DNA of 64,000 bases from Gluconobacter wancherniae NBRC 103581 (GTDB taxonomy: Bacteria > Pseudomonadota > Alphaproteobacteria > Acetobacterales > Acetobacteraceae), in the NCBI RefSeq assembly GCF_007988885.1, contig NZ_BJUZ01000001.1, forward strand, positions 1,364,001-1,428,000, in the 5' to 3' direction. Within the stretch, counting starts at the first letter, position 1, and each line of letters opens with the position of its first letter. Below the pieces are notes generated by a model. The model did not search any database. It was not told the DNA's origin and saw only the letters and a list, made by a program, of their open reading frames with translations. This document shows positions 1 to 64,000 of the stretch, one piece after another. Position numbers and translations under genes: made by a program.

Positions 1-2012
1 TGCGAGATGTAGCCGAACATTTCCTTCAGCGGCACCTGCGCACGGATCATCACCGTCGAACCAGAGGTTTCCTGGTTCTGAATGATGCCACGACGACGGT
101 TAAGGTCGCCCACCACGTCACCCACGTGATCGTTCGGTGTGGTTATTTCCACATCCATGATTGGCTCAAGAATGACGGGACCGGCATTCTTCATGCCTTC
201 ACGGAAAGCAGCCTTGGCGGCGATTTCGAAGGCCAGAGCCGACGAGTCAACGTCATGGTACTTACCGTCAAGCAGCGTGAACTTGAAATCGACGGTCGGG
301 AAGCCTGCCAGAACACCCGTGGTGGACTGAGCGCGGATACCCTTTTCAACTGCCGGGATGTATTCCTTCGGAATAGCACCACCAACAACCTTGTTCTCAA
401 AAGTGATCTCGTCCTTCTTATCGGAAGGTGCGAACTCAATCTTCACTTCAGCGTACTGACCCGAACCACCCGACTGCTTCTTGTGGGTGTAGGTCTCTAC
501 GTGCGGCTTGGTGATCGTCTCACGATAGGCGACCTGAGGTGCACCAATGTTTGCATCAACGCCGTATTCACGACGCAGACGGTCGACAATGATGTCCAGA
601 TGAAGCTCGCCCATACCGGAAAGAATGGTCTGGCCGGTTTCCTGGTCGGTCTTCAGCTTCAGAGAAGGATCTTCCGCTGTCAGCTTCTGAAGAGCCAGCG
701 TCATCTTCTCTACGCCGTCCTTGGTCTTCGGCTCGACAGAAATATCGATGACCGGAACCGGGAACTGCATGCGCTCCAGAACCACCGGATCAGCAGCGTC
801 AGCAAGCGTATCACCCGTTACGGTGTCCTTGAGGCCCACGAACGCAGCAATGTCACCAGCGCCAACAGACTTCACTTCCTGACGCTTGTCAGCATGCATC
901 TGGAACATGCGGCCAACGCGCTCCTTGTGACCCTTGGTCGTATTAAGGACCGTGTCACCGGAGTTCAGAACGCCACGATAAACGCGGACGAACGTCAGTG
1001 TGCCGTACTTGTCGGAAATGATCTTGAACGCAAGACCAGCAAACTTTCCATCCGGATCGACAGGAACGATCGGCAGGAAGTTTTCGTCAACTTCTTCGTC
1101 TTCCGGCGGCGCAATGCGAATGCCTTCAACTTCATCAGGAGCTGGCAGGTAATCGATCACAGCGTCGAGCAGTGGCTGAACGCCCTTGTTCTTAAACGCC
1201 GTACCACACATGACGGGGCGGAACTCACCGGAGATTGCACCCTTCTTGATGCACTTCTTCAGTGTTGCAACGTCCACATCACCCTTTTCGAAATACTCTT
1301 CCATGGCATCGTTATCCATGGCGAGAGCAGTGTCGAGAAGAACCTGGCGAGCTTCGTCCGCCTTGTCCTTGAGGTCTGCAGGGATCTCTTCGTAGTGGAA
1401 CTTGGCGCCGAGTTCGCCGCCTTCCCATACGATCGCGCGCATCTCGACAAGATCAACAACACCAACGAAATTTTCTTCGGCGCCGATCGGAAGCTGCAGC
1501 GGAACAGCAACGATGTCCAGCTTTTCCTTTAGCGTGTCGAATGCACGGTAGAAATCAGCGCCGGTACGGTCGAGCTTGTTGATGAAGATGATACGCGGAA
1601 CGCTGTAACGATCAGCAAGACGCCAGTTTGTCTCGGACTGCGGCTGCACACCAGCCACACCTTCGATCACGAAGATGGCGCCATCAAGCACGCGGAGCGA
1701 ACGGTTGACTTCAATGTTGAAGTCAATGTGGCCCGGGGTGTCGATGATGTTAATGCGGTTGTCGTTCCACACGCATGTCACAGCAGCAGACGTGATGGTA
1801 ATTCCGCGCTCACGCTCCTGAGCCATGTAATCGGTCGTGGTGTTACCGTCATGGACTTCGCCGATGCGATGCGACATGCCTGTGTAATACAGGATACGCT
1901 CGGTCGTCGTGGTCTTACCAGCATCGATGTGCGCGGTAATACCGATGTTACGGATTTTCGAAAGGGCCGACTTGGCCTCCTCGACGACGTTTTCGGTCAC
2001 GGATTCGGACAC
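1..2012 (-). CDS. fusA: Elongation factor G (3' end cut by window edge)
   Basis: Translational GTPase that drives ribosomal translocation after peptide-bond formation. The minus-strand frame is open from a GTG at 2010-2012, preceded by GGAGG, to the left edge (about 670 codons; the C-terminus is missing). The N-terminus reads [10 protein letters not shown] and leads into [14 protein letters not shown], the P-loop of EF-G/EF-Tu GTPases. I chose GTG because the Shine-Dalgarno sequence sits at the right distance and no ATG lies between it and the conserved start. rpmB lies upstream on the same strand with a 167-bp gap containing two hairpins. Identity is very likely from the GTPase start and the length. 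Confidence 0.93.
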
Positions 2013-2037
2013 GGAAAAACCTCCAAAATACAATGAA

Positions 2038-2087
2038 AGGTGCTTCAGCCTGGACTGAAACACCTCTGCTGCGGCCCTGCGGGGCCG
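2038..2087 (-). other. Two hairpins in the fusA leader
   Basis: An imperfect hairpin at 2038-2065 has AGGTG-TTCAG type arms with a single mismatch. A second hairpin, perfect, at 2072-2087 has arms CGGCCC and GGGCCG around a 4-nt loop. Both lie between rpmB and the fusA ribosome binding site. Neither is followed by a T-run on the minus strand, so they are more likely leader structure than an intrinsic terminator. The role is unknown. Confidence 0.35.
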
Positions 2088-2179
2088 AACCTGATTTGTC
2101 CCAGTGGCGGCTGAATGACCCAGACCGCCATGGTTTTCAAGAGCAATTTTCCCCCGAACGACTATTCAGGGAAAAATAA

Positions 2180-2482
2180 TCAGGCCGGCTGTGCAGCCTT
2201 ACGCTCCTGAGCGCGCAGGATGCGGCGCTTGATGACCTGTGCTTCAACCGGCAGCTTGCGGTTCGGCGTACCGAGCAGGAAGGAATCCAGCCCACCGTTG
2301 TGCTCAACCGTACGAATACCGTTGGTGGTCATGCGCATGCGCACAGAAGCACCGAGGATATCGGAGAGCAGTGTGATCTCCTGCAGGTTGGGGAGAAAAC
2401 GACGGCGGGACTTGTTATTGGCGTGGCTGACGTTATTGCCCGTCAGCACGCCCTTGCCCGTGACCTGGCAACGGCGAGACAT
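2180..2482 (-). CDS. rpmB: 50S ribosomal protein L28
   Basis: Structural protein of the large ribosomal subunit. The 100-residue product starts [20 protein letters not shown], the conserved L28 N-terminus, and continues with the RRRFLPNLQ segment; the length suits alphaproteobacterial L28, which has a longer C-terminus than the E. coli protein. It lies between the ABC exporter and fusA, all on the minus strand, and is probably transcribed on its own. Confidence 0.96.
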
Positions 2483-2575
2483 GTGATACTTCCTCGATGC
2501 TGAATGACGCAGGACAGCGAGGCCCGGCGTGTTCCGTAAATCAGGCGCGGCTTATGACTTACGATCTGACCTGCG

Positions 2576-4381
2576 TCAAGCCTGAATGACACTTTCACCA
2601 GCCTGAACGCTCCACATCCGCGCATAAACCCCATCATTTTGCAGCAGATCCACGTGCGTCCCACGTTCTACGATACGCCCCTCTTCCAGAACAACAATTT
2701 GATCCGCGTTCTGAACTGTCGAAAGGCGATGCGCCACCGTAAAGGTCGTACGCGCCCGTGAGAGAGCGTCCAATTCATTTTGGATCGCAGCCTCAGTCCG
2801 AGTGTCCAGGGCGCTTGTAGCCTCATCCAGCAGCAAGATACGCGGATCTTTCAGGATAACGCGCGCGATCGCCACGCGCTGCTTCTCTCCTCCCGAAAGC
2901 TTCAACCCCCGCTCCCCCACAATGGTCTCATATCCTTCGGGAAGGCTCTCAATGAATGTGTCAATCTGTGCACTCGCAGCCGCAGCCTTCATGGCAGCTT
3001 CGGAAGCAGTCAGATCTCCGTAAGAAATGTTGCGCCCGATGCTGTCATTAAAAAGTGTCGTATCCTGAGGAACAACGCCGATGACCTCACGAAGATCATG
3101 AAGAGTAATATCCCGAAGATCATGTCCGTCGATCAGGATTTCTCCGGAAGTGGGGTCATATGCACGGGTCAACAACCGCCCGAGCGTGGACTTTCCTGAG
3201 CCGGTAGGCCCCACGATTGCCACGGAAGTCCCTGCGGGGGCATTCAGGCTGATATCATGCAGGATCTGCCGCTTCGGCGAATACCCGAACGCAACATTCT
3301 TCAGCACCACCTGCGCTGCACCGCCCGATGACAGGCGCGTTGCAAGACGGACAGGCTCTGCGGCTTCCTGAACTTCTGACTGACGCCCAAGAAGTTCGAG
3401 GTAATGTTCCAGATCCACACGTGCATTCCGCCAGCCTGCACTGACATAATTCAGAGAACCAACTGAAGAATACAGACTGCGCAGATAAGTCCCGATCAGT
3501 ACAAACTGGGCAACACCGATCTTCCCCAAGACGATATCATGTGCAGCCAGCGCAAGCAGCGCCGTAGTGGTCAGGGCAATCAGAACATTTCGCGAGATCT
3601 GTGAAAATCCGATCAACCTCTGAAGCCGGAGTTCAGAGCGCATCAACGCAGACCGAGCCACATCATATAAAGCAATCTCGTGATGCTCATTTCCGAAGCT
3701 GCGCACCGTCTCGAAGTTCAGAATACTGTCCACAAGCTGATGCTGAGCCTGACTGCTCGCAACGTTGCGCTCCCGTCGCGCCTGCATCCTCAGACGCGTA
3801 AAAATAAAAGATACGCTTCCATATATTCCGATGGTGAAGACAAGCAGAGCCACGTACCGCCAGTTGAAGATGCGTAGAATGACAATCAGCGTCAGACCAA
3901 GCTCAATGACGTTTGGCAGGACATTGAACAGAACAAGGCTCAGCAATGTACCAACGGCGTCCGATCCACGATCAAGAGTTCTCGTTACCGCACCAGTCTG
4001 CCGATCAAGATGAAAGCGGCTACTCATGGCATGCAGGTGCTTCAGGCCAAGAAGAGCCACCCGCCTTTGCAGATCGGCGCTGGCTGGAGCGATCAGCATG
4101 TCTCGCAAGGGCGACGAAATTCCGGACACAATACGAATGATCGCATATTGAGCGATCAACCATACAGGCACACTCATGAGGGCCTGCTTTTCAGAGAGCA
4201 CACCGACCATCCGGCTGAAGAGCCACGGCGTGGCAACAGTGGCCCCGCTTTCAAGCAGAAGAAGAACCAGTGTCACGACGATGCGCAAGGCCAGAGGGGT
4301 AATCTGGGGCGGTCGAATTTGCCGCCAGAGGTCCAGAAGCGAAATCCGGACCGGAGACGACGAATCGGAAGTTTTCAGCAT
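2576..4381 (-). CDS. ABC exporter, Atm1-type (fused membrane and ATPase domains)
   Basis: A half-transporter with an N-terminal six-helix membrane domain (about residues 30-320) and a C-terminal ATPase. The ATPase has Walker A GPTGSGKST, the signature LSGGEKQR and Walker B ILLLDEATSALD. FHLDRQTGAVTRTLDRGSD and LFNVLPNVIELGLT in the membrane domain match the Atm1/ABCB7 family, which exports glutathione-linked sulfur or metal compounds; the substrate here is inferred. A TTG at 4417 would lengthen the frame by 12 residues but leave 2 bp to the divergent Nudix start, so I prefer the ATG at 4381. It should work as a homodimer in the inner membrane. Confidence 0.85.
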   Translation of the reverse strand: MLKTSDSSSPVRISLLDLWRQIRPPQITPLALRIVVTLVLLLLESGATVATPWLFSRMVGVLSEKQALMSVPVWLIAQYAIIRIVSGISSPLRDMLIAPASADLQRRVALLGLKHLHAMSSRFHLDRQTGAVTRTLDRGSDAVGTLLSLVLFNVLPNVIELGLTLIVILRIFNWRYVALLVFTIGIYGSVSFIFTRLRMQARRERNVASSQAQHQLVDSILNFETVRSFGNEHHEIALYDVARSALMRSELRLQRLIGFSQISRNVLIALTTTALLALAAHDIVLGKIGVAQFVLIGTYLRSLYSSVGSLNYVSAGWRNARVDLEHYLELLGRQSEVQEAAEPVRLATRLSSGGAAQVVLKNVAFGYSPKRQILHDISLNAPAGTSVAIVGPTGSGKSTLGRLLTRAYDPTSGEILIDGHDLRDITLHDLREVIGVVPQDTTLFNDSIGRNISYGDLTASEAAMKAAAASAQIDTFIESLPEGYETIVGERGLKLSGGEKQRVAIARVILKDPRILLLDEATSALDTRTEAAIQNELDALSRARTTFTVAHRLSTVQNADQIVVLEEGRIVERGTHVDLLQNDGVYARMWSVQAGESVIQA

Positions 4382-4419
4382 TCCCGGACTATGGAGAGCC
4401 GAAAGCACACTTTGCAATC

Positions 4420-5289
4420 ATGAGACCACATGTCAGAGTTTCGTCTGTGTCTGACAATATCCTTTCCCCACAAGCCCTTCCGTTCCTGCGCCACATAGAG
4501 CGCTGCAATCAGGCTCGCCTTCCTGGTGAGCGCACACCCCTTTTTTATCAGGGCCGACAGATTGGCTGGATTGCCCCAGAAATTGCCCCTGCCCTAACGT
4601 TAAAAGGCCTCCGCACCGGCACTTCATTCATCCTTCAGGATGCCAGCATCCTCGAATCTCTGGGGCACGAACTTGCGTTGTCGGGGCTATACACATCCCA
4701 CAATGAACTCTTTGATGTCCGTGACGACGAAGACAACGTCATTGGACAGATCGATAGAGGAGCCATTCCCCTCTTTGGTCTACCAGCAGAGGGCATTCAC
4801 CTGAATGGGCTGGTCAATACGCCAGATGGCCTCAAAATCTGGATAGCACGCCGCAGTGCATCAAAACGTCTGGACCCATGCAAACTGGACCATATTGTCG
4901 CCGGAGGAATGAGCGCAGGCCTCACCGCCACAGAAACGCTCATTAAAGAAGCACACGAAGAAGCAGGCATTCCTGAAGCAATCGCACAGAAGGCCGTGCC
5001 CGTAGCCCGCATCCAGTATGCTCTGGAACGTGCCGAGGGCTTGAGGCGCGACATTCTGCATTGCTTCGATCTTTATCTGCCGAATAATTTCGTGCCCGTT
5101 GCGGAGGATGGTGAAGTCGAGAGTTTTCATCTGGAAAGCCTGAGCGACATCTTCTGCCGCGTGCGTGACACCAACGACTTCAAGTTCAACGTCAATCTGG
5201 TCCTGATTGACCTCTTCATCCGTCAGAATTTCTTCTCAGTTACGGATTCCATCATTCTTGCGAAGGCGCTACGAGGCCACCGTTCATGA
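4420..5289 (+). CDS. Nudix hydrolase with DUF4743-like N-terminal region
   Basis: Predicted to hydrolyse a nucleoside-diphosphate-linked substrate. A Nudix box variant, GGMSAGLTATETLIKEAHEEAG, lies near residue 170: the EAHEEAG core is intact, but the usual first Glu is Leu and the Arg of REx is Lys. Both changes fit the subgroup related to the C-terminal half of eukaryotic thiamine pyrophosphokinase Tnr3, which has a similar 120-residue N-terminal region. The ATG at 4420 leaves almost no space to the divergent exporter; a GTG at 4447 is an alternative start. The stop overlaps the next ORF by 4 bp, so the two are probably co-transcribed. The exact substrate is unknown. Confidence 0.75.
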   Translation: MRPHVRVSSVSDNILSPQALPFLRHIERCNQARLPGERTPLFYQGRQIGWIAPEIAPALTLKGLRTGTSFILQDASILESLGHELALSGLYTSHNELFDVRDDEDNVIGQIDRGAIPLFGLPAEGIHLNGLVNTPDGLKIWIARRSASKRLDPCKLDHIVAGGMSAGLTATETLIKEAHEEAGIPEAIAQKAVPVARIQYALERAEGLRRDILHCFDLYLPNNFVPVAEDGEVESFHLESLSDIFCRVRDTNDFKFNVNLVLIDLFIRQNFFSVTDSIILAKALRGHRS

Positions 5290-5714
5290 ATATCCTACAC
5301 CGCACCGCCATGGTCGTACCCTTCTTCCTGCTGGGCGGCTGCGTAGTGCCCGTCAGCGTAACTCCGAACCTTTGCAGAGCCATGCAAGCCACAGACATGC
5401 TTCAGGTGCATTTAATGTTCGGAACCAGTTTCCACGGTGGCAACCTGATAGCCGCGTCAGACTGGAACGATTTCGTAGCGAAGGAAATAACACCACGTTT
5501 CCCGGCCGGATTTACCGTTCTCGACAGCAACGGCCAATGGCTCGACACCGTCCGCCATACTGTCACCAGAGAGCCCTCGCGGATCGTCTGGATTTCCACC
5601 CCAGACAGACGCAACCTTCAGCATGACCTGAATGCTATCCGCGACGCCTACAAAACCCGCTTCGATCAGCAGGCTGTTGGCCTGACCATACAAAACGGAT
5701 GTGCATCTTTCTGA
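5286..5714 (+). CDS. DUF3574 lipoprotein
   Basis: A 142-residue protein of unknown function. It begins with a short hydrophobic signal ending in the lipobox LLGGC (Cys near residue 19), so it should be lipid-anchored in the envelope. The mature part holds the DUF3574 pattern: LMFGTSF, SDWNDFVAKEITPRFPAGFTV and a following GQW. Its ATG overlaps the Nudix stop (ATGA), which indicates translational coupling. No catalytic residues are recognisable. Confidence 0.75.
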   Translation: MNILHRTAMVVPFFLLGGCVVPVSVTPNLCRAMQATDMLQVHLMFGTSFHGGNLIAASDWNDFVAKEITPRFPAGFTVLDSNGQWLDTVRHTVTREPSRIVWISTPDRRNLQHDLNAIRDAYKTRFDQQAVGLTIQNGCASF

Positions 5715-5811
5715 TAGGCAAATCCGTTCATAACAGCTGACAATACGCAATTCATTTGATGTCTGATACGGTGTTCCAGACATTCAGTCACCCACGTGGC
5801 CAAGGATCCCC

Positions 5812-6930
5812 ATGACCGAACTCGCTCCACCTTCACCCCCTGACGTGATCCCTGTAGAGGCCTCTGCGGCTCCAGGTACGATCCAGAGGCGTGCACGTGG
5901 CTTTCTGGCACTGTTTTTCGTGGCAATCGGCCTCTTCACACTCAAGACATTCCTGCCAGCGCTTCTATGGGGCTGCGTCTTTGCAATCTCTCTTTGGCCC
6001 CTGTACCGCTACACAGAACAGCGCTTTGGCCGCAGCGAGTGGCTTCCCGTAGCCTTTACACTTGCCGTCACGCTGATTTTTCTGATCCCGCTGTCTCTGG
6101 TAGGCGTCAAGATTGCTGACGAAACACAGAGTGTCCTGCGCTGGATCGACGATGTCCGCAACAATGGCATTGCAATGCCGGAGTGGGTGCATCACCTGCC
6201 CGTAGCGTCCACACAGGTCACCAACTGGTGGCAGAACAACCTGACCAGCCCACAGCGGCTATCACACCTGCTACATTCCGTTGACATCGCTCATAGCATG
6301 CAGATGACGAAGCAGCTTGGCTCTCAAGTTGCACGTCGCGGAACTTTATTCGCCTTTTCGCTGCTGACGTTGTTCTTCCTCCTCAAGGACGGTGAATACG
6401 TCATTCACAAATGCCTCGTCGGCTCCCATCGCCTTTTCGGAGAGCAGGGAGAAAATGTGGCCAAGCAGATGGTCTCTTCGGTCCATGGAACCTTGGCAGG
6501 ACTGGTCCTGGTGGGACTTGGTGAGGGCGCTATCATGGCCGCCGCATACATTTCTACTGGCGCGCCACAGCCTCTTCTTTTCGGAATGCTAACAGCCGTA
6601 GCTGCGATGATTCCTTTTCTCGCCTGGCCTACGATCGCATTCATCAGTCTGCTGCTTTTGGCGAAGGGCAGCATGATCGGCGCGATTATCGTTATGGCGC
6701 TCGGATCAGTGGTGATTTTCGTGGCAGATCATTTCATCCGTCCTGCCCTGATTGGCGGTAGCACGAAAATGCCATTTCTGTGGGTCTTACTCGGAATTCT
6801 TGGCGGGGCAGAAACATGGGGCCTGCTTGGCCTGTTTCTTGGGCCAGCCATTATGGCGGCACTCCACCTACTGTGGACACTCTGGACAGCCGAAACCCCG
6901 GAAGAGGCTCAGTCAGAGGGAGAATTTTAA
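5812..6930 (+). CDS. AI-2E family transporter (PerM/YdiK-like permease)
   Basis: A 372-residue integral membrane protein with about eight hydrophobic segments, starting near residue 30 (ALFFVAIGLFTLKTFLPALLWG) and ending with a cluster between 210 and 350. The arrangement, two N-terminal helices, a soluble central stretch and a C-terminal helical block with WALLGL/GLFLGPA-like ends, is that of the AI-2E exporter family (Pfam 01594). Substrates are seldom proven; some members export quorum signals and others act as Na+/H+ antiporters. It is read alone, with tRNA-Pro convergent just downstream. Confidence 0.85.
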   Translation: MTELAPPSPPDVIPVEASAAPGTIQRRARGFLALFFVAIGLFTLKTFLPALLWGCVFAISLWPLYRYTEQRFGRSEWLPVAFTLAVTLIFLIPLSLVGVKIADETQSVLRWIDDVRNNGIAMPEWVHHLPVASTQVTNWWQNNLTSPQRLSHLLHSVDIAHSMQMTKQLGSQVARRGTLFAFSLLTLFFLLKDGEYVIHKCLVGSHRLFGEQGENVAKQMVSSVHGTLAGLVLVGLGEGAIMAAAYISTGAPQPLLFGMLTAVAAMIPFLAWPTIAFISLLLLAKGSMIGAIIVMALGSVVIFVADHFIRPALIGGSTKMPFLWVLLGILGGAETWGLLGLFLGPAIMAALHLLWTLWTAETPEEAQSEGEF

Positions 6931-6948
6931 GGGGTATTACCGCAGGAC

Positions 6949-7025
6949 TGGTCGGGCAGGCGGGATTCGAACCCACGACCCCCAGTCCCCCAGACTGGTG
7001 CGCTACCAGGCTGCGCTACTGCCCG
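6949..7025 (-). tRNA. tRNA-Pro (anticodon GGG)
   Basis: A 77-nt cloverleaf on the minus strand with encoded CCA. The acceptor arms CGGGCAG and CTGCCCG pair perfectly, the T-arm carries GGTTCGAATCC, and the anticodon stem CCAGT/ACTGG encloses loop CTGGGGG, giving anticodon GGG. It lies convergent to the AI-2E transporter. Confidence 0.97.
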
Positions 7026-7084
7026 TCCGTCCTGCGGTGGCGGTGGTGTAGCAGCGTAAGCCGGTTACCGCAATGGGGCTCGTA

Positions 7085-7903
7085 TCAATTTGGAAGAAGA
7101 TTTCTCATAAGCTGTAACTCTTCCAGAATTTCCAGAAGCTCGGAGCGAAGATATGCATTCTCGTTTCTGAGAGATTCCACGTCTTGAACGGCGCTTGATG
7201 CCTCATCAGAAATCATCTGGTGAGTTTCCATGGGTTCCAAAGCCTCCGATGCAGGCTCCAGATCAATGGTCGCCTCTTCAATGACGATAATAGCCGAGCC
7301 CGTAAACTCTGCTTCTGCTTCTGCTTCTGCTTCTGCTTCTGCTTCTGCTTCTGCTTCTGCTTCTGCTTCTGCTTCTGCTTCTGCTTCTGCTTCTGCTTCT
7401 GCTTCTGCTTCTGCTTCTGCTTCTGCTTCTGCTTCTGCTTCTGGAAAATAATCCGAGCCAGTATATTCCTCTGCAATCAGAATTTCATCAGATAGTGTAG
7501 ATGAGTCTGGTTTTTTTTCTGCAGCTTGGACCGCTTCGTCTTGTTCAGATAAAATATCAGCAGCCACTTCAGTGAAGGGGGCTTTATTTTTTGTCGCTGC
7601 GCGCGTCTCGCGAAGAACACGCATGACACTGTGCCCTTTGTAACCCTGAACATAGAGAATATCCGAAATTTGACGAATGATCTCGATATCCTGCGGGCTA
7701 TAATAACGACGCCCACTTTCTCCCCGAAACGGCTTTATAACCGGATACATCGTCTCCCAAGAGCGAAGTCTGTGCTGGGGAATATGTAATTCTTCGGCAA
7801 CCTCGCTAATCGTCCGATAAGCGTTAGGGGCTTTCTTCAGTCGCTCAGAAGCGTCTCTCCCCAGAATTACTACCTGTTGCTGATCGGGAGAACTGTTAGT
7901 CAT
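7085..7903 (-). CDS. MerR-type HTH regulator with (Ala-Glu)n repeat
   Basis: A 272-residue DNA-binding protein. The MerR-like winged helix covers about residues 27-110: [22 protein letters not shown], then [16 protein letters not shown] and a [14 protein letters not shown] stretch. It is followed by an acidic linker, about 22 tandem Ala-Glu dipeptides, and a C-terminal leucine-rich coiled coil ([20 protein letters not shown]). The start at 7903 gives an 8-bp overlap with the ihfA stop, and a longer frame to 7945 is less likely. MerR-family genes after ihfA are common in alphaproteobacteria; the target is unknown. A role as an oligomerising regulator is inferred. Confidence 0.85.
7308..7443 (-). 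repeat. Perfect hexanucleotide tandem repeat inside the merR-like gene
   Basis: About 22 uninterrupted copies of a 6-bp unit (GCTTCT on the plus strand, AGAAGC on the coding strand), read as Ala-Glu repeats. Because the unit is two codons long, gain or loss by slipped-strand replication changes linker length without shifting the frame. No interrupting base is visible, which suggests recent or continuing expansion. Confidence 0.97.
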
Positions 7904-8228
7904 TTGCTTCCGCCGCCAGGGTCTCTGCCTCATTCGCCAGCTCATCGCCGTTCATGCGGGCTCTGAGAATCTGTGACGGACGGAATACCAGCACGGCACG
8001 AGGGAGAATAGGCACTTCTATGCCCGTTTTGGGATTACGACCGACACGACGGCCTTTCTGGCGAACCGCGAAAGTTCCGAAACCGCTCAATTTCACGGTC
8101 TCGCCGCGAGCAAGTGTACTGGATATGGTTTCCAATACACTTTCCAGCAAAATCGCAGAATCGTTTCTGGACAGCCCTATCTGGCTGTAGATGTGCTCAG
8201 CAAGATTTGCTCGTGTGACTGTGCTCAT
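7896..8228 (-). CDS. ihfA: Integration host factor subunit alpha
   Basis: DNA-bending HU/IHF-family protein; with IhfB (encoded at 22962-23267) it forms the heterodimer that kinks DNA at recombination sites and promoters. The 110-residue product has the family core: [12 protein letters not shown], then the DNA-arm segment [23 protein letters not shown]. The RVGRNPKTG consensus is intact. It sits after fabH and its stop overlaps the MerR gene start, so it belongs to the rpmF-plsX-fabH operon. Confidence 0.93.
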
Positions 8229-8308
8229 GACACATGCGTATCATGTCCGTAAGAACAGTCAAACGAATCAGTGTTTAAGGCCTGATTTAGTCTGATCTCG
8301 ACAGATTT

Positions 8309-9268
8309 TTACATCCGGACCAGAGCAGAACCCCAGGTAAGTCCGCCACCAAGAGCTTCCATCAGAACCAGATCGCCCTTCTGGATACGTCCATCGTGAA
8401 CCGCTTCGTTCAGAGCCAACGGAATCGAGGCAGCCGAAGTATTGGCATGGCGATCGACCGTCACGACGACCCGCTCAGATGAAAGGGCCAACTTTTTAGC
8501 CATGCCATCAATAATGCGAATATTGGCCTGATGAGGCACAAGCCACTGAACATCTTCAGCCGTCAGGCCGTTCACACTCAGGGCTTCGTCAACAGCAGCA
8601 GAGAGTTTCGCCACGGCATGACGGAAGATCTCGCGACCCTGCATTTTCAGGTGTTGGGTCGTCCCCGCACACCCGGCCGCACCATCAACATAGAGCAGAT
8701 CACCGAGACGCCCATCGGAATGAAGATGGGTGGAAAGAACCCCTTCCCCATCGGAGCCTCCCTCTTCCAGCAAAACCGCACCCGCTCCGTCGCCAAAGAG
8801 CACGCAGGTCGTACGATCATTCCAGTCCATCAGTCGCGAGAACACCTCGACGCCAATGACCAGAACACGTCTTGCCTGCCCAGCGCAGATAAGCGCATTG
8901 GCCGTTGAAAGAGCATAGATAAAGCCTGAGCAGGCTGCACTTACGTCAAAACCGAAGCCAGAAGTCATTCCCAGACCCGCCTGAACACGAGCCCCCACGG
9001 ATGGGAAAACCTGATCGGGAGTTGACGTAGCAACAACCACTGCATCGACATTTGCAGGCGAGACCCCAGCATGGTCGAGAGCTTTTCTGGCTGCATCGGT
9101 GGCCATGCTCACGGCATTTTCGTCACCGGAGACAATGTGCCGCTGGAGAATACCGGTTCGCGCACGGATCCACTCGTCAGACGTATCTACACGAACAGCG
9201 AGTTCGTCGTTCGTAACGACCTGAACGGGCAGGCAGCCACCAACACCAGTAATCCGGGCACGCTTCAT
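8309..9268 (-). CDS. fabH: 3-oxoacyl-ACP synthase III (KAS III)
   Basis: Condenses acetyl-CoA with malonyl-ACP to begin type II fatty acid synthesis in the cytoplasm. The catalytic triad is visible: Cys in VSAACSGFIYAL, His in PHQANIRI and Asn in HANTSAAS. The thiolase-fold ending MEALGGGLTWGSAL is also conserved. The frame runs back to a TTG at 9286 that overlaps the plsX stop; I favour the ATG at 9268 because MKRARITGVGGCLP is the usual FabH N-terminus, though 9277 is possible. The plsX-fabH order is the standard fatty acid and phospholipid arrangement. Confidence 0.95.
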   Translation of the reverse strand: MKRARITGVGGCLPVQVVTNDELAVRVDTSDEWIRARTGILQRHIVSGDENAVSMATDAARKALDHAGVSPANVDAVVVATSTPDQVFPSVGARVQAGLGMTSGFGFDVSAACSGFIYALSTANALICAGQARRVLVIGVEVFSRLMDWNDRTTCVLFGDGAGAVLLEEGGSDGEGVLSTHLHSDGRLGDLLYVDGAAGCAGTTQHLKMQGREIFRHAVAKLSAAVDEALSVNGLTAEDVQWLVPHQANIRIIDGMAKKLALSSERVVVTVDRHANTSAASIPLALNEAVHDGRIQKGDLVLMEALGGGLTWGSALVRM

Positions 9269-9282
9269 TTTCTGCATAACCT

Positions 9283-10377
9283 TCAACCCGCAACCTTGTC
9301 TGCAGCCTGAGAATTATCTTCAGACAGCATCTCGATCTGCTCCAGGCGAGCTCGGATCTTTTCATTGAGGCGATGAGAAACGGCATCCATCGCGACATCA
9401 ACCGCCGCAGCAAACCCCTCACCGTCGGCACCGCCATGCGATTTCACGACAATACCATTCAGCCCGACAAAAACCGCACCATTGTAACGCCGCGGATCAA
9501 TCCACTCGCGCATACGCTCGAGACCCGGCTTGACGAGAAGATAGCCAATGCGTGTCAAAAGATTGGTTTCAAAAACGCGCCGTAGCAGCCCAAACGCAAG
9601 CTTCAGCGCACCTTCACCTGTCTTTAAGGCAACATTGCCGGTAAATCCATCCGTCACCACGACGTCCGTGGTTCCAGCTGTAATATCATGCCCCTCAACG
9701 AAACCATGAAACTGGCTCGCCAGAACGCCTGCACGCAATGTATCAGCAGCCTGCCGCAGGCGATCATCACCTTTGAGCTCTTCAGAGCCGACATTCAGCA
9801 AACCGATCGTCGGCTGCTCAAGCCCCAACGCAGCCTTGGCAAAAGCCTCACCCATGACAGCAAATTCAACAAGATTGCGCGCGTCACAGGCTATATTGGC
9901 ACCAAGGTCCAGCATCACAACATCGCCCTTGGCTGACGGCTGAACCGCAACCATAGCAGGGCGTGATATACCCGGCAGCGCCTTGACGATAATCTTGGCC
10001 AAAGCCAGCATGGCACCGCTATTTCCAGCGGAAACAACGCCCAACGCTTCACCAGAGGCAACAGATTCCATAGCAACGCGCAAGGACGAACCACGCACGC
10101 GCAACGCTACCGTTGGCTTCATTTCCATGGAAATACTGGCGGGAGCATGCCGAACGGTGCAGATCCGAGCAGCTTGCGGATGTCGGGCCAGAGCCGGAAC
10201 AAGAAGGGCCTCGTCACCAATGAGCAGAATTCTGGCACCTGGATGCCGGTCTGCTGCAAGATCGAGACCTTCAAGTACGATATCGGGAGCGCGATCCCCC
10301 CCCATTGCATCTATTGCAAGGGTATAGGGCTTGGAGCCCGCTGCGTCACTGTCTGTCGTGACGGGAGCTTTAGTCAT
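9283..10377 (-). CDS. plsX: Phosphate acyltransferase PlsX
   Basis: Converts acyl-ACP to acyl-phosphate, the donor for PlsY in glycerol-3-phosphate acylation. The 364-residue product has the PlsX N-terminus LAIDAMGGDRAPDIVLEG, the conserved VSAGNSGAMLALAKI, the DLGANI segment and the VTDGFTGNVALKTGEG block. It starts at an ATG downstream of rpmF and its stop overlaps the fabH frame, so it is translationally coupled within the operon. Confidence 0.96.
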   Translation of the reverse strand: MTKAPVTTDSDAAGSKPYTLAIDAMGGDRAPDIVLEGLDLAADRHPGARILLIGDEALLVPALARHPQAARICTVRHAPASISMEMKPTVALRVRGSSLRVAMESVASGEALGVVSAGNSGAMLALAKIIVKALPGISRPAMVAVQPSAKGDVVMLDLGANIACDARNLVEFAVMGEAFAKAALGLEQPTIGLLNVGSEELKGDDRLRQAADTLRAGVLASQFHGFVEGHDITAGTTDVVVTDGFTGNVALKTGEGALKLAFGLLRRVFETNLLTRIGYLLVKPGLERMREWIDPRRYNGAVFVGLNGIVVKSHGGADGEGFAAAVDVAMDAVSHRLNEKIRARLEQIEMLSEDNSQAADKVAG

Positions 10378-10414
10378 GAACGCGGTCCCCGGATATCATC
10401 GCAAAATCGCAGAT

Positions 10415-10436
10415 GCGGGCAGAATATTCTGCCCGC
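10415..10436 (-). other. 22-bp perfect palindrome between rpmF and plsX
   Basis: Two 11-base arms (GCGGGCAGAAT and its complement) abut with no spacer, 8 bp after the rpmF stop on the coding strand. No T-run follows, so it is not a simple terminator. It could attenuate or protect the rpmF transcript relative to plsX, or be a protein-binding site. Confidence 0.5.
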
Positions 10437-10443
10437 AGAGTGA

Positions 10444-10656
10444 TCAGGCGCGAATGACGCCCTTGAGAGCACGGCCCGAGTTTCCTGCGGAAGCGACTTC
10501 ACGACCATCATAATGTCCGCAATGGCTGCAGACGTGGTGCGGACGCTTCAGCTCGCCGCAGTTGGAGCACTCTGCATGAGCTTCGACCTGAAGCGCATGA
10601 TGGCTGCGACGCATGCCACGACGGGACGGCGTGGTCTTTCTCTTGGGGACGGCCAT
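10444..10656 (-). CDS. rpmF: 50S ribosomal protein L32
   Basis: Small zinc-binding large-subunit ribosomal protein. The 70-residue product begins [20 protein letters not shown], the universal L32 N-terminus, and has two CxxC pairs (CSNCGE and CSHCGH) that form the zinc ribbon. It is followed by a 22-bp palindrome and plsX, and preceded by the DUF177 gene, the arrangement found across proteobacteria. Confidence 0.97.
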
Positions 10657-10808
10657 GGCGGTTATGCCTCTTTCTGGTTCTGTATCGGCACCCCGGCTCC
10701 GCGTGTCGCAGCATCAGGTGCCCTGTTGTTCGTCGTCTCGTAATTACGCCGAGTTCAGGCGGGCGGCTCTAGCAGAGCTCACGCGAACTCGCAAGCCAAA
10801 GCTCGATT

Positions 10809-11390
10809 TTATTCCCCTTTTTTACCGCTTTTCAAAGCGGCAAGGGCGGCGAACGGGTTAGGCTTTGCAGCCTTTGCGTCTTCCGGCAGCAGACCATCTG
10901 CGTCGTCATCGCCCTCTCTGGGCGCAACATCCACAGCATTCTCAAGACCGGCACCGGGCTTACGCGGATACGGATCAAGCATCAGAGCAAGCTGCTCGGA
11001 AGCCGCTTCACCCAGATCAATTGCCCGCCCATCATGAGGGACTTCGTCTATCGCATCAAGATCAATAGAATCGATATCAAATTCGTCCTCTGGCATATCT
11101 TCCAACGGAATGAAGCGAACACTGAACGCTTCTGCCAGCGCATCGGCAAAAATCTCATCCGTAATGACGCAGGACTGATGCACAGACGCAGCGATCCAGC
11201 CTTCTGCCAGAATAATTTTGCTGGTGACGGGCGTCAGGCGAAAACGACAGACGAGCTTGTCTACGGATGGAATACCAAACCGGGCGGCTAAGGCTTTGCG
11301 TTCGGTTTCGTTGGCCTCCACCGTTTCTTCAATACCGCCCCCAATTCGGTTCATCATGACCCGGCGTGAGAATTCTGGATTATGGGACAA
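10809..11390 (-). CDS. DUF177 (YceD-family) protein
   Basis: An acidic 193-residue protein of the YceD/DUF177 family, linked to 23S rRNA or ribosome metabolism and nearly always next to rpmF. The family pattern CRFRLTPVTSKIILAEGWIAASVHQSCVIT lies in the middle. I chose a TTG at 11390 because AGGAG lies 6-7 bp before it; the frame extends to a TTG at 11435 that lacks such a site. The C-terminus is low-complexity and Ala/Lys-rich (NPFAALAALKSGKKGE). It leads the minus-strand operon into rpmF. Confidence 0.8.
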   Translation of the reverse strand: MSHNPEFSRRVMMNRIGGGIEETVEANETERKALAARFGIPSVDKLVCRFRLTPVTSKIILAEGWIAASVHQSCVITDEIFADALAEAFSVRFIPLEDMPEDEFDIDSIDLDAIDEVPHDGRAIDLGEAASEQLALMLDPYPRKPGAGLENAVDVAPREGDDDADGLLPEDAKAAKPNPFAALAALKSGKKGE

Positions 11391-11520
11391 GGGCGGCTCC
11401 TGAGCAGACGAAATAGTGAATTGATTTCCACCCAATATAAGGGGAAATCGTTGACATAGAAGCAGTGTTCGGGCACGCGATCAGATGGCTGATCTCTCGC
11501 ACAGGACATCTTGCAACTCC

Positions 11521-12093
11521 ATGAATAGCGCATCTTCCTCCACCACCCAAAGCGGAACACGCCGCATCCGCAGCCTTGGGCTGACCGGCCTCGCCTGTGT
11601 TCCGCTTCTTCTGGGGGGATGTGCCGTATTTGCTCCGATCCCGGAGCCACGCGGATCATTGATCGAAAAGACGGATTACGCCCAGTTAAAACCGGGAACC
11701 AGCACGCGCTCCGACGTACTGGACCTACTGGGATCACCGACGTCCCACGCCACCTTCAATGACAACATGTGGATCTATATTTCAATGATCACGTCTCCCA
11801 CGCCGCTGGGCTTTCCGTCCATCGACAAACAGCAGGTCGTGGTTCTGAACTTTGATAACGCAGGCGTTCTCCGCAAGCTCGATACCCTGAACCGCAAGGA
11901 TGCAATCCGGGTGGGCATGGTTGGCGAGACGACGCCAGCGCCAGGAACAAAGACGTCTGTCATTCAGGAACTGCTGGGCAACGTTGGCAAGTACAACCCG
12001 ATGAGCGGCATGGGCAGTACCTTTGGTGGTGGCACCGGACCTATGAGCAATCAGGGCACAGGCCAGGGTGGTGCGGGCAACACACTCCCCTGA
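11521..12093 (+). CDS. bamE: Outer membrane assembly lipoprotein BamE
   Basis: A 190-residue SmpA/OmlA lipoprotein of the Bam complex that inserts beta-barrel proteins into the outer membrane. It has a signal with lipobox LLLGGC, followed by the BamE fold: KTDYAQLKPGTSTRSDVLDLLGSPT, FNDNMWIYIS and a VVVLNFDNAGVLRKL strand. A Gly/Thr/Asn-rich tail of about 40 residues follows. The ATG at 11521 is chosen over the in-frame one at 11485 because it places the signal peptide at a normal distance. It is divergent from the DUF177-rpmF operon. Confidence 0.9.
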   Translation: MNSASSSTTQSGTRRIRSLGLTGLACVPLLLGGCAVFAPIPEPRGSLIEKTDYAQLKPGTSTRSDVLDLLGSPTSHATFNDNMWIYISMITSPTPLGFPSIDKQQVVVLNFDNAGVLRKLDTLNRKDAIRVGMVGETTPAPGTKTSVIQELLGNVGKYNPMSGMGSTFGGGTGPMSNQGTGQGGAGNTLP

Positions 12094-12109
12094 TCTCGTA
12101 ACGGGGGAG

Positions 12110-13471
12110 TTATCTGGGTAAGCTCAAGAGCACGCCCAGCCCTCCAAGAGGACTGTCTAGCAGTCTGATAGACCCTCCGTGCGCGTGAACAATGTCGCGC
12201 ACGATGGTGAGGCCCAACCCCGTCCCCCGTCCCGGACCTCCTGCGTCAAAGGCCTGAAAAACCTGATCCCGACGCTCGGGCGGCACACCAGGTCCATTGT
12301 CCTCCACAATAATTTCCACCCGACGCTCACTCTCCCGTAGCGAGAATCGCATGGCCCCGCCGTGCCGTCGCGCATTATCAGCAAGATTCGTGAGTGCGCG
12401 CCGCAGGGCATCGGGACGTACAACCGCCTCCACGGGACCATCTGCCACAAGTCCCAGAACACGCCCTCCGGCACGTCGTGTTGCCGCGACGACATCCTCC
12501 AGCAGCGCACGAATATCTGTTGGTACAGGAAGTTCAGCCCCCTCACCTCTGGCGAAAGACAGGTAACTGCCGATCAGGCGTTCCATGTCTCCGATATCCG
12601 TCACCATATCAGCGACGTCTGGCTGAAGAGTGGCAGCATCAACACGCCCTTCCGAGGGTAGCATCGCCACCGTGAGCCTCAGGCGCGTCAGTGGCGTTCT
12701 GAGGTCATGAGACACGCCAGCCAGAACCGCCGTCCTCTGAGCCACAAAGCGATTAACGCGCTCCTGCATCCGATTGAACGCAAGTGCCGCCTGCCTGACC
12801 TCTCTAGCACCCTGAGGGCGGATTGGCCCCTGCTCCCGCCCCAGCCCAAACATCTCTGCCGCACGTGCCAGCCTACGAATGGCGCGGACCTGATTGCGCA
12901 TGAACAATCCGGCGATCAGGAAAAGGAGTACGGAGCTGCTCACGGCCCAGGCGACAAAGAACCAGATCGGCTCAATGTTCAGGCGCTTGCGAGGCGTGAG
13001 AACTTCGAGAACTCCCTCCGGCAATTGCACAGTCGTACGTACCGTCGTTTCCTGATCCAGCCAGTCAACGTAAAACGGGTAGTCTAGGAATTGCCGGAGC
13101 GCGCTTTCAAAATCTTCATCCATCGGACCCAGGACGTGGCTTGATCCCTGCCTGCCGATATGTGCGCCTGGGCGAAATGTGAACTGTAACTGCGTCTGCC
13201 TTTCGGCTTGTTGGAGAATTTGAGCCAAGCGCCCTTTTTCGTGCTCAATCATCGTCACAACCATCGACACTTCGCCCGCCACACCATCAGCAAGACGGCG
13301 GGAGACGACATTGAGGTATGTGCCGTAAAAAAGACCCAGCGCGATGCCCTGCGTCACAAGCAGGGGAAGCAGGACAATAAGCATGGACCGCCCCAGCAGC
13401 GAGCGTGGGAGCATGCGCCTGAGAACACGCTCCAAGCGCCCCCAGCGATCACTCAGGGCACTACCGCTCAT
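12110..13471 (-). CDS. Sensor histidine kinase (EnvZ-like)
   Basis: A 453-residue inner-membrane kinase. A transmembrane helix near residue 30, a periplasmic loop and a second helix near 180 (WFFVAWAVSSSVLLFLIAGLF) precede a HAMP linker. The H-box is GVSHDLRTPLTRLRL, and the ATPase part shows N-, G1- and G2-type motifs (NLADNARRHGG, VEDNGPGVPPE, GTGLGLTIVRD). It overlaps the regulator gene by 4 bp and surely pairs with it. The family is close to EnvZ/FeuQ, and the stimulus is unknown. Confidence 0.92.
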   Translation of the reverse strand: MSGSALSDRWGRLERVLRRMLPRSLLGRSMLIVLLPLLVTQGIALGLFYGTYLNVVSRRLADGVAGEVSMVVTMIEHEKGRLAQILQQAERQTQLQFTFRPGAHIGRQGSSHVLGPMDEDFESALRQFLDYPFYVDWLDQETTVRTTVQLPEGVLEVLTPRKRLNIEPIWFFVAWAVSSSVLLFLIAGLFMRNQVRAIRRLARAAEMFGLGREQGPIRPQGAREVRQAALAFNRMQERVNRFVAQRTAVLAGVSHDLRTPLTRLRLTVAMLPSEGRVDAATLQPDVADMVTDIGDMERLIGSYLSFARGEGAELPVPTDIRALLEDVVAATRRAGGRVLGLVADGPVEAVVRPDALRRALTNLADNARRHGGAMRFSLRESERRVEIIVEDNGPGVPPERRDQVFQAFDAGGPGRGTGLGLTIVRDIVHAHGGSIRLLDSPLGGLGVLLSLPR

Positions 13472-14166
13472 AGGCCAGGCTTCAGGACGTATCCCTTCCC
13501 CCGCACAGTATGAAGGAAGCGGGGCTCCCGAGGGTCCACCTCAATGCGACGCCTAAGACGGGTCACCTGAACGTCCACGGCCCGCTCTCCGATTTCATCC
13601 ATGTCCAGCGCCTGTGAAATTTCTTCTCGCGACATCACCTCTCCGGGTCGACGGGTCAGAACCCCCAGCAACGCCGCTTCCCCTCCTGTAAGATGCACAG
13701 GACCATCATCACCTGTCAGCAGACCGCGAGCCAGATCGAATTCGAGCCGCCCCAGCCTCAATATGGGGGGCGTCCCTGCATTCGCGTTAACGACCGTCGG
13801 TATGCGCCTCAGATGTGCACGCAGACGCAGGAGCAATTCGCGAGGCTCGAATGGTTTTCCAAGATAATCATCAGCGCCCGCTTCCAGCCCATCAATCCGG
13901 TCGGCAGGCTCTCCCCGAGCAGTCAGAAGCAGTATGGGGAAGAAAACCCCTGCTTCCCTCAGTGAACGTGTGAGAGACAGTCCATCCTCTCCTGGCATGG
14001 TGACATCCAATACCAGAGCATCTGGCTGCATGATTTCCAGAACCTTACGGGCATCCATGGCACTTGCTGCCGTTGTCACGCGATATCCGTGCTCTGAAAG
14101 GTATCGCTGGAGGAGCCTCAGCAGGCGCGGATCGTCATCGACAACGATAATATGCTCGTCGCTCAT
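13468..14166 (-). CDS. OmpR/PhoB-family response regulator
   Basis: A 232-residue two-domain regulator. The receiver has an acidic pair (IIVVDDDPRL), a phosphoacceptor Asp in ALVLDVTMPGEDGL, and Lys in LGKPFEPRELLLRL. The winged helix includes LTGGEAALLGVLTRRPGEV and ends in DVQVTRLRRRIEVDP with HTVRGKGYVLKP. It is preceded by a MarR gene and followed by a histidine kinase, each with 4-bp overlaps. A MarR/OmpR pair in this order resembles petP-petR of Rhodobacter, which controls cytochrome bc1; transfer of that role here is inferred. Confidence 0.93.
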   Translation of the reverse strand: MSDEHIIVVDDDPRLLRLLQRYLSEHGYRVTTAASAMDARKVLEIMQPDALVLDVTMPGEDGLSLTRSLREAGVFFPILLLTARGEPADRIDGLEAGADDYLGKPFEPRELLLRLRAHLRRIPTVVNANAGTPPILRLGRLEFDLARGLLTGDDGPVHLTGGEAALLGVLTRRPGEVMSREEISQALDMDEIGERAVDVQVTRLRRRIEVDPREPRFLHTVRGKGYVLKPGL

Positions 14167-14651
14167 CCTATCTTACCTTCCGAATTTTCCTGTAATGGCG
14201 CGAGCACCCTACGAAAACCTTCTACTGCTGAGACGCCCGCCTCACGGTAGGCGTTCGTCATGACCCCGCGAATCAGGCGAAAAAGACGCTGTTCGATCTG
14301 CAACCCCTTTTCCGTAAGTCTGAGCGGACGCAAACGCCTGTCATTGGCATCATATCCCTGCTCAATCATCTGGCGCTCTTTGAGGTCGTTGAGCGCACGC
14401 CCGAGAGACTGCTTGGTAATTCCCAATCGCTCCAGAAGAACGCTGGGTGTGATGTTTTCATGAGATGACACCAGAAACAGTATCCTGTGATGGGCGGACC
14501 CAAGGCCGTTCTCACGCAAAATAGTATCACATTCGGCATTCAGGCTTCGCCAGGCGAGCAGCAGGGCCTCATAGGCCTGCCGCATCTGCTCTTCCCGCAG
14601 ATAGAGATGTGCAGCAGCAGAAGCACTTCCGTCCGGCATGCGCGAACTCAT
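14163..14651 (-). CDS. MarR-family transcriptional regulator
   Basis: A 162-residue winged-helix repressor-type protein. SAHHRILFLVSSHENITPSVLLERLGITKQSLGRALNDLKERQMIEQGYDANDRRLRPLRLTEKG contains the recognition helix and the DxRxxR-type wing. It lies between def and the OmpR-type regulator with ATGA junctions on both sides, so all four genes are co-transcribed. PetP is the nearest familiar relative by gene order. The ligand and targets are unknown. Confidence 0.88.
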   Translation of the reverse strand: MSSRMPDGSASAAAHLYLREEQMRQAYEALLLAWRSLNAECDTILRENGLGSAHHRILFLVSSHENITPSVLLERLGITKQSLGRALNDLKERQMIEQGYDANDRRLRPLRLTEKGLQIEQRLFRLIRGVMTNAYREAGVSAVEGFRRVLAPLQENSEGKIG

Positions 14652-15160
14652 CGCGAAAGTTCTTCCACAAAGCCGAAGCGGCTGTAATCCGTAATGCGCT
14701 GTGGATAGAGAATGCCATCAAGATGGTCGCATTCGTGCTGGAGTACATTGGCGTGAAAGCCCGATGCCTCTCCCTCAACCAAGTTTCCGGATGCATCCAG
14801 ACCTGCATAATGAACGCGGGCATGCCTGGAAACTTCTCCTCGAAGCCCCGGAATCGAGAGACATCCCTCAACGCACATCATCGTCTCCCTTCCGACCGCA
14901 GTCAGAACCGGGTTGATCAAAACCTGCGGCGGAAGAGCTTCCTCAGGATTCTCCACCCGGCTGACCGGAACGTGATAAACAATCAGGCGAAGCCCCTCAT
15001 GCACCTGAGGGGCAGCTAATCCCGCCCCCCGTGCATCTGCCATCGTTTCCAGCATGTCAGCGATAAGTTTCTGGATTTGCGGGGTGTTTACGTCAGAAAC
15101 CGGCTCTGCAACCCGATGAAGAACCGGATGCCCCATCCTGGCAATCTTGAGTAAAGTCAT
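14648..15160 (-). CDS. def: Peptide deformylase
   Basis: Metalloenzyme that removes the N-formyl group from nascent proteins. All three signature motifs are intact in this 170-residue protein: GAGLAAPQ, EGCLSIPG and QHECDHLDG, which together bind the catalytic metal. It heads the def-marR-ompR-envZ operon; rpsU is divergent upstream. A deformylase in front of two-component regulator genes is not the usual def-fmt pairing, so a second def elsewhere in the genome is possible. Confidence 0.93.
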   Translation of the reverse strand: MTLLKIARMGHPVLHRVAEPVSDVNTPQIQKLIADMLETMADARGAGLAAPQVHEGLRLIVYHVPVSRVENPEEALPPQVLINPVLTAVGRETMMCVEGCLSIPGLRGEVSRHARVHYAGLDASGNLVEGEASGFHANVLQHECDHLDGILYPQRITDYSRFGFVEELSR

Positions 15161-15243
15161 CGGGAACCTCCAGAATGATGCCTGCTTCCGACAGGCAGAT
15201 GAGACGGACAGATATAAAAAACCATCAAATAGACCATATGGAT

Positions 15244-15272
15244 TTGCACAAGCTGATCAGACTGTGTTAAGC
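15244..15272 (+). promoter_or_regulatory. Candidate rpsU promoter
   Basis: TTGCAC and TTAAGC hexamers are separated by exactly 17 bp, about 70 bp upstream of the rpsU start. This is a match by eye to a sigma-70-type promoter; no other good pair was seen. Confidence 0.4.
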
Positions 15273-15343
15273 GCACCATCCTTATTGGATTGCCATTACA
15301 CGGGCGACGCCAGAGTGCGAGCCCTAAAGGAGTTGACGGCACC

Positions 15344-15547
15344 GTGCAGGTTCTCGTTCGTGACAACAATGTTGATCAGGCGCTAAAGGCGCTCAAAAAG
15401 AAGATGCAGCGCGAAGGTGTGTTTCGTGAAATGAAGCTGCGTCGCCACTTTGAGAAGCCCTCCGAGCGCCGCGCGCGCGAAGCAGCTGAAGCTGTTCGCC
15501 GTGCCCGCAAGATGGAGCGCAAGCGTCTGGAGCGTGAAGGATTCTAA
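15344..15547 (+). CDS. rpsU: 30S ribosomal protein S21
   Basis: Small basic 30S protein needed for initiation on many mRNAs. I use a GTG at 15344 ([20 protein letters not shown]), which gives 67 residues and matches S21 length; an AAAGGAG lies about 11 bp upstream. The frame is open to 15290 but that stretch does not look like S21. The Arg/Lys-rich C-terminus ([14 protein letters not shown]) is typical. A strong terminator follows, so it is a single-gene unit. Confidence 0.92.
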
Positions 15548-15566
15548 TCCTCCGTTCTCGAACATG

Positions 15567-15597
15567 AAAAAGCCGCCCCTCTGGGCGGCTTTTTTTG
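15567..15597 (+). terminator. Intrinsic terminator after rpsU
   Basis: AAAAAGCCGCCC, a short CTCT loop, GGGCGGC, then seven Ts. The GC-rich stem with A-tract before and T-tract after is a strong rho-independent terminator and could act in both directions. Confidence 0.92.
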
Positions 15598-15710
15598 TTT
15601 GTATCCCTTTAAAAACGCCATCAAATCACACGGCTTGAAAACCCTATATATAGGCGCCTTCTGACGGAGCCTCGAAACCCAGAACCTTGATGGCTCTGAG
15701 GCTCCCGGGC

Positions 15711-16577
15711 TTAGCCTGCCGGAGCTTCGCTGACTGCTTCCTCAACTTCCTGAAACGTAGGCATAAAATCCGTAGGAATAGTCTTCCTACCAATCTCAAC
15801 ACTAACCTGCGGCGCATTACCCTGCAGATGCGCTACGATGACGGCACGCACCAACTCCAGATACGCTGCCTCCTCCTCTACGACACCTCCCAGACGACCC
15901 GCGATAGGCGCCATGATGCCATAAGCGAGCAGAATGCCTAGAAATGTCCCGACAAGTGCGCCCGCAATCATTTCACCCAAAACAATAGGAGGCTTGCTGA
16001 TTGACGCCATTGTCTTGATGACACCCAGAACGGCAGCAACAATTCCCAAAGCAGGCAAAGCATCAGATAAAGACTGGAATGCATGAGGAAGATGCATTTC
16101 CTCGCGAAGATTCTTTTTAAGCTCAGCCCCCATCACGTCATCGATCTGATAAGGGTCCGTGGCGTTCATTCCCACCATCCGCAAATAGTCACAGATAAAT
16201 GAGGATACACGCTTATTGTCGCGTATCTGTGGAAACTGCCCGAAGATCGTACTGCTTTCTGGGTCTTCGATATGCGGTTCCAGCGCCATAACTCCTTTGC
16301 TTGCAGCTAGCTTCGTGAAATGAAACATCAGGCTCAGGAGTTGAAGGTAATCGGTGCGACTATAACGCGACCCCTTCATCGCTTTCTTTAGGCCTCCAGG
16401 AACATGCTTCAGCGCAGCGATGGAATTAGCCATCAGAAAGGTACCAACTGCCGCTCCCAGAATTGTCAGGAGCTCGAATGGCATGGACGCCAGAAGTGGA
16501 CCGATCGCGCCTCCAGATGCAACGAATGATCCGAAGACACAGGCAAGAACAACTCCTAGCCCAATGAAAATGAACAT
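15711..16577 (-). CDS. motA: Flagellar motor stator protein MotA
   Basis: Proton-channel subunit of the flagellar stator. The 288-residue product has four transmembrane segments (residues about 2-22, 33-50, 170-190 and 200-222) and the cytoplasmic loop that touches FliG. MFIFIGLGVVLACVFGSFVASGG and PFELLTILGAAVGTFLMANS are standard MotA starts, and the conserved Pro-rich block near helix 3 is present. It follows motB by 25 bp, the reverse of the usual motA-motB order. Confidence 0.93.
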   Translation of the reverse strand: MFIFIGLGVVLACVFGSFVASGGAIGPLLASMPFELLTILGAAVGTFLMANSIAALKHVPGGLKKAMKGSRYSRTDYLQLLSLMFHFTKLAASKGVMALEPHIEDPESSTIFGQFPQIRDNKRVSSFICDYLRMVGMNATDPYQIDDVMGAELKKNLREEMHLPHAFQSLSDALPALGIVAAVLGVIKTMASISKPPIVLGEMIAGALVGTFLGILLAYGIMAPIAGRLGGVVEEEAAYLELVRAVIVAHLQGNAPQVSVEIGRKTIPTDFMPTFQEVEEAVSEAPAG

Positions 16578-16602
16578 GAATTTTATCCTGGTGGATTAGA
16601 TA

Positions 16603-17553
16603 TTATTTCTGAATTTCTGGAGAAAGAATCAGGATAATTCTTCTATTTTTAGGGCTTAGCGGCTTCGCTGCATCAAAAAGCTCACGATCAGCGTGCCCAC
16701 TGACTGATTTTAGGCGCCAGTCTGGAAAGCCTGCCTGAACGAGAATATCTCGTGCAGAGACGGCACGTTCCGTCGAAAGGGCCCAGTTTCCAGGCAAGCC
16801 GGGGCGGTAGGGCGCAGCATCAGTATAGCCTGCGATAGAAAGCTGACCCGGAATCTTGTCCAGATATGGGACAATTTTCTGGAGGAGCTTGATTGCATAT
16901 GGATTAGGGAGCGCGCTTCCGAGATGGAACATGGGCTCGTGCTCGGAATCCGCTATCTGAATATGAATTCCGTCATCACCGCTGGTCACGGCCACCTGTG
17001 ACTTGACGGCTGACAGACCCTTGTCGTCCGTAATCGCAGATCGAATCTGGCGTACTACGCCGTCCTGATACATTCCGCTCCCGGTGCGAAATCCTGCTTG
17101 TTGAGCTGATTCAGGCCCGCTACGAGGAATTTCTCCCGGCCGAAGCTGGTTGTCATGCAAAACCACAACCTGAGCACTCCGTTCAGGGTCCTGTCCTGAG
17201 CGTTTGCGCGGACCAATATCGTCGTAGCGCGGATCTCCGCCACTCTTGTCTCGGGTCGCTATGATTGATGGCGGAGGAGAAGTGGCAAGAGGCGCAGGGT
17301 CAGGCGGCAAGACACTCCCGAGAGGTGGTGGGGTATCTTTTTGCATCGCCATGGGATTGAAAAAATTCGCGATGCCTTTGCGCTGTTCCTCGGTCGTGGC
17401 GTTGATGAGCCACATCACGAGAAAAAACGCCATCATGGCTGTTACAAAGTCGGCATAGGCAATTTTCCAGCTGCCGCCATGGTGACCGCCCTCGACCACC
17501 TCAAATCGTTTTATGACGATTTTGCGTGCTTCTTTGCCGTTTTTCTTGCTCAT
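16603..17553 (-). CDS. motB: Flagellar motor stator protein MotB
   Basis: Peptidoglycan-anchored partner of MotA. It has one transmembrane helix near residue 35 with the proton-carrying Asp (IAYADFVTAMMAFFLVMWL). A long Pro/Ser-rich linker leads to an OmpA-like domain with the peptidoglycan-binding pattern GYTDAAPYRPGLPGNWALS and a TERAVSARDIL helix. The ATG at 17553 follows GGGAGGTGGC; an upstream frame extension to 17580 is weaker. It precedes motA, and two glycosyltransferase genes lie immediately upstream. Confidence 0.93.
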   Translation of the reverse strand: MSKKNGKEARKIVIKRFEVVEGGHHGGSWKIAYADFVTAMMAFFLVMWLINATTEEQRKGIANFFNPMAMQKDTPPPLGSVLPPDPAPLATSPPPSIIATRDKSGGDPRYDDIGPRKRSGQDPERSAQVVVLHDNQLRPGEIPRSGPESAQQAGFRTGSGMYQDGVVRQIRSAITDDKGLSAVKSQVAVTSGDDGIHIQIADSEHEPMFHLGSALPNPYAIKLLQKIVPYLDKIPGQLSIAGYTDAAPYRPGLPGNWALSTERAVSARDILVQAGFPDWRLKSVSGHADRELFDAAKPLSPKNRRIILILSPEIQK

Positions 17554-17607
17554 GCCACCTCCCGAAAGGATACGCGGCACTCTCGCAGCTAAAGATTAAG
17601 AGGAGGT

Positions 17608-19002
17608 TTAAAAACGTTTGGGCAGTTGGGCGCCTTGCACACTACTGACAAGCGCTGATGCGTAACATCTGACTATATGTCCCTTGGAGAGGCGGCATAA
17701 ATCGGAACTATTTTTGTCTCTGCGCTCCTCTTCCACACGCAAGCCAATGGCAACATTGTGGGCTGGAAGCGAAAATAGCTGCCACCTTGGATCATCGCCG
17801 ACAACAGGCAGCACATTTTGCGAAAAGGCGAGTTCGGATGCTAATGCATAGTCCCGCACCACAAGAGCGCTCGCCCCCTGCTCGGTAGCCCGCACGGCGA
17901 GGGAATGAGCGAACTCCTGCCATCCCGCAGTCTGCCGTAGAATTGGGTCCTGATGCGCCGTTAGGGGCACAGGAGAAAAAGCTGCCTGCACCGTCACGCC
18001 CAGCGTAAGCGCAAATCCACTGACAACTGCAGTACGAATGCGCCAGTTCGTTCCAGCTGCGGCAAGAGCAAGAACAGGATAGATCACAGCTGGCCAGTTT
18101 GCCTGAACCCGATCACCGAGCGCATGAATGAAAAAGACGCACGCCGGGAGAAAAATGAGCCATGCCAACAAGTTTTCCCGGCGTAAAGTGCGATACGCAC
18201 CGTATACAAATATCACGAAAATTATGGGCGTAGCCAAGCCAACCTGCCCACCCAATAGCTCACCCAAAAACTGGAGCGCCCTTGCAGGGTGCCAGTCCCC
18301 GTTACGTTCTCCCTGTTTTATAAAGCTTGCCCAGTGATGAGTAGCGTTCCAGTAAATTACCGGAGACATAACCATCATAAGCACGGGGATAGCCCCCCAT
18401 GGCCCTAACTGACGCCACAGTCTACGGCGGTCCGTAAGAACAAAGCCGCCGATACCAATCCCAATCAGTGCAGCCGTATATTTCGCATCAAATGCCAGCC
18501 CGAGCATTGCCCCGGTAATCGCCCACCATACCCGAGACAATCCCACTTCGGACGCGGTCAATGCACGGCTCAGGGCGTAGAGGGTCAAGCTTATGAAAAA
18601 TAATAGGGGCGTGTCTGGCGTCATGGTGGCAGCGCCGAGCCCGAGCATCAAAGTGGCATTCAGAAGGAGAACTGCCCTCTCCCCCACCAATATATAGCGT
18701 CCAGGGGTTATGAGGTTGGTCGCCGCTTTGTAGAGAATGCAGGATCCCAAAAAAGCTGAAATAGGCCCTAGTAGCCTTACACCGAAGGGATTTTCACCCG
18801 CAATGAAAGTCCCAACACGTATCCAAAGCGCGACCATGAACGGGTGATCGAGATACCCACCCTCAATATGACGGGACCACACCCAATAATATGCTTCGTC
18901 GGGCGTCAGGGGCATACAGGCCGCAAGCACGAGCCTTACGGCCGTAACCACAAAAAGTAAAAGCCAGAGCCTGCACCCCAACCCACCCTGATCCCTGCTC
19001 AT
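17608..19002 (-). CDS. GT39/ArnT-like membrane glycosyltransferase
   Basis: A polytopic inner-membrane enzyme of about 464 residues with ten or more helices. Near the N-terminus PLTPDEAYYWVWSRHIEGGYLDHP is the GT-C motif (two acidic residues in the first periplasmic loop) found in ArnT and dolichyl-phosphate mannosyltransferases. It should move a sugar from undecaprenyl phosphate to a lipid or protein acceptor. The ATG at 19002 overlaps the stop of the preceding GT2 gene (ATGA), so the pair probably makes and uses the same polyprenyl-phosphate sugar. The acceptor is unknown. Confidence 0.85.
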   Translation of the reverse strand: MSRDQGGLGCRLWLLLFVVTAVRLVLAACMPLTPDEAYYWVWSRHIEGGYLDHPFMVALWIRVGTFIAGENPFGVRLLGPISAFLGSCILYKAATNLITPGRYILVGERAVLLLNATLMLGLGAATMTPDTPLLFFISLTLYALSRALTASEVGLSRVWWAITGAMLGLAFDAKYTAALIGIGIGGFVLTDRRRLWRQLGPWGAIPVLMMVMSPVIYWNATHHWASFIKQGERNGDWHPARALQFLGELLGGQVGLATPIIFVIFVYGAYRTLRRENLLAWLIFLPACVFFIHALGDRVQANWPAVIYPVLALAAAGTNWRIRTAVVSGFALTLGVTVQAAFSPVPLTAHQDPILRQTAGWQEFAHSLAVRATEQGASALVVRDYALASELAFSQNVLPVVGDDPRWQLFSLPAHNVAIGLRVEEERRDKNSSDLCRLSKGHIVRCYASALVSSVQGAQLPKRF

Positions 19003-20123
19003 CTCCAGACCAGTGTGGATGCAATCGCGTAATTCCAGACCACACCAATTACCGCGCCAGCGGCAGAAGAGCGGTCCCAATGTCCATGAGCTGGACTGTT
19101 ACCCGCAAAAATCATGTGCGCAACGCCGATATTTGCAAATGCACCAATGGAACAGGCGATTACAAAAATGCAGAGACCACCGTACAGGCGCGCCCCCTTG
19201 AGGCGTCGATCATAATATGTGAAGCGGTTGTTGAGCCAAAAATTGACCAAAATAGCAACCATGGTCCCAAATAGCTGCGCCAATGAAAAGCGCATGCCAA
19301 GCCAGTGAGCAACATTCATGGCCGCAACGTTTACAAAAACACCAATAAGGCCAACGATTGCAAAAGCCATGAACCGGGTTGGCAGATAACCTTTGGTCAG
19401 CTTGTCGAGCACCATTGTCGCAAACTGGATCAACACGATCGCATCGAGCTTGCTCTCGCCAGCGACGCGGGAACGAAAGACCGCCGGAACCTCAATAATT
19501 TTCAGTTCCCTGGGAGCAGACATCACCAAATCCAAAAGAATCTTGAAGCCTGTTCCTGATAGCCGAGGAAGAATCTGTTCAAAAAGCGGGCGCCGGATTG
19601 CGAAAAAGCCGCTCATCGGATCGGCAAGTTTGTGATGCATGACAAACTGCGAGGCACGGATACCGGTCTCTGACAAAAAGTGCCGCCACTTCCCTGCCAG
19701 CCCGGAGCTATCGCCGCCCTCAACGTGTCGACTTGCGACTGCCATATCACCACCCGACCTCAGAAAGTCGAGCATCGGCCCCAATGCTGCTTCGTCATGC
19801 TGGAGATCTCCATCCATAACGGCCACGAAAGGCGCGCTGGACGAAAGAAACCCCTCTATTACCGCAGAGGAGAGGCCTCTGCGCCCGACCCTGCGTATGA
19901 CACGAACCCTTGGATCCTGCCGCGCAATCTCCCGGGCCTGGTCGGCGGTGCCATCGGGTGAATTGTCATCAACAAAGATGGCTTCCCACCGACACAATCC
20001 ACTCAACGCCCCATCAAGCGCATGAACCAGAGGAACAACGTTAAGTGCCTCATTGTAGCATGGGACGACGATACTCAATTCCGCCGGCAGGGAAATAAGC
20101 GTCTCAGAAGCGAGGGCCGTCAT
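18999..20123 (-). CDS. Polyprenyl-phosphate glycosyltransferase (GT2 plus GtrA domain)
   Basis: A 374-residue fusion. The N-terminal GT-A domain (LSIVVPCYNEALNVVPLV, then FVDDNSPDGTAD and MDGDLQHD) resembles dolichol-phosphate mannose synthase, which charges a polyprenyl phosphate. The C-terminal 120 residues are a GtrA-like four-helix membrane domain (RFMAFAIVGLIGVFVNVAAM to AVIGVVWNYAIASTLVW). It overlaps the following GT39 gene by 4 bp. Together they form a lipid-linked sugar pathway, possibly for envelope or flagellar modification given the adjacent mot genes, although that link is inferred. Confidence 0.88.
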   Translation of the reverse strand: MTALASETLISLPAELSIVVPCYNEALNVVPLVHALDGALSGLCRWEAIFVDDNSPDGTADQAREIARQDPRVRVIRRVGRRGLSSAVIEGFLSSSAPFVAVMDGDLQHDEAALGPMLDFLRSGGDMAVASRHVEGGDSSGLAGKWRHFLSETGIRASQFVMHHKLADPMSGFFAIRRPLFEQILPRLSGTGFKILLDLVMSAPRELKIIEVPAVFRSRVAGESKLDAIVLIQFATMVLDKLTKGYLPTRFMAFAIVGLIGVFVNVAAMNVAHWLGMRFSLAQLFGTMVAILVNFWLNNRFTYYDRRLKGARLYGGLCIFVIACSIGAFANIGVAHMIFAGNSPAHGHWDRSSAAGAVIGVVWNYAIASTLVWR

Positions 20124-20140
20124 GGGCTTGCCTTCCAGCC

Positions 20141-20623
20141 TTAGATCGGAACTCCAGCGAGATCACGACTTGTGTGGATAGTCTGCAGGGTCTGTACCCG
20201 TACAACATTGACGCTTTCAGTCAGGCGCCGCGTCAGCACATTCTGATGAGAGGCATCGCGCGCGACAAGACGCACCAGAAAATCTCCGCCACCCCGTATC
20301 ATGTGACATTCACGCGTCTCGGGCCACGCGCCTACCTGAGCTTCAAAAGCTTCCAGCACACTCCCCTTCTGACTATCGAGGCCGATAAGGGCATAAAAAT
20401 TGAGAGACCATCCCAGAAGATCCGCATCAACTTCGGCATGGTAGCCTTTGATGATCCCATGCTCTTCAAGACGGCGAACACGTCTGAGACAAGGGGGCGC
20501 AGAAATGCCAGTTCTGCGAGCCAGCTCAACGTTGGTCATTCGACCGTCAGCCTGCAGCTCAGCAATGATCTGCCGGTCAATGGCATCTAGTTCAATCGGT
20601 GTGGTGGGTGTGGGAGCATTCAT
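20141..20623 (-). CDS. Lrp/AsnC-family regulator
   Basis: A 160-residue amino-acid-responsive regulator. The N-terminal HTH (LDAIDRQIIAELQADGRMTNVELARRTGISAPPCLRRVRRLEEHGIIKGY) is a textbook Lrp sequence, and the C-terminal RAM domain with GGGDFLVRLVARD binds effectors. The start at 20623 (MNAPTPTTPIE) is chosen over 20731, which would overlap trxB. It is divergent from trxB with a short shared region, so regulation of trxB is possible but not shown. Confidence 0.9.
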   Translation of the reverse strand: MNAPTPTTPIELDAIDRQIIAELQADGRMTNVELARRTGISAPPCLRRVRRLEEHGIIKGYHAEVDADLLGWSLNFYALIGLDSQKGSVLEAFEAQVGAWPETRECHMIRGGGDFLVRLVARDASHQNVLTRRLTESVNVVRVQTLQTIHTSRDLAGVPI

Positions 20624-20720
20624 TTCATACAGTGATATATTGCAGGAGAATGCTTCCGCAAAGATGGCGTCTGCGCCTGAAGGCTCTATATGAGAAAGAA
20701 AACACCGACGAGGAACCTTC

Positions 20721-21695
20721 ATGCCCGACATCCATCACACTGACCTACTGGTCGTGGGCGCCGGCCCTGCAGGCTACACTGCGGCAATCTACGCGGCCCG
20801 TGCAAGCATGAAACCCATCCTGGTGACAGGCTTGCAACCGGGCGGCCAGTTGACCATTACCACCGAAATCGAGAACTTTCCCGGCTTTGCAGCGCCTGTT
20901 CAGGGCCCTTGGCTAATGGAACAGATGCGCGAACAGGCCGAGCATGTCGGCACCCGTATTATCTATGATCTGATCACCGAGGCTTCCCTCAGAGACGGTC
21001 AGGATAGTGAAGGATATTTTCATCTTCGCGGAGATTCCGGAGATGAATTTCTGGCAAAAACAGTCGTGATCGCCACAGGAGCCCAGGCAAAATGGCTTGG
21101 TCTCGATTCGGAGAGACGCCTTCAGGGCGGCGGTGTGTCCGCCTGCGCAACCTGTGACGGCTTTTTTTATCGCGGCAAAACCGTTGCCGTTATTGGTGGT
21201 GGAAACACTGCTGTCGAAGAAGCTCTCTACCTCACTCATCACGCAGATCGGGTACACCTTATCCATCGACGCGATACCCTTCGTGCAGAACGCATTCTGC
21301 AGGATCGACTTTTCGCACACCCGAAAATCGAAATTCACTGGAACCGGGCTGTCGAGGAAATTCTAGGCAGCGGAACACCGGAGGTTGTTAGCGGAATTAA
21401 GATCCGCAACACCGAAAATTCCGCCGAAGAGGAGCTGAAGGTTGACGGCGTTTTCGTCGCTATCGGGCATCATCCCAATACTGGCCCCTTCCGCAATCAG
21501 GTAGAGTGCGATGATGAAGGCTATATCCTGACTGAAACAGGAGGCACACAAACCTCCATCCCCGGCGTATTTGCCGCAGGTGACATTCAGGACAAGATTT
21601 TCCGACAAGCAGTGACTGCAGCCGGAACAGGCTGTATGGCAGCTTTGGAAGCCGAACGTTATCTGGCCGGTATCCCAACACTAACAGAAACTTGA
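20721..21695 (+). CDS. trxB: Thioredoxin reductase
   Basis: FAD enzyme that passes electrons from NADPH to thioredoxin. The 324-residue product has the FAD-binding VVGAGPAGYTAAIYAARA, the redox pair ACATCDGFF, the NADPH site VIGGGNTAVEEALYL and the C-terminal FAD motif GVFAAGDIQDK. Length and order match bacterial TrxB. A LysR gene follows in the same direction. Confidence 0.96.
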   Translation: MPDIHHTDLLVVGAGPAGYTAAIYAARASMKPILVTGLQPGGQLTITTEIENFPGFAAPVQGPWLMEQMREQAEHVGTRIIYDLITEASLRDGQDSEGYFHLRGDSGDEFLAKTVVIATGAQAKWLGLDSERRLQGGGVSACATCDGFFYRGKTVAVIGGGNTAVEEALYLTHHADRVHLIHRRDTLRAERILQDRLFAHPKIEIHWNRAVEEILGSGTPEVVSGIKIRNTENSAEEELKVDGVFVAIGHHPNTGPFRNQVECDDEGYILTETGGTQTSIPGVFAAGDIQDKIFRQAVTAAGTGCMAALEAERYLAGIPTLTET

Positions 21696-21813
21696 CCATC
21701 AGTTCTGATTGAGACAGTTTCGTTTTTACAACAATATAACAGGCACAGAAGCGCCGGGTGACATGGCCAAGAACGACGATGATCGCCGAACCACAGAACG
21801 CGGAGATCATAAA

Positions 21814-22707
21814 ATGGACTGGGACAAACTGCGGATTTTCCATGCAGTTGCAGAAGCGGGATCATTCACGCACGCCGGCGACAGGCTGAGCCTCAGCCAA
21901 TCCGCAGTCTCACGCCAGATTTCCGCACTCGAAGAAGTTCTCCGTGTTCCGCTGTTTCATCGTCACGCCAGAGGCCTGATCCTCACGGAACAGGGTGAAG
22001 TCCTGAACCGCACCGTCAGGGAAGTCTTCTCCAAACTTGCCCTGACACAGGCTTTCCTGAGTGAGAGCAAAGAGCGCGCCGCAGGAAAAATCAAGATTAC
22101 CACGACGACAGGGTTTGGCCTTTCCTGGCTATCCCCTCGCCTTCATCGCTTTCTTGAAATGCACCCTGACATTGAAGTCACGTTACTCCTAGAAGATGCC
22201 GATCTTGATCTGGGCATGCGTGAGGCGGACGTCGCGATCCGTCTGCATCCGCCAACCCAACCGGATTTGGTCCAACGCCATCTCGCAAATTTCCCGATGC
22301 CAATTTATGCCAGCCCGGAATATCTGGAGCGCTACGGTACACCAAAGACAATCAAGGAACTTGCCGATCACCAGATCATCGGATTTGCTGGATGGCACCT
22401 TCCGCTCCCAAACGTGAACTGGCTTCTTGACCTTCTTCGTCAGGAAGGCCTCGCCCATCGCGGCGGCAGGTTGGCCATCAACAACATTTCCGCAGTTGCT
22501 ACAGCGATAGCCGCTGGAACAGGTATCGGTTCTCTTCCCCTTTATGCAGCAAGCGCACACCCGAATCTTGTGCGAATACTGCCGGAACAAAACCTCCCGC
22601 TGGTGGAAGCATATTTCGTATATCCCGAGGAATTAAGGACCTCAAAGCGAATAGCTGTTTTCCGGGATTTTCTTCTGACTGAAATCAGCAACCTCAAAAA
22701 TCACTAA
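21814..22707 (+). CDS. LysR-family transcriptional regulator
   Basis: A 297-residue LysR protein: N-terminal HTH (FHAVAEAGSFTHAGDRLSLSQSAVSRQISALEE) followed by a substrate-binding region. The ATG at 21814 (MDWDKLRIF) has GGAG 8 bp upstream, so the longer frame from 21709 is rejected. The effector is unknown. A hairpin with 8-bp arms follows the stop. Confidence 0.9.
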   Translation: MDWDKLRIFHAVAEAGSFTHAGDRLSLSQSAVSRQISALEEVLRVPLFHRHARGLILTEQGEVLNRTVREVFSKLALTQAFLSESKERAAGKIKITTTTGFGLSWLSPRLHRFLEMHPDIEVTLLLEDADLDLGMREADVAIRLHPPTQPDLVQRHLANFPMPIYASPEYLERYGTPKTIKELADHQIIGFAGWHLPLPNVNWLLDLLRQEGLAHRGGRLAINNISAVATAIAAGTGIGSLPLYAASAHPNLVRILPEQNLPLVEAYFVYPEELRTSKRIAVFRDFLLTEISNLKNH

Positions 22708-22720
22708 TCCAGATTATCAC

Positions 22721-22747
22721 GGAAGCCCGCATGCTGGATGGGCTTCC
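22721..22747 (+). terminator. Possible terminator after the LysR gene
   Basis: GGAAGCCC and GGGCTTCC arms around an 11-nt loop, 14 bp after the stop codon. No clear T-run follows, so it may be weak or rho-assisted. Confidence 0.45.
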
Positions 22748-22961
22748 ATAGAATTTGGGAGTCTCAGCCTCAGGAATAAAGACAAACCATTACGATCAAT
22801 CAATATTACAGACCACTAAACGCCTTGCCAATTTCAGCATTATTTCTTTTTGAGAAAAAATATTTGATACCCAAAAATAACTTCAAAATCACACGCGAAC
22901 TTAATCCGAAATACTCATAGAGTTACTTTAAATATTTCTCTCAAATTTTCTGATTCTGAGA

Positions 22962-23267
22962 TCAACCTAACTTACCATTATGGGCAGCGTTCTGGTTAAC
23001 GCGCTCTCGAAGTTCTTTACCAACCTTAAAAGATGGAACGGACTTTTCGTCCACATCGACGGCTTTGCCCGTCCTCGGATTACGCCCCACGCGAGCATCA
23101 CGCTTTTTGGCAGCAAAAGCACCAAACCCGCGCAACTCTACACGATCTCCCCTTGTCAGAGCAGCAGCGATTTCATCGAAGATTGTCTCGACGATAAGCT
23201 CGACATCACGTGCAGGAAGGTGAGGATGTAGCAGCGCCAGTTCTGCAATCAGTTCCGATCTCGTCAT
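22962..23267 (-). CDS. ihfB: Integration host factor subunit beta
   Basis: Partner of IhfA. The 101-residue protein starts [17 protein letters not shown] and has the DNA-arm core [48 protein letters not shown]. The family's RxGRNPRTG is intact. It follows sppA on the same strand. The frame extends to 23333, but the conserved N-terminus fixes the start at 23267. The region on its 3' side to the LysR gene is AT-rich and empty. Confidence 0.92.
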
Positions 23268-23301
23268 TTCAGAAGAAGTCCCGGTTGCAGCTAAAGATAA
23301 T

Positions 23302-24261
23302 TCAAAGTTGCAGGATCGCAACGGGACCGTCAAGCCACAGACTTGCTGCCCGCTCCTTCAAAAAAAACTCAGCCTGAGTGCCAATCATCCACTCCAACAT
23401 AGCGGAACGTCGGCGACCGAAAAGATTTTCATACCAATGTTGATCATGAGCCGGCAGAAGAGCCGCAACAGGATAATCAGAGCTCACATGAAGCCTGTTA
23501 TCCAGCCAACGCCTCGCAACGTTTTCATCTCCCAACTCATCAACCAGATTCAATGCAATCGCCTGATGCCCTGTATACGCACGGCCATCCGCAAGTTCTC
23601 GAACTTTCTCTACGGGCATATGGCGACCATTCGCCACCATTTGCACGAACTGACCAAAAAGATCATCAACCAGCCCCTGCAACATTGCCCGCCCCTCAGG
23701 CGTAAGGGCGCTCGTCGGGTCTGTCTGATCCTTCATTTTTCCAGAAGTTATGGCATCCATAGCCACACCCCATCTGGAGAGGAGCCCAGAAACATCCGCG
23801 CGCTGCATGATAACACCGATGGAGCCTGTCAGCGTAGATGGCCGTGCAACTAAATGCTGAGCGGGAACAGAGAGCATATAGGCGGCAGAAGCCCCCATAT
23901 CCCCCATCGAAACCACAACCGGCTTCACCGCCGCAAAATTCGCTATGGCATCGTGAAGGCGCTCGCCCCCCGTAACACCACCACCTGGGCTATCAACCAC
24001 AAGCAGAAGCCCCGTCACGGAAGGCGACTTCTGAGCTTTTGCCAAAGCATCGGTAACGCGCGAGACATCGTTTTTGATGACTCCACGTATAACGAGCCGC
24101 GCAATATGAGGCTTAGTACTCGCTATAGTGGATCTGGAGCTAAAATGCTTTGTCGATACAATGCAAGAAAAGACAAAACAAAAGATCGCTGCAATGCGCC
24201 AGTAAAGAAGCCGACGACCGTTCAACAAACGGATTACCGGAGAATCGGTATCAGGCCCCAC
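23302..24261 (-). CDS. sppA: Signal peptide peptidase SppA (S49 family)
   Basis: Inner-membrane serine protease that degrades cleaved signal peptides. It has one N-terminal transmembrane segment ([15 protein letters not shown]) and an S49 domain. The nucleophile Ser lies in [12 protein letters not shown] and the general-base Lys in the SGKMKD stretch; [10 protein letters not shown] and DSPGGGV are also conserved. About 319 residues matches single-domain alphaproteobacterial SppA. The start is a GTG. ihfB follows, an arrangement also found in other alphaproteobacteria. Confidence 0.9.
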
Positions 24262-24339
24262 GCAACCACCTTTTTGAAATCACTAATTACTCTTTCCCGA
24301 ACCGAGTATCAGGAAAGAGCAAATAATTATTTTTAGAAC

Positions 24340-24816
24340 TTAGCTCTTGGTACGACCGCGACGAGGACGGGCTTCTACATCGTTATCTGAGCTGACAGCA
24401 TCTGAGGTCGCACTAATTTTACGACCAAGACCAATTTCACGCGCCAGCGCAGATCTACGCTCTGCATAACTTGGAGCAACGAGCGGATAATCGGAAGGTA
24501 GCCCCCAGCGTTCACGATACTGCTCAGGAGACATGCCGTAAGCACTCTGAAGATGTCTTTTGAGCATCTTCAGCTTCTTACCGTCTTCAAGGCAAACAAT
24601 ATAATCAGGGAATACTGATTTTTTGATGGGCACAGCTGGTTGAAGTTTCTCAGGCTGAGGAGCTTCAACCTGAACACCCGCCCCGGCAAGCGCATCGTAA
24701 ACCTGGCGAATAAGACCAGGAAGAGACCCAGCGTCCAAGGACCCCTTAGAAGCCTGAGCTGCTACGATCTGAGCCGTCAGCTCCAGAAGGCTGGTATTAC
24801 CCTCGCTCTCGGACAT
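24340..24816 (-). CDS. MucR/Ros-type zinc-finger regulator
   Basis: A 158-residue global regulator of the MucR family, H-NS-like proteins that bind AT-rich DNA and control surface polysaccharide, motility and cell-cycle genes in alphaproteobacteria. The conserved C-terminal domain is DYIVCLEDGKKLKMLKRHLQ, then GMSPEQYRERWGLP and YPLVAPSYAERRSALA. Only one Cys of the zinc site is present in the CLED part, a variant found in this family. I use the ATG at 24816 (MSESEGN). An AT-rich region upstream suggests autoregulation. Confidence 0.9.
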   Translation of the reverse strand: MSESEGNTSLLELTAQIVAAQASKGSLDAGSLPGLIRQVYDALAGAGVQVEAPQPEKLQPAVPIKKSVFPDYIVCLEDGKKLKMLKRHLQSAYGMSPEQYRERWGLPSDYPLVAPSYAERRSALAREIGLGRKISATSDAVSSDNDVEARPRRGRTKS

Positions 24817-25279
24817 ATTCGTATACCTTTTCAAATCAGATTCAGCGATAACATAGCGCTTTCCACTGACCACACAATACTGTCCATAAACAAATACTTC
24901 AATACCCAATCAGTAAGCACTGACATGCGATGACAAAGGTAACATTTTATAACGTCTACAATTGCATTAATTTTACCCCACGGTATTCACCTTACCCCGT
25001 GAGAAAAATTCACATGAATGCTAAATTTTTTCAAAAAATTATTAAATATTCACTAAAATAAATTATTCATGATATATATATCATAGTGATATTTATATAT
25101 TTTATTTAAATGACATTTAATCAGTAACGTTTATAAATCAAAAAAGGCAAAACGATACTTTTAAAAATATAGAGAAGCGCCGATAAGGACATTAAAGACA
25201 CTTCCGAGTGGGAAATTTTTAAAAGGCACTTGGATAGTCAATTCTGCCCTCGCCCCGAAGCACTGTTTGTGCCTAATAG
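24817..25279. other. AT-rich intergenic region between mucR and the FUSC gene
   Basis: About 460 bp with no supported gene, containing long A/T-rich runs near 25020-25180. Divergent promoters for the MucR-type regulator and the FUSC gene must lie here. Its composition suits MucR binding, which is inferred. Confidence 0.5.
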
Positions 25280-27541
25280 ATGTCTGCAATGAGTGGTAGC
25301 AGCACGATTAATGGCGCTTCATCTGCGCCCTCCCCCAACTCGAAACCGCCAAAGGTTTCCAGCTGGAGAACCGCATTCAGCAGAACTCGCCAAAAGCCAT
25401 TCCTGTGGTGGATTTATTCACCGTCTCCTTCCAGCGTTACTTTTGCCCTAAGAAGCACGATTGCTGCGTGCCTCTCCTTGGGCATTGCGTTCTGGATGGA
25501 ACTGGACAGCCCAGCATGGGCTCCCATGACAGTCTGGGCCGTGGCACAAACAACCCGGGGCGAAAGTCAGTCAAAGGCCCGCTGGCGCATCATTGGGACT
25601 ATCATCGGTGCGATCGCAGCAATTGCGTTCATGGCACTTGCACCACAGGCGCCATGGATGTTTTTTCCGCTAATCGCGATATGGATCGGTCTTTGCAGCG
25701 GATTCGCGACATTCGTCAGCAACTTTCGCTCTTATGCCCTTGTTCTTGCAGGATATACTTGCTCCATCATCTGTATGGATGCAGCGTCCAATCCTAATGA
25801 TATTTTCTTCGTCGCCGTCTCCAGAAGCACATATATTGTTTTAGGCGTGCTGTGCGAAGCGTTGATGGGATTCATCTTTGCAACAAGCCAGGAACGTCAG
25901 GCACGCGCGCAAATGCGCGATAAACTAGAGTCGGCATTGATCCTTGTTTCGCGCACCCTGAAAAGCATTCTTGGTGCCGAACGAGGAGCACTGACGGCAG
26001 CACGGAACCAATTCGGGACCATTCTAACGATCAATGATCAAATCGAGTTTGCCGAAGTCGAAATGGGCCCACACGGCCATGAAGGTGACCACGCTCGTGC
26101 AGCGTTAGCGGCTGTCTCCATTCTGCTCTCCCGTGGCTTTGGCATGGCCACACGCCTACAACTTCTGAGCCATGATCATCCCGCTTTTGAACAGGTAGCA
26201 GAAGAAATCCTGCTCTTTTTAAAGTATTTTCCCGATAGACTTCCTCTATCTACAGAGGTCCCAGATCTACTCGCAGAACTGCAGCATCTGCGGGACCTAT
26301 GCCGACAATATGCAGCGCCCCATCGCCACGACGATATTCTCACAAGCCTTGAGCCCGTTCCAGAATTAGAGCCATTTGAACTTGCTTCAGAACAAGGCGC
26401 TTACGCTCCGAATCTCGATGAGCGTGTTCTTTTCGTTTCTCTGGGCGAGCTCCTCGGCGACATGGAACTGGCAATCGTCGAATACGAAGCAAGCACACAT
26501 ATTATCCGCGGTGACCATTTCCATTTCCAGAGACAAGGTCATCGCGACACCAGGGAAGCCATACATAACGGTATTCGTGGCGCCTGCGTCGTGATGATCA
26601 CTGCGCTGATCTATGAAGTTACTGCATGGCCTAACGGGCTAGGCTTCATAGCAATCACGACGCTTGTCTGTGGACTATTCGCCACCAAAGAAAATCCGGT
26701 TCTGGGCACGACGGAATTTCTCAAGGGAGCCTTGGCAGCCTACGCGATGGCGTGGCTTCTCGTGTTTGTTCTAATGCCCAAAGTGACAACCTACGAAACG
26801 TTATTTCTTTTCCTTGGACCCGCAATGTTTCTTGGCGGCTTGGCAAAAGGTAATCCTGCAACTGCTGGTGGATCAGCAGCTTACGGCTTGCTCCTACCTG
26901 CAATGCTTGGACTTCATAACCATAGCATCATGAACGAGATGGCATTTTACAACGGGAACATGGCAACCGTTCTCGCTGTTTGCATCAGTGTCATGGTCTT
27001 TCGAGCAGTATTGCCCTTCAGCAGCAGCGCTGAGCGATTTAGATTACGCCGCGTAATGCTGAGCGAACTGCGCGGCCTGGCTCAACCCTCTCATAAACCT
27101 GAAATCAGTGCATGGGTTGGGAGAAACACGGATCGCTTTGCACGCCTCATCCGGCACGCGGGCCCTACCCCGCTCCCACTCATCGAAGCGTGCATTCAAG
27201 GGACACTTGCGACACTGACACTTGGACTGAACGTCATCCGCCTCAGAACCCTGATGGATCGGGAGTATCTTCCTGAAAGCGCTCGTCGCCCGATTCAGTT
27301 GGTGCTTCAATACGTTGAGCATTCCACACGCCGCCACGACAAAGCGGCACGCGTAGCAAATGCCGCAGTGCGCCGCCTCCGAGCACTCGATGCACTGGAA
27401 ACAGATCTCATCACACGTCTGGAGATGACGCGCGCAATCACCTATCTCGTCGTGATTGCTCACACGATGCAGACAAACGCCGATTTTTTGGATGCCGATA
27501 AACCATTTACAGGCGAACACAGCCAGTTAGCGAAAAACTAA
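25280..27541 (+). CDS. FUSC-family membrane protein (AaeB-like exporter)
   Basis: A 753-residue inner-membrane protein of the fusaric acid resistance (FUSC) family. It has two six-helix blocks (about residues 60-190 and 415-560), each followed by a long soluble region, the usual FUSC design for export of aromatic acids. The N-terminal block shows LRSTIAACLSLGIAFWMELDSPAWAPMTVWAV. It stands alone, with no membrane-fusion or outer-membrane gene next to it. Its stop at 27541 is the last chromosomal gene before the island. Confidence 0.88.
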   Translation: MSAMSGSSTINGASSAPSPNSKPPKVSSWRTAFSRTRQKPFLWWIYSPSPSSVTFALRSTIAACLSLGIAFWMELDSPAWAPMTVWAVAQTTRGESQSKARWRIIGTIIGAIAAIAFMALAPQAPWMFFPLIAIWIGLCSGFATFVSNFRSYALVLAGYTCSIICMDAASNPNDIFFVAVSRSTYIVLGVLCEALMGFIFATSQERQARAQMRDKLESALILVSRTLKSILGAERGALTAARNQFGTILTINDQIEFAEVEMGPHGHEGDHARAALAAVSILLSRGFGMATRLQLLSHDHPAFEQVAEEILLFLKYFPDRLPLSTEVPDLLAELQHLRDLCRQYAAPHRHDDILTSLEPVPELEPFELASEQGAYAPNLDERVLFVSLGELLGDMELAIVEYEASTHIIRGDHFHFQRQGHRDTREAIHNGIRGACVVMITALIYEVTAWPNGLGFIAITTLVCGLFATKENPVLGTTEFLKGALAAYAMAWLLVFVLMPKVTTYETLFLFLGPAMFLGGLAKGNPATAGGSAAYGLLLPAMLGLHNHSIMNEMAFYNGNMATVLAVCISVMVFRAVLPFSSSAERFRLRRVMLSELRGLAQPSHKPEISAWVGRNTDRFARLIRHAGPTPLPLIEACIQGTLATLTLGLNVIRLRTLMDREYLPESARRPIQLVLQYVEHSTRRHDKAARVANAAVRRLRALDALETDLITRLEMTRAITYLVVIAHTMQTNADFLDADKPFTGEHSQLAKN

Positions 27542-27554
27542 TTTTTCAGCATTT

Positions 27555-27568
27555 TGACGGAGAGGGCG
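27555..27568 (+). other. Candidate attL core (partial tRNA-Ser 3' end)
   Basis: TGACGGAGAGGGCG matches 12 of 14 bases of TGGCGGAGAGGGTG, the 3' end of the tRNA-Ser gene at 44163-44176. It starts 13 bp after the FUSC stop. A remnant copy of the target tRNA end is expected at the far boundary of a tRNA-borne island. The match is short, so this is tentative. Confidence 0.45.
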
Positions 27569-27689
27569 TCCGCCGATGTAGGGCGTCACGGAAAGGCGGA
27601 TCGGCGCAATAACCATTGTTTTTGATGGCTTTACAGAAATTTATGCCCTCCTGAAGAAGCAGATAGACGCATTGAAACCTATCCCGTAA

Positions 27690-27716
27690 GGTGGGACGGA
27701 AGATGGGACTGAAAAG
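27690..27716 (+). other. Left arm-type integrase boxes
   Basis: AAGGTGGGA and AAGATGGGA boxes lie 3-4 bp apart just before the integrase start. The same two boxes recur in the opposite order at 44088-44112 beside the tRNA-Ser. Paired arm-type sites at both ends are what a tyrosine integrase binds. This is inferred from repetition and position. Confidence 0.5.
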
Positions 27717-27718
27717 CC

Positions 27719-29011
27719 ATGAGCAAGCTTCCGCCGAACCAGATGAATGCCCGCAAGGTCGCCTCCCTCAAAGACGGGGTTCACGGCGATGGCGGAAATC
27801 TATGGATCACTGTCCGGGGCGACACCCGGGCCTGGACCTTCCGCTACAAAAGCCCAAAGACCGGCAAAAGACGGGAGATGGGACTCGGTCCCGCCCGGGA
27901 TATTTCTCTGGCCGATGCCCGGCTCCGGGCGACCGAGAACCGGCGCCTGCTTCTGGAAGGGCTCGACCCTCTCGAAGAGAAAGCCCGGCAGAAGGGAGAA
28001 ACCGTTCAGGAGCGCACCTTCGCGCAGGTTGCCGAGCAGTACATCACCGAACAGGCGCCGGGCTGGAAAGATCCGCGCTCGGCCCCTATGTGGCGCAGCT
28101 CTCTCGAGCGTCATGTCTATCCCGTCCTCGGCTCGAGGCCGATTGGCAGCGTCCAGACAGAAGACGTGCTCGCTGTCCTGCGACCGATCTGGGAGAGCAC
28201 GACCGAAACCGCAACACGGCTGCGTGGACGGATGGAGCGCATTCTGGACTACGCGCAGAGCCATCACTGGCGCGAGGGAGAGAACCCGGCCCGCTGGAGG
28301 GGGCACCTGGCCAACATTCTCCCCAAACCCACGGCAGTCACAAAGGTGGTGCACCATGCCGCCTTGCCCTATCGCGACCTCCCGCCAGTCTACAGCCGGC
28401 TCGGCGCCGAGCATGGTGTAGGAGCTCTGGCCGCACGGTTCGTCTGCCTGACCGCAACCCGCTCTGGCGAGGTCCGCAAGGCCCTGTGGTCGGAGATCGA
28501 TCTGAAGAAACAGATCTGGACCATCCCGGCCGAGCGGATGAAGGCCGGGCGGGAGCATCGTGTGCCCCTGACGAGCGGAGCGATGGCGCTGCTGTATAAA
28601 GTCCAGACCCTGAGATCCCGTTCCGGTGAGGACAGTTTCGTCTTTCCTGGTGGCCGGGTCGGTTCGCCGTTGAGCGATGTCGCGGTCTCCAAAGCCCTCC
28701 ATCAGGCCGCAGGCACGAAGGATGTGACGATCCATGGTTTGCGCTCCAGCTTCCGGGACTGGGCGGCCGAAGAAACCGACTTTCCACGCGAGGTCGCCGA
28801 AATGGCTTTGGCCCATGCCATCGGTGACAAGGTCGAGGCGGCCTATCGCCGGGGGGATCTCTTCAACAGGCGTTCAGAGATGATGCACGCCTGGGAACGC
28901 TTCTGTGCCGGGCAATCCAGTGAGGCGGCCCCGGTGCCTCCGCGTCCCAATCCTGACAGCGCCCCGCTTTTCACCTGGAAAGACTCTGAAATCGGGGATC
29001 CAGACACCTGA
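27719..29011 (+). CDS. int: P4-type tyrosine integrase
   Basis: A 430-residue site-specific recombinase. It has an N-terminal arm-binding DUF4102 region (SLKDGVHGDGGNLWITVRG and RREMGLGPARDISLADAR), a core-binding domain near 110-200, and a catalytic domain. The catalytic Arg lies in TATRSGEVRKALW, the H-x-x-R box in IHGLRSSFRDWA, and the Tyr in VEAAYRRGDLFNRR. Such integrases insert elements into the 3' ends of tRNA genes. It lies at the left end of the island, facing inward, with the tRNA-Ser at the other end. It looks intact. Confidence 0.93.
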   Translation: MSKLPPNQMNARKVASLKDGVHGDGGNLWITVRGDTRAWTFRYKSPKTGKRREMGLGPARDISLADARLRATENRRLLLEGLDPLEEKARQKGETVQERTFAQVAEQYITEQAPGWKDPRSAPMWRSSLERHVYPVLGSRPIGSVQTEDVLAVLRPIWESTTETATRLRGRMERILDYAQSHHWREGENPARWRGHLANILPKPTAVTKVVHHAALPYRDLPPVYSRLGAEHGVGALAARFVCLTATRSGEVRKALWSEIDLKKQIWTIPAERMKAGREHRVPLTSGAMALLYKVQTLRSRSGEDSFVFPGGRVGSPLSDVAVSKALHQAAGTKDVTIHGLRSSFRDWAAEETDFPREVAEMALAHAIGDKVEAAYRRGDLFNRRSEMMHAWERFCAGQSSEAAPVPPRPNPDSAPLFTWKDSEIGDPDT

Positions 29012-29140
29012 ACGGGCCTCAAACTTCCGAAAATTTTTCCGGGTCAGAAATGGTTTCAGCGCCTTCAGAACCCCGTCTCCGTGTCTGTGGCAAAATGCAT
29101 GAACTCTGCCGATCGCACTGAAAACCCACCAAACGCCCGA

Positions 29141-29205
29141 TGACGCGTCATCCATGCGTCATGTCGCCATCGCGCGGACCCGGGATGCGTCATTCAAGCG
29201 TCACA
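29141..29205. repeat. TGACGCGTCA / ATGCGTCA repeat cluster
   Basis: The 10-bp palindrome TGACGCGTCA occurs at 29141-29150 and again at 29399-29408. Between 29153 and 29203 are half-sites (ATGCGTCA twice, AGCGTCAC once). A TGACGCAT half-site recurs near the right end at about 44072. These look like binding sites for an island protein, perhaps an excisionase or replication protein. Confidence 0.45.
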
Positions 29206-29304
29206 CGCCGAGAGCGGATCAGAGCGATACCCGATCAGCAACCTCAGACCATGGCAATCCGCCATGAAATCGGGCTGCCAGATCGCTCAAGATGGCACGA
29301 TACT

Positions 29305-29333
29305 GGGTTTTTGGAGCAAGGCTCCAAAAACCC
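29305..29333. terminator. Strong hairpin, possible terminator
   Basis: Perfect 13-bp arms, GGGTTTTTGGAGC and its complement, around a 3-nt loop, followed by TTTT on the plus strand. It probably ends transcription from the integrase or insulates it from the genes after 29674. Confidence 0.6.
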
Positions 29334-29673
29334 TTTTAAAACAGTCCCTTAAAACCGTTTCATGTTCGTGCCCTGCCGTGGGCGTCCGCATCACGCTGTG
29401 ACGCGTCATTCTAACCTGCACGCGCCCCCGTTCCGGGGTCGCGCCGCCCCTGGGGCGGCGGTGCAGAACTCAACCTCTCTTCCTCTCTCTCACGACGGAA
29501 AATGATCAGAGTGGTTCTGTCGTTTTTTTTGGCTTCGCAAGGGAGACCGGGCTGGTCCTCCCCCCAGATGAGCTCACGCGGAGCGTGAGCTGGAATGGTC
29601 GCCGTGCGACCAGAGCGAGGGTTTTCTCTCTCGTTCTCTCTCTGGATCTGCCTTCTTTCTGGAGCCTTTCGCA

Positions 29674-29880
29674 ATGACCAGGTCATTCACCGAACTCGAC
29701 ACGCTTTTTGACGCCCATGCCGTTCTTGCCGGCGTTGTTCTTCCCACACTGCGCGATGTCATCGCACAGCCTGGAGCTTTCACCAGCGATACGCGGCTTG
29801 AGGGTACGCTGATCGTTCTGGCGCAGACCGTCCGTTCCCTGAACCGGGCGCTGACGGAGAACGCAGGAGACCGGACATGA
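29674..29880 (+). CDS. Small hypothetical island protein
   Basis: A 68-residue, mostly helical acidic protein (FTELDTLFDAHAVLAGVVLP). I recognise no family. Its stop overlaps the next start (ATGA at 29877), which supports translation of both. It begins a plus-strand gene cluster on the island. Confidence 0.55.
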   Translation: MTRSFTELDTLFDAHAVLAGVVLPTLRDVIAQPGAFTSDTRLEGTLIVLAQTVRSLNRALTENAGDRT

Positions 29881-30695
29881 CGTCCTTCCTGCGCACGGAC
29901 CTGGCTGTCCGCCTGATGGGTCTTGTCGCCTCCCGCGATCGCCCGGACGCTCCGCTCGGGACGACCGGGACAGCGATCTGTCTGTACGATCTTGTTTTGT
30001 CCCGGCGCGAACCCGTGCCCGTGGCTGAACGCGTGGGTCTGTGGTTTCCTGGTCGGAAGGCCGATCAGGACCCGGCCAATAGACAGGTTCTGCGCGACCA
30101 GATCCTGCAGCAGCCCATGCCAGATTTAACTGGTGCAGAAGAGGACGGCCCAGACAGCATCCTCTCTTCTTCTGTCCTTCTTCCGGATATCGTCCTGCTC
30201 ATGGGGGCACAGGAGATGACCTGGGTTTGCAGCGGAAGATCGGTCAGGCGTTCACCCAGCTTCCGACCTGGTCCGTATTCATGCAGCCGCAAGACTGATC
30301 GAAGCACTCTGGACCGCCCAGGTCCCCGGGAGCGGCCTCCCGTATCGCCTGTAACGCCTGACACCACAGGCCGGACAGTGTCGGCCTGGCCCTTCATTTC
30401 ATCTTCAAAAATCTGGAGGCTTTATGCTTCTCACAAAAACCCCGGTCGCTGCTACGACCGCGCCTCGTCACACGCGCTCTTTCTTCGAGCCAACACCGGA
30501 CGACCTTCGTCTCTACCGCGAGCTAAGCCTGCGTTTGCGGGTTCAGCAGCCCAGCTCTGTGTTTCGTTATATTCCAACACCGGCGGGGCAACACCTGACC
30601 CGGCTTGGCGACTGCGGAACCTGGGCCTGGGCGGCAGTCATCAAAGCGGCCATGGCGTGCTGGAACGATCTGCCGACAGGAGGGAAAATTGCTGA
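29877..30695 (+). CDS. Hypothetical protein; 3' half doubtful
   Basis: The first 90 residues look like protein (LRTDLAVRLMGLVASRDRP, CLYDLVLSRREPVPVAERVG), but from about 30150 the frame turns Ser/Arg/Pro-rich and runs 270 bp into the next gene. In the same place another frame gives a helix-like stretch, DLVRIHAAARLIEALWTAQ, ending at a stop near 30352. I suspect an old frameshift near 30150-30230, so the true product probably ended before 30424. No family recognised. Confidence 0.4.
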   Translation: MTSFLRTDLAVRLMGLVASRDRPDAPLGTTGTAICLYDLVLSRREPVPVAERVGLWFPGRKADQDPANRQVLRDQILQQPMPDLTGAEEDGPDSILSSSVLLPDIVLLMGAQEMTWVCSGRSVRRSPSFRPGPYSCSRKTDRSTLDRPGPRERPPVSPVTPDTTGRTVSAWPFISSSKIWRLYASHKNPGRCYDRASSHALFLRANTGRPSSLPRAKPAFAGSAAQLCVSLYSNTGGATPDPAWRLRNLGLGGSHQSGHGVLERSADRRENC

Positions 30696-31074
30696 AGATG
30701 GGACGCAGCTCAACTCCACGCCCGAGCGGATCGCCTGGGAAGCCCTGCGTCCTGTCGCGCCAGACGACATTACACTGGACGTCGAGCCCCGCATCCAGAT
30801 TGCGGGGCCGGCACTCTTCTTCTCCGATCTGGGGATCCGGTTTCAGGATCGGGTTCGGTACGTTGAGGTTGTAGGCGCCTGCGGTGCGGACCGCGTGACG
30901 CGCAATGACTGCGAAGCGAATCTTCTGGCGCAGTTCGACCGAAGACTGGAGGTCTACCGGCAGAAGTGCCTTACGCCCGAGATCTGGTATCTCAACGATC
31001 TGCTTGAGCCAGCGCAGTTACAGAAGCGTTTCCTCGCCCTGGTAGCGCCGCTTCGCTCGGGAGGCAGATCATGA
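30424..31074 (+). CDS. Hypothetical island protein
   Basis: A 216-residue protein without a recognised domain. It starts MLLTKTPVAATTAPRHTRSF after a GGAGG-like site, and is mixed in composition with several Cys (CGTWAWAAVIKAAMACW, GACGADRVTRNDC). Its stop overlaps the next gene by 4 bp, so it is co-transcribed and coupled to that gene. Such pairs are common in the accessory DNA of acetic acid bacteria; the function is unknown. Confidence 0.6.
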   Translation: MLLTKTPVAATTAPRHTRSFFEPTPDDLRLYRELSLRLRVQQPSSVFRYIPTPAGQHLTRLGDCGTWAWAAVIKAAMACWNDLPTGGKIAEDGTQLNSTPERIAWEALRPVAPDDITLDVEPRIQIAGPALFFSDLGIRFQDRVRYVEVVGACGADRVTRNDCEANLLAQFDRRLEVYRQKCLTPEIWYLNDLLEPAQLQKRFLALVAPLRSGGRS

Positions 31075-31718
31075 CTCCTGGTCCGATCCGGCTGCCGCGC
31101 TGGCCCGTCACGCGCCTGAAACTGCTCGATATCACGCCGGATCAGAAAGGAGCGCCCTATGCGGGCGCTCCCGTCACCCTGCTGCAAAGGGATGGCTTTG
31201 TCGAAGGACGCAGCCTGCTCTGGTTGAGTGAGCCCCGGCGTTCCTCGGGTCATCTGGAAGAAAGTCCCGACGAGCATGGTCAGCCTGCCTTGACCATCAG
31301 CGATCCCCTGTTCCGGGCCCTGATGCCGGTGGATGCCCCGCGACCCTTTGTTCTGGCAGGGTTTCACATGTCGTTCCTGCATCGCGTGCTGGGTGGACCG
31401 CAGGACCGGCCGCCTCATGATCTCTGTCTGTACCGGCTCGCACGACAGCGGGCGTCCTGGTTGCGGCCGTGCGGGTTGCAGGAATCCGTCCTCGAACTGC
31501 GTACAGACCTGATGACAGAACTGACGCAGGACAGCCCTTTTCTGCGTTTGAACTGCGCAGCCGCGCTGCTTGAAACACTGCTGGAGTGGGAGCCGCTGAA
31601 CCGGCTGCTGGTGCTGTCAGGCAACGTCGTCTCTCCACCGCCTGGCGAGGAGGAGCCTTTCGGCCAGGCCGCAGAGTGGGCCTGTCTGCCTCAAGGCCCT
31701 GCCATGCTGGAAGAGTAA
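31071..31718 (+). CDS. Hypothetical island protein
   Basis: A 215-residue protein with no recognised family. Leu- and Arg-rich helices dominate (FLRLNCAAALLETLLEWEPL). The start overlaps the preceding stop (ATGA). The gene is followed by a clear terminator, ending the plus-strand cluster from 29674. Confidence 0.6.
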   Translation: MTPGPIRLPRWPVTRLKLLDITPDQKGAPYAGAPVTLLQRDGFVEGRSLLWLSEPRRSSGHLEESPDEHGQPALTISDPLFRALMPVDAPRPFVLAGFHMSFLHRVLGGPQDRPPHDLCLYRLARQRASWLRPCGLQESVLELRTDLMTELTQDSPFLRLNCAAALLETLLEWEPLNRLLVLSGNVVSPPPGEEEPFGQAAEWACLPQGPAMLEE

Positions 31719-31818
31719 GTTGCCAGCGGATGCGTCGATCTTGGTGCAGGACTGTTCCACGCTGCCCTCGGCCCCAGATGATGCATCCAGCTCCAGCTCT
31801 TCAGCGGCCTGGGTTAAC

Positions 31819-31849
31819 CCCCTCTGCCTTCAACACCAGAGGGGATTTT
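31819..31849 (+). terminator. Intrinsic terminator of the island plus-strand cluster
   Basis: CCCCTCTG and CAGAGGGG arms around a 10-nt loop, then ATTTT. It lies between convergent gene groups. Confidence 0.75.
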
Positions 31850-31860
31850 CTCCTATAACC

Positions 31861-32259
31861 TCAGAACAGCCCGCTGCCGGTTTTGACGGCGGAGGCATTC
31901 ATGGTGTGGTGCCAGACGACATCGCCGTTGAAGATCACGGTCAGGGTCTTTTCCGTACCATGGGTGCCCTGATGCAGATCGCCATAGAGCGGAATAAAAT
32001 TGGCGGCGTCAGACGAGGCATTGGTGAACGCATAGCGCCACTGTTCATGGCCGCTGTCGGTGAACGTGCTCTCGCGTGGGTCTCCGAACAGGGCCCGGAT
32101 CTGATCTTTGGTGGTCACACCATCATGGATCTTCTGGTCGATGGACGCGCTGGTCTCGTTTTTGAGGGTTTCGTTCCCTTCCGAGGCACAGCCTGTCAGG
32201 GCGATTAGTCCGCTGAGAGACAATGTGACGGTCAGGGTTCTAAGAAGACGTGCAGACAT
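31861..32259 (-). CDS. BamE/SmpA-like lipoprotein (island copy)
   Basis: A 132-residue lipoprotein with lipobox LTGC near residue 24. The mature part follows the SmpA/OmlA pattern: HDGVTTKDQIRALFGDPRESTFTDSGHEQWRYAFT and a final VIFNGDVVWHH strand. It differs clearly from the chromosomal bamE at 11521. It is probably not a core Bam subunit; small SmpA-like lipoproteins occur on plasmids and phages with unknown roles. Two small membrane-protein genes lie upstream on the same strand. Confidence 0.8.
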   Translation of the reverse strand: MSARLLRTLTVTLSLSGLIALTGCASEGNETLKNETSASIDQKIHDGVTTKDQIRALFGDPRESTFTDSGHEQWRYAFTNASSDAANFIPLYGDLHQGTHGTEKTLTVIFNGDVVWHHTMNASAVKTGSGLF

Positions 32260-32272
32260 GCGGGATCCTTTG

Positions 32273-32290
32273 CTGTTTTTGCAAAAACAG
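32273..32290. other. 18-bp perfect palindrome
   Basis: CTGTTTTTG and its complement abut, 14 bp upstream of the BamE-like lipoprotein start. It could be an operator or a terminator of the upstream gene. Confidence 0.4.
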
Positions 32291-32348
32291 TCGATGACGG
32301 GACAATTGGAAAAAAGCGGGCGACCTGCCGAAAAACGAACGGACTATC

Positions 32349-32645
32349 TCAGTCCAGCCCGCGAAGCCTGCGACGGTCTTCAGCGGCTTTCAGTTTTCGA
32401 AGAAACGGTTCGCGCGGAGCCGTCCAACAGCTCATGCCCAAAATGAACGCAAAGAGCGGATGCCAGGGCAGAGCTAGGGCGATGCCGCACAAAAGACAGG
32501 CACCCGCTCCGAACCACGAGACATATCTCAGCAGAAGCCGTGTCTCGTCTTCCTCGGCACCGTATTCTTCGAGATAGGCAGCCAGACGGGCCGCGCGTTT
32601 TGCTTCGGTCGCCTCGCTGTACAGACCGTCTGTTGAAGACGTCAT
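32349..32645 (-). CDS. Small membrane protein
   Basis: 98 residues with an acidic helical N-terminus and two adjacent hydrophobic segments (YVSWFGAGACLLCGIALAL and LFAFILGMSCW) ending in a basic tail. No family recognised. It follows the next membrane gene by 6 bp. Confidence 0.55.
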   Translation of the reverse strand: MTSSTDGLYSEATEAKRAARLAAYLEEYGAEEDETRLLLRYVSWFGAGACLLCGIALALPWHPLFAFILGMSCWTAPREPFLRKLKAAEDRRRLRGLD

Positions 32646-32651
32646 GAGATC

Positions 32652-32876
32652 TTATCTCCCCCAGTGGGCATGGAAGACGACCCGGATCACCAGCGCCGTA
32701 CCCAGCATCAGAGCCGCAGGCGGCAGAATGTCGCGGGCCTTCAGCCACGCGAACAGCCTGACCGACGAACCCAGGGCCAGAACGAGCAGGAGAAGAACGA
32801 TCAGGACAAGGAGGACCGAGACGACCATGTCAGACGCCCCCTGACAGGCAAGAACAAGGGCCAGACCGGAAGACAC
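32652..32876 (-). CDS. Small membrane protein
   Basis: 74 residues with one long hydrophobic segment (MVVSVLLVLIVLLLLVLALG) and a second weaker one near the C-terminus. The internal Met at residue 17 may be the true start. It leads a short minus-strand operon with the preceding membrane protein and perhaps the BamE-like lipoprotein. Confidence 0.5.
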   Translation of the reverse strand: MSSGLALVLACQGASDMVVSVLLVLIVLLLLVLALGSSVRLFAWLKARDILPPAALMLGTALVIRVVFHAHWGR

Positions 32877-33041
32877 AACAGGACAGAGACATCATCGCCA
32901 GCTCCTTGAAGCTCCCGTGTGGCAGGACGGCCCTGCACACAAAGTGAACTCAACAAGCCAGATGATCTACGATTTCCCGTGCATCGTCAATACGGATAAA
33001 AGCCTGTTCGTAGAAACAGGTTCCCGTATATCAAGAACGCC

Positions 33042-33680
33042 TCAAGGATGAGGCACGCCGCCGGTCCAGACCACTTCGCCGAGCAACTTGAAGCAGTCCA
33101 GGCGATCCGCCGCGACGTCCTGGGGCGGGTAGCGATGATTGTCGGCGATCACCCGGACCCCGCCACCGAGTTTAGGATCAAGGCGACGGACCAGGACGGC
33201 GCCAGCACTTTCGAGCGCATAGAGCGCGCTGCCCGTCACAGTCGTGACGCTTCGATCCACGATGACCAGATCACCCGAGGACAAAGTCGGCTCCATCGCA
33301 TCGCCTGCATTGCTGATGAGGCAAAGGGCTGTGAGGTCCCGGGGAATGACGCTCTGCAACCAGTCGCGACCAATCCGGAGGCCATCTTCATGAGCATCAT
33401 ACCAGGGCACGACGATCTGACGGGTCGATGTGGTCTGGACCGCTGTCGCTCCGGCAGGTGAGCCGCCAACCGTGCCAAAGGCGATCCAGTCCAGGGACAC
33501 GCCGCAGACCCGGGCCAGCGACGCAAGGGCGGAGAACTTCATCTCCCCGCCATTCATGTAATCCCTCAGGGTCGTGTACGGCACGCCCGCCGCCTTGGCG
33601 GCATGGGTGATGCCAATACTCTGGGCCGCTTCGCGGAGGCGCTCGCCGCGCTCGCGCATCAGGCGGATCTGGTCGTCCAT
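33042..33680 (-). CDS. CI/C2-type repressor without S24 catalytic residues
   Basis: A 212-residue regulator with an N-terminal HTH (THAAKAAGVPYTTLRDYMNGG) and a C-terminal LexA/S24 fold. In the nucleophile motif the usual GDSMEPT reads GDAMEPT (Ala128), and the usual LVKRL reads LVRRL (Arg165). Both catalytic positions are thus lost, so self-cleavage after DNA damage is unlikely. I use the ATG at 33680; the frame extends to 33746. It probably controls the divergent island genes through the palindrome at 33723-33740. Confidence 0.85.
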   Translation of the reverse strand: MDDQIRLMRERGERLREAAQSIGITHAAKAAGVPYTTLRDYMNGGEMKFSALASLARVCGVSLDWIAFGTVGGSPAGATAVQTTSTRQIVVPWYDAHEDGLRIGRDWLQSVIPRDLTALCLISNAGDAMEPTLSSGDLVIVDRSVTTVTGSALYALESAGAVLVRRLDPKLGGGVRVIADNHRYPPQDVAADRLDCFKLLGEVVWTGGVPHP

Positions 33681-33722
33681 GAGTTTACGCTTTCGCCTGG
33701 AATGTCGGGGCACGCAGAGAGT

Positions 33723-33740
33723 CCTCATTCGGAAATGAGG
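33723..33740. promoter_or_regulatory. Candidate operator of the island repressor
   Basis: CCTCATT and AATGAGG arms around CGGA, a perfect 18-bp inverted repeat 43 bp upstream of the repressor start. Nearby TATCAATACGATA is a second, shorter inverted repeat. Confidence 0.45.
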
Positions 33741-33759
33741 TATCAATACGATATTCCGC

Positions 33760-33788
33760 TTGATATATAAGTCGGAAAACCGTATCTC
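33760..33788 (+). promoter_or_regulatory. Candidate rightward promoter
   Basis: TTGATA and TATCTC hexamers at 17-bp spacing, upstream of the gene at 33872 and next to the operator candidates. Found by eye. Confidence 0.4.
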
Positions 33789-33871
33789 TTGACGTCGAAA
33801 TGTTGCGTGGCCCGTGACTCGTCATCGTCAGATCCTCGCATGAAACCGATATTTTTGTCCAAGGGATTGTC

Positions 33872-34114
33872 ATGCCTGAAGATCCACTGTTGCCACCACC
33901 CCGTCCAGCCGGTCTCGAAGAGCTGCATGCCGCTCTGCACGACGTGCTGCGTCTGATCGAGATCGAGCATGCGCTACTCAAAGGACGGTTGGAGAGTCTG
34001 CGGGCGGATACGGAAGGTGCGCGCCTGCTGGAAGGCGTGATGGTGCTGGGCGCCGTGCTACAGCAGCGGATGGGCGGTCTGCTCCAGCTTTGCCGCGAGG
34101 TCGGGAAGCTGTGA
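33872..34114 (+). CDS. Small hypothetical island protein
   Basis: 80 residues, almost entirely helical with heptad-like Leu (LEELHAALHDVLRLIEIEHALLKG). No family recognised. It lies divergent to the repressor, where an early phage-type gene would be. Confidence 0.55.
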   Translation: MPEDPLLPPPRPAGLEELHAALHDVLRLIEIEHALLKGRLESLRADTEGARLLEGVMVLGAVLQQRMGGLLQLCREVGKL

Positions 34115-34205
34115 CGGATCGGTCCATCGGACACCGCGTGTCCTGAACCTGCCGTTTGGCTTCGTCGAAGCCCCGTCATCCCTTCCCATACGGTCATTAT
34201 CCCTT

Positions 34206-35054
34206 ATGTCAGAATACTCAGACCCGTCTTCTGAGCACGTTGTGCTGGACGGACACTGTCTTGCGCGTGCACTTCCTTTTGGCTCCTATCCGCTGACAGA
34301 GGCGCAGACACGGATCCGGAAAGCCTTCTTCAACACGCCATTGGGATACAGCCGTCTGCGTCGGCCGTTCATTGAGCGGTTCAAGAAAGACTGCTCCTCA
34401 GGTCCTGTCGATGCGACCATGTTCGGGTTGAAGGTGCGATTTTACCCGCAGGATAACCAGACGGATGCAAAATCAGCGGTCTGTGGCGCGTGCTACAATC
34501 ATCGCGAGCTGAAATGGCTGCGGCGTCATCTGCCGAAAGGCGGGACGTTTGTAGATGTCGGGGCGAATATGGGGTTCTTTTCGCTCTATGCTGCCCAGAG
34601 AGAAGCCCGCGTCATTGCCATCGAGCCGAACCCGGTTCTGTTCGAGCGGCTGGCCACCAATATGAGGCTGAACGGGATACGGGCCGATCTCTTGCGTGTG
34701 GCGGTGGGAGATTAGGAGGGCTCTGGTCAACTCGTGCAGGTGAACAGGGATTTTGGCGGTGGTCGGATTGGTGCGGGACACGGCGCTGCGGTGCGTATCC
34801 GTCCGCTTGTGGACATTCTGCAGTCCTGCGATGTGACAGCCGTGCATGTGCTGAAGATCGACATCGAGGGCTACGAAGACAGGGCGCTGCTGCCGTTTTT
34901 CCGCGAGGCACCAGCGGCGTTGTGGCCCGATCATCTCATCATGGAAGACACCGAGCATGGGCAGTGGGCCCAGAACGTCTTTCCGGTATTACGCCGCTGT
35001 GGGTATGAGCGCCGCTCCCGTAGTCGGGGGAATATCCTGCTCTCCCGGTTCTGA
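34206..35054 (+). pseudogene. FkbM-family methyltransferase split by an amber codon
   Basis: Two ORFs at 34206-34715 and 34734-35054 lie in the same frame, separated by a TAG at 34713-34715. The first has the SAM site FVDVGANMGFFSLYAAQ and VIAIEPNP; the second continues with LKIDIEGYEDRALLPFF, the FkbM motif. Read through the stop, the product is one 282-residue methyltransferase. I call it a nonsense pseudogene; a sequencing error or amber suppression could also explain it. FkbM enzymes methylate sugars and polyketides. Confidence 0.8.
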
Positions 35055-35315
35055 GTGATGGTGGTGAGGAGAAGCTTGTCAGCTTTTTTTTTTGGGGGGG
35101 GGGAGCGGAAGGTCTGCTTTCAGTTACCAAATCCGTGATTGGGGTCATCACCTAATTTTGGCATTAGAGATTGACCGAAGCGGCAGACACCTATGTCTCC
35201 CCACCGCCGACGCTTCCCAACCAAAAAAGGTTGTCAGTATAACGTAAGTTCAATTAGGTAATTATTCCTAGAAAATTGGATGATTTTTCCATTTCTAGAC
35301 TAATAGAAAGGGATT
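35055..35315. other. Intergenic stretch with T10-G10 homopolymer runs
   Basis: Near 35083-35103 about ten T are followed by about ten G on the plus strand. No gene is visible, and GC content falls sharply rightward from here to about 36200. Confidence 0.6.
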
Positions 35316-36014
35316 TTATTTATTATCAATAAATGTTTTTATTTCATTAAAATTCGTAACGGAGAGAGTTGTTTCCGAAAGTGATTTTGGTTCGGTATGG
35401 GACATATCAGAGTCGAAGCCTGTTTTTTCTGAAGCACTCACGATTCCGTAGATACATCTTTCCTTCATGTTTATAATTCCTGATCCGGAATCTCCTGCCT
35501 GAAATTGGCCTTGTATTAGAGGCCCCAAATGCTCTACGGGGACAAGTCGACGGAAACCCAAAAGGGCGAAATTATCGTTTGGTTGCACGGGCTTAACGCA
35601 CAGCGGCATTGAATGTAAGTCTTTATAATAACGGGAGTAAATCTCCGAAACCTTTACCAAAGCTACATCGTTTTCACCAAAACTAAAATTTTTAGAAATT
35701 TTCAATACTTTGGCATTCAATATTTTATCGTTTATTGCCACATTAACATCATCCCCGACAGACGAGTAATAAACACATCCATTCTCTTTGGGATTTAAAA
35801 TATGAGACGCAGTCATAATAATGCCATTCCCGATATATATTCCGCTTCCTTGAGAGCTTCTGCAATTATTTTTTCGAGGATTTATTTGAACATGTGCCCC
35901 TCTTGAAAGAATAGACAATAAGGTCCTATTTAAAGGGTCGATATTTTACTTATTAGAGCAACAAGAAGAGAGAATTATTGAAAATAATAAAACAACAGGA
36001 ATTTTATTTTTCAT
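35316..36014 (-). pseudogene. Trypsin-like protease cut off from its lipoprotein signal by an in-frame TAA
   Basis: The minus-strand frame has an ATG at 36014 coding a lipoprotein signal (MKNKIPVVLLFSIILSSC), then a TAA at 35946-35948, then an open chymotrypsin-fold domain. A TTG at 35918 would restart it. The catalytic triad looks intact: His in MTASHIL, Asp in NDVALVKV and Ser in QAGDSGSGI. Low GC suggests foreign origin. Without the signal the protease would stay cytoplasmic. A nonsense mutation is my reading; sequencing error and read-through remain possible. Confidence 0.65.
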
Positions 36015-36872
36015 TTTGATGTCTTTCATAATGCTTCTTAACTTTATGAGTAAATTTTAGTTCGGTGTGAATCAAGTTCTTATTGGTCGTAGTCTGCCTG
36101 TGCTTTCGAAATAAAGAGCTTATATCGGCCTGCACTGGGCCACTCCTCGTTTTAAACTGAGATGCATCAAATTTGGTTATCACTGCAAGCGGCGGCAAAA
36201 ATTTAGTTCAGCCATTCGAAATTCAATTGCATATGTCGGCTTTCCCACAGTCGCTTGAATGTCCGCTATGTAGGCGAAAGCGGAAGGTCCGCTTTCGCCT
36301 CATCTCGGACACCCAAGCGGTTGTGACGAATGCCCGAAAGCCGATATTGCTAGGCGAGTAACGATAGACCGAGTTTGGGGACTTTCGCGACCGTCAGCTT
36401 CAGAGATACCTACCCTAGGAAAGCGGCCATTCACGGAACCGCAAAGCCTACTACCGGAGAGTGGCAACGCGCCCTAATATCGGCCATGCGGTCGGGCTAA
36501 GTTCAAGCCTGAAAGCAGCCGCTATACTGAGTTGGTCAGATGTTTAATTTCAGGCTCAGTCGGCAACGACTGGACCAGGCATCGCTTTCAGTCGTCGTGT
36601 AATCCAGACAACGCCGACTAAATCAGGCAGAGTCTCGCCGAGATGTATAATAGTTCGGTCGATGCCAGTAGGTAGGCTTGCCCCTTCGCCTGTCGCGTGA
36701 CTGCGGCGATTGCTTGGCCGTCGGTCAGGCCAATCTCGCATAGTTCCGCCATCCCCTGTAATCCGGAGCAGAAATGTCGAAGGCGCCGCCGCCGATATCT
36801 TTCGACGACGCCGCGGAGCAATAAATTTGGCGATGCCGAGGTTATCGGTAAAGGTCTGGCTCCGATCAGTCG
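36015..36872. other. Region with no supported gene, containing an inverted repeat
   Basis: About 860 bp. Short frames exist (for example 36004-36198 and 36556-36741 on the minus strand), but none has a recognisable domain. Two of them, around 36560-36820, look like pieces of one decayed gene in different frames (AELCEIGLTDGQAIAAVTRQ and then TLPDLVGVVWITRRLKAMPG). Confidence 0.5.
36272..36300. repeat. Perfect inverted repeat, 13-bp arms
   Basis: AGGCGAAAGCGGA and its exact complement around a 3-nt loop. It lies between the low-GC protease region and the methyltransferase operon. It may be a terminator-like hairpin or an element remnant. Confidence 0.7.
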
Positions 36873-38513
36873 CTATTGGCCGTCTGGCGGTCCATCACGG
36901 CCGTGCCGTAATCGATGAGCTCGAAGAGATTGCCATGCTGCTCGCAGATTTCGTAATTCGCGGCTGCTAAGTCGCGATTTCTTGGCAAGCCATCGATCAC
37001 CGAAATCGAGTATTGCCGAAACGTCGCCATCGGCTTTTCGGTGCGCCGCAAGAAAATCATCGAACTCCTGATCCGACGGTTCATGGTACGCGATCGGCAA
37101 TCCCCGAAATTCCTTCGGCGAAAGCTCGAGCACGCCTCCTCCATAGAATCGACCGTCGGTCTCGGCGAAGAGAAGTGTCATCGAGTTATAGAACGAGAAG
37201 CAAAGGCCGCGGGGGGTGAAACCGTCCTTCATCCGCAATCCGTAAGCGGTGTCCGTGATGTAGACGTCGGCCTCATTCAAGCAAAGTCGCGGATAGTCGT
37301 GCGACCGTTTGAAAACGAAAGCCGGAGTCTTCGGCACCAACGGCACGCGATACCAGGGATCGCGATTTCGGCATTTATATCGCTTATTGTAGCCGCGCTC
37401 CTCGCCTGCGTATACATAATCCCGGAGTTTTTCGGGCAATTCTTCGGTCGGAACCGACATGTAAACAAGGCGGCAGGGCCCGCGATTAGCTAGTTCCTCG
37501 AATTGGCTCGCTTCGAATATAGGTTGCCGTGCCGAGAGGCTGCCTTTCTTTAGAATAGGCAAGGTATGTTCGAGAATATCGAGCTCTTTTGCTTCGTCTT
37601 CGGTCAAAATGAAATAATCGTTGGCGGCCGTCACGATGCCTGGTGCGCTGGTGCAATGATCACCGATGACCGGCATTTTTGTGCGCAACTCATTGGCGGT
37701 CGCGAACGCGTCACCGCCTATGAGAAAAGAGCTCAACTCGAGAGCCAGATTGTCGGTCGACGCAAGGTCGAGCCTAGTCTCGCTGCGTTCCAATAAGGAT
37801 GTCATCGACCTGACTTGCTGAACGAACTGACCTGGTTCTGCAGCCGATGATCTCCCGACGAATATAATGGCATCCTGATCGATCTCCGGAAACGCTTTCT
37901 CGTTCGAGATGAAGAGATCTATCCGCGCAAGCTTGCTGCTCAGCCATTGCAGGGCAGCTTGCCCATATGCGACTGTCATGATCTCATACGGGAGAATGAA
38001 GGCGAGAACGCCCGTCCGGTTGAGCATCGTTGTTGCAGCGATGACGAATGCAGCCCAACTGTTCTTAAAGTTCGTCTTCGGATAATCAATTGCTTCCGCC
38101 AGCTCTTCGAGCGATGCTTTGAATTCCTCCGAGAAATTATGTTTTCGAATGAATGGCGGATTCCCGATGATGAGATCGTAACTGACAGACTGGGCGATTT
38201 CTTCTAGTGCAAAATCGATAAAATTTCCTGTCCGATAATCACGTAGGCAAGAGTTGGGACGGTCTCGGATTTCGAGCTGCTCAATCACCTGCTCATCGAT
38301 ATCGATCGCCGTAAGAAACAGAGTGGGAAGGGCCGCCTCGAGCGCATTAACGAATGCCCCATCACCGACGCTGGGTTCCAGGGCTCGTCCGGCATTCGGC
38401 GGCAGAATGGTCGCGACGAATTCCGTCAGCGCATACGCGACGCTCGTTGGTGTGTACACTGCACCCGTAAGGCGGACGAGTTCGCGTTGGTCAATTGTTT
38501 GCACGAAATTCAT
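36873..38513 (-). CDS. N6-adenine DNA methyltransferase (Eco57I-like)
   Basis: A 546-residue methyltransferase, the last gene of the four-gene operon. It has TGAVYTPTSVAYALTEF (residues 16-32), the SAM motif LEPSVGDGAF (45-54), an acidic DID (71-73) and the catalytic NPPF (118-121), typical of N6-adenine gamma-type enzymes such as Eco57I. The rest (about 200-546) suits target recognition, and no nuclease domain is evident. It overlaps the HNH gene by 23 bp. In an R-M-like system it would protect host DNA, and the HNH protein may cut unmodified DNA. Confidence 0.85.
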   Translation of the reverse strand: MNFVQTIDQRELVRLTGAVYTPTSVAYALTEFVATILPPNAGRALEPSVGDGAFVNALEAALPTLFLTAIDIDEQVIEQLEIRDRPNSCLRDYRTGNFIDFALEEIAQSVSYDLIIGNPPFIRKHNFSEEFKASLEELAEAIDYPKTNFKNSWAAFVIAATTMLNRTGVLAFILPYEIMTVAYGQAALQWLSSKLARIDLFISNEKAFPEIDQDAIIFVGRSSAAEPGQFVQQVRSMTSLLERSETRLDLASTDNLALELSSFLIGGDAFATANELRTKMPVIGDHCTSAPGIVTAANDYFILTEDEAKELDILEHTLPILKKGSLSARQPIFEASQFEELANRGPCRLVYMSVPTEELPEKLRDYVYAGEERGYNKRYKCRNRDPWYRVPLVPKTPAFVFKRSHDYPRLCLNEADVYITDTAYGLRMKDGFTPRGLCFSFYNSMTLLFAETDGRFYGGGVLELSPKEFRGLPIAYHEPSDQEFDDFLAAHRKADGDVSAILDFGDRWLAKKSRLSSRELRNLRAAWQSLRAHRLRHGRDGPPDGQ

Positions 38514-39102
38514 AATCTTCGATGGATTTGGTCAATTCTCGGAAATGTTTCAGCAGATCGAGTGCTTCTGACGTATCACCCTTTCCCTCCTGCTCCAGCG
38601 CGGTGATCAGGGCATCGGCATCATCTCGAACTGCGCGCATGCGCCGGGCATTCCACAGTAGCTCGTGTCGCAGGAGATGAAGGCGAAGTCGTTTGACAGC
38701 ATAGATCCCGATCGGGCTGCGGCCGACGATGCGACCATCCGCCAGACGCTCGAAGTGCTGCTCATAATCGGCGGTGCATGGATCGACGAAGCCTTCCTTC
38801 CCGTTGTTAGGAACCGCCGGATCCGTGCCCACCCAATGATCGGATTTCCCGACGTTGCAGAACCGGCAAGCGTAAACGAGGTTCTCGTAGACTAGCGCAA
38901 GGTCCGGAAACAGCGCCTTGGGGGCGAAATGATCGATATGAAAGCCGATGCGATCAATTCGTTCGTCGCTATCGCCACAATAGCCGCAGGCCTGAAAGAA
39001 GTCGCGTCGGAGATCGGCGCGGTAGAGAGTGTATCTCGTCTTAGCGGCGACTGTCGCGCGAACCGGCAACGCCGATCGTATCGTGATAGCAGCAGCCATC
39101 AT
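38491..39102 (-). CDS. HNH endonuclease
   Basis: A 203-residue protein with a zinc-ribbon HNH nuclease: CGYC (Cys39, Cys42), the catalytic HIDH (55-58), Asn74 and CRFC (Cys79, Cys82) followed by NxGK. This HNH type occurs in defence proteins such as PtuB of Septu systems and retron-associated nucleases; the C-terminal half is helical. The start overlaps the receiver gene stop (ATGA) and the end overlaps the methyltransferase gene. It is the likely effector of the operon. Confidence 0.85.
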   Translation of the reverse strand: MMAAAITIRSALPVRATVAAKTRYTLYRADLRRDFFQACGYCGDSDERIDRIGFHIDHFAPKALFPDLALVYENLVYACRFCNVGKSDHWVGTDPAVPNNGKEGFVDPCTADYEQHFERLADGRIVGRSPIGIYAVKRLRLHLLRHELLWNARRMRAVRDDADALITALEQEGKGDTSEALDLLKHFRELTKSIEDYEFRANN

Positions 39103-39773
39103 CCGTTCCCCGTGTTCAAATTTTTCTTGATGCGATCGATCAGTTCCTCGGTGGCCGTGAGTAGCTCGTTCTGCCGTTCATAGAAATCGCCATCAAGCAG
39201 TAGCTTTTTCGTCGTTTGCGCTATTTCATGCTCGCCGCCCATGTTCGCCTCGATCAACCCATCAAGCTCGATGATGCGATCGATCTCGGGCGCGGAAAGC
39301 TTGGTGCGTTCGAGCTTCAATAATTCTTCGAGCTCACCGCTCCATGCTTCCATCTGACGGCGCATTCGCTGGATCTGAAGATTGATGCGCTCGAACAGGG
39401 GGCGGACGCCGACCCCGGCTGCCTCGATTTCCTTGGAATAAACGCGGTTTACGTCGTCGGCGGCGTGCAGCGCTTCGTTGTCGTAAGATGTGCGGATGAA
39501 ACAGGGAAAGCCGGTGCGGATTTGCAGAAACGCTGCGACAAGAGCGCTGCCGTCGTAGTCGGTGCCGGCAGCATCGGCGAGGCGGAAATCGGAGATTAGC
39601 GCTTCGAAATTAATCTGAGCCAGGTTCGCAACCATCTCCGCGAGCGTCGGCTCGGGCGGCAGAATGATGATTTTGCGAAAGAGCTTGGTCTTTTTCGCAT
39701 CGATATAGAAATCCTCACGCGCGTCCTCATTCTCGTCAACATAGACGATCACTGGCAAACCCTCGTCGGCCAT
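39099..39773 (-). CDS. Receiver-domain protein with helical tail
   Basis: 224 residues. The N-terminal half is a CheY-like receiver: acidic pair Asp13-Glu14 (YVDEN), phosphoacceptor Asp62 (LISDFRL), Thr95 (FIRTSYD) and Lys114 (YSKE). All residues needed for phosphorylation are present. The C-terminal half (about 130-224) is a charged, probably coiled-coil helical region instead of a DNA-binding domain. The ATPase/kinase gene lies 8 bp upstream, so phosphotransfer from it is expected. This is not a typical transcription regulator. Confidence 0.8.
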   Translation of the reverse strand: MADEGLPVIVYVDENEDAREDFYIDAKKTKLFRKIIILPPEPTLAEMVANLAQINFEALISDFRLADAAGTDYDGSALVAAFLQIRTGFPCFIRTSYDNEALHAADDVNRVYSKEIEAAGVGVRPLFERINLQIQRMRRQMEAWSGELEELLKLERTKLSAPEIDRIIELDGLIEANMGGEHEIAQTTKKLLLDGDFYERQNELLTATEELIDRIKKNLNTGNG

Positions 39774-39781
39774 ACTTCCTC

Positions 39782-42334
39782 CTAGCCTTCGGCTTTATAA
39801 GCGGGAAATCTGATTGTCAGAGCAAAGCCCGGCTCGCCTAGCGCCGACCGAAGCGAGACCGCCCCCCGATAGTCATCGACGACGTTGCGAAGGAGCCACA
39901 TTCCCAACCCTGTCCCGGAGGCGTCGCCACTTGCTTCTTCCTTTTTCGAGGAGATACCGAACTGAAAGATGTCTTCGGGCAGATTGAACTCGTCAGAAAG
40001 CCCAGGACCGGTGTCGCGGTACCTGACTTCGATCCAGCCATTGTCGGGATTAGCGGCATCGATGAAGATTTCCCGCTTGTTCTCGGGGCCTGGTTTGACC
40101 AGCGCTTCAACAGAATTGTTGATCAGGTTGTAGAAAACACTGTCAAGATCGATCTCATGTGCAAGCAGGTTGAGATTGGCACCTTTCTCGGCATTCGGCG
40201 TGAGGTTGATGCTTCGCGAGCGCAGAAAATCATCCCAATAAGTCCCGAGACCCTTTAGATAGTCACCGAGATCGATAACGCGCCGCCGCCGCTTGGCAGG
40301 TGAAACTGCGGACAAGGCAAATGTGACCCAGCGGCTGACCTTTTCATCTTGGCGGCGCAAGCGCTCGATGATGCGCAAGGGATTTTCGATCTCCCCGATG
40401 TCGCTCATCTTCGTCTGATCGGCGACCTCAAGCACGGCATTTGACAAGCGCTCGGAGCGGGAATCGATGTTTGCCCGTATCTGCTTGAGCTCATGAGTGA
40501 ACGATACGAGCACGGTGCCGAGGGTGGCCATGCCACGCATGACCTGGAGGTTGTCCCTCAGCGTCTCGTTCTTTTTTACTTCAGAATCATAGGCCTGCGA
40601 TACCTGGCGCAGCTTTGGATCCGGTTTTTGCTTGGAAGGCCCGCTGGAGCCGCGCTCCTTATCCGACGACGGCGGCGCTTGATCTTCCGGGGGTGGCGCT
40701 TCCTGAAGCACCTGCTCGGCGATCTTGCGGCCTTCCTCGATATCCTTCGCCTCTGGGTTATCAAGATCATAGGCGACACTGAACTGCGACAGAATGTACG
40801 CACGATCTTTCTCGAACTCGCGCAACAGTCCCATCACGATTTCACGGAACGTGGAGAATGCACGTTCATTCATGATGCCTTCGCGGTTCGACTGATCAGC
40901 GAGGGCAGGGTTGTCGTTCTTGGTGATGTGGATGGTGCCGGCCACCTGTTGTGGCGGTACGCGCCATCCCACTCTCGAAGCTTGGGCCGGGTTGCGTGCC
41001 GTGCGTTCGCCAAGCAGCAGCCAGTCATAGCCGGGCGTGCTAGGTTCGCCATACGGCCTGACGCGAAAATTGTCGCGATAGAGCCGGATGCCGCCCGAGT
41101 TCTTCAGCCACCGTCGACGCTTCGACACGTCGAAATGCTTTTGTGGAAATCTCCGCAGGGTATCCGCTGCAGCGTTGGCGAGTTTGAAAAAGTAAAAAGT
41201 GAAGGAGAAGGGACCGACCGACAGATAATCTCCTAACTGGTCCTTCGCGATACCGAGGATTGTCGAGAGATTGGTGTCGATCGTGACTTCACCGGCGTTG
41301 AAATCCTGCTTGCGATAGGGCTCCTGCTGCATGCTGGGCAGCGTGAACACTCTCGGGCGGATAGCCGCGACATCGATTTCCTGTCGTGCGAGGCGGATTT
41401 TGATGTCGCCATTGGCCATGACGTCGGCCAGCATCCGATAATCGAACTGATCCGGTGGAAAATTGTCGATGAACCCGCTCTCGGTGGGTACACGATGATC
41501 ATAGACGAAGATATCGAAGTCGCTGCGGTCGTGCGGTGGAAGCAATGCTTCCAGCGTCTCCTTGAGACGCAAGCTGTCGCGCTTATCCCAGATGTCATTC
41601 AGCAGCGTTATTTTGATCGCCGTTCCGGTCTCGTATTTGATCGGCGCGCCTTCGCCGAGGCGGGCTGGACCGACGGTCGGTAGAAGCTCTGCTAAGCCCT
41701 GACTCTCCAGATACGCATTTAGCGTTCCCTGCTCGGTCTCTAAGACCGCCTTCACATCGCTAATGATCTTTCCGGCGCCCTCGAATTCAGTCCAGTCGAC
41801 CAGCCAATGTGCCCGCTTCGCGCCGGCGACTGCGGATTGCAATTCGCATTCCTGGCCAAGTCTATCGAGCGCGAAACGCCCTATGCCTTTCGCGCCGGTG
41901 ACGACGCGACCGCCGACAGACAACCCGTCCATCTCCTTTGCGTTGGTCCCAATCACCATCCAACGTTCCTCGATAGTCGACGCGGACATTCCGTGACCGT
42001 TATCGATGATCCAGAGGTCTAGGAAACCGGCATAAGCGGCATCGAGCGTGGCTCGTTCGGCGGCCGATACTTCGCCCTTCTCTCGCCATGTGTCGCCGAA
42101 CGACTCGAACATCGCACCCGTCGCGGGGAAGGCATGGATAAGCAAGTTATGCTCGCGAGCGGACAGCGTTTTGGGAGATGTTTTCCAGCGGGGAAGAAAC
42201 AGAACAGCACATACGGTCGCATCTGCGTCATACCCGTTTTTGACCAGTTCCGTGACGGCACCCTGGGAAGTCGCCACGTTCTCCCTGCCGATCAAGCGTG
42301 CAGCTCGTGCCGAGACTTTGAACGGAACCTTCAA
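39782..42334 (-). CDS. Dual GHKL ATPase: MutL/MORC-like N-terminus and histidine-kinase C-terminus
   Basis: An 850-residue protein. The N-terminal ATPase has the N-box ELVKNGYDAD (Glu29, Asn33, Asp36), DNGHG (111-115) and the G2-like TGAKGIGRFALDRLG (146 on), as in MutL/MORC/Hsp90-type clamps. After a long middle and a Pro-rich linker near 565-590 comes a dimerisation helix with candidate phosphoacceptor His614 (FTHELKQIRANI). A second ATPase follows with NLINNSVEAL, DTGPGL and GTGLGMWLL. The start is a TTG with GGGGGTGAAAG upstream. It heads the operon and presumably senses DNA or infection and signals through the receiver. Confidence 0.85.
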   Translation of the reverse strand: MKVPFKVSARAARLIGRENVATSQGAVTELVKNGYDADATVCAVLFLPRWKTSPKTLSAREHNLLIHAFPATGAMFESFGDTWREKGEVSAAERATLDAAYAGFLDLWIIDNGHGMSASTIEERWMVIGTNAKEMDGLSVGGRVVTGAKGIGRFALDRLGQECELQSAVAGAKRAHWLVDWTEFEGAGKIISDVKAVLETEQGTLNAYLESQGLAELLPTVGPARLGEGAPIKYETGTAIKITLLNDIWDKRDSLRLKETLEALLPPHDRSDFDIFVYDHRVPTESGFIDNFPPDQFDYRMLADVMANGDIKIRLARQEIDVAAIRPRVFTLPSMQQEPYRKQDFNAGEVTIDTNLSTILGIAKDQLGDYLSVGPFSFTFYFFKLANAAADTLRRFPQKHFDVSKRRRWLKNSGGIRLYRDNFRVRPYGEPSTPGYDWLLLGERTARNPAQASRVGWRVPPQQVAGTIHITKNDNPALADQSNREGIMNERAFSTFREIVMGLLREFEKDRAYILSQFSVAYDLDNPEAKDIEEGRKIAEQVLQEAPPPEDQAPPSSDKERGSSGPSKQKPDPKLRQVSQAYDSEVKKNETLRDNLQVMRGMATLGTVLVSFTHELKQIRANIDSRSERLSNAVLEVADQTKMSDIGEIENPLRIIERLRRQDEKVSRWVTFALSAVSPAKRRRRVIDLGDYLKGLGTYWDDFLRSRSINLTPNAEKGANLNLLAHEIDLDSVFYNLINNSVEALVKPGPENKREIFIDAANPDNGWIEVRYRDTGPGLSDEFNLPEDIFQFGISSKKEEASGDASGTGLGMWLLRNVVDDYRGAVSLRSALGEPGFALTIRFPAYKAEG

Positions 42335-42903
42335 CTTTCACCCCCGCTTTGATTGGCAAAATTCTGCTAACTGATTGCCTTAGGCCAATGACGGTCGCAG
42401 CGTAAAGACTCGTGATGCCTTAGAACGGCGACCACTGGGACGAGCGTCCGCTTCTTAGGCTTTTTTTTCGTCAAAGTAGTCAGTCTGCAACCGGCCAACG
42501 TGGGCTTTCCACACGAGAAAGCGGCCGGTCTGCACCTGGGAACAGAAAAATCGATGCCGAGCGTCTTGGAAGGGTCGGTAGGCGTCATGAATATGGGCGC
42601 AGGCTATTTCTGCTTTCGGCTATCGATTCCCGATAGCGGCCCTACCGCTTACCCCCATAATTGACAACTTGGGATGTCAGATATTGCTTTAATGGCGGCC
42701 GTGAGGCTACGGCTCTTCACCGCATAGTGGGGCGTGCAAACTCACTGTGCCTCAAAGGGGCTTCACCTGTGGTGCCATCGGGGCCTGTTTCGGTCTCGCG
42801 ATGGAAAATCAGGGGGTGCTATCCAAAGCCGGGCCTTAGCCGTGCGATGCTGTGTCCAACCAAGATCCCTTAAAGCGCAAGCAACATCGCGCTGCTCATC
42901 GGA
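42335..42903. other. Intergenic region upstream of the ATPase operon
   Basis: 570 bp with no supported gene. It must hold the operon promoter. A hairpin with GCTATCG/CGATAGC arms lies at 42619-42637. A short minus-strand frame at 42367-42588 has no domain and an unlikely composition. Confidence 0.5.
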
Positions 42904-43449
42904 TCAGATTGGTCTTTTATAGAAGAGAACGTGTTCTGCAATTACATTGAGTGGCAAACCTGCCTTCCGGTATTCGTCATAAACCTGGATCATCCGGCCT
43001 GATGTCAGCTGCGGAAGAAGGTCATCCAGTGTCAATGCATCAGACCAGAAAGATGTCCGGGCGAACAGCAATTCCATGAGCGCATCTATCTGTGTCCAAA
43101 AGTCCGGGCCCCTGGTTGTTGAATGGGGCTGTCGCAGTGTCAGCCTCTCTATGATCTCGTCTGTTTTCCTATTTGAGAAATTTGGGTTTTTGAAATAAAC
43201 GGGAGACCACCTTACGCTGATATCGCGCGGTAAAGAGCGCCCGACGATTTTGGAAATGTCCAACAGTGACCAACTGGCTTGCGGGTGATCAGGATCTGTA
43301 TAAGTGCCTTCCATGGGGCCTTTGAAGACACTCGTGAGATGCCAGTAGAAAAAATCCTGGGCAAAATTTTTTTCTTCAAGAGAGCTCCATGGAGCTTCCC
43401 ATGAAAATTCTATTTCAGCGACATCAAACATCGGGGCGACTTTCAGCAT
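42904..43449 (-). CDS. Hypothetical island protein
   Basis: 181 residues, rich in aromatics (FDVAEIEFSWEAPWSSLEEKNFAQDFFYWHL). No recognised family. It lies between the AlpA-like gene and the ATPase operon on the same strand and could be a cargo gene or part of the defence module. The stop is at 42904. Confidence 0.6.
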   Translation of the reverse strand: MLKVAPMFDVAEIEFSWEAPWSSLEEKNFAQDFFYWHLTSVFKGPMEGTYTDPDHPQASWSLLDISKIVGRSLPRDISVRWSPVYFKNPNFSNRKTDEIIERLTLRQPHSTTRGPDFWTQIDALMELLFARTSFWSDALTLDDLLPQLTSGRMIQVYDEYRKAGLPLNVIAEHVLFYKRPI

Positions 43450-43492
43450 TGAAGCGGGATTTGCAGGGGTCTGGCCCTGATGGGCGAGATGA

Positions 43493-43750
43493 CTAGAAAT
43501 CCGGCCTCAAGGGCACTGGCGCAGGTGCCTGAAAGCCAACATCGTCGCGCCGAACGAGATGCTCGACGTCACGTAGCCGAAAGAGCGTCCGGCGTGGTCC
43601 GATCTTGTAGCGCTGCAGAACCCCAGCCGCGACATACCGATCAATTGTTGAGAGAGAGACACAAAGCCGTATCGCAGCTTCGCGACGGCTTATGAAAAAG
43701 TCATCCGAACGATGACCCGGCAATACAGAATCCATGACACACCTATCCAA
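43493..43750 (-). CDS. AlpA/excisionase-like HTH protein
   Basis: 85 residues with a single winged-HTH of the AlpA/MerR-like type (FISRREAAIRLCVSLSTIDRYVAAGVLQRYKIGPRRTLFRLRDVEHLV). Such proteins regulate P4-type integrases and direct excision. It lies 300-400 bp from the right end of the island near the tRNA-Ser, where an excisionase gene is expected. Confidence 0.75.
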   Translation of the reverse strand: MDRCVMDSVLPGHRSDDFFISRREAAIRLCVSLSTIDRYVAAGVLQRYKIGPRRTLFRLRDVEHLVRRDDVGFQAPAPVPLRPDF

Positions 43751-44252
<502 letters not shown>

Positions 44253-44386
44253 GTACGGCTTCACTTTATAAGCAAAAACCCAGTCGACGGGAGGGCTTAT
44301 GACGAGCTTTGGAATACATTGCAAGAGGTATACGCGCCAAATGTGTAAGAAGAGCGTATATCCCTCGCCTATTCGCTCCTTTTTCA

Positions 44387-44415
44387 TTGACGCGTGAGCT
44401 TCATCCCTGTATCGA
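44387..44415 (+). promoter_or_regulatory. Candidate promoter of the rplU-rpmA operon
   Basis: TTGACG and TATCGA at 17-bp spacing, about 130 bp upstream of rplU. Found by eye; no better pair in the gap between the tRNA-Ser and rplU. Confidence 0.4.
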
Positions 44416-44544
44416 GCGCCCCTGTTCCTATTGGCTGGATCACTCCGGTCGGGAACCAATGACAAGAAGCGTCTGGGTCGTGACAGGATGGAGTATCACT
44501 CTATCAGAAGCGGCCATCAGATCGGAAAAGCGAGAGTTTCCAGA

Positions 44545-44859
44545 ATGTTTGCAGTCATCCGCACAGGCGGAAAGCAGTATCGTGTTGCCCCGCAGGGCAT
44601 CCTGAAGGTTGAGAAGCTCGAGGCAGAAGCCGGCAGCACGATCACCTTTTCTGACGTTCTGATGGTTGGCGGCGAAGGCAGCCTGACCGTTGGTGCACCT
44701 CTGGTTGCAGGTGCGACCGTAACCGCGACTGTGGTAGCGCAGGATCGTCTCCCGAAGATCATCATCTTCAAGAAGCGCCGTCGCCAGAACAGCCGCCGCA
44801 AGAATGGCCACCGCCAGCCGGTAACCGTCCTGCGCATTGACGCAATCAACGCGGCCTGA
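44545..44859 (+). CDS. rplU: 50S ribosomal protein L21
   Basis: Large-subunit protein of 104 residues. [25 protein letters not shown] and the basic [21 protein letters not shown] are the L21 signature. The conserved N-terminus fixes the ATG at 44545, although the frame runs back to 44431. It begins the rplU-rpmA-obgE cluster. Confidence 0.96.
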
Positions 44860-44889
44860 TCGGCCGAACTTTAGGAAGGATAAGCATCC

Positions 44890-45156
44890 ATGGCACAGAA
44901 GAAGGCAGGCGGCTCGAGCCGTAACGGACGCGATAGCGCCGGTCGTCGTCTCGGCGTCAAGAAGTTCGGTGGCGAGAGCGTGATTGCAGGCAACATCATC
45001 GTTCGCCAGCGCGGCACCAAGATGAAGCCAGGCGCAAACGTTGGCCTCGGCCGCGACCACACCCTGTTCGCCCTCGTGGACGGACATGTAAAATTCCAGC
45101 GTCGCGCTGAAGGCCGCGTTCACGTTTCCGTGGCGCTTCCAGAAGCCGCCGAATAA
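44890..45156 (+). CDS. rpmA: 50S ribosomal protein L27
   Basis: 88 residues beginning [20 protein letters not shown], the L27 N-terminus that reaches the peptidyl-transferase centre. No Firmicutes-type N-terminal prosequence is present. It follows rplU by 30 bp and is followed by a strong terminator. Confidence 0.97.
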
Positions 45157-45170
45157 TCCCTGCGCCCTGA

Positions 45171-47383
<2,213 letters not shown>

Positions 47384-47398
47384 GTAACAGAAAAGCGC

Positions 47399-48001
47399 TT
47401 ATTCTCCGCGAGGAGGCCAGCGCAATGTCGGCTCAGACCTATTCCGGCGGGTATCATCCCGGTCAGGAGCATTCCCTGATACACTGCCCCCACGAGGATG
47501 CAGTTCCTCACGGGCAGGATAAGGCGCCGCTGTCTGGTTCCTGTCTTCCCACGGGGCCCGCGACCAACCTGTTTCGCGAGCTGGTGGCTCAAAACGTGTT
47601 GGCCTGAGAATCTGCTCTGGTCGTGCCATGATCGGAGTGTCTTCATAGGCACTGACCACATGCCTTTCGGCACGTGGTGGATCCATGTAACCGTTCCCCG
47701 GCCGCAGAGGGTCTGGGCGGCGCTCCTGAACAGGCTCCTCCACAACGAATGCAGCAGGCTGGGCCTCTACAACCGGAGAACGCTCCGATTGTAGCTCGTG
47801 TCGTGAGACCGGTTCGGCAAACTTCTGCGACAGGGCACGCATGTCCGCTCGCAATTCCGACAACTGAAGCTCAACCTCTTGCAGTCTCGGCTTGAGACCA
47901 AAGACGGCAAAAGGCATCAGCAACAGTGCAAGAGCAAAAATTGCGAGCACAATGACCAGGCAGAAGAAGGCCCAGTCCGGAAGCCAAGCGATGGGGGACA
48001 T
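47399..48001 (-). CDS. Membrane-anchored protein of unknown function
   Basis: 200 residues: a transmembrane helix near residue 20 (FFCLVIVLAIFALALLLMPF), a coiled-coil stretch (LQEVELQLSELRADMRALSQKF), then a disordered Pro/Arg/Glu-rich tail. No family recognised. It is convergent with proB and downstream of gapR. Confidence 0.6.
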   Translation of the reverse strand: MSPIAWLPDWAFFCLVIVLAIFALALLLMPFAVFGLKPRLQEVELQLSELRADMRALSQKFAEPVSRHELQSERSPVVEAQPAAFVVEEPVQERRPDPLRPGNGYMDPPRAERHVVSAYEDTPIMARPEQILRPTRFEPPARETGWSRAPWEDRNQTAAPYPAREELHPRGGSVSGNAPDRDDTRRNRSEPTLRWPPRGE

Positions 48002-48045
48002 GATGCCCTGTATCCGAAAGTTAGAGCGACAGAACCGGGATCAGA

Positions 48046-48312
48046 TCACATCCCCAGTGCGCGACGATAGATATCCAGCAGAGTCTCCTGCTCCTCAATT
48101 TCAGAAGGCTCCTGCTTGCGCAGGCGGATGATCTGCTTGATCACCTTAACGTCAAATCCAGCGGATTTTGCTTCTGAAAAAATGTCCTTGATGTCACCGG
48201 CGAGAGCCTTGCGCTCTTCCTCCAGGCGCTCGACACGTTCGATAATGGAACGCAGCCGATCTGCAGCGATACCTCCGGTTGCGGCGCCTTCGCTCATGCT
48301 TTCTGCTTCCAT
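48046..48312 (-). CDS. gapR: DUF2312 nucleoid protein GapR
   Basis: 88 residues of the DUF2312 family. GapR of Caulobacter binds overtwisted AT-rich DNA ahead of replication and transcription forks. LRSIIERVERLEEERKALAGDIKDIFSEAKSAGFDVKVIKQIIRLRK is the conserved core. A second ATG at 48297, with a GGAAG 8 bp upstream, may be the true start. It is divergent from zwf. Confidence 0.9.
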   Translation of the reverse strand: MEAESMSEGAATGGIAADRLRSIIERVERLEEERKALAGDIKDIFSEAKSAGFDVKVIKQIIRLRKQEPSEIEEQETLLDIYRRALGM

Positions 48313-48472
48313 GTCTCGTATTTCCCTATTCTGGCAATGGGCCTGAGTGCGTCGCAGAGTCCTGTGACGCCAGCCGCGCGGCTTATCGCGCCAATGGCAC
48401 GACGGTCAACGACATTATGCGCACATTTCATGAACGAACACACTGCGCCGGATATCTTGAAGCCCCTTTGCC

Positions 48473-48501
48473 TTGACATAAACTCCCTCAAAGCGGAACT
48501 A
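48473..48501 (+). promoter_or_regulatory. Weak candidate zwf promoter
   Basis: A clear TTGACA at 48473-48478 is followed 17 bp later by a poor -10 (GAACTA). It lies about 80 bp before zwf in a 267-bp divergent gap. Confidence 0.25.
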
Positions 48502-48579
48502 AGCCGTGCCCTCATCAAAGGCTTGAACCGGTTAAAACGTCATGTTTTGCAGGTTCGAGAGGTCTGAAAGTCACTTCCC

Positions 48580-50049
48580 ATGGATCATGCCCAGCAGGTC
48601 GAACCTTTCGACTACGTCATCTTCGGTGCTACCGGAGATCTCACCATGCGCAAGCTTCTTCCCGCATTCTACAACAGAATGCGCTCCGGACAGGTGCCGG
48701 ACGAAGCTCGCATCATCGGCACCGCCCGAACTGCCCTTGACCGGGAAGAGTTCGTTGATCGTGTCCGTGAAGCGCTCGTCCGGTTTCTTCCCAAAGAAGT
48801 ACGCGACCCGTCCCTGATCGAACGCTTCCTGATGCGTGTCGATTACGTAACGCTCGATGGTACGAAATCCGGCTCAGACTGGGATGGTCTTGCGGCTGTG
48901 CTTTCAACCGCGCCGCCAGAGCGCATCCGCGTCTATTATTTCGCGACTGCTCCACAGCTGTACGGTGCGATCTGTGAAAATCTGCACGCCAAACACCTGA
49001 TCACCCCGTTCTCGCGGGTCGTGCTCGAAAAGCCGATTGGTACGGACAGTGCGACGGCAGAAGCCATCAACAATGGCGTCGGGCAGTATTTCCCAGAAAA
49101 CCATATTTTCCGCATCGATCACTATCTGGGCAAAGAAACCGTCCAGAACGTCATCGGGCTGCGCTTCGCAAACCCGATCATTGAAGCCGTATGGTCTTCC
49201 GACTTCATTGAGAGCGTGCAGATCACTGCTGCCGAGACGGTCGGTGTCGAAGGGCGCGCGGCGTACTATAATACGTCCGGCGCATTGCGCGACATGATCC
49301 AGAACCACCTTTTGCAGGTTCTGGGACTGGTCGCGATGGAGCAGCCCGAATCACTGGCAGCAGACAACGTCCGTAACGCCAAGCTGGCCGTTCTGAACGC
49401 CCTGCGCCCCATCACAGGCGATGCAGTACGCACAGAGACTGTACGTGCCCAGTATACCGAGGGAATGGTTGGCGGAAAGCCTGCCCCTGGATACCTGGAA
49501 GAACTGGGCGAACCCAGCAACACGGAAACCTACGCCCTCCTGCGCGCCTTCATCGATACGCCTCGCTGGAAGAATGTGCCTTTCTACCTCCGCACTGCCA
49601 AGCGTTCTGCAGAAAAGGTCAGTGAAGTCGTCATTACTTTCAAGACGGCTCCGACCCACATGTTCAGCACCCCGCCGATTGCGAACTGTCTCGTCATCCG
49701 CATTCAACCCCATGAAGGTGTTGAACTGCACCTGAATGTCAAAAACCCTGCAACGGACGCATTTACACTTAAGGAAAGCGTTCTGAACGCCGAGTTTGAG
49801 ATGGGTGGCGGCCTGCCCTTCCCGGATTCCTATGAGCGCCTTCTGCTGGATGCCGTACGCGGTGATCCGGTTCTCTTCATCCGCCGCGATGAAGTCGAAG
49901 CAGCGTGGAAATGGATCGAGCCGGTTCTCGATGCCTGGTCTGAAAACAAAAGCCCGATGGAAACTTACAGCGCAGGCTCCTATGGTCCTTCCAAGGCAAC
50001 AACGTTGCTGGCAGAAAATGGCCATCACTGGCACGAAAATATGGAGTAA
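48580..50049 (+). CDS. zwf: Glucose-6-phosphate dehydrogenase
   Basis: Oxidises glucose-6-phosphate with NAD(P)+, feeding the oxidative pentose phosphate pathway that acetic acid bacteria rely on. The 489-residue product has the coenzyme motif FGATGDLTMRKLLPAFY and the catalytic RIDHYLGKETVQN. A short membrane-protein gene follows 7 bp after the stop. Confidence 0.96.
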   Translation: MDHAQQVEPFDYVIFGATGDLTMRKLLPAFYNRMRSGQVPDEARIIGTARTALDREEFVDRVREALVRFLPKEVRDPSLIERFLMRVDYVTLDGTKSGSDWDGLAAVLSTAPPERIRVYYFATAPQLYGAICENLHAKHLITPFSRVVLEKPIGTDSATAEAINNGVGQYFPENHIFRIDHYLGKETVQNVIGLRFANPIIEAVWSSDFIESVQITAAETVGVEGRAAYYNTSGALRDMIQNHLLQVLGLVAMEQPESLAADNVRNAKLAVLNALRPITGDAVRTETVRAQYTEGMVGGKPAPGYLEELGEPSNTETYALLRAFIDTPRWKNVPFYLRTAKRSAEKVSEVVITFKTAPTHMFSTPPIANCLVIRIQPHEGVELHLNVKNPATDAFTLKESVLNAEFEMGGGLPFPDSYERLLLDAVRGDPVLFIRRDEVEAAWKWIEPVLDAWSENKSPMETYSAGSYGPSKATTLLAENGHHWHENME

Positions 50050-50055
50050 CCGCTT

Positions 50056-50517
50056 TTGAGTACTGACAACGCGAACGCCGGGCCTCGTTTTGGACGTGGC
50101 CCCAGACGTCCGCCCCGTACGCTCAAACAGCATCTGATTCGCCGGCTCCTCATCGTGGTGCCGGCGTTTCTGCTGATGTTCGTGATTGTAAGATCTGGAC
50201 TGCTGGACATGTCTTACGACAAGATCACTTTCGGAAAACTGAGCTGGTTCGACAACACGGCACTTGTTGAACATCTCCGCGTCCGCGTCATTCAGGACCG
50301 CCTGACCGACCTGCCGCGCAACTGCATTGTCTTCGTGGTGAACGGAGATGCTTCAGTGAACAATCCGGAAATTGAAGTTCTCGGTCGTCATGGACATGGC
50401 TGCCCTGGCGCGACTCCGTCGGCAGACCGCCTGTTCATGGTCAAGGTGAACCGTACCGAGCAGTCAATTACAACCGATGCAGGTACTCCGGGCGTATTCC
50501 GCCCCATTCAACCCTGA
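50056..50517 (+). CDS. Small membrane protein of unknown function
   Basis: 153 residues starting at a TTG. It has a basic N-terminus, one transmembrane helix (LLIVVPAFLLMFVIV) and a periplasmic domain. Only 6 bp separate it from zwf, so it is probably co-transcribed. No family recognised; its stop overlaps the convergent hydrolase gene by 10 bp. Confidence 0.6.
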   Translation: MSTDNANAGPRFGRGPRRPPRTLKQHLIRRLLIVVPAFLLMFVIVRSGLLDMSYDKITFGKLSWFDNTALVEHLRVRVIQDRLTDLPRNCIVFVVNGDASVNNPEIEVLGRHGHGCPGATPSADRLFMVKVNRTEQSITTDAGTPGVFRPIQP

Positions 50518-51503
50518 TTGCCGGCTTCCAGAGCCCGCTTCAGGAAAAGACCGCCCTCTCGCAGGGCGGTCCGCCCCTCTTTTACAAACGCATAAAAATT
50601 TAAAAATCCGTGAATCATGCGTGGATAGCAGCGATAACGCACATTTACTCCTGCCCGCTGCAGTAGCTGCGCATAAAGCTCCCCCTCACCCTTCAGCGGA
50701 TCAAATCCTGCCGTAACAAGCATCGTGGGCGGGAGCCCATCGAAATGCTCTGCAAGTACAGGGGCAAAGCGAGGATCGAAAAGCTCTTCAGGCGTTGAGA
50801 GTAGCTGCCCACAATACCAGTGCAGCAGTTCCACTCCCAGCATGTACCCCTCGGCATATTTTTCACGGGATGGGGGCGCCACGGGGCCGCTCAATGCGGG
50901 ATAATAAAGAAGCTGCCCGGCAAGCCGTTCGCCTTTTTCACGCATAAGCTGCGACAGGGCAGCAGACAGATTTCCGCCAGCACTGTCCCCTGCGACCGCA
51001 AGAGGCAGATCAGGGAATTGCACTCTCAACCACTGGAGTGCCGTCCACGCATCCTCCAATCCCGCAGGGAAGCGATGCTCTGGTGAGAGACGGTAATCCA
51101 GAGACAGGATCATTGCGCCGGAAGATGCGGCCAATCGGCAGCATATCCCATGATGGGAGATAAGGTCGCAATGAACAAAGCCACCGCCATGCAGGAACAG
51201 AACAACCCCATTCACCCTCCCCCGCGGACGATAAAGACGGGCCAACCTCGTTCCGTCAGCGCCGGGAATTCTGATTTCCCGCCATGTCCGAATGCGCAGC
51301 GATGAAAGTCTCTGCGGGAATGACGGCTTTCCTGTAATGCGCCGAATCCGGGCGAGCATCTCGTCTGAGGGTCTAGGCGCTGGAATGACCGGTACTTCGC
51401 CCGCTTGCGGCAGAACACGCTGGCGCCTCGCCTTGCGCGACTGACGATTTAGCAGCCAGAGAAAAACACGGAGTGGCAATGTAGGCGACATCGGAGGAAA
51501 CAT
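50508..51503 (-). CDS. Alpha/beta hydrolase, hormone-sensitive-lipase family
   Basis: About 331 residues. HSL/GDXG family: LFLHGGGFVHCDL (oxyanion HGGG), the nucleophile in VAGDSAGGNLSAAL, Asp in TAGFDPLKGEGE and His in MIHGFLNFY. These enzymes cleave short acyl esters. The frame extends to 51683, but that part lies within the rnpB promoter and gene, so I start at the ATG at 51503. Confidence 0.88.
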   Translation of the reverse strand: MFPPMSPTLPLRVFLWLLNRQSRKARRQRVLPQAGEVPVIPAPRPSDEMLARIRRITGKPSFPQRLSSLRIRTWREIRIPGADGTRLARLYRPRGRVNGVVLFLHGGGFVHCDLISHHGICCRLAASSGAMILSLDYRLSPEHRFPAGLEDAWTALQWLRVQFPDLPLAVAGDSAGGNLSAALSQLMREKGERLAGQLLYYPALSGPVAPPSREKYAEGYMLGVELLHWYCGQLLSTPEELFDPRFAPVLAEHFDGLPPTMLVTAGFDPLKGEGELYAQLLQRAGVNVRYRCYPRMIHGFLNFYAFVKEGRTALREGGLFLKRALEAGNQG

Positions 51504-51555
51504 CCTGTTTTTTCCAATACTTCCCTTGACCAAATCGGCGCGCGGACGCAAGGTC

Positions 51556-51966
51556 CGCCTGCCAGACGGCTGGACGATCGCTGTGCTGATGGTGAGGACC
51601 ATCAGAATGGAGGAAAGTCCGGGCTCCACAGGAAAACGGTGCCGGTTAACTGCCGGCGGGGGCGACCCCAGGGATAGTGCCACAGAAAACAGACCACCCG
51701 CCGGGCTGTCTTTTTCGAAAGATATCTGCGGGTAAGGGCGAAACGGTGCGGTAAGAGCGCACCGCGGCGCCGGTAACGGCGCCGGTCACGGTAAACCCCA
51801 CCGGGAGCAAGACCGAATAGGAACGGCAGGATGTTTCGACATCCGGGGGTTTTCTGCCTCGTCGTTCGGGTTGGTCGCGTGAGGCATGCAGCAATGTATG
51901 TCCCAGAGGAATGATCGTCCCGCCTTCGGGCGGACAGAACCCGGCTTACAGGCCGTCTGGCATTTC
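51556..51966 (+). ncRNA. rnpB: RNase P RNA
   Basis: Catalytic RNA of RNase P. The conserved P4 core AGGAAAGTCCGGGCTCCAC lies near 51611, and the 3' signature CAGAACCCGGCTTACAGG near 51935. P1 is formed by GCCAGACGG (51561-51569) and CCGTCTGGC (51953-51961), which fixes the ends at about 400 nt. The C-terminal part of the short protein frames over this region is an artefact. Confidence 0.96.
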
Positions 51967-52262
51967 CCCACAAAAACAGAACTCATCGAAACTTTTTCTT
52001 AATTGTTCTTCGTTATCCAATGAGAACATAAGAAGAACAAATAATGTCAAAGACGTCATCCACATCTCATAAAGCGTTGAAAGTCGCTGATTGGGAACTG
52101 GAAAATACAGCCACATTTCCTTTTCTTGAATATCGCAGTTTTCTGCGATTTTTTAACCATATATGTTTGACGTCCCATGAAATCCCATGATATCCCATTA
52201 AAAACCAAAACAAATCGGGCTGCTTTACAGCGGCACCTGTGGCGCGGGGAGGCATACCAGGC
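51967..52262. other. Intergenic region before mraZ
   Basis: 296 bp without a gene, AT-rich in its middle. It holds the MraZ boxes at 52173-52197 and, presumably, the mraZ promoter. Confidence 0.6.
52173..52197. promoter_or_regulatory. MraZ operator: three TGGGA boxes
   Basis: TCCCA occurs at 52173, 52183 and 52193, exactly 10 bp apart (TGGGA with 5-bp spacers on the other strand). MraZ binds TGGGN direct repeats with 5-bp spacing in dcw promoters, so autoregulation is likely. Confidence 0.75.
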
Positions 52263-52733
52263 ATGAGCATGTTTCTCGGCACGCACCAGAACCGCTTTGA
52301 TGCGAAAGGACGCGTGTCTATTCCTGCTTCCTTCCGCACTGCCCTGAGGAATCAGGCCCAGCCCGGCGATGCACTGGTCATTTTGCGCCCTTCGCATCTC
52401 CATCCATGCATTGAAGGCTGGACCGCAAGCGCATTTGCGTCCCTCTCCGCACCGCTGGATGAATACGACCCATTTTCCGAAGACCACGATGATCTCGCCG
52501 CCAGCCTCTATGCCGATGCATATCCGTTGGACAGCGACAAGGAAGGCCGCATCATCCTTCCCGAGGCACTCAAATCCCACGCAGGCCTTACGGACGAAAT
52601 TTCGTTTATGGGGCTTGGTCGCACATTCCAGATCTGGGATCCGACCGCCGCAGCCGAGCGCCGCCAACAGGCCCGCGCACGCGCAAAAATCCTGACATCT
52701 GAACGCCGCACACCACAAGGAACACCGGCATGA
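52263..52733 (+). CDS. mraZ: Transcriptional regulator MraZ
   Basis: 156-residue DNA-binding ring protein that represses the dcw cluster. It has two MraZ repeats: [22 protein letters not shown] and [20 protein letters not shown], each with the DxxGR motif. The start (MSMFLG) follows GGGGAGG by about 17 bp; 52269 is possible too. It overlaps rsmH (ATGA). Confidence 0.93.
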
Positions 52734-53707
52734 ACGCACTTGCCGCCCTCCCTGTGAATGACGGACACGTTCCGGTCATGCTTGCAGAGGTTCTCGCATC
52801 GCTTTCCCCACGAGACGGTGGCCGTTACCTTGATGGCACTTTCGGCGGCGGAGGCTACGCCCGCGCCATTCTTCAGTCTGCAGAGTGCACGCTTCACGGA
52901 ATTGACCGAGACCCGGATGCCATCATCCGCGGCGAGGAAATGGCACGACAGGCTGATGGTCGACTGATCATGCATCAGGGCACCTTTGGTGCCATGGAAA
53001 CGCTCGTCGAAGAATTTGTTCCTTTTGACGGCATTGTTCTGGATCTCGGTGTTTCCTCTTTCCAGATCGATCAGGCGGAGCGGGGCTTTTCCTTCCGCCA
53101 TGACGGCCCACTGGATATGCGTATGGGCGGGAATGGCGTTTCCGCCGCCGATATCGTGAATGGAGAAAGCGAACAGACCATCGCGGATATTCTCTACCGC
53201 TACGGTGAAGAGAAGTTATCCCGCCGTATCGCCCGTGCAATCGTAAATGCCCGCGCTGAAGAGACCATCACGACAACGGGCTATCTGGCGCGCATTATCC
53301 GTTCTTGCGTTCCCCGGGATCGCTCAGGAATTGACCCGGCGACCCGTAGCTTTCAAGGGCTGCGCATTGCAGTCAACGATGAACTGGGAGAGCTTGAACG
53401 CGCCCTCGAGGCCGCGCCGCGCCTGCTGGCGCCGGGCGGAGTTTTCACAGTCGTGACGTTCCATTCGCTCGAAGACCGCATGGTCAAGCGCGCCATGGCG
53501 GTCCATGCGGGACGCACGGGCAACCCGTCCCGCTACGAGCCCATCCCGCTTCATCAGAACAAGCCTGATTTCGATCTGCTCCACTCCCGGCCCCAGTCCG
53601 CTACGGACGAGGAAGCCCGGGAGAATCCTCGCGCTCGCAGTGCACGTCTGCGTGCGCTGGTTCGTACTCCTGCCGCCGCCACGTCTGTTTCAGGAACATC
53701 TGCATGA
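52730..53707 (+). CDS. rsmH: 16S rRNA m4C1402 methyltransferase RsmH
   Basis: SAM enzyme that methylates C1402 of 16S r[18 protein letters not shown], the SAM site [14 protein letters not shown] and the closing [16 protein letters not shown] are the MraW signature. 325 residues. It is coupled to mraZ and to the next gene by 4-bp overlaps. Confidence 0.96.
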
Positions 53708-54531
53708 TCCGCCCATTCACAATCGCCTGCGCCCTTCTCGCAGGAGGCTCTGGACTGTTTCTTTATACCAAGAAGCATGAAACAACGGTTCTAGATCAGC
53801 AGATCACAAAGATCGTCCAGGATACGCAGCGCGTACAGAGCCAGACGGCAATGCTTCGGACAGAATGGGCCCTTCTCAATCAGCCGGACCGTCTGAGCGC
53901 GCTATCGTCCCGCTTTCTTACATCTTTGCACCCGATGGACCCGACACAGTTCGTTCGAATGGCAAGTCTGGAGCAGATGCTTCCCGCGCCCGGTTCTAAA
54001 CCAGTACCTGTTGACCCCCGCAAGCCTCTGCATGACGTGGTGAACCGCGCAGCTGTTGCAGCACACCAGCCCCTTCCCGAAGGTGATCACGATACACGAC
54101 CAGCACCCTCTCCCGAGGCTTCGCACACACCTGTGGTCGTAGCATCAGCAGCGCCCACGCCACGCATTGTCCCGGTTGTTGCCAAATCCGTCACACCGAC
54201 ACCGCGTGCTTTACGCCCGCGAGCCGACCGTGTGATAAGCGCACCGAAGGCAGACACCGAGATTGCGATGCTGACACCCCGCTCTCATTCGGTTCATACG
54301 ACAGTGCCCGTCGTCCATTCTGACATGGCACCCAACGTCCGCCTTGCAAGCTTTCACGGCAATCGCCCTGCCCCGCTCATGATTGCGGCCTGGCATGAGC
54401 AGCCCGTTTCCCACGGCCATGACGCGTCCTCAGAACACACTGTGGCTGATCGTCCGCGTCATCATCATTCTGCTTCTGCCCTGGGAAGTGAGGGAGAGGC
54501 GTTGCCTGCGCCCGTTCCGTTGGCTAACTGA
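53704..54531 (+). CDS. ftsL: FtsL-like division protein with long C-terminal extension
   Basis: A 275-residue protein in the ftsL position. It has an N-terminal helix ([16 protein letters not shown]) and a coiled coil ([41 protein letters not shown]), the FtsL layout, where [12 protein letters not shown] is typical of alphaproteobacteria. The remaining 170 residues are Pro/Ala/His-rich, probably disordered. FtsL joins FtsB/FtsQ and activates FtsWI. Assignment rests mainly on position and layout. Confidence 0.75.
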
Positions 54532-54614
54532 GACGCATCACTCCTTAACCGCTCGTTCAGCATTTACCGGATAGTTTCGGGCGAGCCTCTTCACGCAGGA
54601 CGCAACGCCGCACA

Positions 54615-56585
54615 ATGCCCAGTGATGCGCTACCCCCTTCTGACAGGCCCCAGGCACCTAAATCAGGACAGCAAAAGGGCGCGCGCACCTCGGTCCTGCC
54701 GAAATCCGCCAAACGTCAGCGTGTAACGCTGGACCAGATGCACGCCCGCCTTCTTGGCGTGGGCATGGGTTTTCTCGTCATTTATGGTGCCGTTGCGCTG
54801 AAAGCGACCTTTGCGACCGTTTTGATGCCGATGGCGCCAGAAAAGCGGCAGATCGCCTCTCAGGTCCCCGAAATTCCTAAAAGCGACCCTCACGGCGCGA
54901 TTTCCGGGGATTTCGTACTCCCCAGCGTAAAACGCGCGACCATAACCGACCGCAACGGACAGGCACTCGCGATCTCCCTGCCTGTTGCGCAGGTTTACGC
55001 CAATCCGATGGAGCTCATAGACCCGGAAGACGCGGCAAAAAAACTGCGTCAGGTTTTGCCGCAACTGGACGAAGCCGAGACTGTACGCCGCCTCTCTCTC
55101 AAGAAGCAGTTCGTCTATATTGCGCGCGATATCTCGCCCGTACAGGAAATTGCCATCAATAATCTAGGCATTCCGGGCATCTACTTCGAACCCGGCGAGC
55201 GCCGCCATTACCCCCTCGGCCGGACTGCCGCACAGGTCATGGGTGGCGTGGATATTGATGATCACGGTGTGGCCGGTGTTGAGCGTTATTTTGATCAGCG
55301 CCTGAACTCTGATCGCACCCCCCTCAGACTATCACTGGATGTTCGCATTCAGGCGGTCGTCCGAGATGAGCTTCAAGCCGCGCAAGATAATTTCTCGGCC
55401 ATCGGTGCCTGCGCGATCGTCATGGATGTTCGGACCGGCGAAGTCATCGCCATGGTCAGTTTGCCTGATTTCGATGCCAACGATTTTGGTCATGCCCCCA
55501 ATGATGCGCGGTTCAATAGAGCCGTGACCGGCATGTATGAGCCCGGATCAACGTATAAGCTCCAGACGGCAGCAATGGCGCTTCAGCTTGGCGTGGCACA
55601 TATCTGGGACAAGTTTTCCACCATCCCGATTCATGTTGGACGCTTCAAAATTTCCGATATCCGGACAGACCATTTCGCTCCGTGGCTCTCGCTGACGGCT
55701 GTCATGGCATATTCCTCCAATCCCGCAGCCGCACATATCGCACTTGATGTCGGTGCACAGCGGCAACAGGAATGGCTGCGCAATATGGGCTTCTTTGACC
55801 GCGTACCCATCCAGCTGCCCGAAGCAGGCAGGCCAATTGTCCCATCCGTTCGTAACTGGGGCATTTCCACCGTCATGACCGTAGGATTCGGGCATGGTAT
55901 GGCCGAGCCCCCGCTCTCGATCGTCCGAGGCACTGCTGCGACCGTAAACGGCGGCATTCTTGTCACACCAACGCTACTTTCACAGGCGCAGGATCTGAAT
56001 GACACGCAGCCGGCAGATCCCATGCTGCGCCCGGCGGCCTACAAACCCACTGAGACTCAGCCGGACAAACTGCCAGAGCCGGTCGGACCGCGTCTGATTT
56101 CAGAAGAGAACTCTGCAATCCTTCGCCGTATCCTGCGCCTCGACGTGACACAGGGCAGCGGCAAGAATGCTGAAAGCCCTGGATATTTTGTCGGTGGAAA
56201 AACCGGCACGGCAGAAAAAATTGGCCCGCATGGTGGATACCTCAAGCACGTCAATATTACGGCATTTACCGGTGTTTTCCCCATGAATGCGCCACGCTAT
56301 GCAGTCTATGTTATGCTTGACGCTCCCCACGCTACCGCTGCCACTCATGGGTGGACCACAGCGGGCTGGATTGCCGCACCTACTTTCTCGAAAATTGTAT
56401 CGCGTATCGGCCCGATGCTCGGCATGTTCCCGGATACTGCCAATGCAGCCGCAATCGACGCAGCACTCGCCATTTCCATGGATCCCGCCGTTCCCCACGG
56501 CTACCGCCCTCTCGGCCCCGGCAACGATCCGGGAGACCCACGCAATGCCAAAACGCCACCTCATGCCCCTCTGAAACGGAACTGA
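54615..56585 (+). CDS. ftsI: Penicillin-binding protein 3 (FtsI)
   Basis: Septal peptidoglycan transpeptidase, 656 residues. One N-terminal helix, a pedestal domain and the transpeptidase with GSTYK (Ser312), SSN (in AYSSNPAAAH) and KTGTAEK. It starts at the ATG at 54615. murE follows 8 bp downstream. Confidence 0.95.
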   Translation: MPSDALPPSDRPQAPKSGQQKGARTSVLPKSAKRQRVTLDQMHARLLGVGMGFLVIYGAVALKATFATVLMPMAPEKRQIASQVPEIPKSDPHGAISGDFVLPSVKRATITDRNGQALAISLPVAQVYANPMELIDPEDAAKKLRQVLPQLDEAETVRRLSLKKQFVYIARDISPVQEIAINNLGIPGIYFEPGERRHYPLGRTAAQVMGGVDIDDHGVAGVERYFDQRLNSDRTPLRLSLDVRIQAVVRDELQAAQDNFSAIGACAIVMDVRTGEVIAMVSLPDFDANDFGHAPNDARFNRAVTGMYEPGSTYKLQTAAMALQLGVAHIWDKFSTIPIHVGRFKISDIRTDHFAPWLSLTAVMAYSSNPAAAHIALDVGAQRQQEWLRNMGFFDRVPIQLPEAGRPIVPSVRNWGISTVMTVGFGHGMAEPPLSIVRGTAATVNGGILVTPTLLSQAQDLNDTQPADPMLRPAAYKPTETQPDKLPEPVGPRLISEENSAILRRILRLDVTQGSGKNAESPGYFVGGKTGTAEKIGPHGGYLKHVNITAFTGVFPMNAPRYAVYVMLDAPHATAATHGWTTAGWIAAPTFSKIVSRIGPMLGMFPDTANAAAIDAALAISMDPAVPHGYRPLGPGNDPGDPRNAKTPPHAPLKRN

Positions 56586-56593
56586 TTTTTTAC

Positions 56594-58045
56594 ATGCGTC
56601 TCTCCGACCTTCTCCGGCATTGCAGCACACCATTTACCGCAGATGCTGATCCGGACATCACACACGTCACTGCGGATAGCCGACAGGCTGGACCGGGCGT
56701 GCTGTTTGTTGCCCTACGTGGCACAAAACAGGACGGAGCCGCATTTATCCCGCAAGCCATTGCACAAGGCGCTTCTGCTGTTGTGGTGGATCAGCCATAT
56801 GCCGCTTGCGTTCCTGTAATTGTCCATCCATCACCCGCGCATTTTCTTGCGGTTGCAGCAACAAAACTAGCAGGCGCACAGCCTTCCCGGATTGCAGCAA
56901 TCACCGGAACCAATGGCAAAAGCAGCACGGCCGAATTCCTCCGGCAATTGTGGATATTGCGTGGATTTCGTGCAGCAAGTCTGGGCACTCTGGGCCTTGT
57001 GTCGGACACAGATATTCCTCAGCCCCCCTCGCTGACCACACCTGATCCGGTTTCGCTGGCAGGCACGCTCGCAGCCCTTGCCGGAAACGGCGTCCAGCAT
57101 GTTGCGCTCGAAGCCTCTTCCCATGGGCTTGAACAGCACAGGCTGGATGGTGTGAACATCATGGCAGCGGGTTTTTCAAACCTGACCCGGGACCATCTCG
57201 ACTATCACGGAACTCTGAGTTCCTATCGTGAAGCCAAGCTGCACCTTTTTGAAGACCTGCTGCCCGCCGCAGGTATTGCCGCGATCAATGCAGACATGGA
57301 TTCAGAAACCCGCAACGCGCTTCATGCCATTGCTGCCCAGCAGGGTCGGCGGCTTAGAGAGGTCGGTCGTACCGGCACAACGATCCGTCTTCTGGATTCA
57401 CGCCCCACACCACTCGGTCAGGTCGTGCGCCTGAGCCTGCATGGTCAGGAACTTCCGGAAATGACGCTCGCACTTCCAGGGCTCTTTCAGGCTGACAATG
57501 CCATGCTGGCGGCAGCGCTTTGCTGGGAAGATGATGCGGACGCACATGACGTCGTGTCTCTTCTTCCAAAATTGACGGGCGTGCGGGGCCGTTGCGAGCG
57601 AGCTGTCGAACTTCCGGGAGGTGCCGCAGCCTATGTTGATTACGCCCATACACCCGACGCCTTAGAACGTGTTCTGGCCAGCCTGCGCCCTCATACAACC
57701 GGGCGTCTGGTCGTGGTTTTCGGAGCCGGAGGAGATCGGGACAAGGGCAAGCGTCCGCTCATGGGCGAAGTTGCTGCACGCATGGCTGATCTGGCTATCG
57801 TGACGGATGATAACCCCCGCAGCGAAAATCCCGCCACCATCCGTTCAGAAATTCATGCTGGCTGCCCTAACGCGCTGGAAATCGGGGATCGGCGATCGGC
57901 TATAGCAGCAGGTCTGAATGCGCTGAATGCTGGTGACATTCTGGTTGTCGCGGGCAAAGGTCATGAACTTGGACAAACGGTCGGCAAGGAAGTGTTCCCC
58001 TTTGATGACCGCGAAGTCCTACAGACACTGGCAGGCGTAGCATGA
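56594..58045 (+). CDS. murE: UDP-MurNAc-tripeptide ligase (MurE)
   Basis: Adds meso-diaminopimelate to UDP-MurNAc-Ala-Glu, 483 residues. ITGTNGKSSTAEFLRQ is the ATP site, and DNPRSENP matches the DAP-specific DNPR motif, which is absent from Lys-adding enzymes. The start is MRLSDLLRHC at 56594; the frame runs back into ftsI. It overlaps murF. Confidence 0.96.
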   Translation: MRLSDLLRHCSTPFTADADPDITHVTADSRQAGPGVLFVALRGTKQDGAAFIPQAIAQGASAVVVDQPYAACVPVIVHPSPAHFLAVAATKLAGAQPSRIAAITGTNGKSSTAEFLRQLWILRGFRAASLGTLGLVSDTDIPQPPSLTTPDPVSLAGTLAALAGNGVQHVALEASSHGLEQHRLDGVNIMAAGFSNLTRDHLDYHGTLSSYREAKLHLFEDLLPAAGIAAINADMDSETRNALHAIAAQQGRRLREVGRTGTTIRLLDSRPTPLGQVVRLSLHGQELPEMTLALPGLFQADNAMLAAALCWEDDADAHDVVSLLPKLTGVRGRCERAVELPGGAAAYVDYAHTPDALERVLASLRPHTTGRLVVVFGAGGDRDKGKRPLMGEVAARMADLAIVTDDNPRSENPATIRSEIHAGCPNALEIGDRRSAIAAGLNALNAGDILVVAGKGHELGQTVGKEVFPFDDREVLQTLAGVA

Positions 58046-59415
58046 CCGTACTCTGGACCAGCAATGACCTGAGAGCAGCCACCGGTGGCGGAATAGAAGC
58101 CGATGTGCAGGTGAGCGGTATCTCGATAGACACCCGTACGATCAAACAGGGCGATCTGTTCATTGCACTGAAGGGCGAAAACAGCGACGGGCACGCACAT
58201 ATCGCACAGGCACTGCAAAGCGGTGCAGCGTGCGTGATGGTCCATGATGCGGGACCTCATACAGACAGCCGCCTCCTTGTTGTCGCAGATACGATGCGAG
58301 GCCTCGAAGACCTCGGCCAGTTCGCCCGGAACCGCTTCCATGGTCAGGTTGTTGCCGTGACAGGCAGTGTCGGGAAAACCACCACCAAGGACATGCTTCT
58401 CGTCGCGCTCTCTGCACTGGGCCCAACACACGCATCAGTCGCGTCATATAATAATCACTGGGGCGTTCCTTTAACGCTTGCGCGTTTGCCGAAGGATGCG
58501 CGTTTCTGCATCAGCGAAATCGGAATGAACCATGCGGGCGAAATTTCTCCGCTCGCAGCGCAGGTTCGTCCGGATGTCGCCGTCATCACAACGATCGGCA
58601 CAGCACATCTCGGGCATATGGGCTCCATTGCGGCCATCGCCGAAGAAAAGGCTTCTCTTTTCGGTGCCCTTTCGTCTGGCGGGACGGCCATCGTTCCCGA
58701 TGATGCGCCGGGGCAGGATTTCTTTGCCCGAGCCCTCCCGGAGAGCTGCCGCCTTTGGAAATCCGGCCTGTCCGACCATGCTAATATCCGCATTGCCGAT
58801 CTGATCTGTGATGCAGATGGAAGCCGCTTTACACTTTGCGTAGACGACGCAGAACAGCGCGTAGAACTCAGTGTTCCGGGCCGCCATCTCGCACGCAATG
58901 CCGCACTTGCACTCGGTGTCGTCAAGGCACTCGGGTCTGATCTGGCTAAAGCCGCGTCAGCGCTAACAAGCTTTGTTCCAGGCGCCGGTCGCGGGCAGAT
59001 GCGTATTGTTCTGGACTGCGTAAAACTGCTGGATGAAAGCTATAATGCTTCCGGTCCCAGCGTTCGCGCAGCCCTTGAGACCCTCGCTCTTCTGCCCGGC
59101 CAGCGTCGTCTGGCCGCACTGGGCGATATCCGCGAACTCGGCGAATTTGCTGAGGCCGAGCATAGATCTCTCGCACAGACGGTGATCGAGACAGACACGA
59201 TCGCCTTTTGCTGCGGCCCCCATATGCGCGCGCTTTTCGATGCGCTCCCCTCAGCGCTTCAGGGCGCTTATGCCCCGGATGCCGCAACCCTCGCTTCAAT
59301 CCTGTGCGAAGCACTCCGCCCCGGTGACCTGCTGCTTGTCAAAGGCAGTCTGGGCAGCCGGATGCGCGATGTGATCTCTGCTCTCGACAACGCTTCCGAT
59401 ACGGTCCCTGCCTGA
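58042..59415 (+). CDS. murF: UDP-MurNAc-pentapeptide synthetase (MurF)
   Basis: Adds D-Ala-D-Ala to the UDP-MurNAc tripeptide. 457 residues with VTGSVGKTTTKDMLLVAL, EIGMNHAGEI and LDESYNASGPSVRAAL, all Mur-ligase landmarks. It is coupled to murE by 4 bp and to mraY by 1 bp. Confidence 0.96.
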   Translation: MTVLWTSNDLRAATGGGIEADVQVSGISIDTRTIKQGDLFIALKGENSDGHAHIAQALQSGAACVMVHDAGPHTDSRLLVVADTMRGLEDLGQFARNRFHGQVVAVTGSVGKTTTKDMLLVALSALGPTHASVASYNNHWGVPLTLARLPKDARFCISEIGMNHAGEISPLAAQVRPDVAVITTIGTAHLGHMGSIAAIAEEKASLFGALSSGGTAIVPDDAPGQDFFARALPESCRLWKSGLSDHANIRIADLICDADGSRFTLCVDDAEQRVELSVPGRHLARNAALALGVVKALGSDLAKAASALTSFVPGAGRGQMRIVLDCVKLLDESYNASGPSVRAALETLALLPGQRRLAALGDIRELGEFAEAEHRSLAQTVIETDTIAFCCGPHMRALFDALPSALQGAYAPDAATLASILCEALRPGDLLLVKGSLGSRMRDVISALDNASDTVPA

Positions 59416-60506
59416 TGCTGTTTGATCTCGTTGCCGCCCACGATACGTCTCATGGTGGTTTCTTCAACCTGTTCCATTATCTGACATTCCGTTCAGGCTG
59501 TGCCTGTCTGACGGCAATGGTCATATCATTGGCGCTGGGTAATCCGTTCATCGCACAACTCAAGCGTATACAACGCGAAGGGCAGCCCATCCGCACGCTC
59601 GGCCCCGAACGTCACATCCTCGAAAAGGCGGGCACTCCCACGATGGGAGGCGTGCTGATTCTTGTTGCCCTGTTCACATCCACCCTTCTGTGGGCAGATC
59701 TGACCAACGGTTTTGTATGGGCTGTCATGCTGACGACGGCCGCATTCGGCGCTGTGGGTTTTGCAGATGATTACCTGAAGCTGGCCAAGCGCAACACAAA
59801 AGGCGTTTCCAAAAAAATGCGACTGGGATGTGAGTTCCTAGCATCTCTCATCGCAGGTATCTGGCTCCAGCATCTGACGCCCCCGGAAATCCGCAACGCG
59901 GTCGCTTTTCCGTTCGTGAAGGACCTTCTGCTGCCTTTGGGCTACGCATTTCCGTTATTCGCGATGATCACCATTACGGGATTTGGAAACGCGGTAAACT
60001 TCACAGACGGCCTTGATGGTTTGGCTATTGTGCCGGTCGTAATCGCAGCGCTCGTGTTTGCCCTGATTTCCTATCTGGTCGGCAACCACGTCTTTGCGGA
60101 TTATCTCCAGCTTCACCCCGTTCCCGGCACTGGCGAACTGGCGGTCTTCTGCGCATCCCTTATCGGCGCCGGGCTTGGTTTTCTGTGGTTCAACGCCCCC
60201 CCCGCTGCCGTTTTCATGGGCGACACAGGATCACTCTCTCTTGGTGGAGCACTCGGCACGGTCGCAGTCGCGGTCAAGCACGAAATCGTCCTGTGTATCG
60301 TTGGTGGCCTGTTTGTCGCAGAAACACTGTCGGTCGTCATTCAGGTTTTCTGGTATAAGCGCACTGGGCGACGCGTCTTTCTGATGGCGCCACTCCACCA
60401 TCATTTTGAGAAAAAAGGCTGGCAGGAGCCTAAAATCGTCGTGCGTTTCTGGATCGTCTCGATCGTCCTCGGCCTGTGCGGCCTGGCAACCCTGAAACTT
60501 CGGTGA
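59415..60506 (+). CDS. mraY: Phospho-MurNAc-pentapeptide transferase (MraY)
   Basis: Ten-helix inner-membrane enzyme that makes lipid I. Its 363 residues include [38 protein letters not shown] and [12 protein letters not shown], the catalytic loops. Confidence 0.97.
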
Positions 60507-61849
60507 GCAGCTTTCCCGCCACATTGTTCGCAGGCAGTCGTTACGCTGTCTGTGGCCTCGGCCGAAACGGTACCGCCGTTGTCGAAGCGCTTTTGCATAT
60601 GGGCGCCATCGTCCAGGCATGGGACGACCGTAACGCAGATTTGCCTCCTCATGAGCGCCTGACGGTTGCCCCGATCACAGATCTTCGTGGTGTGAGCGCT
60701 CTCATCCTGTCGCCGGGCATTCCCCATACACTCCCCAAGCCTCACCCAGTCGCTACGCTGGCGCGCGCGCAAGGTATACCCATTCTTTCCGACGCCGAGA
60801 TCCTGTGGCGTGCCGTTCGCAAGGCAGGCTCATCAGCGCGCTTTGTTTCCGTGACAGGGACGAACGGGAAATCGACGACCACCGCTCTGATCGCCCATGT
60901 TTTTCAACATGCTGGCATTCCCACTGCGGCAGGGGGAAATCTCGGAACCGCCTCTCTCGCTCTCCCGCTTCTGGGAAATAACGGTGTTTATGTAATCGAA
61001 ATGTCGTCTTACATGCTGGAGCGGCTGGATCATTATCATGCTCAGGCTGCCTGCCTGCTGAACATTACACCCGATCATCTCGACCGCCATGGCGACATGG
61101 AAGGCTATACCCGCGCCAAAGCACATGTCTTTGACAATATGGGTCAAGGTGATCTCGCTGCGATCGGTAACGATGATCCCTGGTGTAACGCCATTGCAGA
61201 CATTCTTCGCACAAGGGACATAGAAGTTGCGACCTTGAACGCGGACAATCCACCCGCATTTGAAAGCATGGCTCTTCCGGGGCGTCATAACGCGCAGAAT
61301 GTTGCAGCAGCATGGGCCATCGCCCGCCATCTTGGGCTAAGCGAGGACGCAATCCGTCAGGCAGTTTCGTCGTTTCCCGGTCTGGAGCACCGCCTTCAGA
61401 AGGTTGCTGAAAGTCACGGCATTTCCTTTATCAACGATAGCAAAGCCACAAATGCGGAGGCCGTTTCAAAGGCGCTCGCATCTTATGAGCGCGTGATGTG
61501 GATTGCTGGCGGTGTTTCCAAAGCAGGTGGGATCGAGATGCTGGTTCCATGGTTCGACCGTATCGGAAAAGCTTATCTGATCGGGCAGGACGCCAACATT
61601 CTCGCAAACACGCTTGCTGAACATAACGTCCCATTCGAAATGTGCGGCACTTTGGACAATGCAGTTCCAACTGCATTCAGAGAGGCACAGAGCGCTGGAG
61701 TGCCCATTGTTCTGCTCTCTCCGGCCTGCGCGAGCTTTGATCAATTTGCTAGTTTTGAAGCAAGAGGTTCATACTTTCTTCACATTTGCGATAATATTGT
61801 GCAATCAGGCGGTTCAGGCACACCGCCTGCGCACGATCAGGGAGGCTGA
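60503..61849 (+). CDS. murD: UDP-MurNAc-L-Ala:D-Glu ligase (MurD)
   Basis: Adds D-glutamate to UDP-MurNAc-Ala. 448 residues with [29 protein letters not shown] and [20 protein letters not shown] at 60503 overlaps the mraY stop (GTGA) and replaces the longer frame from 60476. Confidence 0.94.
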
Positions 61850-61854
61850 AGTTC

Positions 61855-63048
61855 ATGGCGGGTTACTCCCGTGTCGATGCGTCCGGGATTGCGCGCTGGT
61901 GGCGTAATATCGATCGCGTCACACTTGGCTGTGTCGGTATTCTGATTGCGTTCGGCTATATTCTCATGCTGGCGGCAAGTCCGGCTGTTGCGTCACGTAT
62001 CGGCGCGTCCCGCAACATGTTCATTTTCAAACAGGTTTTCTTTCTGGCACTTGCCGGGGTGATCGTGCTTGCCACGTCATACCTGTCGCGGTCTGGCATC
62101 AGAAAACTGGCCCTCATCGGTGGAATTCTTGCCCTTGGGGCAACATTCATGACGCTTGTGCATGGGATTGAAATCAAGGGCGCAAGGCGATGGATCGCTT
62201 TGCCTATGATGTCCGTGCAGCCATCTGAATTTCTAAAACCGTGCTTTGCGGTGATTACAGGCTGGCTTCTCTCTGCAAGACGCACGAAAGTCCTGCCGGG
62301 TAACATCGCTTTCCCGGGGCTTCTTCTGGCGTTTGGTGCATTCGCGCTCATTCTGGCCCTCCTGAAGTCACAGCCCGATATCGGAATGCTTTCCGTCATC
62401 ACTATGGTTTTCATGACCCAGCTTTTCGTGGATGGCCTGAAGCTGTATTTCGTTGGCCTTGGCGTCGCGATCATGGCTGGCGCATTCGCAATGGCTTACG
62501 TTGTTTTCCCACACGTCCAGTCCCGTGTTCAACGCTTCCTTCATCCGGATGTTGGCGATCACTATCAGATTGATACGGCGCTCCGTGCCTTTGGAAATGG
62601 TGGTCTGTTAGGCAGAGGGCCCGGCGAAGGCCGCGTGAAAGACCTGCTGCCAGATGCACATGCGGACTTTGTCTTTGCCGTCGCAGGTGAGGAATATGGT
62701 CTGCTTCTGTGCTGCGGGATCATTATGATTTTCGCCCTGATCGTCCTGCGGACGCTCCTGAAGCTGACACGTGAAGACGACCCCTTCGTGATCGTCTCGA
62801 CAGCAGGCCTCATTACGGGCTTTGGGCTTCAGGCCTTCGTCAATATGGGGTCGACATTACATCTGATCCCCACGAAGGGCATGACGCTCCCTTTCATTTC
62901 CTATGGCGGCAGTTCTGCCATTTCTGTGGCACTGACAATTGGCATGGTCCTCGCACTCACGCGCCATCAGGTCGGCAGAAGCGATATCGGTCGCTATCGC
63001 GACGTGTCTTACAACGACCAATCAGTCCTCGAAAGAAACGCACAATGA
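61855..63048 (+). CDS. ftsW: Septal peptidoglycan polymerase FtsW
   Basis: SEDS glycosyltransferase that polymerises lipid II at the septum with FtsI. 397 residues and about ten helices. GARRWIALPMMSVQPSEFLKP and the closing MGSTLHLIPTKGMTLPFISYGGSS are SEDS motifs. Its stop overlaps murG. Confidence 0.95.
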   Translation: MAGYSRVDASGIARWWRNIDRVTLGCVGILIAFGYILMLAASPAVASRIGASRNMFIFKQVFFLALAGVIVLATSYLSRSGIRKLALIGGILALGATFMTLVHGIEIKGARRWIALPMMSVQPSEFLKPCFAVITGWLLSARRTKVLPGNIAFPGLLLAFGAFALILALLKSQPDIGMLSVITMVFMTQLFVDGLKLYFVGLGVAIMAGAFAMAYVVFPHVQSRVQRFLHPDVGDHYQIDTALRAFGNGGLLGRGPGEGRVKDLLPDAHADFVFAVAGEEYGLLLCCGIIMIFALIVLRTLLKLTREDDPFVIVSTAGLITGFGLQAFVNMGSTLHLIPTKGMTLPFISYGGSSAISVALTIGMVLALTRHQVGRSDIGRYRDVSYNDQSVLERNAQ

Positions 63049-64000
63049 GTCGCCCGATCGTTATTGCTGCCGGTGGAACGGGTGGTCATTTCTTTCCCGC
63101 AGAAGCCGTCGCAGGCATTCTCGCAGAGCGTGGCTATAATCTGGTTCTCATGACGGATGCCCGCCACGGTCGCCGCGAAAATGGTGTGTTCCAGGATCGC
63201 CCCCAATATGTGCTGGATGGTGCAGGCGTTGCAGGCAAAGGTGTTGCAGGCAAAATTCGTGGTATCACCGCGCTTCTCAAAGGCGTGATCGCAGCGCGCA
63301 GAATTCTGTCTACGCTGGATGCTTCGGCAGTTGTTGGCTTCGGTGGCTACCCATCCGTTCCCCCGCTACTTGCTGCCAGATTTCTTCCAAAATCCTCTCG
63401 TCCTGCGATCGTCATTCACGAAGGCAATGCGGTCCTCGGGCAGGCCAACGCTCTGCTTTCCCGTTTTGCGACAGCAATCGCGACGTCCTATGCCACCGTT
63501 GCCCGATTGCCCAAAGATGCAAGAACAACGCTCACGGGCATGCCCGTACGTTCAGGGATTGAGGCGCTCGCAAACCATTCCTACGAGCCTCCGACAGAAA
63601 CCATTCGCGTTCTTGTATGGGGAGGGTCTCTGGGAGCGCGGGTTTTTTCAGATATCGTTCCCAAAGCTATGGCTGCTCTTCCTGCAGGCTTTCGTACGCG
63701 CCTCGAAGTCACACAGCAGGTCCGTGATGAAGATGCCCCCCGGGTCAGGGAGATTTACACAGAAGCCGGTATCACGATTAATGCCGCGCCCTTTTTCAAC
63801 GATGTTCCCGACCGCCTGAAAAATGCCCATCTGGTGATCGGTCGGGCTGGAGGGTCGTCAGTGGCGGAAATCGCGATGGCAGGTCTCCCATCAGTGCTGG
63901 TTCCACTGCCGATTGCGGCCTCGGATGAACAGGGCGCAAACGGACAGGACCTTCAGGAAGCCGGTGCTGCCTGGATGATCCGCCAGCCGGATTTCACACC
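63045..64000 (+). CDS. murG: UDP-GlcNAc transferase MurG (3' end cut by window edge)
   Basis: Converts lipid I to lipid II at the inner membrane. The ATG at 63045 overlaps the ftsW stop (ATGA). About 318 residues are present; IAAGGTGGHFFPAEAVA, GFGGYPSVPPLLAA, the IHEGNAVLGQANALLS helix and the GRAGGSSVAEIAMAGLP motif identify it. The C-terminus lies beyond the window. Confidence 0.96.
   Translation, partial: MSRPIVIAAGGTGGHFFPAEAVAGILAERGYNLVLMTDARHGRRENGVFQDRPQYVLDGAGVAGKGVAGKIRGITALLKGVIAARRILSTLDASAVVGFGGYPSVPPLLAARFLPKSSRPAIVIHEGNAVLGQANALLSRFATAIATSYATVARLPKDARTTLTGMPVRSGIEALANHSYEPPTETIRVLVWGGSLGARVFSDIVPKAMAALPAGFRTRLEVTQQVRDEDAPRVREIYTEAGITINAAPFFNDVPDRLKNAHLVIGRAGGSSVAEIAMAGLPSVLVPLPIAASDEQGANGQDLQEAGAAWMIRQPDFT

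Follow-up and report, generated by a model that had tools for sequence, protein, structure and literature searches.

A four-gene cassette of Gluconobacter wancherniae as a candidate restriction-like defence run by a two-component relay

Described relatives of the cassette

In 2021, Bellieny-Rabelo et al. described two-component-like pairs, HEF_HK (PF19191) and Response_reg_2 (PF19192), located beside restriction-modification (R-M) genes (PMC8011034). According to the accessible parts of that paper, HEF_HK kinases combine HATPase_c_3, DHp and HATPase_c domains and adjoin a receiver without a known output domain, their R-M neighbours include HNH_2 and N6/N4 methyltransferases, and a link to paraMORC is drawn. 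MORC/paraMORC ATPases of R-M operons carry an N-terminal GHKL plus S5 module and lie near methyltransferases and HNH nucleases, and the terms receiver and response regulator are absent from the main text of the corresponding paper as available (PMC2292703). Two-component logic is also used in defence by Detocs, a system of three genes whose best-known form has an ATP-cleaving effector and for which the accessible text mentions no DNA methyltransferase (PMC11249213). In the Shedu protein VcSduA, an N-terminal GHKL ATPase is joined to a nuclease function, and both are required for anti-phage activity, as far as the available text goes (PMC12137116).

Here, we describe a cassette of four genes, K, R, H and M, that shares features with each of these systems. 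To our knowledge, no classical R-M type frees its nuclease by a kinase-to-receiver relay. Within the window, i.e. the whole stretch of 64,000 nucleotides that was analysed, the four reading frames are all intact and lie on the minus strand within 36873-42334. K (39782-42334; 850 aa, TTG start) is modelled as a fusion of a MORC-like ATPase with a histidine kinase. After a gap of 8 bp it is followed by the receiver R (39099-39773; 224 aa), which overlaps by 4 bp the PtuB/TIGR02646-like HNH nuclease H (38491-39102; 203 aa). H in turn overlaps by 23 bp the Eco57I-type N6-adenine DNA methyltransferase M (36873-38513; 546 aa). The initial annotation had read this region as a four-gene operon, and we recovered the same coordinates, strand and spacings. 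Its domain calls are borne out by Pfam for the dual-GHKL K, the HNH nuclease and the Eco57I methyltransferase, and by homologues and a structure model for R. A scan for promoters and terminators returned signals no better than chance.

K and R share the HEF_HK architecture, i.e. HATPase_c_3, DHp and HATPase_c with an adjacent receiver, and the K profile matches one HEF_HK kinase (E 6e-26). We rejected membership of the two Pfam families, as both proteins fall outside their models. PF19191 has no match to K at E<=0.1 and is absent among the best 25 of 44 families for 44 homologues; PF19192 has no match to R and is absent among the best 25 of 134 families for 81 homologues. Among 12 cassette genomes, PF19191 passes its cut-off in G049 alone, at locus L111 (Taibaiella), a 60-base stretch of which is absent from the cassette locus L059; PF19192 is above cut-off only at the other locus of G049, and G000 gave no match. 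The HEF_HK-type receiver at L111, the one receiver examined, is a 546-aa ORF that the R profile does not match. HEF_HK pairs favour C5 methyltransferases, unlike the N6-adenine enzyme found here, and no description of a fixed HNH and N6-methyltransferase cassette was found in the accessible parts of PMC8011034.

Unlike paraMORC, K joins its ATPase to a whole histidine-kinase core and is partnered by a receiver. H resembles the PtuB nucleases of Septu and retrons (PtuB/TIGR02646) at a score below the NCBIfam cut-off, but Septu has a PtuA partner, whereas no PtuA ATPase was found among the four cassette genes and four neighbours, where, within the best 25 families per protein, PtuA models match only the HNH region of H. 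VcSduA has a fused PD-(D/E)xK nuclease, and the available text names no histidine-kinase core, receiver or methyltransferase for it (PMC12137116). According to the accessible text of the DefensePredictor paper, one of its figures shows a HATPase- and REC-containing system that is predicted but unvalidated (PMC13092281); this could be a relative.

Scans against PADLOC-DB gave no model match for R and one weak REase_II match for K, over its GHKL stretch, and both were rejected as known PADLOC proteins. Only one of 51 distant receivers matches a PADLOC model, the candidate PDC-M60B (8e-4). No Detocs-named model is among the PADLOC matches listed, the presence of Detocs models in PADLOC 2.0 being unverified. 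The earlier view that this is not a named system holds at the level of PADLOC models for K and R, but the general kind, a dual-GHKL kinase and a receiver beside R-M genes, was already published in 2021 (PMC8011034, as available). Our literature search, which covered abstracts and accessible passages, found no description of the K-R-H-M set; one may be in print elsewhere.

Predicted relay proteins and enzymes

Pfam finds HATPase_c_3 (4e-13) and HATPase_c (1.5e-12) in K, and both families are matched in all 44 K homologues scanned. The TTG start fits, since residue 1 aligns with the starts of homologues (alignment A1). In the structure model, residues 6-515 (40790-42319, minus strand) form a GHKL ATPase with an S5-like transducer resembling MORC3, MORC2 and Hsp90, the module that defines MORC/paraMORC ATPases; E29, N33, D36, D111, G113 and K149-G152 are conserved in this N-terminal ATPase. 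Residues 602-847 (39794-40531, minus strand) have the fold of a histidine-kinase core, with DHp and catalytic domains. The initial annotation had recognized the two GHKL modules and had missed the MORC/Hsp90-like nature of the N-terminal half that the model suggests. The similarity of fold further suggests that K may bind DNA. The predicted phospho-acceptor histidine, H614 (codon 40493-40495, minus strand), is present in all 88 aligned kinases.

Searched alone, R has no Pfam match at E<=0.1. We rejected the conclusion that it is not a receiver, because, of 81 homologues in the alignment, 46 match Response_reg at E<=1, the best at 6e-6, and R is modelled as a receiver fold, and these results override the empty search. 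The receiver domain spans residues ~4-138 of the minus-strand gene at 39099-39773, and a C-terminal extension of long helix continues to residue 221. Relay residues noted earlier as intact are conserved across 88 aligned homologues: D13 in 84, E14 in 81, T95 in 85, K114 in 86, with mostly conservative exceptions, and D62, the predicted phospho-acceptor aspartate (codon 39588-39590, minus strand), in 88. No output DNA-binding domain was recognized in R by Pfam, and homologues give weak scattered matches only; in the fused 450-aa receivers, credible PDB matches are confined to the receiver part. With a histidine donor, an aspartate acceptor and modelled REC and histidine-kinase folds, K and R would thus make up a two-component pair.

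H, at ~200 aa, has HNH (5e-7) and no other Pfam domain. H58 and N74 are kept in 86/86 homologues and N83 in 85/86. H matches PADLOC PtuB at 1.3e-17, while its NCBIfam score of 40.9 bits is below the cut-off of 52.15. M matches Eco57I (2e-12) and M_Eco57I_C (9e-30) in Pfam and MTase_II in PADLOC (1e-112), and its NPPF motif occupies residues 118-121, with P119 and P120 kept in 84/84; it is predicted to be a type II-like DNA methyltransferase.

Conservation, mobility and exchange of the methyltransferase

At 88 loci picked by K, profiles detect R in 88, H in 86 and M in 84, and all four genes lie on one strand at 84. Locus L004 has a different methyltransferase-like ORF with the cassette, and at L062 no methyltransferase was found alongside it. 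Across 395 sampled Bacteroidota genomes, strong matches to R and to H occur in the same five, adjacent to each other. The concern raised at the outset, that homologues might occur without each other, found no support in either survey. The four-gene order is found repeatedly across phyla and, together with the relay residues conserved in 88 homologues, indicates more than a chance arrangement. Chance neighbours are likewise rejected by the R/H co-occurrence in Bacteroidota and by the genes flanking the cassettes, which are not conserved. K, R, H and M are a conserved unit. Distant relatives of the kinase are often preceded by a DNA methyltransferase gene, of one of several classes, and followed by a receiver-like gene; the next gene varies (MBL fold, Vsr, HNH_2). 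A by-eye reading of the 226-aa protein downstream at L190 as caspase/CHAT-like obtained no support.

The cassette lies in a 16.6 kb insert (27542-44162) at a tRNA-Ser gene (44163-44252). The insert is delimited by comparison with 24 congeners, 9 of which have the two flanks <200 bp from each other. R is absent from all 24. An integrase gene identified by Pfam (27719-29011) lies at the end opposite tRNA-Ser, and no long direct repeat was found at the island ends. Elsewhere, carriers include plasmids and contigs of viral collections. The island setting proposed earlier thus holds for the window, but the neighbours of homologues lack clear defence enrichment: among the 123 ORFs closest to the cassettes at 75 loci, surveyed without a control, there is little mobility or defence (3 integrases). 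Among 50,697 annotated phage records, K has just 2 partial matches. On the K tree, phylum labels change 13 times where the least possible is 9, so inter-phylum transfer is modest in this sample.

K, R and H share one common history, and the M type has switched about ten times. Across 77 loci, distance correlations are 0.84 (K-R), 0.78 (H-R) and 0.75 (H-K), against 0.44, 0.37 and 0.37 for M with K, H and R. On the K tree, 10 changes of M type (9 of them forced by starred branches) compare with 3 of an HNH trait. Between loci L072 and L076, identity is 64% for K, 57% for R, 55% for H and 16% for M. The methyltransferase is therefore an exchangeable part of the cassette, which had escaped notice when the operon was first recognized. 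M is also partly co-inherited, as its correlations with K, R and H exceed all 500 permutations and K-M reaches 0.67 among short-M loci alone.

Competing readings and a proposed mechanism

We put the probability that the cassette is a mobile restriction-like defence run by a two-component relay at about 0.5. This reading draws on the co-occurrence and gene order, the unconserved flanks and the kept relay and nuclease residues; on K as modelled and a receiver without a recognized output domain; on the contrast between K/R/H and M in correlations, type changes and the L072/L076 swap; and on the neighbours of distant kinases and the plasmid, viral-contig and island carriers. Against it we count the partial co-inheritance of M, L062 without an adjacent methyltransferase, the sparse mobility and defence genes in flanks, the near-absence of K in annotated phage records and the modest inter-phylum transfer.

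Abortive infection is an unlikely alternative, in which the N-terminal ATPase of K would sense an infection cue, R would switch H to damage host and phage nucleic acid, and M would be a sensor or guard and not a self marker. It would suit the closeness of H to PtuB, with retron Ec78/I-A entries among the matches, and the variable post-receiver gene of distant relatives, but a methyltransferase accompanies nearly every cassette (84/88 by profile, plus the other ORF in L004) and enzymes of several classes lie upstream of the distant kinases, both of which agree better with self-marking. We consider it improbable that this is an ordinary type II R-M system, with H as the site-specific endonuclease that matches M and K-R tuning no more than its level or timing. 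M is indeed a typical type II adenine methyltransferase by its MTase_II match, and related kinases are known in R-M neighbourhoods (PMC8011034, as available); however, H and M are not inherited as a matched pair, H tracking K and R over M, a methyltransferase of 16% identity replaces M beneath a 55% identical H, and H is small with HNH as its sole Pfam domain. A role outside defence, whether in DNA remodelling or DNA repair as a MORC-like module or in epigenetic regulation, with the nuclease acting in repair, is more doubtful still. The modelled MORC-type fold would allow it, and in the accessible text of PMC2292703 the MORC-like proteins of R-M operons are proposed to loop DNA, with repair roles possible; the patchy distribution, with R lacking in all 24 congeners, the plasmid and island carriers and the nuclease/methyltransferase pair indicate conflict over housekeeping.

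Under the relay-run defence, a phosphorelay would gate the nuclease, in line with the initial inference. M, judged by its family, would mark host DNA by methylating adenines within a site of its own. K, as a MORC-type ATPase clamp and histidine kinase, would engage DNA and detect what is unmarked or foreign, perhaps with M as specificity part. It would then autophosphorylate at H614 and pass the phosphate to D62 of R; phosphorylated R, via its helical extension, would free or activate H, which would cut DNA. The distinction between self and non-self would be made by M, or by K and M together, rather than by H. The single-residue mutants H614A and D62A make the relay question directly testable.

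More tentatively, ‘restriction by phosphorelay’ might be a new mechanistic class, in which a MORC clamp-histidine kinase reads DNA modification, a receiver relays to a non-sequence-specific nuclease and the methyltransferase is a specificity plug-in that can be swapped while the nuclease stays as it is. Related kinases might bring the same signalling core to other effectors and to further types of modification enzyme (C5, N4/N6, perhaps phosphorothioation), which would make it a general defence architecture of bacteria, with at least one archaeal genome included. If true, this would account for what the kinase/receiver pairs known near R-M genes since 2021 do, provide a clear readout of function for a MORC-like ATPase of prokaryotes and reveal how one methyltransferase can replace another without self-killing.

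Gene content and borders of the cassette

The four-gene operon that the initial annotation had proposed at 36873-42334 on the minus strand is real: all four genes are intact, and their spacing matches the figures given there. They encode a kinase (K, 850 aa), a receiver (R, 224 aa), an HNH nuclease (H, 203 aa) and an N6-adenine methyltransferase (M, 546 aa). In Pfam, K matches HATPase_c_3 and HATPase_c, H matches the HNH domain and M matches Eco57I and M_Eco57I_C, while a scan of the window's R protein gave no Pfam match. Among PADLOC models, a type II methyltransferase model covers nearly the full length of M (1e-112), H has PtuB-like matches (best 1.3e-17), the sole match of K is a weak REase_II over its first GHKL stretch, and R has none.

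A genome collection was scanned with a kinase alignment, giving at least 491 confirmed relatives, and the best 80 of these were retained. Together with five plasmid loci, two viral-collection loci and the window, they form a set of 88 loci in which K, the basis of the selection, is present throughout; R is found in 88, H in 86 and M in 84. All four genes occur in 84 of the 88, including some whose M is truncated or matches weakly (L014, L036, L041), and lie on one strand every time. Their order is K-R-H-M in 81 and M-K-R-H in three, with intergenic distances of mostly a few bases or small overlaps. Two incomplete loci (L047 and L085) stop within R or shortly past it, L004 has a different methyltransferase-like ORF in place of a profile-matching M, and no methyltransferase was found adjoining the K-R-H set of L062 (7929-11852). 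On the Rhizobium phaseoli plasmid locus L004, an internal stop splits the kinase (7935-10562) into two ORFs, so this cassette is probably decaying. Just upstream of another cassette, at L009:3083-5546, are an XhoI-type endonuclease gene and an additional M-family gene. Searches with K (tblastn) placed the set on Ensifer, Salipiger and Bacteroides plasmids, and in Deinococcus with M in front.

Because the 88 loci were chosen by K similarity, we made a less biased test of co-occurrence, searching R and H separately in 395 genomes of Bacteroidota, to which the Pedobacter genome G043 belongs. Five genomes, one of them G043, the chosen centre of the sample, had strong matches to R (≥123 bits). Strong matches to H (≥165 bits) fell in the identical five and no other, with R and H adjacent every time; few first-look candidates were scored per genome, so misses are possible. 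The next best matches reached 32.5 bits for R and 57.4 bits for H. The full K-R-H-M order is present in all four other genomes and in G043 (locus L025). Among the 123 nearest flanking ORFs of 75 loci, each Pfam family was seen at most three times (Phage_integrase three times), and the unit therefore ends at K and M; the same ORFs gave no clear defence-island signal.

The residues expected to be active are conserved. In the N-terminal GHKL module of K, E29, N33 and D36 are kept in 85 of 88 (three gaps), D111/G113/G115 in 86 and K149/G150/G152 in 87. H614 is invariant (88/88), followed by E in 63 and D in 25, as are N736, N740, D774, G776, G778, G807, G809 and G811. R (n = 88) keeps D13 in 84, E14 in 81, D62 in 88, T95 in 85 and K114 in 86; H (n = 86) keeps H58 and N74 in 86 and N83 in 85; and M (n = 84) keeps P119 and P120 in 84 and N118 in 83. 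About one third of the H proteins lack C42 and C82, each of which is the second Cys of a putative zinc pair.

Exchange of the methyltransferase

Pairwise distances were correlated across 77 loci, after removal of seven of the 84 that were partial, odd or apparent near-duplicates. The values were 0.84 for K-R, 0.78 for H-R and 0.75 for H-K, and 0.44 for K-M and 0.37 for both H-M and M-R, all six exceeding 500 permutations. M comes in two types, short and long, and identity between the two averages 17%. Within types (three further loci removed), K-M and H-M reach 0.67 and 0.54 in the short-M group (43 loci) and 0.22 and 0.32 in the long-M group (31 loci), and M is therefore partly co-inherited. 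On a K tree of 83 rows, built by a quick method with a warning on the long branches L008 and L086, M type switches 10 times, nine of them forced by starred branches; the HNH Cys pair, lost in 29 rows, changes three times. Between L072 and L076, identity is 64% for K, 57% for R, 55% for H and 16% for M, and L004 and L014 carry yet another methyltransferase type. A matched type II endonuclease/methyltransferase pair should not exchange its methyltransferase in this way. H thus presumably does not carry the sequence specificity of M, which would reside in M itself or in a complex of M with K.

Mobility and taxonomic spread

R was not found in any of 24 congeners, and 16 genomes of the same class gave one weak match (1.4e-5, 26 bits). 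The cassette lies in an insert (27542-44162) that carries an integrase gene towards one end and adjoins a tRNA-Ser gene at the other. The insert-flanking genes are <200 bp apart in nine congeners, 0.3-0.5 kb in two and about 1.2 to 22 kb in nine; of the other four, three have contig breaks at the site and one has the flanking genes far apart. The tRNA-Ser site is an insertion hot spot among the congeners. The island also contains a repressor of phage type (33042-33746), which combines an S24 peptidase and an HTH. Beside the cassette is a gene for a trypsin-like peptidase (35316-35918) with a weak PADLOC match to PDC-M35A; GC content there is only about 40%. The 75 tree rows with an assigned phylum comprise 42 Bacteroidota, 22 Pseudomonadota (the window counted there by assumption) and members of eight further phyla; one of the latter is an archaeal MAG (Methanolobus, L033).

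Distant relatives and proposed function

A distant set comprised 78 viral-collection loci. R and H are retained in 18 of the 19 closest, two of which are the L002 and L003 contigs again; the remaining one, L211, ends with K. Farther out, the gene close before K is often a DNA methyltransferase of varied class (n = 34: Eco57I 12, N6_N4 8, C5 7, N6_Mtase 7, the families overlapping), with nucleases or other genes in a few cases. The gene after K has a single invariant Asp column (51/51) and matches Response_reg at E<=0.01 in eight. The second gene after K (n = 30) is variable, with a metallo-beta-lactamase (MBL) fold in three, Vsr in two, HNH_2 in one and no informative match in most. A Hymenobacter plasmid has the order N6-methyltransferase, kinase, 227-aa protein, MBL-fold protein, and on a Methylorubrum plasmid the kinase is preceded by a PAPS-reductase-family gene. 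At L189:1-9412, the gene for a related kinase comes after genes for a DUF4007 protein, an AAA protein and a member of the PAPS-reductase family, a neighbourhood that may point to a connection with DNA phosphorothioation. Similarly built distant kinases stand with other effectors or methyltransferases, namely an MBL-fold protein (L191:4725-8504), a 226-aa protein (L190:4980-8450) and a C5 methyltransferase (L193:5001-9466).

Neither Pfam model for the kinase/receiver pairs of Bellieny-Rabelo et al. (2021; PMC8011034), HEF_HK (PF19191) and Response_reg_2 (PF19192), matches the window's K or R. The K profile nevertheless picks up a HEF_HK kinase (6e-26), and the two pairs therefore look like sister families of one superfamily. 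Iyer et al. (PMC2292703) place MORC-like ATPases in restriction-modification operons, and PMC12137116 describes a GHKL ATPase domain required by one anti-phage nuclease, VcSduA. The analysis establishes that the unit is conserved, which domains it has and that M is exchanged; we infer that the cassette serves in defence. K would pass phosphate to R, and R would in turn gate H. We put the probability of this full model at about one half, and a defence role of some kind is likelier than that.
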